A model generated the notes under the pieces. That model did not search any database, was not told where the DNA came from, and saw only the letters and a list, made by a program, of their open reading frames with translations. The translations under genes and the position numbers were made by a program. Source: an uncultured Eubacterium sp. (lineage in GTDB: Bacteria > Bacillota > Clostridia > Lachnospirales > Lachnospiraceae). From it: a stretch of 38,874 bases of DNA. This document shows positions 1 to 38,874 of the stretch, piece after piece. The stretch covers positions 1 to 38,874 of the forward strand of contig CANDJC010000033.1 in the NCBI GenBank assembly GCA_947384955.1. Reading direction: 5' to 3'. Numbering within the stretch: the stretch's first letter is position 1; each line of letters begins with the position of its first letter.

Positions 1-55
1 GGAGCCGCCGCAGGAAGACCTGGCAAATCCCCTCTCCCGGCGTCCGCGCAGCCAT
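1..55 (-). CDS. Possible start of a further gene of the operon (partial)
   Basis: On the minus strand an ATG at 53-55 follows a purine-rich AGGAAGGGG site by about five bases, downstream of the kinase stop at 111. The open frame runs off the window edge after about 18 codons and begins MAARTPGEGI. The short stretch is not recognisable as any family. The position suggests the GNB/LNB operon may continue to the left. Only the start signal supports it. Confidence 0.3.
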   Translation of the reverse strand, partial: MAARTPGEGICQVFLRRL

Positions 56-110
56 AACATCCCCTTCCTGAACCGCCTGTTTTCATTCGCATATCCAGCA
101 TACAGCTTCC

Positions 111-1226
111 TCAGCCGCTATACTTCCCCGCAGTCTCCTTCATCCTCTCCCATTTCTGCTCCATATCCCACACCAGCTTAAACTGTGTCCTGCTCCTGTC
201 CAGATTCTGTCCCGGCCTGTGGATTTTAAAATAAACATCCCCCTCCAGATAATCCGCCAGAAACCGCATCCCGCATTCAAAAGTCATCACCTTTGCCCCC
301 ATAGGAAGCAGTTCCAGCTCTTTTTTGGTCAGCCTGCCGCCGCACCCTTCGATAAAGCCTTTCGTATAGACTTCAAACAAATGCATATCGCACCATACTT
401 TATCCAGATTCTGCTCGTCTTCCAGCGCCGTGCTTGCCCCAAACCGAATCGAATCTCCGAAATCGTTCATCGCCAGTCCCGGCATAACCGTATCCAGGTC
501 AATGACGCAGATACCTTTGCGGGTTTCATTGTCCATCATAATGTTGTTCAGCTTTGTGTCATTATGCGTAACCCTGAGAGGAATCTCTTTTTTTGCAAGA
601 AGGTCACCGAATATGCCTGTGATATCCTCCCGCTGCATTACAAAATCAATTTCTTTTTTTACCGATGCGGCCAGATTACAGGCATCTTTTTCTACGGTTT
701 TTTTGAATGCTTCAAATCTGGCTTTTGTATCGTGAAATCCAGGAATGGTTTCATGCAGCGTGGCAGCCGGATAATCCGCCAGCTGTCTTTGAAAATTACC
801 GAATGCGACGGCGCTTTCGTAAAAGTCCTGCGGGTTTTCGATGCGCTCGAGGCTGGAAGCATTTTCAATAAAACGGAATGCCCTCCAGTATTCGCCATGC
901 GCATCCAGATAGTATGCTTTTTTGTCTTTTGCAAAAATGACATTCAGTGTCTCCCGCTGCGGGTCTCTGCCGTTTTCCGTAATGATTCTTTTTAAATAGG
1001 AAGTGACTCCTACGATATTTTCCATAAGCTGCGGCGGATTTGTAAAGATGTCCTGATTCATGCGCTGTAAAATATACCGTTTCGGATTCTGCTGCCCTGC
1101 GTCAAAAAAAAGCAGATAGGTATCGTTGATATGCCCGTTTCCGAACGGCTCATGCTTTAGAAACGTCCCTTCAAAGCAGAATTGTCCGGCCGCCTCCATC
1201 ACCTGTTCTTTTGATATGCTTCTCAT
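111..1226 (-). CDS. nahK: N-acetylhexosamine 1-kinase
   Basis: This kinase of the aminoglycoside phosphotransferase fold phosphorylates the anomeric hydroxyl of GlcNAc or GalNAc using ATP, giving HexNAc-1-phosphate. The 371-residue product is close to the roughly 360 residues known for bifidobacterial NahK. The catalytic loop VTHNDTKLNN is at about 219-228, with D223 as the probable base, and the metal-binding DLDTVMPG is at about 243-250. It overlaps the preceding nucleotidyltransferase by four bases (ATGA), so the two are probably translationally coupled. In the pathway it captures the HexNAc released by the GH112 phosphorylase upstream. A homoserine-kinase-like or methylthioribose-kinase-like role is less likely given this neighbourhood. 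Confidence 0.9.
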   Translation of the reverse strand: MRSISKEQVMEAAGQFCFEGTFLKHEPFGNGHINDTYLLFFDAGQQNPKRYILQRMNQDIFTNPPQLMENIVGVTSYLKRIITENGRDPQRETLNVIFAKDKKAYYLDAHGEYWRAFRFIENASSLERIENPQDFYESAVAFGNFQRQLADYPAATLHETIPGFHDTKARFEAFKKTVEKDACNLAASVKKEIDFVMQREDITGIFGDLLAKKEIPLRVTHNDTKLNNIMMDNETRKGICVIDLDTVMPGLAMNDFGDSIRFGASTALEDEQNLDKVWCDMHLFEVYTKGFIEGCGGRLTKKELELLPMGAKVMTFECGMRFLADYLEGDVYFKIHRPGQNLDRSRTQFKLVWDMEQKWERMKETAGKYSG

Positions 1227-2161
1227 GATTCATCACCCCATAGCTTTTCCGGATAAAGTCCTGACTGCTTCATAGCGCGGACCGCATGTTCCACAGCCGG
1301 CTTATCTTCCCTGTAAGTCACGCCGTACCATTTGTCCGCGGTTGTCAGTACCGCCACCGCGGCTTTCTGCTCATGCAGCAGGCTGCTGACGACCGCTGGG
1401 AGAAAATATTCGCACTTTAGCGGATTCTCCTTTAAGCCTTTTTCCAGAAATGCTGCAAACCCCTTTTCAATTTCTCCTAAAAATCCAGCTGTAAATCCCC
1501 ACATATTCATAGAAACAATCGCACCCGAAGGAAGCTCCGTCCAGGAAGCCCCGTCGTCTTCCGTATAGGCTATCGTACGCTCTTTTTTATTGATGCATTC
1601 GATTCGGGTCCGTTCCGTCACGCTTGCCAGCTCACCGTGCGCATCCACTTCGCAGATGCCGCGGGCGACATGACCGTTTTCTGTCAATGTATTTTCCAGA
1701 CGGTAGCCGACCATGGCATAACGGTATTTTTCATCGTCTTCATGGTTATAAAGATAGTCATAAATTTTTGCAAACGCTTCTGCGCCGTAATAATCATCCG
1801 CGTTAATCACCGCGAAAGGCCCGTCAATCTCGTCCCTGCAGCTTAAGACCGCATGAGCCGTCCCCCATGGCCTGATACGGTCTTTCGGGACTTCAAATCC
1901 CTGCGGAATATCATGCAGGTCCTGATATACATATGCCACATCCATGACCTTCGCAATGCGCCCGCCGACGGCTTCCCTGAAATCTTTTTCGTTTTCTTTT
2001 TTGATAATAAATATGACCTTTTCAAAACCCGCTCTTTTCGCGTCAAAAATCGAAAAATCCATAATGATATGGCCCTGTTCATCGACCGGGTCAATCTGTT
2101 TTAATCCGCCATACCGGCTGCCCATTCCGGCTGCCATAATTACCAGCACTGGTTTCTTCAT
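1223..2161 (-). CDS. Sugar-1-phosphate nucleotidyltransferase of the GNB/LNB operon
   Basis: A GT-A fold nucleotidyltransferase. The N-terminal signature MAAGMGSRYGGLKQID holds the glycine-rich NTP loop and the downstream lysine, and a metal-binding DD occurs in VINADDYYG. I chose the internal ATG at 2161 because AAGGAAGGGG lies about five bases before it; a longer frame starting at 2194 lacks such a site. The likely reaction joins a hexose- or HexNAc-1-phosphate to UTP, releasing pyrophosphate. Sitting between the phosphorylase and the kinase, it probably activates HexNAc-1-P or Gal-1-P to a UDP-sugar. Bifidobacteria use a GalT-type uridylyltransferase at this step, so this is a different enzyme class. 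The exact sugar cannot be read from sequence. Confidence 0.8.
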   Translation of the reverse strand: MKKPVLVIMAAGMGSRYGGLKQIDPVDEQGHIIMDFSIFDAKRAGFEKVIFIIKKENEKDFREAVGGRIAKVMDVAYVYQDLHDIPQGFEVPKDRIRPWGTAHAVLSCRDEIDGPFAVINADDYYGAEAFAKIYDYLYNHEDDEKYRYAMVGYRLENTLTENGHVARGICEVDAHGELASVTERTRIECINKKERTIAYTEDDGASWTELPSGAIVSMNMWGFTAGFLGEIEKGFAAFLEKGLKENPLKCEYFLPAVVSSLLHEQKAAVAVLTTADKWYGVTYREDKPAVEHAVRAMKQSGLYPEKLWGDES

Positions 2162-2196
2162 TCTGCCCCTTCCTTTCTGATAAAATTCAGCCATTT

Positions 2197-4413
2197 TCAG
2201 ACTCTTTGCTTAGTTCCCTGCAGTTCTTCTGTTTTCTGTGTAATGGCATGCCACTGAATCTCATTTGCTTCCAGCCGTAAAGCAAAGCTGCTTCCGTCTC
2301 CGCGGTAAATCACGGTATCCTGCGGCTCATAAGTATTATTCACCACACAGTATTTTTGGTTCTTCACATACGCATGAACTTCGACATTGAAATTCGTGCT
2401 GAACCACTGTGTCAGTTTATCTTCTCCATGCGCACTCCAAAGAATGCTCCGATAAAGGATTCTGCTGTTTTCAAAGCTGTACGGCAGCCCGCTGATATAC
2501 ACGGCGCGTCCGTTTCCAAATTCATTGACCGCCATCTGCACTTCTTTTTCGCGCTGTACTAAAATACAGGTATCTTCATATGCAAAGATGCTCTTTTTTC
2601 CTTCTCCGAAATCCACCGGTTTTACAGTATCTGCAAGAATAAAATGCTCCGGATGCTCTTCCCAGTTATATTTGTCATAATTGAGTGTAAATCCGGTTTC
2701 TTTTTCCACGCCGAGCACGCCTGCCAGCTGGAAATAATGCCCCTGGTACTGGTGCCCCGACGGCTCTCCGACACCAATCAGGCCGCCGCCGTTATACACA
2801 AAAGCGCGGACTGCTGCAGATATCTTTGGATTTTCCCAGATATCGCCGCCTGTATGCGCGGTGTCTCCGTCCCCGACATTTATTATCACATCCACATCGT
2901 TTAATACATCCGCATCGTTTAATATATCGTCAAACGAAAGAAACCGTACATCAAACGGAGCGCCGCTTAATGCTTCAATCACTCCCGCATAGCTGTAATT
3001 CTGCTTGTGATATAAGGCATGATGCACCATATGACAGCCCCAGCTTCGGATTTTTCCCCAGCTGTTTAGCACTGCCACCGTTTTCACGCAGTAAGGCGTC
3101 GTTCCCTTCGCGTTTTCATAAAGCGCACGAAACTCGTCGCAGACACTCTGCACATAATCGATAAATTCCGGGAAATCCAGCGCCAGCTTTAAATATCCTC
3201 CGTAGCCAATCCGGTCTGCCGGCTTTCGAAGGATTGCCCTTCTTGCGGTCACCCAGTTCTCCTTTGCTTCTTTCACCGGATTCCCGCCTTCGTGAAACGT
3301 ATCCGGGAAAAAATAAGGCAGAAATCTTCCTTCCGTATATTTTACGCCGCTAATATCCGAAATCAGGCGCAGCGTGCTTCCGTTTCCCACGCTCCCGACT
3401 ACCGCATCCAGGCCGATTTCGGCAAACTCCGGCATAAAAGGCTCTGTCCCGATCCAGTGGTCGCCTAAAAACATCATGGCCTCTTTCCCGCATTCATGTG
3501 TAATATCCACCATTTCTTTTGCAAGCTTCGCCACCTCGCGGCGCTGGAATGCCTGGAAATCCAGAAACTCTTTTCCCGGCACCCGGTACTGGTTGTTATA
3601 ATACCCCTGGTCGATAATATATTCCGGCCTGAACGGATAACCGGCTTCCTTTTCAAACTGCTCTAAAATATACGGGCTCACCGATGCAGAATAGCCATAC
3701 CAGTCCACATATTTTTCCCGTTTCAGTTCGTCGAAAATAAGCGTAAACTGATGAAAAAATGTCGTATAACGGATGACACTGACATAAGGATGCTCCCGGC
3801 AGTATCTGCGAAGGCGCTCTAAGGAATACTGGTGCGTCTTCGGCTGTCTTACATCAAATGTAATCTGATGTTCAAAATCCTTCCAGTCATTGGTCACGGC
3901 ATTGTACATATGTACCGGGTCCCAGATTAAATAAGCCAGAAAGCTTACGGTATACTCATGAAACATCTTCGCATCGTGAATGACCACGCATCCGCTGTCT
4001 GTCCGGTATTCCCACTGCCCGGCTGGCAGAGGCTCCCCGCTGGAACGGTCCATAACCTCCCACCAGCGTTTGATGTCATCGCGGGTATTGACCTGCATCA
4101 GCTCATCTGAGATTCCCTTCATTAAAGGAATCGATAGCTCCGTATCATATGCCGTATAAAATCCGGTCATAATGTAGCACTGCTGCACTTCATCCGGGTT
4201 TTCCCTCGCCCAGTCATTATCCTTGCGTGTCGTATAATAAGTACCGTAAATTTTCGCCCCTGTCTTTGTCAGTTCCTCTGGAAATTCCGTACCGTCACAG
4301 TCACGGATGGCATCTGCACCCCAGCGCTTTAAAATCTCGATGGTCTGCGGGACCACATCCAGATTGGTAGGAATGGTAACACGTCCCGTACTCTTGTTTA
4401 CTATTTCACCCAT
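2197..4413 (-). CDS. lnpA: 1,3-beta-galactosyl-N-acetylhexosamine phosphorylase (GH112)
   Basis: GH112 enzymes split galacto-N-biose or lacto-N-biose with inorganic phosphate into galactose-1-phosphate and GalNAc or GlcNAc in the cytoplasm. The 738-residue length fits the family, and no signal peptide is present. The N-terminal RVTIPTNLD and the segment LGDHWIGTEP (about 316-325) are family hallmarks; D318 in it is the probable general acid, matching Asp313 of the Bifidobacterium longum enzyme as I remember it. A glutamine-amidotransferase-like domain follows (about 440-640), then a beta-rich tail. GAGGAG precedes the ATG by five to seven bases. GH112 also includes galactosyl-rhamnose phosphorylases, but the adjacent HexNAc kinase favours GNB/LNB. 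It lies 35 bases upstream of the nucleotidyltransferase start. Confidence 0.92.
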   Translation of the reverse strand: MGEIVNKSTGRVTIPTNLDVVPQTIEILKRWGADAIRDCDGTEFPEELTKTGAKIYGTYYTTRKDNDWARENPDEVQQCYIMTGFYTAYDTELSIPLMKGISDELMQVNTRDDIKRWWEVMDRSSGEPLPAGQWEYRTDSGCVVIHDAKMFHEYTVSFLAYLIWDPVHMYNAVTNDWKDFEHQITFDVRQPKTHQYSLERLRRYCREHPYVSVIRYTTFFHQFTLIFDELKREKYVDWYGYSASVSPYILEQFEKEAGYPFRPEYIIDQGYYNNQYRVPGKEFLDFQAFQRREVAKLAKEMVDITHECGKEAMMFLGDHWIGTEPFMPEFAEIGLDAVVGSVGNGSTLRLISDISGVKYTEGRFLPYFFPDTFHEGGNPVKEAKENWVTARRAILRKPADRIGYGGYLKLALDFPEFIDYVQSVCDEFRALYENAKGTTPYCVKTVAVLNSWGKIRSWGCHMVHHALYHKQNYSYAGVIEALSGAPFDVRFLSFDDILNDADVLNDVDVIINVGDGDTAHTGGDIWENPKISAAVRAFVYNGGGLIGVGEPSGHQYQGHYFQLAGVLGVEKETGFTLNYDKYNWEEHPEHFILADTVKPVDFGEGKKSIFAYEDTCILVQREKEVQMAVNEFGNGRAVYISGLPYSFENSRILYRSILWSAHGEDKLTQWFSTNFNVEVHAYVKNQKYCVVNNTYEPQDTVIYRGDGSSFALRLEANEIQWHAITQKTEELQGTKQRV

Positions 4414-4424
4414 TGTCTGCTCCT

Positions 4425-4631
4425 CTATGTTTTCTTTTTACGCGGTCTTTCAAAAGGTTTGTTATAAATCCAAAGTGCGATAACCAAAAGACCTGTTCCT
4501 GCCATCATCATGCCAAGTCCTGAAAGCCTGCCCGTAGAACGCCAGCCGGTTATTACAGCAGCAAGCCCTGCCACAGCCAGAACTGCCATCAGTATGATTC
4601 TCAATGTTACATGTTCTTTCCAAAATTCCAT
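4425..4631 (-). CDS. Small two-helix membrane protein in the GNB/LNB operon
   Basis: A 68-residue protein with two predicted transmembrane helices (about 10-30 and 37-56) and a strongly basic end, PFERPRKKKT. AAAGGAG lies eight bases before the ATG. The gene is 11 bases upstream of the phosphorylase and 24 bases downstream of the second permease gene, so it is surely cotranscribed. It may belong to a short uncharacterised Clostridia family seen beside such transporters (I recall DUF6903, not verified). Its small size and position suggest an accessory of the transporter or a membrane tether, but no function can be assigned. Confidence 0.75.
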   Translation of the reverse strand: MEFWKEHVTLRIILMAVLAVAGLAAVITGWRSTGRLSGLGMMMAGTGLLVIALWIYNKPFERPRKKKT

Positions 4632-4655
4632 ACTTCTGTCTCCTTTCCCTGCTGA

Positions 4656-5543
4656 CTAGCCCTTCAGTCCGCCTGCCATCCCCTGAGTCAGCTTGCTCTG
4701 TACACAGATATACAGAATCAGCGTAGGAAGCATGACAATTACAAGGCCCGCATACATAATGCCGTACTGTGCCGCCGACTGCTGCGCCTGCATTAAATTC
4801 AGCAGTCCTACCGGCAGCGTCTTTGGCCCTTTTGCAGAACTCATCAGCGTCATAGAAATGATGTATTCATTCCAAAAAGATAAAAAGTTAAATAAAATCA
4901 CCGTAATAATCGAAGGCTTCGCCATTGGAAAAATGATTTTCCACATCGCTGTCATATAGCCCGCGCCGTCGATATAAGCCGCTTCCTCATAGTCGTGCGC
5001 CAGCGTCTGAAAATACCCGGACAGCAGATAAATCGTAAACGGCAGCGCAGTGGATGCATAGACCACCGCAAGCACCACCAGGTTATTTAAAAGAAATCCC
5101 TGCCCGAGTATCTTTTTCAGCCATATATCGCCGTCCCTTAACATCAGAAAAATCGGCACTACGATATAGTTTACATTGATAAACAGCCCTGCCATAAACA
5201 GAGTGTTTAAAAATTTAGACCCCTTAAACCGGAATCTGGCCAGACAGTAGGCAGCAGGCAGCGCCACAATCAGCAGCAGGACAAGTGCCAGTGCCGTGAC
5301 TATAACAGAATTTAACATATAGTCGCCCATCTTCGCCGCATTCCAGGCATCCACAAAGTTCTGCCAGTAAAATCCTTTCGGCAGCGTCCATGGATTCCCA
5401 TAAAATTCACTGTTCTGCTTAATAGATGCCAGAAACACCCATGCCACCGGCACAAGAATGGTAACCGTGAGCATCAGCAGCACAAAATATATAAAAAATT
5501 TATAGATACGCTCTGTCGAATCTGTATGCTTTGCTTTTTTCAT
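4656..5543 (-). CDS. Carbohydrate ABC transporter permease, MalG type
   Basis: An inner-membrane subunit with six predicted helices in 295 residues. The cytoplasmic EAA loop that docks the ATPase reads EEAAYIDGAGYMTAMWKII near residue 190. The C-terminus, SKLTQGMAGGLKG, is the usual MalG-type end. GGAGGGA lies close before the ATG. It pairs with the MalF-type permease 18 bases upstream and with the lipoprotein at the head of the operon, and likely imports galacto-N-biose or lacto-N-biose. No ATPase gene is present nearby, which is common for Firmicute sugar importers that share one MsmK/UgpC-type ATPase encoded elsewhere. Confidence 0.92.
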   Translation of the reverse strand: MKKAKHTDSTERIYKFFIYFVLLMLTVTILVPVAWVFLASIKQNSEFYGNPWTLPKGFYWQNFVDAWNAAKMGDYMLNSVIVTALALVLLLIVALPAAYCLARFRFKGSKFLNTLFMAGLFINVNYIVVPIFLMLRDGDIWLKKILGQGFLLNNLVVLAVVYASTALPFTIYLLSGYFQTLAHDYEEAAYIDGAGYMTAMWKIIFPMAKPSIITVILFNFLSFWNEYIISMTLMSSAKGPKTLPVGLLNLMQAQQSAAQYGIMYAGLVIVMLPTLILYICVQSKLTQGMAGGLKG

Positions 5544-5561
5544 ATCCGTCCCTCCTATCTC

Positions 5562-6446
5562 TTAAAATTCCAGCGGTTCACGGTCTGTCACCTTATTTAC
5601 CATTGCCGATAATGCAAAGGAGAATAAAAAGATGATAACGCCGATTGCCATACTGTAGCCGTACAGTCCGGCGTCTTTCTGGCTGTACATATAGCTGAGC
5701 GCTACTTCCGAAGCGCCGTTCGGGCCGCCGGATGTCATTGCTTTTACAAAAAGGAACGTCATATTAATGGTTGAAATGATAAAAAATGTCAGTGTGGTGC
5801 GGATATTCGTCCAAATGAGCGGGATTGTAATCTGAAAAAACTGTGTCAGCCTTCCTGCGCCGTCCAGACTGGAGCTTTCATAAAGGCTGTCCGGCACGCT
5901 CGACATCGAAGCCATGTACATGACCATATAGTAGCCGACCGCCTGCCAGACCATGGCGATAATCAGACTGACCATGACCAGAGATTCGCTTTTCCACAAA
6001 ATCGGGTCCTTCATATCGCGAAACAGGCCGATGATACTGTTGAGCATCCCGTTTTCCGGTTTGTAAATCGCAGAAAAGATACCTGAAATTACTACAATAG
6101 ACAAAATATTCGGGATATAGAATACAACCCGGAAGAAATTCTGCCCTTTTATTTTTTCCCTTGTCAGAATCGCGGCAAATACCAGAGCAAATACAAAGGT
6201 GATAATAGTAACTGTGACAATCAGCAAAATCATATTCTGCATGGAGCGGATAAAATTGCTGTCATTCAAAAGAACCTGAAAATTTTTCAAACCCACAAAT
6301 GTTTCTGTCGGCGAATACGCACCTTTTTCATACAAAGACATGCGGAATACATTCAGGGTCGGCAGTATCATAAAAATAAAAAACAAAATGACTGCCGGTG
6401 CAACGCATACAGCTAAAAACCCGTTTCGTCTTTTCGAACTTTTCAT
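5562..6446 (-). CDS. Carbohydrate ABC transporter permease, MalF type
   Basis: A 294-residue inner-membrane permease with six predicted helices. Its EAA loop is YESSSLDGAGRLTQFFQIT around residues 188-206. It should form a heterodimer with the MalG-type permease encoded 18 bases downstream. GGAAAGGAAAG precedes the ATG. It is separated from the binding-protein gene by a 68-base gap holding a strong stem-loop, so permease expression may be set below that of the binding protein. The substrate is inferred from the phosphorylase in the same operon, not from the permease sequence. Confidence 0.92.
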   Translation of the reverse strand: MKSSKRRNGFLAVCVAPAVILFFIFMILPTLNVFRMSLYEKGAYSPTETFVGLKNFQVLLNDSNFIRSMQNMILLIVTVTIITFVFALVFAAILTREKIKGQNFFRVVFYIPNILSIVVISGIFSAIYKPENGMLNSIIGLFRDMKDPILWKSESLVMVSLIIAMVWQAVGYYMVMYMASMSSVPDSLYESSSLDGAGRLTQFFQITIPLIWTNIRTTLTFFIISTINMTFLFVKAMTSGGPNGASEVALSYMYSQKDAGLYGYSMAIGVIIFLFSFALSAMVNKVTDREPLEF

Positions 6447-6476
6447 GCCTTTCTTTCCTTTCCAATAATGAAACTG

Positions 6477-6503
6477 CGGCGGGCAGAGTCCTCCTGCCCG
6501 CCG
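6477..6503 (-). promoter_or_regulatory. Stem-loop between binding-protein and permease genes
   Basis: CGGCGGGCAG (6477-6486) pairs perfectly over ten bases with CTGCCCGCCG (6494-6503) around a seven-base loop, just after the binding-protein stop. The following minus-strand sequence is only moderately T-rich, so it is a poor full terminator. In other ABC operons such hairpins stabilise the abundant binding-protein mRNA or cause partial termination; that role is inferred here. Confidence 0.75.
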
Positions 6504-6514
6504 TTTGTAAAAAG

Positions 6515-7960
6515 TTATTTCAGATTTTCACGCATCTGATCGCTTGCGGAAATCACGCTCTTTATCCAGTCATCCTCTGTCATATCGCCGGATACCAGAG
6601 AATTGACAGGGTCTAAGAAGACCGTACGCACTTCCACGCCAGGAATGGCATCAAAGGCTGCAAAATTACCCATAGCCGGTTTTACGCCGTTTTCATAAAT
6701 CGAGTAAAACATCACATTATCGCCTTCGAGTTTGTCAGCAATATTCACTACAGGCTGAACTGCCCCGCTCTTAGCAAAAATATCGCAGGCTTTATCGCTG
6801 TATAAGAATGCCGTAAATACTTTTGCCGCATCCTGGTTCTCAGCGCCCTGCGGAATCCATGCCTGCTCAAACCATGTATAGCTGTAGCAGTCTTCGCCGC
6901 TCTTTACTGCCGGAAGCGCCGTCATTCCCCACTGGAATCCTTCTTCACGCGGAGCCTCAGCCATTTCGCCGACAATCCATGTGCCGTTCGGCATGAAAAT
7001 CGCTTTGTTGTCAAGCACTAACTGCTGATTCTGCGTAAAGTCCTGATCATTTGCCTGTGCCGGCGTAATCGGATTGGTATAAGAAGCTAATTTAGCAATA
7101 ATATCAAAACAGGTTTTTGCTTCCGGAGTCTCCCAGATGCCTTCCTCATAATGAGTCGCCTTATCAAAGAATTCCGGGCCGCCTGCGGAATACATCAGCG
7201 CGTAAAAGAAAGTATCAAAGTAGCCTGCCGTCGGATAGGTAAACAGGTAAATATCTTCTTCTTTCGCCTTGTCTCCAAGCTCCCACATCTCATCCCATGT
7301 CTTAGGAACTTCCCATCCTTTTGCCTCTAAAAGCCCTGCATTATAAAACAGTCCGCAAGGGGAATAGAACATCGGCGCTAAAAATGTCTTGCCGTCGCCG
7401 TATGGATTTGTAAGAGAAGTATCGGTAAATCCTTCCGCAATCTTATCGGATACCTTCGCTGTCTCGCCCGGCACGGTCATAGACAGCACATCTGTAATGT
7501 CCAGAATCATATTATCTTTAATAAACTGCTCGGTCAGCCCTGCCTCGCGTCCGGTTGCTAAATGAATCACATCCGGGTAGTCGCCTCCCTGCATGGACGG
7601 CCCGATAACATCTTCCAGATTTTTGTCGGTTGTAAGCTCTACTTCAATCCCCGTTTCAGCCGTAAATGCCTCAGCAACTTCCTTCCACATATCTGAGCCA
7701 TATGCGGTTTCAATCGCGGCTACACTGATTGTAGTCCCTGCAAAATCTGCATAAGGGTCATCCGATGCGTCCGCCCCGTCTTCCCCTTCCTCTGCGGATG
7801 TGCCCGCATCATCCGGTGTCTCTTCCCCGGCAGACGAGTCTTCATCCGAAGCCGGAGCATCATCGCCGCCTTCCGCCGGCCCAGGCTCTGACCCGCAGCC
7901 TGCAAAAAGAGCTGCCATCATGCTAACACTTAAGATTGTGCACAAAATTTTCTTTTTCAT
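6515..7960 (-). CDS. Extracellular solute-binding lipoprotein for GNB/LNB-type sugars
   Basis: A 481-residue ABC binding protein of the ExtL/MalE type. Residues 1-21 form a lipoprotein signal and the lipobox LFAGC places the lipidated cysteine at 22. A long acidic Asp/Glu/Ser/Ala linker (about 23-68) follows, then the two-lobed sugar-binding domain, which includes YSPCGLFYNAGLLEAKGWEVP. It would sit on the outer face of the membrane and deliver sugar to the two permeases downstream. GGGAGG lies eight bases before the ATG. As first gene of the operon it is closest to the AraC-controlled promoter. Galacto-N-biose/lacto-N-biose specificity is inferred from the phosphorylase and kinase in the operon; other HexNAc-containing sugars remain possible. 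Confidence 0.9.
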   Translation of the reverse strand: MKKKILCTILSVSMMAALFAGCGSEPGPAEGGDDAPASDEDSSAGEETPDDAGTSAEEGEDGADASDDPYADFAGTTISVAAIETAYGSDMWKEVAEAFTAETGIEVELTTDKNLEDVIGPSMQGGDYPDVIHLATGREAGLTEQFIKDNMILDITDVLSMTVPGETAKVSDKIAEGFTDTSLTNPYGDGKTFLAPMFYSPCGLFYNAGLLEAKGWEVPKTWDEMWELGDKAKEEDIYLFTYPTAGYFDTFFYALMYSAGGPEFFDKATHYEEGIWETPEAKTCFDIIAKLASYTNPITPAQANDQDFTQNQQLVLDNKAIFMPNGTWIVGEMAEAPREEGFQWGMTALPAVKSGEDCYSYTWFEQAWIPQGAENQDAAKVFTAFLYSDKACDIFAKSGAVQPVVNIADKLEGDNVMFYSIYENGVKPAMGNFAAFDAIPGVEVRTVFLDPVNSLVSGDMTEDDWIKSVISASDQMRENLK

Positions 7961-8031
7961 GTTTTATACCTCCCATTGTGTTTTTCGTGATTTTGACCAT
8001 ATTTTTATATGTCAGCCTCTTACTATTCATA

Positions 8032-8037
8032 ATTATA
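8032..8037 (-). promoter_or_regulatory. -10 element of the GNB/LNB operon promoter
   Basis: A perfect TATAAT on the minus strand lies about 70 bases upstream of the binding-protein start. The spacing upstream has only an A-rich run and no TTGACA-like box. A weak -35 with a strong -10 fits an activator-dependent promoter, plausibly served by the divergent AraC-type regulator. The 7,961-8,213 interval is AT-rich and would hold its operator; I could not identify a clear direct repeat. Confidence 0.5.
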
Positions 8038-8108
8038 ACGGATTTTTTTCTTTTTTTTACCCATATATTGCTGTTAATTTTAGATATCTTGCTTTTTTTA
8101 TAAAAATA

Positions 8109-8137
8109 TTGCAAAGCAGCATTTTTTTTCATATACT
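8109..8137 (+). promoter_or_regulatory. Promoter of the AraC-type regulator
   Basis: TTGCAA (8109-8114) and TATACT (8132-8137) are separated by 17 bases, close to the vegetative consensus. The start codon at 8214 lies about 75 bases downstream. The region is shared with the divergent operon promoter, so the regulator may control both. Confidence 0.55.
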
Positions 8138-8213
8138 TATACTATAAAGCATTTTGAAATCCGGGGAATTTATACATTTTATCCAAAAAGCCAGAAAGCG
8201 GAAAGGAGCTTCT

Positions 8214-9041
8214 ATGAGCAGCCGAAAATTAAATTTAGAAAACAAAGCCCTGCCGGAACTTTCCTTCCGGCTCCTGTCCATCTCATCCTCCAAATTTGAA
8301 AACGACTGGACCAGCTATCCGCACAGCCATCAGTTTACCGAAATCTTTTTTATCAAAAGCGGCAGCGGATATATGCAGATAGAAAATGAAAACATCCCGG
8401 TAAAAGCAGACAGCCTTGTCTTAATCGGGGCGCAGGTTCTGCACACCGAATTTTCCAACTCCTGCGACCCGTTAGATTACTATGTCCTCGGCGTGGAAGG
8501 GCTTAAAATCAGCACCGACCGCCCGGCAGAATACAGCGTCGTAAACTCCTCTGCGAGCGCCTCCGCAATCCGCCTGTGCTTTGAGAGCATATTAAATGAA
8601 ATGCACAATAAAAAGAAATGCTACGAAGAAATCTGCCAGCATTACCTGGCTATCCTGATTCTGATGATATACCGCAAAGACCAGATATCGTGTGAATTGA
8701 AAGAACCGTTAAACAGCAGCCGCGAATGCCACAAGGCCAGACGCTATATCGAAGAAAATTACCAGGACAAAATTACGCTGAGTACGCTCGCCGATAACTG
8801 CAATATTACAAAATATTATCTGAGCCACCAGTTTCGCGGGCTTTACGGAAAATCGCCTATCGCGTACCTGACCGAGGTACGGATTTCGGCTGCCAAAGAC
8901 CTGTTAACGGCTACCAGCTACAGCATCGAGGAAATCGCTGGCAGCACCGGGTTTTCTTCCAGCAGCTATTTTTCCCAGACCTTCCAGAAAATCTGCCATG
9001 TGACTCCGCAGCAGTACCGCAAGGCGCATGCTGTTTTATAA
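8214..9041 (+). CDS. AraC-family transcriptional regulator
   Basis: A 275-residue regulator with an N-terminal cupin-like sugar-sensing domain, containing SYPHSHQFTEIFFI and the PVKADSLVLIGAQVLH strand region. Two C-terminal helix-turn-helix units follow, the second in SYSIEEIAGSTGFSSSSYFS with the family ending TPQQYRKAH. I used the ATG at 8214 because GGAAAGGAGC ends six bases before it; a longer frame from 8154 lacks a site. It is divergent from the GNB/LNB operon, the usual arrangement for a local activator responding to the imported sugar or a breakdown product. Confidence 0.9.
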   Translation: MSSRKLNLENKALPELSFRLLSISSSKFENDWTSYPHSHQFTEIFFIKSGSGYMQIENENIPVKADSLVLIGAQVLHTEFSNSCDPLDYYVLGVEGLKISTDRPAEYSVVNSSASASAIRLCFESILNEMHNKKKCYEEICQHYLAILILMIYRKDQISCELKEPLNSSRECHKARRYIEENYQDKITLSTLADNCNITKYYLSHQFRGLYGKSPIAYLTEVRISAAKDLLTATSYSIEEIAGSTGFSSSSYFSQTFQKICHVTPQQYRKAHAVL

Positions 9042-9073
9042 GAATACATAACCGCCTTATTGTGAACCGGCAC

Positions 9074-9102
9074 TTTACACTCTTATCCGCATGCGCTATA
9101 AT
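9074..9102 (+). promoter_or_regulatory. Near-consensus promoter for the 68-residue gene
   Basis: TTTACA (9074-9079) and a perfect TATAAT (9097-9102) are spaced by exactly 17 bases. The expected start of transcription near 9109 leaves a leader of about 40 bases before the ATG at 9149. Confidence 0.75.
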
Positions 9103-9148
9103 AAATGCAGAAAACAACAGCTGCATCCATCACAAAGGCGGTGAGAAT

Positions 9149-9355
9149 ATGGAGGTTTTAGAGGAAATGAATAATGGCGAGATTATACAAAAAGGATTAG
9201 AAGATTTTAGAAGTATTCAGCAGCACATGCATTTAGCCAAAAAAGAAAATGCTGTTGAAACATATGCAAGCCTGAAAAAACAGTATCTTTCTTTAAAAGC
9301 GCTGCTTAACAGTTTAGGCGTAAACATGTCTGATATTGATGAAATCAAAGAATAA
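9149..9355 (+). CDS. Small helical protein of unknown function
   Basis: A 68-residue, largely helical, charged soluble protein beginning MEVLEEMNNGEI and ending NMSDIDEIKE, with no cysteines and no membrane segment. The start at 9149 is preceded by AAAGGCGGTG. It has its own near-consensus promoter and a strong terminator, so it is a single-gene transcript likely expressed at high level. I do not recognise the family. The internal DFRSIQQHMHLAKKENAVE looks amphipathic and might mediate dimerisation. Confidence 0.75.
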   Translation: MEVLEEMNNGEIIQKGLEDFRSIQQHMHLAKKENAVETYASLKKQYLSLKALLNSLGVNMSDIDEIKE

Positions 9356-9376
9356 CATGCAGCCTGTATAACCTGA

Positions 9377-9425
9377 GTGTAAAGCCCGTTTCGCTGCCAG
9401 CGGCTTTACACTTTTGGTTTTTAAA
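9377..9425 (+). terminator. Rho-independent terminator of the 68-residue gene
   Basis: GTGTAAAGCC (9377-9386) pairs perfectly with GGCTTTACAC (9402-9411), followed by TTTTGGTTTTT. It starts 21 bases after the stop codon. Confidence 0.85.
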
Positions 9426-9457
9426 ATGCCGGCTTCTATCTGTTTTTACAGAACTAT

Positions 9458-9856
9458 TTACACATTATCCCAGCTGTACTTCTCTTCCTTCAGCAGCGTG
9501 CGCACCTTATCCATAAACACAGCTTCATCAACCGGCTTTACAATATAATCATTCGCGCCAGCCTTTATCGCCTTTACCACGTGTTCCTTTTCATGATTCG
9601 ATGTCAGAAAAAGAACCGGCACTTCTTTCAGCTCTTCTTTTCTGCGTATCATCTCAAGCATCTGATACCCGTCAATTTCCGGCATCTCAATATCCAGAAT
9701 AATCAGGTCCGGCGTACGCGCCTCCTTTAAATATTTAAGGGCGCGCATCCCTTTTGAAAACCCATAGTACGCATACTCTCTGCTCAGCAGCTTTTCAAGC
9801 ATCTTTAATATAATACCGCTGTCATCCACCGCCACAATGCTTTTTTTATCTGTCAT
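9458..9856 (-). CDS. Receiver-domain-only response regulator
   Basis: A 132-residue protein made of a single CheY-like receiver. The acidic pair is DD at 11-12, the phosphoacceptor is D55 in LIILDIEMPEIDG, the switch residue lies in FLTSN, and the conserved lysine is in YIVKPVDE. There is no output domain. The start overlaps the stop of the hybrid kinase (ATGA), so the two are coupled. It is likely either a terminal acceptor or an intermediate in a phosphorelay with that kinase and its Hpt domain; the downstream effector is not in the window. Confidence 0.9.
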   Translation of the reverse strand: MTDKKSIVAVDDSGIILKMLEKLLSREYAYYGFSKGMRALKYLKEARTPDLIILDIEMPEIDGYQMLEMIRRKEELKEVPVLFLTSNHEKEHVVKAIKAGANDYIVKPVDEAVFMDKVRTLLKEEKYSWDNV

Positions 9857-12800
9857 TCTTCGCTATCCTCCATTTTTCCTCTCAAAAGCCAGACTGCTTT
9901 ATCCTCGTCAAACTCATCCTCGACTGCAGCCAGCACATCGGTAAGCCGCTGCCTCATATCCGGATGCAGGGGGCTTTTCAGCCATTCTTTCATCTGTCCT
10001 GCCGCCTCATCTGTTTTGAAATCATCAATCAGCGCTGCCATTTCGTCAAGCCGTTCCTGCGGCAGCTCGAGCAGTCCGCCGTCCTTATCAAAAACGGGCA
10101 GCTCCTCCTGTGCGGGGGCATATTTTTCATAAATGTCCTTCAGTGTATCCAGTGCGGTTTCCCACGCCTGTTCCAGCTCTCCCCAGTGCGCAGTCACATA
10201 CTCTTCCTCCCCGGCCCTGCTGTGCATTTCATGCTCATATGCGGTATCCGCAAGCCGCTCCGCGCCGAGTGTGCGCGCATTTCCTTTTAAGGCATGTACC
10301 AAAACAGCATAGTCTTTCATATTATGTACAGACAGATACTGCCGCAGCAGCTGCATTTTGCTTCGGTCCTTAAGGAACATCCGCACAAGCTCCAGATAGA
10401 TTTCCATATCGCCTTTGGAATGCTTCAGTCCGTTTCTGACAGACACTCCCTGTTCCAGATAACTGTCATATTCCCTGTCGCCGGCTTCTGTTTTCAAAGC
10501 GCCGTCCGTTTCCTGCGCCTTCTGAATAAGCTCTCTGGGCAGATATTTACAGATTGTATGTTCCAAAAGCTCCGCATTCACCGGCTTTGTCAAAAATTCC
10601 GCAAAGCCTTCCGCAAGATACATCTCCTTTGCGCCTGAGACAGCGTTTGCCGTCAGAGCGACAACCGGCGTGTCTTTATTTGGAAAATCCGTATGCTGCG
10701 CAAGCTTCTTTATTTCATGCAGCGTCTCGATTCCGTCCATTTCAGGCATCATATGGTCCATAAAAATAATGTGGAAGTTCTGTTTCTGCATGTATTCCAG
10801 GCACTGCTTTCCGGATTCCGCTGTCACGGTCTGCAGCTTTGTCCGCTTTAACAGCGCTTTAAACACAGTCAGATTCATCGCATTATCGTCCACCACCAGC
10901 ACCCGGCCTTCCGGAGCTGTAAAGCTGTCTTGTCTGCTGCCGTCATACTGCGCATTTTTTTCCTGTATCCTTTGGAAGCTTCCCGCCGGCTCACTGTTTA
11001 CAATTTTCTGCGGAATAATGACCGTAAAGACGGAACCCTTCTGGTATTCGCTCTCCACCTTCATATCGCCGCCCATCATCTTAAGCAGTGACATTGTAAT
11101 GTTCATGCCAAGCCCTGTCCCCTCGATGTTTCTGTTTTTCTCCTCGTCCAGACGCTGAAAGCTTTCAAAAAGCCCTCCCATATCTTCCTTTCGGATGCCG
11201 ATGCCGGTATCCTCTACGGATATTTTCAGCAGCAGCTCATTATCATTCTGGCGCTCATACGCAATCCGAAGCCTGACACTGCCCTGCGGCGTATACTTTA
11301 CCGCGTTGGTCAATAGGTTTGTCACTATCTGCTTCATCCGTACATCATCGCCATACAGCACACGCGGAAGCGTTTCATCCAGCTCCACAAAAAATTCCAG
11401 CCCTTTTTCCTCTGCACGCAGGTAAATAACATTCCACAAGTCCATAATCAAAGCCGGAGTCTCATATTCCACCGGAATAATTTCCATTTTTCCAGACTCA
11501 ATTTTTGAGATATCCAAAATGTCATTAATCAGAAACAGCAGCATTTTCCCAGAGCTTTTGATATTCGCCGCATACGTTAAAATCTGCCTGTCCGACGCCT
11601 CCCGCAGTATCATCTCGTTCATTCCAAGCACCGCGTTAATCGGCGTCCTGATTTCATGCGACATATTCGAAAAAAAACGGCTTTTCGCCTCGCGTTCATC
11701 CTCTGCTTTTTTGCGCTTTAAAATCTCCTGCGTCACATCGATAATAACGCCGAAAACATCGCCGCCGTGCTCGGCCTCCTCCAGCTTGACATAACGCTCC
11801 CTGCAGGAATATACACAGGATTCATCGTCAACGATATTTCTGCGCAGATCAATGATAAATTCCTGAAAAACCCTGTAATCCGAGGAAAGATGTTCATATT
11901 CTCCCGCTTTCAGGCCCAGGATATCGGGAACGTGTTCGCTGATACTCACTCTTTTCATATAGTGATTGTATTCGTACACACCGATAGGCATCTTCGTCTT
12001 GCCTATGATATAGGTAATCTTACGGCGGTTATCCAGAATACTCTGTTTCATCTGATTGATATAACGGCTCAGCTCCGCAAATTCCGCGCTGCTTTGAATG
12101 TCAATCACTTCGTCCAGATTTCCCTGGGAGATAATGTTTAGTTTTTCATTAATACTGTGAATTCCCCCGACCACATACCGGTTCATATAGCAGGTGACGA
12201 CATAATACAAAATGACTGCAGCGGCAATCAGGCAGAACGCAATCCACACCATCGTAGACGGAACCCGCTGATACATATCCTTACAGGAAATCACGCGCCC
12301 GATATAATTTTCACCGGACTCCATAAACACACAATAGGATTTTATACCGTTTACATCCGCGTAAAACCCGTTATCATTATCCGCAATCGTCTTAAGGTTC
12401 AGCCCGATTTCCAGGCTGTCTTTTTCAACACAGGAAAGGTCCGTAGAACCGGCAATTTTCCCGTCCTCCTTACGAACGGCATAATAATTAGCTTCGGAAT
12501 TCACGCGCAGAAGTGAAAAAATATAGGATAATTCGTTTTTTTCCGTTACTTTCAGGACATTGACAGGTTCCATGCCGACCTGTACAATAAATTCCCCGTC
12601 ACGGCTCCACAAAGCGGAATACTGCATCATCTTCTTTTCCGCCGTATTCGGCGTGATATCCTGTACAAGACGCAGCGTTTTATCCTCGAGCATCGGCTTA
12701 AAAAAACTCATTTGCTCGCCCGAGTCAAACGTATAGCCGTAATATAACGGATGAGTTCCAGAAAAGATACGCCCTGACACATCAAAAATATGAATCTCAT

Positions 12801-13116
12801 CGACTTCTATCATCGTGGCGATTCTCTTTAGTTCCTCCAGGCTGTCTAAAACGGAAGGACTCTCTTCTATAATGTAAGCGATTGCTTCCGCATTGTGCAG
12901 GCAGGTCTCCCGGTAAACCTGTTTTAAATCAGCCAGCTCTTCCTTATTCTCGCCCAGAACCTGTTCAATCTGAAAGAACGTTTCAATGGCGCTCATATAA
13001 GCCTGCCGACGTTCATTCACTGCCTGAATATAAAAGATGACCACCAGAAAAAGAACTACAAGCACAAGAGTGACAGTCTGCATGTAACGGCTGATTATAT
13101 TTCTAAGTGTACGCAT
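9853..13116 (-). CDS. Hybrid sensor histidine kinase with receiver and Hpt domains
   Basis: A membrane phosphorelay kinase of 1,087 residues from the start used here. In order it has a transmembrane helix (about 15-31), an extracellular Cache-like sensor (to about 285), a second helix (about 289-308), HAMP, a PAS-like segment, HisKA with H487 in SNMSHEIRTP, an ATPase domain (NLLTNAVKYTP, EDTGIGI, GTGLGM), a receiver with D787 in IIFMDHMMPEMDG, and an Hpt domain with H941 in VHALKGNARTLGAE. The frame is open to 13296, but a TATAAT at 13160-13165 and AAAGGAGGG near 13131-13139 favour the ATG at 13116, although that site is about 15 bases away. The ligand is unknown. Confidence 0.9.
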   Translation of the reverse strand: MRTLRNIISRYMQTVTLVLVVLFLVVIFYIQAVNERRQAYMSAIETFFQIEQVLGENKEELADLKQVYRETCLHNAEAIAYIIEESPSVLDSLEELKRIATMIEVDEIHIFDVSGRIFSGTHPLYYGYTFDSGEQMSFFKPMLEDKTLRLVQDITPNTAEKKMMQYSALWSRDGEFIVQVGMEPVNVLKVTEKNELSYIFSLLRVNSEANYYAVRKEDGKIAGSTDLSCVEKDSLEIGLNLKTIADNDNGFYADVNGIKSYCVFMESGENYIGRVISCKDMYQRVPSTMVWIAFCLIAAAVILYYVVTCYMNRYVVGGIHSINEKLNIISQGNLDEVIDIQSSAEFAELSRYINQMKQSILDNRRKITYIIGKTKMPIGVYEYNHYMKRVSISEHVPDILGLKAGEYEHLSSDYRVFQEFIIDLRRNIVDDESCVYSCRERYVKLEEAEHGGDVFGVIIDVTQEILKRKKAEDEREAKSRFFSNMSHEIRTPINAVLGMNEMILREASDRQILTYAANIKSSGKMLLFLINDILDISKIESGKMEIIPVEYETPALIMDLWNVIYLRAEEKGLEFFVELDETLPRVLYGDDVRMKQIVTNLLTNAVKYTPQGSVRLRIAYERQNDNELLLKISVEDTGIGIRKEDMGGLFESFQRLDEEKNRNIEGTGLGMNITMSLLKMMGGDMKVESEYQKGSVFTVIIPQKIVNSEPAGSFQRIQEKNAQYDGSRQDSFTAPEGRVLVVDDNAMNLTVFKALLKRTKLQTVTAESGKQCLEYMQKQNFHIIFMDHMMPEMDGIETLHEIKKLAQHTDFPNKDTPVVALTANAVSGAKEMYLAEGFAEFLTKPVNAELLEHTICKYLPRELIQKAQETDGALKTEAGDREYDSYLEQGVSVRNGLKHSKGDMEIYLELVRMFLKDRSKMQLLRQYLSVHNMKDYAVLVHALKGNARTLGAERLADTAYEHEMHSRAGEEEYVTAHWGELEQAWETALDTLKDIYEKYAPAQEELPVFDKDGGLLELPQERLDEMAALIDDFKTDEAAGQMKEWLKSPLHPDMRQRLTDVLAAVEDEFDEDKAVWLLRGKMEDSEE

Positions 13117-13159
13117 TTTAATCTCAAAAACCCTCCTTTCAGTAAGTGGTTTCTGGATT

Positions 13160-13165
13160 ATTATA
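13160..13165 (-). promoter_or_regulatory. -10 element upstream of the hybrid kinase
   Basis: A perfect TATAAT on the minus strand sits 44 bases before the chosen ATG and upstream of AAAGGAGG. No good -35 box is visible at 16-18 bases. Transcription starting near 13153 would exclude the longer open frame upstream. Confidence 0.45.
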
Positions 13166-13219
13166 CTAAATATTGCCAGCGTCATGTCTGCCCGTTTTTC
13201 ACATAACCTGCTCATTTCT

Positions 13220-13438
13220 TCACAATTCTTGAAAGCCGATGCTGGATATTCTGCTCCTGATAAATTTTTTCTCTGCCATATCTGTTTTCCTTTCATTTTT
13301 GCTTATCATATCCTCTGCCAGATAAGTTTGATATAAATCATTTGCAAGCTTCCAGTTTGCACCGGCAGCCGGGTTTATGAAGCCTGGCAGTTCACCCCGG
13401 CAGACTGTCTTGCAGGCACAGTACGCCATCTTTTTCAT
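13220..13438 (-). CDS. Possible 72-residue protein of unknown function
   Basis: The frame starts MKKMAYCACKTVCRGELPG and includes PAAGANWKLANDLYQTYLAE. It lies between the nuclease remnant and the hybrid kinase promoter. No clear ribosome site precedes it and it overlaps an alternative open extension of the kinase. The composition, cysteine-rich at the start and then normal, does not match a family I know. It may be a small orphan gene, a remnant or a chance frame. Confidence 0.25.
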   Translation of the reverse strand: MKKMAYCACKTVCRGELPGFINPAAGANWKLANDLYQTYLAEDMISKNERKTDMAEKKFIRSRISSIGFQEL

Positions 13439-13453
13439 TTTGGCGCTTACAGC

Positions 13454-14201
13454 TCAAATATCATTAGACTGCCATATGCGAACAATTATATGCTTATCCT
13501 CCACACATTTGTTTTCATAAGTTTTTTGAAAATCCACAGCATTTTTTATGACAGATGCTTTATCATAAATGTAAAAAAGAATATGCCTGTTTTTATAATG
13601 TATCATATCTGCCGCTATTTCTTCACTAAGCCTGCGCTCCGTTACAGTTTCACTGGAGCATTTTAATTCTATAACAGTATCCTGTGAATCAATCACAATA
13701 TCCTTACGAACCATATGATGGCCGCTGTCCTGCGATTCCTCCACCCTTGCATCTGCAAAAACACTTCGAATTACAGGGTACATAAATCTTTGAAGATCAT
13801 ATTCATTTTCTATTTTAAGACATGGAAGATTTCTTTTTAATGAGTCGCTGCACTTATATATGAATTTTCTCTTTATACAGGCACCTGCAGTAATCATGGA
13901 AATGTTCCAAAATTGCTATCACAATCCGGACTCCTTGCTGATTCGAAATCTTCCGGCATATGAAGCTCTCTTTTTTTAAGCAGTCCATCACTTTCTTCTT
14001 ACTGTTTTCAAAATTCTCAAGTGTTGCCTGTTTTGAAAATCTGTTGATATATACTTCTGATAACACCCTGACTTCGTCAGCTATATTTTCATATCCTTCT
14101 GTTTCCAGCTTTTCTATGCATTCTGGTACGACATTCTGATACTGTTCCATTGTATCTGAAGCATCAATCTTATCATAGAGTTCTTCTAGAATATAAGGCA
14201 T
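13454..14201 (-). pseudogene. PD-(D/E)XK nuclease partner of the ATPase, frame broken
   Basis: Two overlapping frames together look like one protein of about 250 residues. The first, from the ATG at 14201 (GGGGGAGG six bases upstream), encodes a helical domain and stops at 13854 after HFHDYCRCLYKEKIHI. The second continues with KIENEYDLQRFMYPVI and a nuclease core DIVIDSQDTVIELKC holding D, E and the ExK lysine, ending at 13454. Related nucleases have the EYD(V/L)Q segment directly after a similar FH-containing helix, so a frame break near 13856-13880 is likely. The break lies at GAGAAAATTCATATATAAG; one extra AT unit, or one A fewer, joins the frames. The second frame might instead start separately at 13897. 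The start overlaps the ATPase stop (TAATG). Confidence 0.65.
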
Positions 14202-15361
14202 TAAATCCTCCCCCATCTCAAATAAAACAAAAACAGCGATTCCAATATATAAAGAACATTATCCTTCCATTCTATCACTTCATAAAACCGCCCATGATCC
14301 GACAGCACTTCCTGAAGATTTTTCAAATAATCTTTTAATGATTTTGCAGTCGGCTTTTCTTCACCTGATACAAGCGACAGAACCCTGTTCATTAATCCTT
14401 CAAATCCCACACTTACAATCGGCGGATCAACTGCTAATGCCTCCAGAATCAGCCCATACAAATCCAGTTCTCCAAATTTCTCTGTCTGATAGCTTTTTCT
14501 GCTCTTCCCTCTTGGATTTTTCCCCTGTCTGATTACATTTGCAACTTTCCCATAATCCAGATTCAATGTAGAAAAGCGAAATGATTTTTCTATCGTACTG
14601 TCTTTTATTTTACCGGCTGCATGTTCGTCTACATTTTCCAAAATACAGATATTAAGGCAGATCAGCTGTATCAGCTGCGGGGAACAGATACTTTCCTCTA
14701 CCAGACGGTCAACATTCACTTCTGAAATGTCAGCTGCCAGTTCTGAAAATCCCTTTATAGGAATCTCCCTCAGTTCATCTTTTGTCCATGCTTCAAGGTC
14801 GATAATGCTGATGCGCCCCTGCAGATCCGGATTTGTACGTATTGCATCATCGCTCCTGTGCGGCAGGGACGCAATAATGACTTTAAACCCTCTTCTGATT
14901 GCATCTTTAAACTGCTGTGCCATATACATCTGCATTGCAGGGACAGCATAATGAAAATCATCCAGTAAAAGAACAAGCCCATGCTGTTTGTAATAATCTA
15001 ATACATTATCTTTTGTAATAACATACGTTTCCGATACAACATCATTTGAATTGCTGCCCCGCATAAATTCGCCGCCTGATGGCATTCCTGCCTTCGTCCC
15101 AATCTGAAACCACAGGTTCTTTTCTTCATTAAAATCTGAACCTGTCACCTCCACCAGATTCTCAAATCCAATTACTTTCTCACATAGAACTGTTTTCCCA
15201 ATTTTAGACGGCCCTGATATAGATGTCAGATAACCGTCCATGCTCAATGCCTGCTTCAATCTTTCTTCATAAGTAAATCCTATCTTCATTTTTCTTGTAA
15301 CATACGTGCTCTCAGGCAGCGCTCCTGGTATAAATACTTCCTGTGCCCTCTTTTTCGCCAT
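14201..15361 (-). CDS. AAA/STAND-like ATPase paired with a nuclease
   Basis: A 386-residue P-loop ATPase. Walker A is GPSKIGKT (about 50-57) and Walker B is LVLLLDDFHY (about 129-138); a sensor-like strand, VIIASLPHRSDD, follows, then a helical lid and a C-terminal winged-helix-like region ending FYLRWGRI. The start at 15361 has GGAGG eight bases upstream; a GTG 15 bases earlier is less likely. The stop overlaps the start of the nuclease gene, so the products are probably made together and interact. It resembles the Orc1/Cdc6-type or STAND ATPases found in many bacterial conflict systems, but I cannot name a characterised system. A role in defence is inferred from the ATPase-nuclease pairing only. 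Confidence 0.75.
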   Translation of the reverse strand: MAKKRAQEVFIPGALPESTYVTRKMKIGFTYEERLKQALSMDGYLTSISGPSKIGKTVLCEKVIGFENLVEVTGSDFNEEKNLWFQIGTKAGMPSGGEFMRGSNSNDVVSETYVITKDNVLDYYKQHGLVLLLDDFHYAVPAMQMYMAQQFKDAIRRGFKVIIASLPHRSDDAIRTNPDLQGRISIIDLEAWTKDELREIPIKGFSELAADISEVNVDRLVEESICSPQLIQLICLNICILENVDEHAAGKIKDSTIEKSFRFSTLNLDYGKVANVIRQGKNPRGKSRKSYQTEKFGELDLYGLILEALAVDPPIVSVGFEGLMNRVLSLVSGEEKPTAKSLKDYLKNLQEVLSDHGRFYEVIEWKDNVLYILESLFLFYLRWGRI

Positions 15362-15391
15362 CTTAACCGCCTCCACTCGAAAATTAGAGAT

Positions 15392-15420
15392 ATTATACCA
15401 GAATTTTATTATATTTGAAA
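15392..15420 (-). promoter_or_regulatory. Extended -10 promoter of the ATPase-nuclease pair
   Basis: On the minus strand TGGTATAAT (TATAAT at 15392-15397) forms an extended -10, with TTTCAA at 15415-15420 at 17-base spacing. The ATG is about 31 bases downstream of the -10. Confidence 0.6.
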
Positions 15421-15684
15421 GGCTTTATAGTATTTTTATGCCTTTAAAGTTTTTAAAGTATTAAGCAGTCAGAGCTAAAATCTGCCACAATACAGTATCT
15501 TTAATAATTTCAATTATTTCTCATAATCCTTCTGCCATTTTTGTAATCATATTTTTATGCACTGCATTTTCTATCACCCGCTTCGCTGTATCAAATCACA
15601 TTCAGCCTCACTCGCATATAGTATCATTCCTGTCATACCATACTGACAAAATTCTATATTTTATTTTTTTCCAATATACAATTT
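15421..15684. other. AT-rich intergenic region
   Basis: Lies between the ATPase promoter and the stop of the subtilase gene. It is AT-rich with TTTAAAGTTTTTAAAGTATT-like repeats. I see no open frame with a ribosome site, no strong hairpin with a T tract and no known RNA motif. Confidence 0.5.
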
Positions 15685-17526
15685 TTAAACTGGTATACTG
15701 TCCCGCAAGCACAGCACCCCATGACCAATCTGTTGATTCGGATATTCTGAAAACGCCGCCAGCGGCCTCGCCCCCTTAATTAAATACGCCTTCACCTTCT
15801 CCCCATACAAATACGGGTCATTCCCTTCCACAATCCCCCACTGCATCAGCAGCGCCGCGCTCCCCGTCACAAACGGCGCTGCCATCGACGTCCCGCTCTT
15901 CACTCCATACCCTCCCCCTGGCACCGCGGACATAATTCCAACCCCGGGTGCTGCAAGGTCTGGTTTAATCTGGTTTGTCATCCGCGTATAGCCTCTTCCC
16001 GAAAATTCTGCCGCCTGATTTGTCCTGGAATTGTAAGCGGCTACGGAAATCACCTTTTCGGCTGTGGAAGGAATCGTAAGCGTTGTATGCTCCGTCGGGT
16101 ACAAAAACCCCGTGCCCCGGTTTAAGATGCCTCCGCCAGGCAGCCACATATCAAATTCTCCGTTTACAATCCGTTCCGGCAGCAGACGAATTTCCCAGAC
16201 ACCGCTGTCTATAAAGTCCCGCACGGGCAGCAGCTCCAGGAAAATTTCCTGATAAACGCTGTAAGGGCTCGGTTCCCCGTAATAAAGAAGAATTTCTGTC
16301 TGCTGCATCCGAAAGCGCTGCGGCCCTAGTATCTTTTGAACCGGTCCTGTCGTGATGCCTGACGGGTGGACAATCTGAATGCTGAATTCATCAGAATAAG
16401 ATTTCCAGATTTGAATGCTCAAAGATGTTTCATATGTGCTTACCGCAAACTGTACGGCATTTTCAAATCCCCCTTCCATGCTGACCCGCCCGGATGTATG
16501 AACGCTTGCTGTTCCTTCATTTCCCGTTCCGGCTGCTATCACGTTTTTCCAATAGCCGCTTAAGCTGTTTAGATATGTTTCGATTAAAGAGACTCCGCTG
16601 TGAGAGCCGTAATTATTGCCAAAGCTTAAGTTAAGTGCCAGCGGAAGACTGAGCTTTCTGGCCTTTCGTACCATATAATCAACCGCCAGCATAAGCTCCA
16701 CCGTGCTTGGAAAGCCTTCTTCCCTCGGCACGCCCAGTTTTACAGCAATCAGCTCGCTCTCATAAGCAACTCCGCGGTAACGCCCGCCGGATGCCCTCCC
16801 GTTGCCGGCCATAATGCCGGCTACATGCGTCCCGTGGCCGCTGCTGTCTCCTGTCAGCCTCACGTAAGACTGCTGACTTTCCGCTGTCTGCTGGCTCCGC
16901 ACCCTCATACAGGTGTGCCGGGGTCCTCCTTCCTCAATAAAAACCGGACCGGACGGCTCTTTCAGCGCTTCGTTAATCTGCTCTCTTGTAAATTCAACGC
17001 CCCTGTCATATCCGTCTGGAGGAAGAAGGCCGCGGGAAGCATCCGGTATCAGTGTCTGGTCCCAGATTGCCGCAATACGCGTCGTTCCGTCCGGATTGCA
17101 GAAGTCTGGATGGCGCCAGTCAATCCCGCTGTCTGCTAACCCGCACAGGATTCCCTTCCCGCTCAGGTTTTGGGCCAGAGTCTGCCCGGTACGAATACAA
17201 GAGGCTCTGATTCCCTGGTCAACAGCGAAAAAGAGCCTCTTTGGTTTTTCTATATATTCAATTTCCGTGCGGTCTGTAAACATCTGCATCAGTTCCCCGG
17301 GCAGTGTCACAACGGCGTATCCGTTTAACAGTTCCACAATTGTAATCTGCGGATATTCCTCACGCAGCTGATTCAGTCCTGCAGAATAACGGACAATCAG
17401 CTCCCATGTATCCTGCATCCGGTTATATCCCGTATCTAAGTCCAGTGATTTTTCCAGTTCACGCTCTGTCGCATCCAGTGCAAGATTTAAAAGATTTTCA
17501 CGTTTCGGGTTTGTGCTTTCCGGCAT
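15685..17526 (-). CDS. Subtilisin-family (S8) serine peptidase, probably cytoplasmic or spore-associated
   Basis: A 613-residue S8 peptidase with an intact triad: D132 in LADSGIDWRHPDF, H231 in SGHGTHVAGIMAG and S547 in SGTSMAAPFVTG. The oxyanion asparagine is probably in AAGTGNEG (about 331-338). A beta-rich insertion of roughly 150 residues lies between the H and S segments, as in the clostridial Csp germination proteases. There is no signal peptide, and residues 1-100 resemble a prodomain. The ribosome site is weak (AGCAGGTG). It stands alone, oriented like its neighbours. A Csp-like role in spore germination is possible, but such S8 proteins are multicopy in Lachnospiraceae and their substrates are mostly unknown. 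Confidence 0.88.
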   Translation of the reverse strand: MPESTNPKRENLLNLALDATERELEKSLDLDTGYNRMQDTWELIVRYSAGLNQLREEYPQITIVELLNGYAVVTLPGELMQMFTDRTEIEYIEKPKRLFFAVDQGIRASCIRTGQTLAQNLSGKGILCGLADSGIDWRHPDFCNPDGTTRIAAIWDQTLIPDASRGLLPPDGYDRGVEFTREQINEALKEPSGPVFIEEGGPRHTCMRVRSQQTAESQQSYVRLTGDSSGHGTHVAGIMAGNGRASGGRYRGVAYESELIAVKLGVPREEGFPSTVELMLAVDYMVRKARKLSLPLALNLSFGNNYGSHSGVSLIETYLNSLSGYWKNVIAAGTGNEGTASVHTSGRVSMEGGFENAVQFAVSTYETSLSIQIWKSYSDEFSIQIVHPSGITTGPVQKILGPQRFRMQQTEILLYYGEPSPYSVYQEIFLELLPVRDFIDSGVWEIRLLPERIVNGEFDMWLPGGGILNRGTGFLYPTEHTTLTIPSTAEKVISVAAYNSRTNQAAEFSGRGYTRMTNQIKPDLAAPGVGIMSAVPGGGYGVKSGTSMAAPFVTGSAALLMQWGIVEGNDPYLYGEKVKAYLIKGARPLAAFSEYPNQQIGHGVLCLRDSIPV

Positions 17527-17629
17527 ATTTGCTTTACACCTGCTATGCTGCTTTTAATAAATATATGACCCAGGTCTTTTGTATGTGATTTCATTTCTGC
17601 TGCTTTCTGTTCACTTCCTGCATATGTAT

Positions 17630-18301
17630 TTAGTTCTGTACATTTCTTGTATATCTGCATTTTGGATAATTGCTGCAGCCGTAAAACTCTCCATACCTGC
17701 CGCTTCTTTTTTTCAGTTCTCCGCCGCAGGACGGGCAGATTTCAATACTTATCTCATTTTGTATTCTGGCCAGCTGTTCGTAACATTTCTGATTGATAAT
17801 GCAGTCATTGAGTGCCCTGTGCGCACCGGAACTGTCAATCTGAAAATATACAGCCAGGTCTGTCAGCCTGTGATGCGGCAGCTTCGGCAGACACTGTCTT
17901 GCCATATAAAGGGTATCGATATAATTATTTTTGAAAACCCGGCCGGGCATCTGCGTCAGCGCCTGACAGATAAATTTCAGGTCAAAGGACTGTATATTGT
18001 GTCCGACAAGCACGTCTTCTCCGGCAAATGCCAGGAACTCCGGCAGTATATCTAAAAGCGGCGGCGCCTGTGCTGTCATTTCATCCGTAATTCCGTTTAC
18101 CTGTGTCGCCGCATACGGAATCGGACGGCCTGGATTGACCAGCGTGGAAAAAGTATCTGTAATCGCCGCGTTTTTTACCTTTAGTGCTGATATTTCTATA
18201 ATACTGTCACTGATATAGCTCGTGCCAGTTGTTTCCAAATCAAATACCACATAGTCCGGCACATATTTCACAAGCCGCTTTCCCATTGTGTCATTTTTCA
18301 T
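17630..18301 (-). CDS. DEDDh 3'-5' exonuclease fused to a topoisomerase-type zinc finger
   Basis: A 223-residue protein from the ATG at 18301, which has AAAGGAGC eight bases upstream. The exonuclease core shows FDLETTG (ExoI), [12 protein letters not shown] (ExoII) and GAHRALNDC (ExoIII with the DEDDh histidine), as in the epsilon subunit of DNA polymerase III and the PolC exonuclease domain. The C-terminal 40 residues form a four-cysteine finger, CPSCGGEL...YGCSNYPKC, of the kind at the end of type IA topoisomerases, which binds single-stranded DNA. It likely trims DNA or RNA ends in repair; no polymerase gene is adjacent. Confidence 0.88.
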
Positions 18302-18394
18302 CCGGCTGCTCCTTTTCTTTCGCATTTTCTTATTTTCTCTGCCCTGTCACCTTTGTACCCGCTCTCCAATATACTGTTAGCAGGAGGTTATAAC

Positions 18395-19195
18395 ATGAAT
18401 CACATCATTTTCATGGCGCTTGCTGCTACTTTAGGGACATGGTCTGTAACCGCGTTAGGCGCCGCAACCGTCGTATTTTTCAAATCCCCAAATGCCAGAC
18501 TACTGAACCTGATGCTGGGATTTGCATCAGGCGTTATGATTGCTGCCAGCTTCTGGTCGCTGCTCCAGCCTGCCATTGAACGCGCGCAGGCACAGGGAGG
18601 ATGCCCCGCCTATCTGGTCGCGACCGCGGGCTTTCTCTTTGGAGCAGTCTTTATGCGGGCTTCTGATAAAATTGTGTCCTATGCCAGAAGCCGGACAGAT
18701 TCCATACAGGGCAGAGCGGATGAACGTTTAAACCGAATCATCCTGCTCGTTTTATCCATTACGCTGCACAATATCCCGGAAGGTCTTGCCGTCGGCGTCG
18801 CTTTCGGGGCACTGCAAAACGGTTATACCACAGAAAGCCTGATGGGCGCTGTTACCATTGCCATTGGCATCGGACTGCAGAATTTCCCGGAAGGAGCCGC
18901 CGTGTCCCTGCCTCTCAGACGGGAAGGATTTTCCAGAAAAAAGAGTTTTCTTCTCGGCCAGGCATCTGGAATGGTTGAACCGGCAGCGGGCTTATGCGGC
19001 GCCCTGCTGGTCGTTTATGCCCAGGCCGTGCTGCCCTTTGCCCTTTCCTTTGCCGCAGGAGCCATGATTTTAGTCGCTGTACATGAACTGATACCGGAAT
19101 GCCAGAAAAATCAGAAAAACCAGCCCTATTTTGCAACAACGGGCATCGTGCTCGGATTTGCGGTTATGATGCTTTTAGATGTCATGCTTGGCTGA
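18395..19195 (+). CDS. ZIP-family divalent metal transporter
   Basis: A 266-residue inner-membrane protein with about eight helices. Conserved metal-site motifs are HNIPEGLAVGVAFGA in helix IV and GLQNFPEGAAVSLPL in helix V. The start at 18395 has CAGGAGG six bases upstream; the longer frame from 18353 has none. ZIP proteins of this bacterial ZupT/GufA-like type move zinc and sometimes iron or manganese into the cytoplasm. The gene is divergent from the exonuclease and convergent with the alarmone synthetase. No metal-regulator site was recognised. Confidence 0.9.
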   Translation: MNHIIFMALAATLGTWSVTALGAATVVFFKSPNARLLNLMLGFASGVMIAASFWSLLQPAIERAQAQGGCPAYLVATAGFLFGAVFMRASDKIVSYARSRTDSIQGRADERLNRIILLVLSITLHNIPEGLAVGVAFGALQNGYTTESLMGAVTIAIGIGLQNFPEGAAVSLPLRREGFSRKKSFLLGQASGMVEPAAGLCGALLVVYAQAVLPFALSFAAGAMILVAVHELIPECQKNQKNQPYFATTGIVLGFAVMMLLDVMLG

Positions 19196-19215
19196 ACCCC
19201 GCTTACACACAGGCA

Positions 19216-19248
19216 GGACTCTGCATGCCCTCCGGCCGCGCAGAGTCC
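19216..19248. terminator. Hairpin between convergent genes
   Basis: GGACTCTGC (19216-19224) pairs with GCAGAGTCC (19240-19248) around a 15-base loop, between the ZIP and alarmone synthetase stops. Neither side has a strong T run, so it may be a weak bidirectional terminator. Confidence 0.45.
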
Positions 19249-19259
19249 CGCATATAAAT

Positions 19260-20036
19260 TTATCCGATATTCATATCCATCCGGCTCAGCTTTTCTAACA
19301 GGATATCCTCCTCCGAAGGGGTGTCGGACGCCGCTTCAATCTGCTGGCGGATGCCTATCATTTTCTGATCCGTCAGCGCGATTACATCCGCGCACTCTTT
19401 CAGCTGCGCGATAATATCCTTCTGGTTTGGAATATTCTGTTTATATTTCAGCTGATGCTCCAGGCTTGCCCAGAAATCCATTGCAATCGTGCGAATCTGG
19501 ACTTCTGCCTTCATATATTTTTTATAATCTGCAAAAAATACGGGTACTTCTACAATCAGATGCAGGCTGCGGTAGCCGTTCGGTTTCGGGTCTATAATAT
19601 AATCCTTGCGTGTCACAAGCGTAATATCATCCTGTGATAAAAAAGCATCTGCGATTTCATAAATATCATCAATATACGAGCAGATAATGCGGATACCTGC
19701 CACATCACTTATGTACGATTCAATATTTTCAAGGGAAAAGCCGCAGCCGTAACGGTCTAATTTTTCCATAATGCTGTTCGTATGCTTCAGCCTTGTAGAA
19801 ATGGCGCTAATCGGATTACGCTGATACCGCACGCTGAACTCTGTATCAAGCACTTCAAATTTCGTCCGCACTTCCTTCACGGCACATGTATACATCATCA
19901 TCAGTTCCCGGTAGCCTACCAGCATGTCCATGAATTTTTTGGTCCTGTTTACTTTTTCAGGTGTATCTAACAGCGTAATCAGCCCTTCGGCAATCTCGCC
20001 TCCTAAAATATCGCCATCTTCTTCATAATTCTCCAT
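19260..20036 (-). CDS. Small alarmone synthetase (RelA/SpoT family, YjbM/YwaC type)
   Basis: A 258-residue, synthetase-only member that transfers pyrophosphate from ATP to GDP or GTP, making (p)ppGpp. Family segments are RLKHTNSIMEKL, SDVAGIRIICSY, the substrate loop DPKPNGYRSLHLIVEVP and EVQIRTIAMDFWASLEHQL. There is no HD hydrolase domain and no TGS/ACT regulatory part, so activity is probably controlled by transcription or oligomer state. GGAGG precedes the ATG by eight to nine bases. It stands as a single gene with its own extended -10 promoter. Confidence 0.9.
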   Translation of the reverse strand: MENYEEDGDILGGEIAEGLITLLDTPEKVNRTKKFMDMLVGYRELMMMYTCAVKEVRTKFEVLDTEFSVRYQRNPISAISTRLKHTNSIMEKLDRYGCGFSLENIESYISDVAGIRIICSYIDDIYEIADAFLSQDDITLVTRKDYIIDPKPNGYRSLHLIVEVPVFFADYKKYMKAEVQIRTIAMDFWASLEHQLKYKQNIPNQKDIIAQLKECADVIALTDQKMIGIRQQIEAASDTPSEEDILLEKLSRMDMNIG

Positions 20037-20119
20037 AAATGCTTCCTCCAGTTTCCGTTATTTTCTTAAATTTTAAAGCTGACTGTTCACACAGCAGCAG
20101 TTTAACAGATACCTGCCTC

Positions 20120-20128
20120 ATTATAGCA
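20120..20128 (-). promoter_or_regulatory. Extended -10 promoter of the alarmone synthetase
   Basis: TGCTATAAT on the minus strand gives an extended -10 about 85 bases before the ATG. No good -35 box is visible. Confidence 0.5.
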
Positions 20129-20214
20129 TACTATTAGCAAAATCTGCTAAAATTTCACCAAATTATCATAAACATTTAAGAAAATTTCCATAAACTGAAG
20201 CATGCTTCGCTTTA

Positions 20215-21165
20215 TCACTGAAATTCATCAATGATAGGCGGAATCTGGGACAGCATATTGTCCATATCCTCAAACATGGCGCTCTTTGTCGTGCCAAGCC
20301 TGTTCGCCTGCTCGATATTTTTGACTACCTTCTCATACTGCTTCTGTGTCCGCAGGAAAAATTCATTTACGCTCTGTAAAGCGGTCCTGGAATCTTCAAT
20401 CGCATTCGATATCTCTGACTGCACAGCCGTAGCGCCTTCTGCCGCCTGTGTAATATGGTCGAACATCTCATATGTATCATTTACTTTCTGAATGCTTCCG
20501 TGCAGCGCTTCCTGGGACGTGCTGATGCTTCCGTGCAGCCTGTCTGTGCCGCGCTCCACATCGCCGATATTATCCTCCACAGCTGCTACCAGGTTTTTAA
20601 TCTCATCCGCGAGCCGCTTGACTTCCACCGCAACAATCGCAAACCCCTTGCCGTGCTCTCCGGCTCTTGCGGCTTCAATCGATGCATTTAACGCAAGAAT
20701 ATTGGTCTGGTCGGCAATGGATGTAATCTGGTTTGTACTGGATTTTATCTGCTTAATGGATTCCAGAAAATCCCCGAACGTCTGCTCCATTTCCTCAAAG
20801 TGGGTTTCCACCTTCATCGTCTGGTCTTTTAAAGACTCTACCTCATTTTGAACCGTAACGACCGAGCCGTTTATTTCATTTTTTACCGCTTCAAACTGCC
20901 CGGACACCTCTCCGATATTCGAAAAAATCTGCTCAAAATCATCCAGCTTTTCTTTAAATTTTCCAGATTCGCCTAATACTCCGTTAAAAGAATCGCTTAC
21001 CTTGCTAAGCGCCTGCAGGGAATATACTTCATTTTCCACAATCTCTTTCTGGCGCTCTTTTACGCTTCCGGCTACGTGCAGCACCGGGTACAAATCGTTT
21101 TTTCCGGCACGTTTTTTTCCAAAATCATTTGATGTCTTTTTTTCCTGCCTTGATTTAAACAGCAT
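20215..21165 (-). CDS. Soluble methyl-accepting chemotaxis-type receptor
   Basis: A 316-residue receptor with no transmembrane helix and no recognised N-terminal sensor. After a basic start (MLFKSRQEKKTSNDFGKK) comes a long coiled coil. The signalling hairpin tip near the middle includes TSIADQTNILALNASIEAAR and GFAIVAVEVKRLADE. The start at 21165 has AAAGGAGGC seven bases upstream, and the FIST gene stop lies 22 bases before it. The likely role is a cytoplasmic signalling subunit that relays input from the FIST protein to a CheA/CheW-type or other partner; no che genes are in the window. Confidence 0.9.
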   Translation of the reverse strand: MLFKSRQEKKTSNDFGKKRAGKNDLYPVLHVAGSVKERQKEIVENEVYSLQALSKVSDSFNGVLGESGKFKEKLDDFEQIFSNIGEVSGQFEAVKNEINGSVVTVQNEVESLKDQTMKVETHFEEMEQTFGDFLESIKQIKSSTNQITSIADQTNILALNASIEAARAGEHGKGFAIVAVEVKRLADEIKNLVAAVEDNIGDVERGTDRLHGSISTSQEALHGSIQKVNDTYEMFDHITQAAEGATAVQSEISNAIEDSRTALQSVNEFFLRTQKQYEKVVKNIEQANRLGTTKSAMFEDMDNMLSQIPPIIDEFQ

Positions 21166-21187
21166 ATGGCTGCCTCCTTTACTAGCT

Positions 21188-22243
21188 TTACTCAAATACC
21201 ACACAGGTCATGGACTGGTTCACAAACTGATTATTGAAATGCTCCCCGTATCCAACAAGGCCTGCATGATTTCCCAAAGCAGCCATTTCCTGTAAATATT
21301 CCTGCATATAATGATTTTCCGTAAATAATAAATAGCGGAATAAGCAGTTTATCGAAAAAACCGCTGAAATTCTTGAAAAGTCTCTGCGAATCTTTTGTAT
21401 GGTCCGTTTCACAATCGCCCGGTAGTCTCCTAACTCCAGCATAACCAGCACATCAGAGTCATTGACCTGGCGAAAGCACGCAAGCGCGTTTCCATTTACT
21501 TCTTTTATAGATATGATGCACATATCATTACCATTGATTTTTCCAAACGGATTTTTAAAAGTCTGTGACTGAATATCTTTTTCTGATATATGCAGAATGC
21601 TCTGATAGACCTGTTTGGCCGGTTTGCCATCCAGCTCTCCTATGATATATTCTGCTTTATCTGTCTTTGATGCTACAAAACGGTAACTGCCCATTTGATG
21701 ATAGATATTTTCTTTGTACGCCCTGACTCTTCCATTGTGATTTTTTATAAGCGCATATGCCGCAGCGTCTTCATAAATCCTGCCATTCACGGAAATCCTG
21801 CCGCCGTCTCCCGTTCCGCCTGCCAGAGAAATGTTCCTGTGTTTTAATACACTGTGAATCGTATTTAAAACACAGGCATCGTTCCCGGAACAAAAATCAA
21901 TGCATACCGTATCGCTTTCAGAGGCTCCTATTTTCTCGACATCCTCTTTCAGGCGGCGGATATATTTGACCGGCATAACAGACGCCTGTTCGAGTACGTT
22001 TGTTACAGCGCTTACACCGTCATAGAATGCCGCAATGCCGACGCCTTTTTCTACAACCCTGGTATCATAGCTCATCCCGATGCATCCGATGCTGGGCACG
22101 TTTGGATATATCTCCTGCAGTTTTTTAACATGCTCTTCAAACTGTCCGCTGTTTGACATCAGCATAATCAGCTGCGGACTGCTCAGCCCGCGCAGGGCTT
22201 CTTTTATATCGCCGCTCTGGCTTATTCCAAAAAACTGTTTCAC
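21188..22243 (-). CDS. FIST-domain sensor protein
   Basis: FIST N domain in roughly residues 20-200 (including SIGCIGMSYDTRVVEKGVGI and SLAGGTGDGGR) followed by a FIST C domain (residues around 215-340, with NALACFRQVNDSDVLVML and GYGEHFNNQF). This family is thought to bind small ligands, perhaps amino acids, and occurs with chemotaxis and signalling genes. I used the GTG at 22243, which has GGGGA about eight bases upstream; a TTG at 22258 is the alternative. It is in operon with the soluble receptor, so it probably acts as that receptor's detached sensor. The product is cytoplasmic. Confidence 0.85.
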   Translation of the reverse strand: MKQFFGISQSGDIKEALRGLSSPQLIMLMSNSGQFEEHVKKLQEIYPNVPSIGCIGMSYDTRVVEKGVGIAAFYDGVSAVTNVLEQASVMPVKYIRRLKEDVEKIGASESDTVCIDFCSGNDACVLNTIHSVLKHRNISLAGGTGDGGRISVNGRIYEDAAAYALIKNHNGRVRAYKENIYHQMGSYRFVASKTDKAEYIIGELDGKPAKQVYQSILHISEKDIQSQTFKNPFGKINGNDMCIISIKEVNGNALACFRQVNDSDVLVMLELGDYRAIVKRTIQKIRRDFSRISAVFSINCLFRYLLFTENHYMQEYLQEMAALGNHAGLVGYGEHFNNQFVNQSMTCVVFE

Positions 22244-22294
22244 TATTGTTTTCCCCAATCATTTGTTTTCGTAATTATTATTATGACTGCATTT

Positions 22295-22324
22295 ATTATA
22301 CTTGATATACGGGGTGGAGGTCAA
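22295..22324 (-). promoter_or_regulatory. Promoter of the FIST-receptor operon
   Basis: TTGACC (22319-22324) and TATAAT (22295-22300) on the minus strand are separated by 18 bases. The leader to the GTG start is about 45 bases. Confidence 0.65.
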
Positions 22325-22384
22325 TGGGTATTTTATTTTGTTTCAGAAATCTGGATTTGGGGTGCGGGTGGAGATTTTGCGGAC

Positions 22385-22413
22385 GCTGGAGGGAGAAAGT
22401 TTTTCCCTCCAGC
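22385..22413. repeat. Short intergenic palindrome related to the element at 38.3 kb
   Basis: GCTGGAGGGA (22385-22394) pairs perfectly with TCCCTCCAGC (22404-22413). The flanks, GGACGCTGGA before and GAATTTACGCTG about 26 bases after, match the flanks of the large inverted repeat at 38265-38544, so the two are copies of one dispersed element. The rest of the 22,325-22,646 gap holds no gene that I can support. Confidence 0.65.
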
Positions 22414-22646
22414 TGACTGTGGTAAAATTTAGGTTATCGGAATTTACGCTGAGGCAGTTATATTGGTTTTCGCCGGCTTATTAAGGAAAATGAGTAATGG
22501 AATTGTCTGCTGTATTAAATTTGGACAATGCAAAATGTAAGGCTCCGGCAGATGAACGAAATTTAATCTGTGAATGATGTAAATCTGAATCTGTTATATT
22601 TATGTTCAGATAAAATAACATTAGTTTACAAGTTTTTAGGTTTTAA

Positions 22647-24111
22647 CACCCGTTTACAACTTTTTACAAAAATTAAATACAAACCCATCTTTTCATAGTA
22701 TAATTTAAGCGACTAACCAAAAATCATACGAAAGAAGATGCGTTTGTATTTACCGCTTATTATACATGAAAAATTCCATCTTGGACAGACTGAAAAATTA
22801 TTTTAATGAATATTTTTCGGACGCAACGAAACCCACTGCCAGAAACCTGTTTCTTATTGTTGTTTCCATACTGGCGCTGGACATTTTCCGTTCTGTGCGT
22901 TTTGCCCACAGGCATGTGCTTTCAAAACTGTCAAACACATCACTGAATGCGTATTACTATGCGCTTAAAACTGGCAGGCTGGATCATGAATCGTGGAGGG
23001 ACGTGACATTATCCAAAGCTTTGAAGGTAATTCCCAGCCGGCTGGATGCCCAGCCTCTGTTCCTTTCCATTGACGATACAATGGTTGAAAAGGAAGGTGA
23101 AAAATTCGAACTCCGCTCAAGACTCTTTGACCATGCGGCACATAACGGATCTAATTACCTGAACGGGCACTGCATGGTAAGCATCCTGCTGTCATTCCCG
23201 GTTTTAGCGGACGGTTTCATACGTTATCTGTCCATCCCGCTTGGATACCGGATCTGGGATAAAAAGCAGACAAAGCTGGAAATCGCCGCTGAAATGGTGC
23301 GCCATGCTGTGGACAGCATCGGTCCAGACAGGCAGGTGTTCCTGCTCTGCGACAGCTGGTATCCAAAAGGATGTGTTGCAGGCCTTGTGGGCGAATTCCA
23401 AAATCTTGACATCATATGTAATGCAAGGATAGATACCGTCATGTATGACCTTCCGCCGGGACGCACAGGAAAACGGGGCCGCCCAAAGAAATATGACGAA
23501 TGCCTGTCGCCGGAGGATTTTGAACTGGAATCCCCAAAAACCGGAGACTGTAAGATCGGCGTGCGCCCGGTTCTGACCAGGCTCTGGGGAGAGCGGGTAG
23601 TTTATGCCGTTGTCACGCTCCCGAAAAGCGGGAATGGAAGCCACAGGCTTTTCTTCTGCACAAAAAACCCGGAAAGCATCATCATAGACTACAGCAGCTG
23701 CGAAGATGAAACAATCCGCAGCTATGGGAAAGAAAATGAAAAGTTCCTCCCAGTCGCCTGTTATTCGCCGCGCTGGAACATTGAAGTATCGTACTATGAA
23801 AGCAAGACTTTCTGGTCACTGGAAGAATACTGCGTACGCAGCCGTGAAGGCATCGAACGTCTTAAACCTGGAGTGCATCGCTTACAGTGCCATGACGCTG
23901 CTTCCATACAGTGATGGATCCTTTTCACGCTACCAGTCTGCGAGCGCACAGGAAACCCGTTTAGGCATTGGGCAGCAGATTCAAGCCAGCATAATATTTA
24001 GCAGTTTCGCAGAATCCCTCGAAACTGTAAAAAAAGCGCGGCCATTTATTAAAATAATAGAGAGCTACGTTTTATCAGGGTTCAAAAAAATCCAAAAGTT
24101 GTAAACTGGTG
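22647..24111 (+). mobile_element. Insertion sequence with DDE transposase (IS4/IS701-like)
   Basis: The imperfect terminal inverted repeats are CACCCGTTTACAACTTTTT (22647-22665) and, on the opposite strand, CACCAGTTTACAACTTTTG (24093-24111), matching at 17 of 19 positions. They enclose a single transposase gene read from left to right. The element is about 1.47 kb. I could not identify a clear target duplication, so the exact ends may differ by one or two bases. It lies between the FIST promoter region and the 3' end of the glycan locus. The family is judged from the transposase only. Confidence 0.75.
22766..24104 (+). pseudogene. DDE transposase, frameshifted near its end
   Basis: The first frame encodes 382 residues with FLSIDDTMVEK (first Asp), FLLCDSWYP (second Asp) and WNIEVSYYESKTFW (probable Glu). 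It then ends in an unrelated tail after GIERLKPGV. The second frame continues the expected C-terminus, NLECIAYSAMTLLPYS, to a stop at 24104. The switch lies at CGTCTTAAACCTGG near 23862-23872; removing one A would give GIERLNLECIAY. The full product would be about 445 residues. It is probably an inactive copy, although +1 recoding or a base-call error cannot be excluded. The fold resembles IS4/IS701-type transposases. Confidence 0.75.
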
Positions 24112-24573
24112 CTGTAATTATCAAAACGAAATTTTTTCACTTTGATTCCATCAAAATATACACTCTTTGCAAAATCAAAAAACGCGCTGCACTTTCCATC
24201 CCAATACCATCGAAAGGAAAAACACACATTCCACCTTACCAGCAAACGCAAAAAAACCTCACCGACTCCCAGTTTCATTCCTGAAAATCAGCAAGGTTTT
24301 ATATGTCATTGAAGTATTTTATTCTCTACGTAATACGGCGTGAGATGAAAATTGTTGCCAAACTGTTGCCAGAGCCTAAGCAAATCTGCTTGCAACCCGC
24401 ATAAACACTGACCTCTTTTTCCCAATCCCATCACTCGAACTCTATTATACTCAAATAGCTGCAAAATTTAATGCAAATTTTCAAAAATGTAATAAAACCG
24501 AGCCCATCTTTAGGATTTAACACTGTGAATAGCAAAAATCAGACAGTGACAGATAGCGTATATCACCCCCTAT
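24112..24573. other. Intergenic region, possible remnant sequence
   Basis: The region is AT-rich and holds AAAACCT/AGGTTTT arms around 24254-24300. It also has a short minus-strand open frame (GSGNSLATIFISRR, about 24345-24400) of unknown origin. The frame lacks a start and is not convincing as a gene. No tRNA or terminator with a clear T tract was seen. Confidence 0.35.
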
Positions 24574-25686
24574 TCAGCATACAATATCTCTGCACCACTT
24601 CCACGGCAGTTTTGAAATACCTGCAGCCAGAAGCAAGCTGATTACATAGATTCCCACACACGGAAATACCGAAGTCTGTATCTGTACCCAGGAATCACTT
24701 GCCACCTTCATCCATGCTAAGCCCACAGCATAATGAATACAGTAAATCCCCTGTGTATATCCTGCTATCCGTACAGCTGCTTTGGATAATAATCCAGAAA
24801 CTGTCTTTACAGGCATATCATAGCATAAAATAGCAAGGAGAAGCACCGCCAGTATCTGAACCGGAATCCCGTAACCAAAATGTTTTGGCTGAAAATACAT
24901 TTCCAGTTCATGGAATACATAAAAAAGCCACAAGAGTTCAAATATGCAGACTGCGTATATATAAACCCAAAAGCAGCCCGCTGCGGCTTTCATTTTATGA
25001 AAATTTACATGTGACAGAGCCATTCCGGCTGCTGCAGACGGCAGCAGTTCCGCCAGTCTTCCAAGAGGATAACACATTTCATATGGAAAATAAGCAAAAA
25101 TATCATAATTACAGCCGCTGTATACAGATACAGCGGCTCCTGCCGTAATACATATCAGCACAGCTGCTGCTGTCTTTTTCTGAAACAAAGCAAACATTCC
25201 GGTAAATAAAACTGTCAGAACCATCATAACCCAGTTAAAGTACATAACAGCTTCTAACGGCGTGTGCCCCATAAGAAACTGAAAGCCCAGTTCCTTCAAA
25301 CCATAGCATATCCGCCTTTTAAAAACAACAGACGACACATTATAAACCCAGAACATTATAAGCGGCCAGATAAGATACGGCTTCAGCAGCCGGAACATCC
25401 GCTTCTGCAGCTTTTTGAAACTGCCGCATTCTATGCTTTCTGCTGAAAAATAGAATGCCAGCAGAACAAAGCCATGCACAGCACATGACCTGGCAGAATC
25501 CAGCATCTCATAAAACCCGCTGCTCCTGTCATTTACCCAGAAGTGACACAGAACAACACAAAAACTAAAAAATACTCTTAAAACATCAAATCCTGCAATC
25601 CGTCCTGCCCCCCCCCCCCGCATGCCTTTATCCAGTTCCCTTTTCATACTCCTCTCAGTCATTCCAGATAATTCGTCTTTCTTCAT
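24574..25686 (-). CDS. Membrane acyltransferase (acyltransferase 3 family), phase-variable
   Basis: A 370-residue integral membrane protein with about ten helices. Its first helix region, AGFDVLRVFFSFCVVLCHFW, holds the acyltransferase-3 R...H motif. Such enzymes add acetyl or other short acyl groups to surface sugars. Codons 23-26 are formed by a run of 12 G that encodes Gly-Gly-Gly. At 12 bases the frame is open; 11 or 13 would give a stop within about 15 codons. GAGAGG lies about 11 bases before the ATG. It is the last gene of the glycan locus, adjacent to the IS. The expected role is acylation of the fucosylated glycan. Confidence 0.85.
   Translation of the reverse strand: MKKDELSGMTERSMKRELDKGMRGGGAGRIAGFDVLRVFFSFCVVLCHFWVNDRSSGFYEMLDSARSCAVHGFVLLAFYFSAESIECGSFKKLQKRMFRLLKPYLIWPLIMFWVYNVSSVVFKRRICYGLKELGFQFLMGHTPLEAVMYFNWVMMVLTVLFTGMFALFQKKTAAAVLICITAGAAVSVYSGCNYDIFAYFPYEMCYPLGRLAELLPSAAAGMALSHVNFHKMKAAAGCFWVYIYAVCIFELLWLFYVFHELEMYFQPKHFGYGIPVQILAVLLLAILCYDMPVKTVSGLLSKAAVRIAGYTQGIYCIHYAVGLAWMKVASDSWVQIQTSVFPCVGIYVISLLLAAGISKLPWKWCRDIVC
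25608..25619. repeat. Homopolymer tract (12 C; 12 G on coding strand) in the acyltransferase gene
   Basis: Twelve uninterrupted C, read as G on the coding strand, near the 5' end of the gene. The frame is open as sequenced. Its length and position fit an on/off slipped-strand switch. Confidence 0.85.
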
Positions 25687-25712
25687 GATTCTTAATACCT
25701 CTCAGATTCTCT

Positions 25713-26066
25713 TCACGCCGCATCATCATATTTTAAAGCCTTTTCTGCTACTCCCCCCCCCGCGTATTCACCGCTCCGTTCCTGAGTATTATGAAAAACT
25801 GCTTCATTTCTCACCAGAGCCATTTCAAAATCCCTCCGGTCTTTTGCCCGCAGATTTTCCAGTATCAGTCCGGCAAAAAAAGACTGTATAGATGCAATCA
25901 GCGCAAAGCCGCAGACAATCAGTGTCGGAAAGCGTTCCACAAAACCCGTAAGCAGAAACTCCTCGAATACCGGCAGAAAGAAACCGAGAGCAGCCAGCGC
26001 AAGCAGCAGTGCTATTATGCCAAAAAATGCAAACGGCTTATAATTGCGAAACATCTTTATTATCAT
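25713..26066 (-). CDS. Membrane tail of a GT2 (DPM1/GtrB-like) glycosyltransferase, N-terminal domain missing
   Basis: The 117 residues match the C-terminal membrane part of polyprenyl-phosphate glycosyltransferases. Two helices (about 13-31 and 46-66) surround TGFVERFPTLIV, and LILENLRAKDRRDFEMAL follows. The catalytic GT-A domain, normally about 220 residues, is absent. The start overlaps the preceding gene (ATGA), so it may still be translated. A nine-G tract encodes Gly-Gly-Gly near residues 103-105; other lengths change only the last few residues. It could be a remnant of a deletion or a stand-alone membrane partner. Confidence 0.6.
   Translation of the reverse strand: MIIKMFRNYKPFAFFGIIALLLALAALGFFLPVFEEFLLTGFVERFPTLIVCGFALIASIQSFFAGLILENLRAKDRRDFEMALVRNEAVFHNTQERSGEYAGGGVAEKALKYDDAA
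25753..25761. repeat. Nine-C tract (G on coding strand) in the GT2-tail gene
   Basis: Nine uninterrupted C, encoding Gly-Gly-Gly in the sequenced frame. Eight G would give a stop (GAG TAG) at once; ten would give a stop after about eight codons. Confidence 0.8.
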
Positions 26067-26467
26067 GCAGATAACCCGGATTCCGTCTGTGTATAAAAAA
26101 TCAGATTTGAGTCCATAACCAGAGGAGCAGTCAGAATAAAAACAGCTGCCAGTATCAGGCCGGCTATATTTTTCATTCTGCCTTCTTTCGAAAATTTCGA
26201 AATCTCTAATCTATCGAATGACGGAAGATACAGGCTCAGCAAAAAAATCTGTAAAGCCCGGTACAGAGTTCTTTCTCTGTAAACTCCGCCGCTCAGCCTG
26301 CACCACAAAAACTCTGTCAGCTGCCGCATAAATCCGAACGGAAATAAAAACAGAGATGATAAAATAAATGCCATCGGAATCATCCGTCCTGCTTTTTCTT
26401 TAAAAATCAGAACCATAATTCCTGTCATATTCAAAATAAAAATCAAAGGTCCAAAAAATTCTGCCAT
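26063..26467 (-). CDS. Small polytopic membrane protein of unknown function
   Basis: A 134-residue protein with about three or four helices (near 3-20, 30-50 and 102-120). It contains FMRQLTEFLWCRLSGGVYRER in a loop. I used the ATG at 26467 because ATGGAGGGC lies about five bases upstream; the frame extends to 26491. It overlaps the GT2-tail start by four bases and follows a methyltransferase gene. It is not recognised as a family. It may be a truncated glycosyltransferase or polymerase, since its neighbours are truncated, or a genuine small partner of the GT2 tail. Confidence 0.5.
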   Translation of the reverse strand: MAEFFGPLIFILNMTGIMVLIFKEKAGRMIPMAFILSSLFLFPFGFMRQLTEFLWCRLSGGVYRERTLYRALQIFLLSLYLPSFDRLEISKFSKEGRMKNIAGLILAAVFILTAPLVMDSNLIFYTQTESGLSA

Positions 26468-26505
26468 ACTGCCCTCCATAAATACCGCCATCTGCTGCCA
26501 CGGTC

Positions 26506-27060
26506 TTATGATATTAGATGCTTTCTTTTCACAGCCACAACATTCAGGCTCATCAGACGCCCATGCTCAAAATCCATATGCGGCAGATATGCTCTGCTGC
26601 AGTCATCATACCCCCCCCCGGGAAGAAACTGCTCCCAGTCATATCTTTTTACATCAGAAAAGCCATTGTCTGTAAGCTTATCTTTTAAATATTTAAAATC
26701 AAATGCTTCATAATGATAATTATAATCATAGTCCTGCCCGCCATACAGTAATCCCATCAGCCCGGCCAGATTATGATGCTTTGCGTATTCCTGCACAACA
26801 GCTTCAAAATCCGGCACTGCTATCCGAAGAATCCCGCCTGTTTTTAAGACCCGGTTCCATTCTCTTAATGCGGCATCTGACTTCCATCTGCCAAAATGTT
26901 CCAGAAGATGGCAGGCGTAAATCTCTTCCGCAGTTTCATCTTCAAACTGTGATAAATCTTCTGCACGCCCAACAAAATCAATATGGTCATCTATCTTACG
27001 AATATCATAATGTTTATATCCTACCAGATATCTCTGCCCGCATCCAATATGTAATTTCAT
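26506..27060 (-). CDS. SAM-dependent methyltransferase, phase-variable
   Basis: A 184-residue class I methyltransferase. It has [18 protein letters not shown] (SAM-binding motif I region), CHLLEHFGRW (motif IV area) and LREWNRVLKTGGILRIAVPDF. A run of nine G encodes Gly-Gly-Gly in EQFLPGGGYDDCS near residue 150, so a one-base change would alter the last 35 residues. The start overlaps the fcl stop (ATGA). Likely O-methylation of a sugar in the glycan, possibly fucose; the acceptor cannot be read. The length is short, yet no essential motif is missing. Confidence 0.8.
   Translation of the reverse strand: MKLHIGCGQRYLVGYKHYDIRKIDDHIDFVGRAEDLSQFEDETAEEIYACHLLEHFGRWKSDAALREWNRVLKTGGILRIAVPDFEAVVQEYAKHHNLAGLMGLLYGGQDYDYNYHYEAFDFKYLKDKLTDNGFSDVKRYDWEQFLPGGGYDDCSRAYLPHMDFEHGRLMSLNVVAVKRKHLIS
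26611..26619. repeat. Nine-C tract (G on coding strand) in the first methyltransferase gene
   Basis: Nine uninterrupted C, encoding Pro-Gly-Gly-Gly with the flanking base in the sequenced frame. Confidence 0.8.
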
Positions 27061-28028
27061 TCTTTGTCTTCTCCCATCGTCTGCTCATATCTGAAATTTT
27101 TGAGAAAGTCCTGATAGGCAAGCCACAGTCCCTGCCTGAGTTCTGTCTGATACGTCCATCCAAGTGCAGCGGCTTTGCTTACATCCAGCAGCTTTCTCGG
27201 TGTTCCGTTCGGCTGTTTTTCATCCCAGCGTATTTCCCCGGTATACCCGGTTATTTCTGCTATCAGCTTCGCCAGATTCCGTATTGTGATTTCTTTTCCC
27301 GTTCCGGCATTCACAGTTTCACTGCCGCTGTAATGATTCATCAAAAATACACACAGCTGCGCCAGGTCATCCGCATACAGAAATTCCCGCAGCGGAGTGC
27401 CGTCTCCCCAGCATGTCACAAAAGCCAGCTCCTGCATCTTTGCTTCATGAAATTTTCGAATCAGAGCCGGAACGACGTGGGCATTAAGCGGATGGTAATT
27501 ATCATTTAATCCGTATAAATTTGTGGGCATTACAGAAATAAAATCTGCGCCATACTGCCGGTTTAAAAACTCACAGTATTTTAAGCCAGAAATCTTAGCC
27601 AGGGCGTAGGCTTCGTTTGTTTTTTCCAGTTCGGATGTCAGAAGGCAGGACTCTTTCATCGGCTGTGGCGCCATTCGCGGGTAAATACAGGAGGAGCCGA
27701 GAAATTCCAGTTTCCGGCAGCCGCACTTCCATGCAGAATGTATGACATTCATTTCCATCATCATATTCTCATACATAAAATCAGCCAGGGCATTCTGATT
27801 CGCTGCTATTCCTCCGACTTTTGCAGCCGCCATAAACACATACTCCGGCCGTTCTTTTTCGAAAAATGCTTCTGTATCTTCCTGCCTGCATAAATCCAGT
27901 TCCCGATGTGTTTTTGTAATAATATTCCAGTATCCCTGTCTTTTCAGTTCGCGTACAATAGCAGAACCTGCCATGCCGGTATGGCCGGCAGCATATATCT
28001 TCGCTTCCTTGTGCATCATATCCCGCAT
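27057..28028 (-). CDS. fcl: GDP-L-fucose synthase
   Basis: A 323-residue short-chain dehydrogenase that epimerises and reduces GDP-4-keto-6-deoxymannose to GDP-L-fucose with NADPH. The cofactor loop is [14 protein letters not shown], the catalytic serine is in LGSSCIYP, and Tyr/Lys are in [13 protein letters not shown]-type substrate features are followed by [11 protein letters not shown], a Fcl hallmark. AAGGAG precedes the ATG by four to five bases. It overlaps the gmd 3' end and the methyltransferase start, so the three are translated as a block. It is the second and last step from GDP-mannose. Confidence 0.93.
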
Positions 28029-29071
28029 CGTGCTCCTTTTGCCTTCGCCTCTTCTTTTGCCAGCTTCCAGTCATGCTCTGTCATTTTTAAAACCAGTTCC
28101 TCATAACTTGTCCGCTGCGGATTCCATCCAAGTACAGCCTTCGCTTTCGCCGGGCTGCCCCACAAATCCACAACGTCCGTAGGCCTGTATAATTCTCTGC
28201 TGACTTCAATTACCGTTCTTCCGTCCGCTTTGTTTATCCCTTTTTCATCCATGCCGGTATTGCGCCATTCAATGTCAATGCCTGCATAATGAAATGCCAG
28301 CTCTGCAAATTCTCTGACGGTATGCTGTACACCCGTTGCTATTACAAAATCTTCGGGCTTTTCGTGCTGCAGCATCAGCCACATGCATTCTACGTAATCA
28401 CCCGCATATCCCCAGTCTCTTTTCGAATCCAGATTTCCAAGATACAGTTTCTCCTGCAGTCCGCATGCAATCCGTCCTGCCGCAAGTGTAATCTTCCTTG
28501 TCACAAAATGTTCGCCCCGCCGCTCGCTTTCGTGATTAAATAAAATCCCATTTACTGCAAACATGCCATACGCTTCCCGGTATTCCCTGACAATCCAGTA
28601 ACCATACTGCTTTGCCACTGCATACGGAGAATACGGGTGAAACGGAGTCTGCTCGTTTTGCGGCACTTCCTGAACACGTCCGTACAGTTCGGATGTCGAT
28701 GCCTGATAAATACGGCAGTCAGAAAGCCCGAGCATTCTTACCGCCTCAAGAATTCTTAAAACTCCTAACGCTGCCACATCCGTACAGTATTCCGGCGCTT
28801 CAAAGCTCACCGCGACATGGCTCTGTGCGCCCAGATTATAAATCTCATCCGGCCTGCACTCTGCCAGAATCCGTACAACAGAGGAAGAATCCGTTAAATC
28901 CCCGTAATGCAGCTTTATTTTGTTTTCCGCAGTCAGATGGTCAATACGCACCGTATTCGAAACAGATACCCTCCTTAATACTCCATGCACTTCATAACCT
29001 TTTTTCAGTAAAAATTCAGCCAGATAAGAGCCATCCTGTCCGGTGATTCCAGTTATTAACGCCTTTTTCAT
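28016..29071 (-). CDS. gmd: GDP-mannose 4,6-dehydratase
   Basis: A 351-residue dehydratase that converts GDP-mannose to GDP-4-keto-6-deoxymannose. The NAD-binding loop [28 protein letters not shown] and the catalytic STSELYG...YAVAKQYG are classical. The fold continues through [14 protein letters not shown], characteristic of GMD. I used the second ATG (29071), which has AGGAAAGG seven bases upstream; a first ATG at 29077 is adjacent to the site. It feeds fcl directly downstream to give GDP-L-fucose, the donor for the fucosyltransferases of this locus. Confidence 0.94.
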
Positions 29072-29088
29072 TTCCATTCCTTTCCTGT

Positions 29089-29853
29089 TTACTTTTTAAC
29101 AGCAAGTATAAAATCTCCGCCCCGCAGCAATTCTGCACTTCCCGTATCCTTTTTCTGCAGCCGTACCAAAAAACGGTAAAACAGATAAATCCTGACTTTC
29201 GAAAACAGCCCTAAATCCAGCGCGCAGTATTTTCTGGACACTTCAGGAATTCTCAGACAGTTTAACGCAAGACTTTCAAAAAAATCCCCGTTCCACTCCT
29301 CTGATTCGATACGGCAGCCATATTTTTCCAAAACAAACTGATACCAGTACCGGTTAAATCCTGTACAGAAATGATACGGTGCAAAATGTGTCATAGACGC
29401 AAACGGGGCTGTCAGCAGCAATTTACCCCCCCCCGGTCTTAATACTCTTACCAGCTCCTTTACCGCTGCCTGCGGGTCTTTGACATGTTCGAGCACTTCG
29501 GTGCACATCACAATATCAAACTCGCCGTCCTGAAACGGCATATCCGTAATATCACATCTTACATCAATTCCCTGTGTATTCCATGACTCGGTCTGCAGGC
29601 CGTGCCCGTCACCGGCACCGTCATATTCGCCAAAATCCTGTGATACATACTTAAGATGCCTGCAGTATCTTTGATAGCGTCTTTCACCGGCACCTGCGTC
29701 TAAAATCTTTTGGCCCGGCTCCATCGATTTTAACTTTGCCGCAATCCATCTATGCCTTCTGTTTTCATATACTTCTCCTGAAGCTTTCTGAAACAGGCAG
29801 GCGCGCATTTTTCTTCTCACCCTGCTTTTCCACAAAAACCTTTTTTCTCCCAT
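29089..29853 (-). CDS. SAM-dependent methyltransferase, phase-variable
   Basis: A 254-residue class I methyltransferase of the type 11 group. Motif I is [15 protein letters not shown], the acidic motif follows, [17 protein letters not shown] is motif IV, and [17 protein letters not shown] is the post-motif. The nine-G tract encodes the Gly-Gly-Gly of this conserved LRPGG segment, near residue 142, so a slip would truncate the protein in its fold. It probably methylates a sugar or lipid intermediate. GAAGGG lies about eight bases before the ATG. It sits between gmd and the flippase gene. Confidence 0.85.
29426..29434. repeat. Nine-C tract (G on coding strand) in the second methyltransferase gene
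   Basis: Nine uninterrupted C within the codons for the LRPGGG motif. This conserved PGG motif may have been the seed from which the run grew. Confidence 0.85.
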
Positions 29854-29873
29854 CGCTTATTCCCTTCTATCGT

Positions 29874-31604
29874 TTACCGCTCTTTTATCAGTTTTCCATT
29901 TTCTGCCCGGTATACCATATCGCATTCTTCTATTGTAGACAGACGGTGCGCAATCATAATCATGGTCTTTTTTCCATGCAGTGCATGAATGGACTGCATA
30001 ATCGCCTCCTCTGTTTCATAATCCAGAGCAGATGTCGCCTCATCAAATACAAGAACATCCGGATTCCGAAACAGAGCCCTTGCTATTCCTATCCGCTGTC
30101 TCTGCCCGCCGGAAAGCCGGATGCCCCGCTCTCCTGTCATCGTATTAAGCCCCTGCGGCAGACTCTTGACAAAATCGGCAAGCTGTGCCTCTTTCAGAGC
30201 TTCCCAGACTGCTTTTTCTGTATCGGCGCCTCTGTCACAGCCGAAGACGATATTCTCGCGTATCGTATCATCCAGCATAAAAATCATCTGGGGAATATAG
30301 CCAATGCAGGAAAGCCAGCCATACATATTTTGAAAGATATCAGTTCCGTCTGCCAGCACGCTTCCGCTCTGAGGCTTTAAAAGTCCGAGCAGAATATCCG
30401 CAGCCGTCGTCTTGCCTGCGCCGGAAGCTCCGATAATCCCGGCCGAGCTGCCCGCCGGAATCGTCATGCCGGCTTGTTCGAATATCTGTTTCTCTCCTCC
30501 GGGATAGGTATAACTGATTCCTTCCAGCCTGATTTCATGTACTGCCGGCAGCCTGCGTGCATTTCTGTTTCCAATATCAGCCTTTTCTTCGTCAAGCACG
30601 CTGATGTTTTGTAACATATTATCAAGTGCGGGTTCGTAAAAAACTGCCTGCGTCATGCCGGCCGTCATCCGGTTTGCGGACGGCAGAAGCTTCACGGCCG
30701 CCATAACAAATGCCGACAATGAAGGAATAAGTGATTCCATTTCATATCCTGCCGCTATCATAATTCCAAATACAGTCATCATAGAACAGACCGAGACCAG
30801 TTCAATCAGATTTCTTGGAATTGTCTGCAGCGTGCTGTTCCAGCGGGAAGCATCTGCCATGCGTTTTCCATATTTCATAAAATTTTTAAGAAAAAACGCT
30901 TCTGTCTGCGTAACCTTTACTTCTTTGATTCCAGAAATGGCCTGAAGCAGCCATTTATTCGTTTCGGCATATGTTTTCTGATACGCTTCCCCTTCTCTTT
31001 TCAGAAGCGGACGAAATACTCTTAAGATAACTGCCATCAAAAGCAGCAGCGCTGCTGCCACAAAAGCGGTCATAAAAGGATTGATAATGAAAACAGTAAG
31101 CACCACGGCAAATGTCACTGCTGCCTCAGTGACAAAATTCAGTATGACCGTAAGCATGTCAAACGCATTACGGGCATCTTCCTGTACAACCCTTATAATT
31201 TCCCCCGACTGCGCTGACAGAAAAGATTCATACGGCCTGCTCAGATACGCTTCTAAAAGCTTTGACTGCGTGAAAAAACGATGATTACTTACAAACCGGT
31301 ACTGAACATAATACTCAAATGTAAGATATACTGCTTTTATGATATAGATAAGAATCAGTGCCGCGATACACCAGATTACAAATTCCATGTGGCTTTCGAT
31401 ATGAAATATCCGGCATATCCAGTTACACAATTCATTTTCTGTTATAATATCTGAATTCATAACAGCTGTCACTAACGGAAGCATCATAGAAACTCCAAGC
31501 GCCTCAAAACAGGCTCCTATCAGCATCATAAAAAATAAAATAAGTACCCGCTTTTTCTGGTGCACATTTAACAGTCTGTAAAATTTTTTAAATACACGTA
31601 TCAT
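29874..31604 (-). CDS. ABC transporter, lipid-linked glycan flippase type
   Basis: A 576-residue half transporter: an N-terminal six-helix domain and a C-terminal ATPase domain. The ATPase has Walker A GASGAGKTTAADIL, signature LSGGQRQRIGIARAL, Walker B VLVFDEATSALD and the switch histidine in MIAHRL. In a glycan locus such PglK/MsbA-like exporters flip undecaprenyl-linked oligosaccharides. The start at 31604 (ATG) is preferred over a GTG 15 bases earlier; GGTGG lies about 11 bases upstream. It stands between the damaged glycosyltransferases and the methyltransferases. No Wzx or Wzy is in the window, so this is probably the only visible export route. Confidence 0.88.
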   Translation of the reverse strand: MIRVFKKFYRLLNVHQKKRVLILFFMMLIGACFEALGVSMMLPLVTAVMNSDIITENELCNWICRIFHIESHMEFVIWCIAALILIYIIKAVYLTFEYYVQYRFVSNHRFFTQSKLLEAYLSRPYESFLSAQSGEIIRVVQEDARNAFDMLTVILNFVTEAAVTFAVVLTVFIINPFMTAFVAAALLLLMAVILRVFRPLLKREGEAYQKTYAETNKWLLQAISGIKEVKVTQTEAFFLKNFMKYGKRMADASRWNSTLQTIPRNLIELVSVCSMMTVFGIMIAAGYEMESLIPSLSAFVMAAVKLLPSANRMTAGMTQAVFYEPALDNMLQNISVLDEEKADIGNRNARRLPAVHEIRLEGISYTYPGGEKQIFEQAGMTIPAGSSAGIIGASGAGKTTAADILLGLLKPQSGSVLADGTDIFQNMYGWLSCIGYIPQMIFMLDDTIRENIVFGCDRGADTEKAVWEALKEAQLADFVKSLPQGLNTMTGERGIRLSGGQRQRIGIARALFRNPDVLVFDEATSALDYETEEAIMQSIHALHGKKTMIMIAHRLSTIEECDMVYRAENGKLIKER

Positions 31605-31644
31605 AAAATCGCAATCCACCTATCATATGCAAGACTCGCATATC

Positions 31645-31842
31645 CTATATTCTGTCCGTCAGCGTCTTTTTTCTCATACAATAACGTTCTCTATATTCTG
31701 CCATGTCAAATCCGGCAATTTCCTGCAGCATGTCTTTCTGTTCCATTACCTTTTCTATTTTCCAGTCATACCATGCTAAACTTCCTACGCTTGCGTATGC
31801 CAGGCTGCAGCGGCTGTTGCAGCTTGAATGATAGCCCGTCAT
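31645..31842 (-). CDS. Short protein of unknown function in the glycan locus
   Basis: A 65-residue frame with a good GAGGAGGAG site four to five bases before the ATG. It begins MTGYHSSCNSRCSL and ends with a basic tail, RYCMRKKTLTDRI. It follows the truncated GT10-like gene after 12 bases. It is not recognised. It may be a remnant of the same glycosyltransferase or a genuine small protein. Confidence 0.4.
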   Translation of the reverse strand: MTGYHSSCNSRCSLAYASVGSLAWYDWKIEKVMEQKDMLQEIAGFDMAEYRERYCMRKKTLTDRI

Positions 31843-31854
31843 TCCGCTCCTCCT

Positions 31855-32253
31855 CTATGTGATGTCAGCGGGATATGGCATCGGAAAAATTCTCTCTCCT
31901 GTCACATCCGTATGCGTTGTTAAAACCGCATCATATACATCTGCCGCCAGCCGTTTCACCGCCTTTTTTCTATGTGCCGGCTCTGCCACTGCAGGTTCAA
32001 ATCCAAGGTAAATATGGCATTTGCCAGGATATTTTTTCAAAACGTCTTTTCGCAGGCGGTCAATATGAAAAAATGCTTCCATACTGCCGTATGATTCCGC
32101 CTTTTGATATGGAACCAGCTGATATCCCTGCCTTTCCAGCTCTTCTTTTAGCATAAACGGCCAGTATGTCGTCCTTTTTACAAACGGAGATTCTCTTTGA
32201 AACATACTGTTAAAATCCACATTTCTATGCAGAACTGCCGCTATTTTTTTCAC
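31855..32253 (-). pseudogene. GT10-like glycosyltransferase, N-terminal part only
   Basis: The 132 residues contain KCHIYLGFEPAVAEPAHR and ADVYDAVLTTHTD, which resemble the N-terminal half of GT10 alpha-1,3/1,4-fucosyltransferases, where a glutamate-containing strand and a FD.ILT segment occur. The frame stops after PMPYPADIT, and the donor-binding C-terminal domain (about 150-200 residues) is missing. The likely explanation is an internal deletion. The GT10 assignment is from pattern recognition and not certain; a protein of another family that is naturally short is the alternative. GDP-fucose genes in the same locus favour a fucosyltransferase. Confidence 0.45.
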
Positions 32254-32288
32254 TTTTCACACCTTCTTTCCGCATTTTTGCATATGCT

Positions 32289-33121
32289 TTAAACCGCAGT
32301 CCACCCGTCACATGCCGGGCTGTGTACAGGAGATTTGTTATCCCATCTTTTGGGACAGATAACCGTTTTATTTTTATCTGCGTTCAGCCATGCGCCCCAC
32401 CAGCTGAATGTACTGTTTGCAATGATATGATGCCTGCAATGGCTCATCAGGCACATATCGTACCAGTCCTCATAATTTTCATACTGGTTCGGCAGGACAT
32501 ATTCTGCATTCGGCAGCTTTAGATTTTCTCTGACCCACAGAATATCATCACTAAAAACAAGAAATTTTGCCAGCGGATATCTGTCTGTCATGATTCCGAC
32601 AGCTTTTCGGTAATATGCTTCATCACAGATACCGCCATAAATATCCGGCAGCTTTAGGTAGTCTTTCCTTCTGATATGTAAGCTGATATAGAAGCCATTC
32701 TCTATTTTGCGGATATGATTCTGCAAGCGCTTTTCTCCATAAGGGAACTGGAACTCTTTGCGAATCTGCCTTTTTATGTCCTGAAAATAAAATTCATTTT
32801 GAAAATAGCCTGTCAGCAGTCCCCTGTCCAGCTGGAATACTTTTTCGTCATACGGCAGGTTCCTGTCTTCTGTATAGCTTAACTGTCTCCGTCTGCAGAT
32901 TTTACGAAACACTCCCATTGCAAGATAATAAGGATAGTTCCGAAAGCCCTTAAACTTTTTTAGTCTGACATTGGGAAACTTTTCAATCGCATAAATACCT
33001 GCATTCGGAATGAAATACGAATTATCCAGTCTGACATGTTTTCCCTTTCTGAGCAGGGAACGGTAACAGGCATATTCAAACATCTGGTTTCCAAGACCGC
33101 CTTTTAGCTGAAGTACATCAT
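32289..33121 (-). pseudogene. GT11 alpha-1,2-fucosyltransferase, frameshifted right after its start codon
   Basis: The GT11 family is clear from LKGGLGNQMFEYACYRSL, HIRRKDY (donor site) and IIANSTFSWWGAWLN. AAGGAAGG lies seven bases before an ATG at 33119-33121, but that frame ends after five codons. The conserved sequence is open in another frame, VLQLKGGLGNQ, whose upstream codons have no ATG, GTG or TTG before the stop codon of the preceding gene. Adding one base after the first ATG would give an MIVLQLKGGLGNQ-type start, as in intact GT11 enzymes. The first usable internal ATG (33083) would lose the GGLGNQ motif. A base-call error or rare ATA start is possible. Confidence 0.75.
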
Positions 33122-33125
33122 GTAT

Positions 33126-33989
33126 TCACCTTCCTTTTCTCAGACGCCGGTATAATACATAAACAGGCATTGCATACAGCCAGATAAAAATTTTTACACT
33201 GCTTTTTCTGTCTAACTTCTTCCAGTCCAGAGGGATTCTGCTTAGAGCATCCTGTATCATCTTAAGTTTTGTTTTATCTCTGCCATTTTGATACACCAGA
33301 TATTCCAGTTCCAGCAATGACAGCCAGTAATATTTGCTTATATTGCAATACCCCGCATACCTTTTAATCGTCTGTATCTGTTCATATGTTACACAAATGT
33401 AGTCCTTCACATGTTTCTCAGTCAGCCTTTGTTCCGTTATGCTGTCATTTCTCTGGCGATAGCTGTACAAAATACCAGGCTCCGTCGCAATACGTAAATC
33501 TTTCAGCAAAAACCTGGTCAGAAAATTAACATCTTCATAATAGAGTCCCTCTTCAAAAAACAGTCCACGCAAATCCTTACGCCTATACATAAATTTCCAG
33601 ACAGAATATGAAAAACGCGCTTTCCCGTTCAATATATAACGAAGCATCTTCTTTCCAGAATAGATTCCTTTTTTCTCTTTCACTACATGAAGAATCTGTC
33701 CGTCATCACAAACCTCCCTGTAACCGCACATGCAGGCATCACAGGCATCTTTTAGAATCCTGTCAAGCATTGCCTCACAGGCATTTCTCCTCAGCCAGTC
33801 GTCACTGTCTGCAAAAAGAATATATTCTCCTGTAGAAATTTCCAGCCCTGCATTTCTCGCACTCCCTAATCCTGCGTTCTGTTTGTGGACTACGCGAATT
33901 CGTGCATCTTTACCGGCCCATTTATCACACATGGTTCCAGACAAATCAGAAGAACCGTCATCTACTAAAATAGCAGTTTTTTTGTTCCG
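33126..33989 (-). pseudogene. GT2 glycosyltransferase lacking its N-terminus
   Basis: The ATG-initiated frame (from 33944) begins SGTMCDKWAGKDARIRVV, already inside the GT2 domain. The codons before it still encode TAILVDDGSSDL, the nucleotide-binding strand, so about the first 30 residues (the usual PVYN segment) have been lost, with the break near 33990. GLGSARNAGLE and FADSDDWL follow; the C-terminal region is complete to about residue 272. Upstream of the break no start codon with a ribosome site is seen. The stop is five bases from the GT11 start. It probably added an upstream sugar of the glycan before truncation. Confidence 0.7.
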
Positions 33990-34324
33990 CTTTGCATCAG
34001 ATTCGCTGCTGCAGAATTTTCTATTATTTTATGTTTATAATTAAATTTTTTTGAGATATTCTGTGAAATACAGACAAAAAAGACTTAAAAATACAAAAAA
34101 ATAAGACTAAAAACTGGCAGATTAGACAAATTTATCTTTGGGGTTGCAAAAGTAAATGAATTGATATAGAATACTAACAGATAACATTTTCCAGTAAAAT
34201 GTTGTTTATAAGAATTTTATAAAAACTGCCTGTCCAGAATTCAAAACAGAAGTATTCCTCAGAACCTTTCAAAAAGCATTTCTCTTCTATTTCAAATCTC
34301 CGACAGGCCATAGTCCCGGCCGTT
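33990..34324. other. AT-rich junction between glycan locus and HEPN/MNT genes
   Basis: This stretch is much more AT-rich than its flanks and holds no supportable gene. It contains an AACATTTT/AAAATGTT hairpin near 34183-34203. The truncated GT2 and the lack of an upstream promoter or first genes suggest a deletion or rearrangement end here. Confidence 0.45.
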
Positions 34325-34708
34325 TTACAGCCAGTTTTCCCTTAATTCGTTTTCCAGTGTTTCAAACAGCCCAAGATACGTTTCTTTTGTTCTTTCTATC
34401 ATCGCAGGCGCTGTTTCATCATTGTAAGTATGTGCCGCCTCGTTCCGCTGCTCTAACAGTTCCAGCCACCCTGCTTCATCCTGTTTCATACCCGCATAAA
34501 ATGCTGTTTTAATTATCATCTTAGGAGAGCCTGTTTTATGATATCCCTGATTTTCCAATACTTCTTTCATCGCTTTCCAGGACTGCTCAAAGCAGATACA
34601 AAACAAATTTACCAGTCCCGTTTCCGTTACCACATCATACGGCGCACAATAATTTCTGCACATTCTCAGATTTTCCAATGCCTTCGAAAAATTCTCAAGC
34701 TTTTTCAT
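34325..34708 (-). CDS. HEPN-family protein (HI0074/HepT-like)
   Basis: A 127-residue helical protein of the nucleotidyltransferase substrate-binding (HI0074) type within HEPN. LEQRNEAAHTYND holds the R-x4-H motif that forms the RNase site in HepT toxins. It overlaps the end of the MNT gene by 14 bases, the standard order for the MNT-HEPN modules, in which the MNT enzyme AMPylates and silences the HEPN RNase. Whether this one is a toxin or a benign pair is unknown. Confidence 0.85.
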   Translation of the reverse strand: MKKLENFSKALENLRMCRNYCAPYDVVTETGLVNLFCICFEQSWKAMKEVLENQGYHKTGSPKMIIKTAFYAGMKQDEAGWLELLEQRNEAAHTYNDETAPAMIERTKETYLGLFETLENELRENWL

Positions 34709-35012
34709 ACAGTACCATTCCCTCTTTTTCTATTGATTCCATCAATGCCTCATTTACCGGCCCATCCAGATTTACCACATCAAACATCAGCAGCGTACGG
34801 ATTTCATCGTCCACACTGAGCCGAAATTTTCTGACATTTCCGCCCTTTACTGCCAGATCAATGTCGCTCCTTTCCCGGTTATCTCCTCTGGCTCTGGAAC
34901 CAAACAGGATTACTTTGCTAATATCACACTTTTTCGCAAGGCTGATAATTTCATCCTGAATCTCTTTTTTCAAATTTATATGCTTTACCGCTTCCTGAGC
35001 CTGTTCCATCAT
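34695..35012 (-). CDS. MNT-type minimal nucleotidyltransferase
   Basis: A 105-residue pol-beta-like nucleotidyltransferase. The active site reads FGSRARGDNRERSDIDLAV with the GS-x10-DxD pattern and a third acidic residue in the strand near 68-80. It is expected to be the antitoxin-like partner of the HEPN protein downstream. The start overlaps the stop of larE by four bases, so its translation may depend on larE. Confidence 0.87.
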   Translation of the reverse strand: MMEQAQEAVKHINLKKEIQDEIISLAKKCDISKVILFGSRARGDNRERSDIDLAVKGGNVRKFRLSVDDEIRTLLMFDVVNLDGPVNEALMESIEKEGMVLYEKA

Positions 35013-35926
35013 CGTTCTTTCAGCACCTCATTCATACTCCCCGTCCGGTATCCCTGCAAATCCATCGTCACATAGGAAAAGCCGTACTCCTTAAATTTTT
35101 CAACAACTTCCCCGCGCACGGGCTGCGCAGCAAGCTTTTCAAAATCTTCCGGCAGAACCTCAATGCGCGCCATGCTGCCATGCACCCGCACCCGCAGCTG
35201 ACAAAATCCCATCTCTTTCAGCAGCTGTTCCGCATGCTCTGCCATGGCCAGTTTTGCTGCCGTTATCTGCTCGCCATAAGGAATTCTCGATGCCAGACAT
35301 GCGTACGAAGGCTTGTCCCATTCCGCCAGCCCCATGCGTTTTGCCAGATGACGGATTTCCGCTTTTGCAAGACCCGCCTGACGCAGCGGACTTTTAATTC
35401 CCAGTTCTGCCACTGCCCGATACCCCGGGCGGAAATCACCATCATCATCCGTGTTGGAACCTTCTGCCACATAAGCCGCCTTTTGTTCTTCTGCAGCTTG
35501 TAATACACTCCCCATCATCGCACGCTTGCACAAATAACAGCGGTTTTGGGGATTTTGGGCAAACCCTTCTATTTCCAGCGCATCCGCATCACAGATTACA
35601 TGCCGGATGCCATGACGAATGCAGAATTCTTTCGCTTCTTCTAATTCACGCTTCGGAAAAACACAGGAACTTACCGTAACCGCAGCAGCCTGGCTGCCCA
35701 GCACATCATGCGCTGTCTTTAATAAAAACACCGAATCAATACCGCCTGAAAATGCCACAGCCACACTGCCCAGTTCTTTCAGATACTGTTTTAAGAAAGC
35801 CAGCTTTTGTTCTGCCTTATCCCCAGATACTGCGCTGTCAGCAGACGGTAAATCCAGCTGCTTCGTCCGCTGATGCAGATAATTTTCATATTCCTCTCCT
35901 TTTATCCTGTCAGTTTTCAAATTCAA
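35009..35926 (-). CDS. larE: ATP-dependent sacrificial sulfur transferase LarE
   Basis: LarE donates sulfur from its own cysteine to the nickel-pincer nucleotide cofactor of lactate racemase-type enzymes. The PP-loop is AFSGGIDSVFLL (SGGIDS at about 60-65), RCYLCK follows at about 129-134, and C210 in KPSYACLASRIPYG is the likely sacrificial cysteine (Cys176 in the Lactiplantibacillus enzyme as I recall it). The 305-residue frame starts at a TTG with AAGGGG about six bases upstream; the N-terminal extension of about 45 residues is longer than usual. No larA, larB or larC is in the window. The 3' end overlaps the MNT gene. Confidence 0.87.
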   Translation of the reverse strand: MNLKTDRIKGEEYENYLHQRTKQLDLPSADSAVSGDKAEQKLAFLKQYLKELGSVAVAFSGGIDSVFLLKTAHDVLGSQAAAVTVSSCVFPKRELEEAKEFCIRHGIRHVICDADALEIEGFAQNPQNRCYLCKRAMMGSVLQAAEEQKAAYVAEGSNTDDDGDFRPGYRAVAELGIKSPLRQAGLAKAEIRHLAKRMGLAEWDKPSYACLASRIPYGEQITAAKLAMAEHAEQLLKEMGFCQLRVRVHGSMARIEVLPEDFEKLAAQPVRGEVVEKFKEYGFSYVTMDLQGYRTGSMNEVLKER

Positions 35927-35971
35927 AACCTGCCCCTTCCCATAAAAACTGTTTTTCTCTGACTCTGTTTT

Positions 35972-36916
35972 TCATCTCTGCAAATACTGTTTCAAATATT
36001 CCGCTGCCGAAACTGCCGCATTCGCTCCGTCTGAAACCGCCGTCACCACCTGGCGCAGTGCTTTCGTACGCACATCTCCCGCCACAAAAAATCCCGGCGC
36101 CGATGTCACGCCTGTTTCATCTGCCACCACATACCCTGTTTCATCCAAATCTACAACGCCCCGAAGCGGCTCTGTCAGAGGCTGCATGCCGACTGCAACA
36201 AATGCGCCGTTTACCGGAATCGACCTGCCGTCTTTTAATTCAAGCGCTGTTACCGTCTGCTCTCCGACAATTTTTGCAGGCGCTGCGCTCGTTAAAATCT
36301 CGACATTATCCTTTTCGCGCAGCTGCTGCACAGCTGAAGCAGACCCCCTGAATTCATCCCGGCGGTGAATCAGATAGACTTTATCGCACAAATCAGACAG
36401 ATACAAAGCATCCCCAAGCGCCGTATCCCCGCCTCCGATTACCGCCGTTTCCTTCCCGCGGTAAAATGCACCGTCACAGACAGCACAGTAAGAAACGCCT
36501 TTTCCGGCAAACTCGTCTTCTCCGTCTACTCCGAGGCGGCGGTGTGCGGCTCCTGCACAGTAAATCACCGCTTTCGCCTGAACTGTCCGCCCGTCTGTAA
36601 AATGCACATTCCAGATTCGATTTGCATCCTCCTGCTTTTCATCCTGTACATAAAAACGGTCCGCCATACCTTCATAAAACTCGGCCCCGAGATTTTTCGC
36701 ATGTTCCCGGAACGCTTCGCCTAAATCATATCCGTTCATGCGCGGCAGCCCCAGATAGTTATCTACCTGGTCGCTTTCAGCAATCTGCCCTGTACCCCGG
36801 TATTCTTTCTCAGCCACCAGCACACTCAGATTTGCCCGCATTGCATATACTGCTGCACTTAAGCCCGCCGGGCCGCTTCCTATAATCAATACATCTAAAA
36901 CCTGGTTTTCATCCAT
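35972..36916 (-). CDS. trxB: Thioredoxin-disulfide reductase
   Basis: A 314-residue flavoprotein of the low-molecular-weight thioredoxin reductase type. The FAD loop is IIGSGPAGLSAAVYAMRA, the redox-active pair is C144-A-V-C147 in SYCAVCDGAF, the NADPH loop is VIGGGDTALGDALYLSDL, and the C-terminal FAD segment is GFFVAGDVR. A ribosome site, AGAAAAGG, is close to the ATG, which itself lies at the end of a degenerate tandem repeat. It is in line with larE, 45 bases downstream. The electron acceptor may be a thioredoxin encoded elsewhere. Confidence 0.92.
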   Translation of the reverse strand: MDENQVLDVLIIGSGPAGLSAAVYAMRANLSVLVAEKEYRGTGQIAESDQVDNYLGLPRMNGYDLGEAFREHAKNLGAEFYEGMADRFYVQDEKQEDANRIWNVHFTDGRTVQAKAVIYCAGAAHRRLGVDGEDEFAGKGVSYCAVCDGAFYRGKETAVIGGGDTALGDALYLSDLCDKVYLIHRRDEFRGSASAVQQLREKDNVEILTSAAPAKIVGEQTVTALELKDGRSIPVNGAFVAVGMQPLTEPLRGVVDLDETGYVVADETGVTSAPGFFVAGDVRTKALRQVVTAVSDGANAAVSAAEYLKQYLQR

Positions 36917-36933
36917 GCCTTTTCTATGCCATC

Positions 36934-37160
36934 CTTTCTATCCGTCTTTTCTGCCATCTTTCCATAGCGTTTCTTACGCCATTCTTTTTATACCGTTTCT
37001 ATGTCATTTTCTGCTATACCGTTTCTTCCATCATTTTTGCTATATCGCTTTTTCTGTCGTTTTCTTAGATGCCGTCTCTTTTGTCATTCTTTTTATACCG
37101 TTTCTTCTGCCATTCTCTTCGATGCCGTTTCTTCTGCCGTTCTCTATACGTAACGCTTTT
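36934..37160. repeat. Degenerate 26-bp tandem repeat upstream of trxB
   Basis: About nine diverged copies of a unit like GCCATTCTTTTTATACCGTT plus TCTTCT run head to tail. Each copy is 24-27 bases. On the minus strand the units contain AGAATGGCAGAAGAAACGG, so short ATG-initiated peptides recur. The plus-strand frame through it (MPFLCHPFYPSF...) is a low-complexity by-product. It separates trxB from the kinase gene. Confidence 0.75.
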
Positions 37161-37204
37161 TGATCCTCTTTCATTTTCAGCCCTTCCGCGTTACCGGCTG
37201 TTTT

Positions 37205-38158
37205 TCATATTTGTCTGCTCTTCATATTATATGCAGTCCCTGAAGGCAGATATACAAAAAACGACGTCCCGGCTCCTTTCTGAGAACGTACTTTGATATA
37301 TCCGCTTTCGCCTGCTATAATCTGCCTTGCCAGATACAGCCCGATGCCGGCCCCTTCCTCTTCACTGACCAGCTTCCCCCGGTAAAATCTCTGAAAAATC
37401 TTCGCCGTCTCACTTTCATCTATCCCGATTCCGGTATCCCGTATCTCAATCCGCGCAAACAAATTCGTATTCATCATCTCAGCTGTCACAGTTCCTCCCT
37501 GCGGCGTATATTTAACAGCATTGTCTAAAATATTATAAACAGCCTCGATGGTCCACTTACAGTCAAAATACGCCATCATCTGCTGCGGAACAAACTCCAG
37601 GGATATTTTCTTCTTTTCAGCCTTCGGCATAGTCTGTCTGACAGCTTCTTCCATCATCGCTGCAGCATCATCCCATTTTGGATGCAGCACAAACACCCCT
37701 GTTTCAAGCCGCGATGCCTTTACAAGGGACACAATCAGAAAATTCAGCTTCTCAGCCTGCCTGTTAATCTCCTTTACAAAACCCGCCTCCTCCGAAGGCA
37801 GCTCCCTCTCCCCAAGCATCTGCGCATACAGCAGCAGATTTGCAACTGGTGTCTTTGTCTGGTGCGAAATATCTGCAATCAGCTGCTTCACCTTTTCCTT
37901 CTCTTCCGTAAGATTTCTCGCAGAAACCTCCTGTGCCAGCAGGTAATCTGCCAGTTTCGTTTCCATGGAAGATAACAGACTCTCATCATAACACTGTTCC
38001 CGAAAACTTCCGTCAGCCGCTTCATCCAGCATCTGACTCATACGGTCAATCATTTTCCGCATACGCACATGCGTCAGCCAGACCCAGAGTGCTGATATGA
38101 CAAATATGGCAGCTGCCAGTATCCCTGTCTTTTCCATAAAATACTCCGCTATTTTCAT
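37205..38158 (-). CDS. Sensor histidine kinase
   Basis: A 317-residue kinase with one N-terminal helix (about 12-29) and no sizeable external domain. HisKA contains H99 in ADISHQTKTPVANLL and the ATPase has NILDNAVKYTPQG, IEIRDTGIGI and GAGIGLYLARQI. This short architecture resembles kinases that sense membrane or antibiotic stress through a partner transporter. A response regulator gene normally precedes it, yet 38159-38874 has none. The gene may therefore be an orphan, or its partner lies elsewhere or was removed. Confidence 0.88.
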   Translation of the reverse strand: MKIAEYFMEKTGILAAAIFVISALWVWLTHVRMRKMIDRMSQMLDEAADGSFREQCYDESLLSSMETKLADYLLAQEVSARNLTEEKEKVKQLIADISHQTKTPVANLLLYAQMLGERELPSEEAGFVKEINRQAEKLNFLIVSLVKASRLETGVFVLHPKWDDAAAMMEEAVRQTMPKAEKKKISLEFVPQQMMAYFDCKWTIEAVYNILDNAVKYTPQGGTVTAEMMNTNLFARIEIRDTGIGIDESETAKIFQRFYRGKLVSEEEGAGIGLYLARQIIAGESGYIKVRSQKGAGTSFFVYLPSGTAYNMKSRQI

Positions 38159-38264
38159 AATTATTTCAGTTACTGTTTCCCTTTCGGGATGTTCATTTTG
38201 AAGAGCTATGTGGGAGAGGGATGGGGAATGGAATTTTTTTCGGGGAGGGTATTTCTTTCGGGAC

Positions 38265-38544
38265 GCTGGACGGAGAAAGGGTTTCCTTCGGATACTCCGC
38301 TTCCAAAAAGCAGGAAGTTCTAAGTTTTCTGCGGGAAGGCTGTGGCTGCGGACGAACCGGCGCCTGATGCCCTGGCATTACTGGCTGCTGCAGGCAGTGG
38401 CATTGGCAGGCGCCTTTTGGGGACTTCAAAGTTTCATCAGAATACAGACTATGTGTCCCCAAATCCTGGGTATTGAGCAGAAAACTAAGAACTTCCAGCT
38501 TTTTTCCAGAGTCGCATCCGAAGGAAACCCTTTCTCCGTCCAGC
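38265..38544. repeat. Nested inverted-repeat element, 280 bp
   Basis: A perfect 29-bp inverted repeat (38265-38293 and 38516-38544, starting GCTGGACGGAGAAAGGG) bounds the element. Inside it a second pair of 20 bases (38313-38332 and 38477-38496) matches at 19 of 20, a GC-rich pair GGCGCCTG/CAGGCGCC lies at 38359-38366 and 38407-38414, and TGGGGAC/GTCCCCA lies at 38418-38424 and 38455-38461. It could fold as a very long RNA or DNA hairpin. The open frames crossing it are not convincing genes. A short relative occurs at 22385-22413. Confidence 0.8.
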
Positions 38545-38689
38545 TGGTTTTGGGCTGAATTTACGCTGGCTGAATTTACAGTATGGCAATATCCTGCGTT
38601 TTGTCAGTTTATAGAAAAATTCTGATGTATAGTTTTATTTATTGAACAAACTTCAGCTGATACAATTAGAAATATCTGATTAATAGCGT

Positions 38690-38874
38690 AAACCAGCCAC
38701 AAAACCTGAGCCTGAACCAGCCACAAAACCTGAACCTGAACCAGCCACAAAACCTGAACCAGCCGCAAAACCTGAACCTGAACCAGCCGCAAAACCTGAA
38801 CCTGAACCAGCCGCAAAATCTGAACCTGAACCAGCCGCAAAATCTGAACCTGAACCAGCCGCAAAATCTGAACC
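38690..38874 (+). repeat. 24-bp tandem repeat, reading KPEPEPAA on the plus strand, running off the window
   Basis: About seven or eight copies of an AAACCTGAACCTGAACCAGC-type unit (24 bases) with one copy shortened to 18. In one plus frame it encodes Lys-Pro-Glu-Pro-Glu-Pro-Ala-Ala repeats, drifting to Lys-Ser-Glu-Pro to the right, typical of cell-wall spanning linkers. A stop (TAG, 38684-38686) closes this frame immediately upstream and no start codon follows. It may be part of a broken or 5'-truncated surface-protein gene, or the assembly end may lie in a repeat. The minus frame (LVQVQVLR) is open by composition only. Confidence 0.7.

Follow-up and report, generated by a model that had tools for sequence, protein, structure and literature searches.

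The window, as we call the whole 38,874-base stretch analysed here, contains a putative glycan locus encoded on the minus strand. Four runs of C on the plus strand lie within it and read as G on the coding strand. The genes and tracts are as follows.

24574..25686, minus strand: acyltransferase, Acyl_transf_3 (PF01757), 370 aa; the domain match begins at residue 31
25608..25619, minus strand: tract 1, G12, acyltransferase codons 23-27, directly ahead of the Acyl_transf_3 domain
25713..26066, minus strand: 117-aa membrane ORF, resembling the C-terminal membrane tail of a family-2 glycosyltransferase
25753..25761, minus strand: tract 2, G9, close to the C-terminus of the 117-aa ORF
26506..27060, minus strand: smaller SAM methyltransferase (Methyltransf_11), 184 aa, carrying tract 3
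26611..26619, minus strand: tract 3, G9 then TA, in the smaller methyltransferase at codons 148-150
27057..28028, minus strand: NAD-dependent epimerase, putatively GDP-fucose-synthase-like; no tract
28016..29077, minus strand: GDP-mannose 4,6-dehydratase; no tract
29089..29853, minus strand: larger SAM methyltransferase (Methyltransf_11), 254 aa, carrying tract 4
29426..29434, minus strand: tract 4, G9 then TA, in the larger methyltransferase at its PGG motif (codons 140-143)
29874..31619, minus strand: ABC transporter, closest in sequence among solved structures to the flippase PglK (5c73), nearly full length; no tract
32289..33083, minus strand: glycosyltransferase family 11 (GT11); no tract
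33126..33944, minus strand: glycosyltransferase family 2 (GT2); no tract

PglK was the first of 579 solved-structure matches to the ABC transporter (E 3e-86, residues 11-580), with other ABC exporters scoring nearly equal; the larger methyltransferase matched only remote methyltransferases among solved structures. The 117-aa ORF has no Pfam match and looks like a glycosyltransferase tail from its sequence. A stretch of genome G005 that is 46% identical to it has G11 at the matching position, where a longer ORF ends. The window also holds genes for a CspB-type protease and a lacto-N-biose phosphorylase.

A run scan and translation bore out the first-pass annotation in its description of the tracts: coding-strand runs of 12, 9, 9 and 9 G, all in frame and all encoding Gly-Gly-Gly. 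It had noticed no further run of G or C with eight or more bases in the window, and in fact there is none even of six or more. As it had also predicted, a computed slip of one base truncates the acyltransferase (from 370 to 33 or 35 aa, tract 1) and the larger methyltransferase (from 254 to 143 or 146 aa, tract 4); in tract 3 it shortens the smaller methyltransferase from 184 to 151 or 168 aa. The same slip in tract 2 turns the 117-aa ORF into one of 105 or 113 aa and alters its final residues only. Lying so close to the C-terminus of this small membrane ORF, tract 2 is probably not a real switch, and the 16 combinations of glycan decoration once proposed come down to at most eight. In the present assembly the acyltransferase and both methyltransferases are all ON, that is, in frame.

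Such tracts abound in the whole genome of the window, referred to as G000 (other G numbers denote compared genomes), a draft in 271 contigs with 116 G runs of at least nine. Twelve other genomes of the same genus have 3 to 97 each, giving 596 over the 13 genomes (range 3 to 116), and 12 genomes of other genera in the family have 0 to 8 each. At the genome's own density of such runs, 0.89 would be expected in the window; the Poisson probability of finding at least four, 0.013, is post hoc, the window having been chosen for these tracts. The runs exceed chance expectation. A 400-kb portion of G000 contains 798, 141, 14 and 2 G/C runs of length 4, 5, 6 and 7, and 2, 9, 2, 1 and 1 of length 8, 9, 10, 11 and 18; a single order-2 Markov simulation gave no G/C run above 8. 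Lengths are thus bimodal, with a second peak at nine.

We listed 100 of the 116 runs of G000 and fetched the surroundings of 86, leaving out 14 near contig starts. Setting aside tracts less than 300 bases from the end of a fetched stretch (14 of 89) left 75 internal tracts, 57 of them of length nine. These lie in genes predominantly as poly-G on the coding strand (62, with 4 poly-C and 9 undecided). Stretches of G005 and G008 were picked from listed runs, clusters first, and those of other genus members around methyltransferase matches.

Pfam scans were run on tract-bearing pieces, with pieces below 90 bases dropped and one broken gene counting as two; of the 78 references of G005 and G008, a duplicate and two very long ones were removed beforehand. 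Methyltransf_11 was found in 22/146 tract pieces and 2/80 control ORFs (P 0.002); G000 alone gave 8/71 (P 0.03). Acyl_transf_3 occurred in 4/71 and 3/75 tract pieces, and the scans demonstrated no glycosyltransferase excess over control ORFs. The over-representation of methyltransferases and acyltransferases, assigned by Pfam label, is consistent with glycan decoration.

Broken reading frames are commoner at tracts than at G4-G5 runs, a control that may include duplicates where fetched stretches overlap. The counts are 12/48 against 119/1492 in G000 (P 4e-4), 18/31 against 33/521 in G005 (P 1e-12) and 9/19 against 53/827 in G008 (P 2e-6). Outside the genus, frame breaks showed no difference from the control (2/23 OFF in G173, 1/4 OFF in G024). 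Among ON tracts, 66 of 72 are G9; among scored tracts longer or shorter than nine, 24 of 30 are OFF. A point on the other side is that 66 of the 87 scored G9 tracts are ON, above the one third expected under free drift. The automatic call is imperfect: L264:10468 was called OFF although its frame is intact, and the call for L284:4515 is doubtful.

Tract length and state differ at corresponding sites of sister species, in a comparison that covers tract 4 of the window and tracts elsewhere. The larger methyltransferase has G9 and is intact in the window and in G008; in G009 it has G8 and is frameshifted. Between G005 and G007, one corresponding site is G9/ON and G8/OFF, respectively, and a second is G10/OFF and G9/ON. 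A G9/ON tract of G000 is G10/OFF in G002, the two lying a few residues apart. Several other homologous pairs are unchanged, G9 and ON in both members. The smaller methyltransferase has a relative in G001 (63% identity) that lacks tract 3 and carries an in-frame G8-TA at a different Gly-Gly site; one distant relative of the tract 1 gene (G007, 30% identity) has no counterpart tract. Variation of length inside a single species was not observed, and two tract-flank patterns scanned in viral contigs gave no match. The relatives that turned up for the dehydratase (viral contigs) and for the larger methyltransferase (named genomes) were distant and left out of the tract comparison. An origin of the larger methyltransferase's tract as a 9-base insertion found no support: two tract-free homologues carry other codons at the site, and the difference in length is 3 bases against the window copy and 0 against the tract-bearing copy of G008.

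We propose that the tracts are very probably contingency switches operating by slipped-strand phase variation of poly-G, similar to those of Campylobacter except that MutS1 and MutL are present. During replication, a tract would lose or gain one base, and the change in length would break the reading frame (OFF) or restore it (ON). Cells within one clone would then differ in the glycan-decorating enzymes that they produce. The enzymes under such control in the window would be an acyltransferase and two methyltransferases decorating a glycan, probably fucose-containing, that the products of the adjoining genes for GDP-mannose dehydratase, GT11, GT2 and the PglK-like flippase would build. Judging from the sequences, switching of the window tracts within a strain would be reversible, and it may alter the glycan. 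The multi-gene phase variation suggested initially finds good support, as regards poly-G slippage, in the comparison between species, and it belongs to the genome and the genus rather than to one locus.

Mismatch repair proteins MutS1 and MutL usually lower slippage rates. Both score above cut-off in G000, which counts somewhat against slippage; it also led us to reject the idea that the tracts arose through a loss of mismatch repair. The sole genome without a full match to MutS1 or MutL is G009, yet it has the fewest runs; a gap in the draft is possible.

The runs have a distinctive 3' neighbour. TA immediately follows 244 of the 596 genus runs, compared with 35 at the mirrored 5' flank and with 5-8% after G3-G5 runs; it occurs in all three codon phases and also in other genera of the family. 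Does G8-9 followed by TA mark a sequence-specific site for a putative factor, with slippage being secondary? The flank counts and their independence of codon phase speak for it, but homologous tracts may lack TA, as in the larger methyltransferase of G008 and G009, and no motif wider than TA was found around the runs. We give this explanation a slim chance and know of no factor that acts at G8-9-TA. A role of TA as a stop-codon device in the shifted frame found no support. Among the ON tracts of phases 1 and 2 with TA, 16/29 read TAA or TAG and 13 read TAT, a share close to the base-composition expectation by our own estimate; 8 of 14 phase-0 tracts carry TA too. On a broader and, in our judgement, unlikely hypothesis, the family keeps a G8-9-TA switch module that is placed, whatever the codon phase, in glycine codons of glycan genes. 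In this module TA would be functional and set or limit slippage, perhaps via a TA-reading protein, letting a bacterium with mismatch repair run a phasome of Campylobacter size.

Three other explanations were weighed. The genus might merely accumulate poly-G runs by neutral mutation bias, unused as switches; in favour of this, runs are also found outside genes, 19 of the 86 sampled runs of G000 being in a dispersed palindromic repeat, within its G-rich leader. An Rfam search gave no match. Such a bias is nevertheless very unlikely in view of the 62 to 4 preference for the coding strand, the methyltransferase excess, the two-peaked lengths and the case of a tract gene whose relative has its tract elsewhere. 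Recoding, in which transcriptional or ribosomal slippage yields mixed products from a fixed DNA length, draws on the fact that long homopolymers can slip during transcription, runs of A or T being those named in the part of the source used here (PMC3711429). We rate its chances as slimmer still, since tract length in the DNA varies between homologues and follows the ON/OFF state. Sequencing or assembly artefacts, either two-colour poly-G tails or consensus errors, might be feared in so fragmented a draft, where 28 of the 100 listed runs lie at most 300 bases from a contig end. Yet of these 28 contig-end runs 14 were fetched, many of which belong to the dispersed repeat, and because they sit in its G-rich leader the two-colour idea was withdrawn for the fetched ones. 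Moreover, the tracts of the window are internal, with the frame kept on either side, other genomes have tracts at corresponding sites, and a genome of 6 contigs contains 16 runs. An artefact is hardly credible.

Phase variation by poly-G is best known from pathogens, for example Campylobacter, Helicobacter and Neisseria. In Neisseria, surface genes switch by repeat length, glycan genes carry G/C tracts and mismatch repair is present; the present genus would resemble it in all three respects and differs in lineage, our comparison being limited to poly-G. Campylobacter is not known to have MutS1 and MutL, in contrast to G000. Its lineage differs as well, the window having the CspB-type protease and lacto-N-biose phosphorylase genes, and we set the 3' TA beside it as a feature of the present genus, with flank counts that come from the present genomes alone. 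According to the part of the Campylobacter PhasomeIt survey used here, strains have 5-81 phase-variable genes and tract length peaks at 9, with 53% (PMC6321876). The likeness extends to mostly intragenic tracts with G on the coding strand, the same length peak, the proposed ON/OFF switching by frameshift and tens of tracts per genome; the G9 peak is sharper in G000 (57/75). Within the Clostridia, Clostridioides difficile also shows phase variation, by site-specific inversion of invertible promoters in the portion of the source considered (PMC11868660), whereas tract slippage would act here.

The present case concerns an entire genus, in which a genome has up to about 100 tracts, many of them in modifying enzymes of the glycan type, alongside mismatch repair genes. 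Should the switching be borne out, these bacteria would normally vary their surfaces at random, which would bear on resistance to phages, on recognition by antibodies and on the tracking of strains. One could then also ask how slippage remains useful alongside mismatch repair, and what role the TA flank plays.

The four poly-G runs reported in the first-pass annotation are indeed present, all in frame; nowhere else in the window does a run of six or more G or C occur. They occur on the coding strand as G12 in an Acyl_transf_3 acyltransferase (tract 1) and as G9 in a 117-aa membrane ORF (tract 2) and in two SAM methyltransferases, the smaller (tract 3) and the larger (tract 4). The cluster that holds these genes further includes a GDP-mannose dehydratase and an epimerase, glycosyltransferases of GT11 and GT2, and an ABC transporter, for which PglK is the best-scoring relative among solved structures. 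As predicted in that annotation, a computed one-base slip would truncate two proteins: the acyltransferase would end at 33 or 35 residues, the larger methyltransferase at 143 or 146. In the smaller methyltransferase it would give another C-terminus and a length of 151 or 168. Four candidate switches had been proposed; three are credible, whereas a slip in tract 2 would alter only the last residues of its ORF. The window also contains the following elements:

about 1-90, reverse strand: a copy, at the left end, of a dispersed palindromic repeat
111-7960, reverse strand: Lacto-N-biose phosphorylase, APH-family kinase, nucleotidyl transferase and ABC importer, a gene set that looks like one for host-glycan use
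15685-17526, reverse strand: subtilase bearing a CspB prodomain, as spore germination proteases do
22766-23914, forward strand: transposase-like DDE gene adjoining the glycan genes, which run in the other direction

Poly-G runs abound in the genome of the window (G000), with 533 overlapping G8 words and 116 runs of at least 9. Run lengths are bimodal in 400 kb of it: 14 runs of 6, two of 7, two of 8, nine of 9, two of 10 and one each of 11 and 18; a Markov simulation for the same 400 kb gave no run longer than 8. Exactly G9 is found in 57 of 75 internal tracts, and the coding strand carries G in 62 of the 75 and C in 4. Twelve genomes of the same genus hold 7, 63, 93, 16, 64, 47, 37, 97, 3, 34, 15 and 4 runs of at least 9, against 0 to 8 each in other genera of the family (12 genomes) and 0 to 19 each in other families of the order (16 genomes). 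In a draw of 200 family genomes, two of them from the genus of G000, 76 had no runs and seven had at least 20. The trait is strong in this genus and recurrent in a few others.

Family genomes with at least 20 runs of 9 or more
G173, 126
G000, 116
G088, 33
G134, 31
G057, 26
G223, 23
G200, 20

G173 (1.6 Mb, 68% complete) belongs to another genus of the family; 21 of its 23 scored tracts, in fetched stretches, keep the frame intact (ON).

The dispersed repeat, about 300 bases long (for example L221:3075-3385, forward strand, and other G000 loci), has a G-rich leader, in which 19 of 86 sampled G000 runs of at least 9 are located. The G000 sequence fetched, a biased sample of about 0.8 Mb, contains 45 copies; two were counted in G003 and one in G005. 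One copy has a folding z of -12 and no Rfam match; several contigs terminate within or close to the repeat.

Frame breaks were called from codon scores on either side of a tract, trained per genome, with G4-G5 runs as control. They are commoner at tracts in G000 (12/48 vs 119/1492) and in its congeners G005 (18/31 vs 33/521) and G008 (9/19 vs 53/827). Outside the genus the picture is mixed: G134 shows an excess (4/4 vs 12/215), whereas no difference from control was found in G173 (2/23 vs 5/223) and G024 (1/4 vs 4/58). A separate scoring of 187 tracts with a single codon table gave 72 ON (66 of them G9) and 45 with the frame broken (OFF; 21 of them G9), and left 70 that lacked a score on at least one side; the automatic call sometimes errs, since L264:10468 was called OFF yet is in frame, and L284:4515 is doubtful.

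Corresponding sites can be in opposite states between species, as confirmed by inspecting translations. In the window and in G008 the larger methyltransferase has G9 and an unbroken frame; its G009 homologue has G8, a stop shortly past the tract and the remainder of the protein in another frame. A second methyltransferase is intact with G9 in G005 and broken with G8 in G007 (75-76% identity on each side), a membrane protein intact with G9 in G007 and broken with G10 in G005 (76-78%). In a less similar pair, with 41-44% identity and tracts offset by a few residues, G000 is intact with G9 and G002 broken with G10. One pair is broken in both members (G11 in G005, G8 in G003). The state is unchanged in another G005/G003 pair (G10 and G9, both intact) and in several further pairs, G9 and intact throughout. 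Homologues without a tract were also found. Within the genus the acyltransferase has a single relative, 30% identical to it. A G001 relative of the smaller methyltransferase (63% identical) lacks the window's tract and instead carries G8-TA, in frame, at another position; selection looks to favour a tract in the gene rather than at a fixed site. Loss of mismatch repair does not account for the tracts, as MutS1 and MutL score above cut-off in 12 of 13 genus genomes, G000 included.

Methyltransferases are in excess among tract genes. Pfam matches of tract pieces include Methyltransf_11 (8), FkbM (4), Glycos_transf_1 (4) and Acyl_transf_3 (4) among 71 in G000, and Methyltransf_11 (14), polysaccharide pyruvyl transferase (3) and Acyl_transf_3 (3) among 75 in G005 and G008, rough counts because both pieces of one broken gene are included. 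Since 80 control ORFs, sampled from 249 tract-free ORFs of G000, gave two matches each to Methyltransf_11 and Glycos_transf_2, no glycosyltransferase excess emerges from this comparison.

Of the 596 runs in the genus, 244 have the dinucleotide TA directly 3', compared with 35 at the mirrored flank; it follows 5-8% of G3-G5 runs. In other genera of the family as well as in G000, G005 and G008 it occurs regardless of codon phase, and the ON tracts of three genomes have it in every phase (8/14, 13/22 and 16/19). By scoring class, TA is present after 76 of the 117 tracts called ON or OFF, 17 of the 48 with a score on a single side and 5 of the 22 with none. Elsewhere in the family it is frequent in G223 (16/23), G200 (15/20) and G134 (20/31) and scarcer in G111 (3/15) and G044 (2/13). 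In the window, TA follows tracts 3 and 4 and is absent after tracts 1 and 2. No broader motif was found.

Among mostly open-access papers, judged by title and abstract opening, with PMC6437147, PMC11868660 and PMC3711429 checked further, we found no treatment of poly-G phase variation for Lachnospiraceae (the family named in the first-pass annotation), Firmicutes, Clostridia, gut commensals or Blautia. The type of tract and the states between species point to slippage. The four tracts of the window belong to a large poly-G phasome, in which three of them are credible candidate switches.
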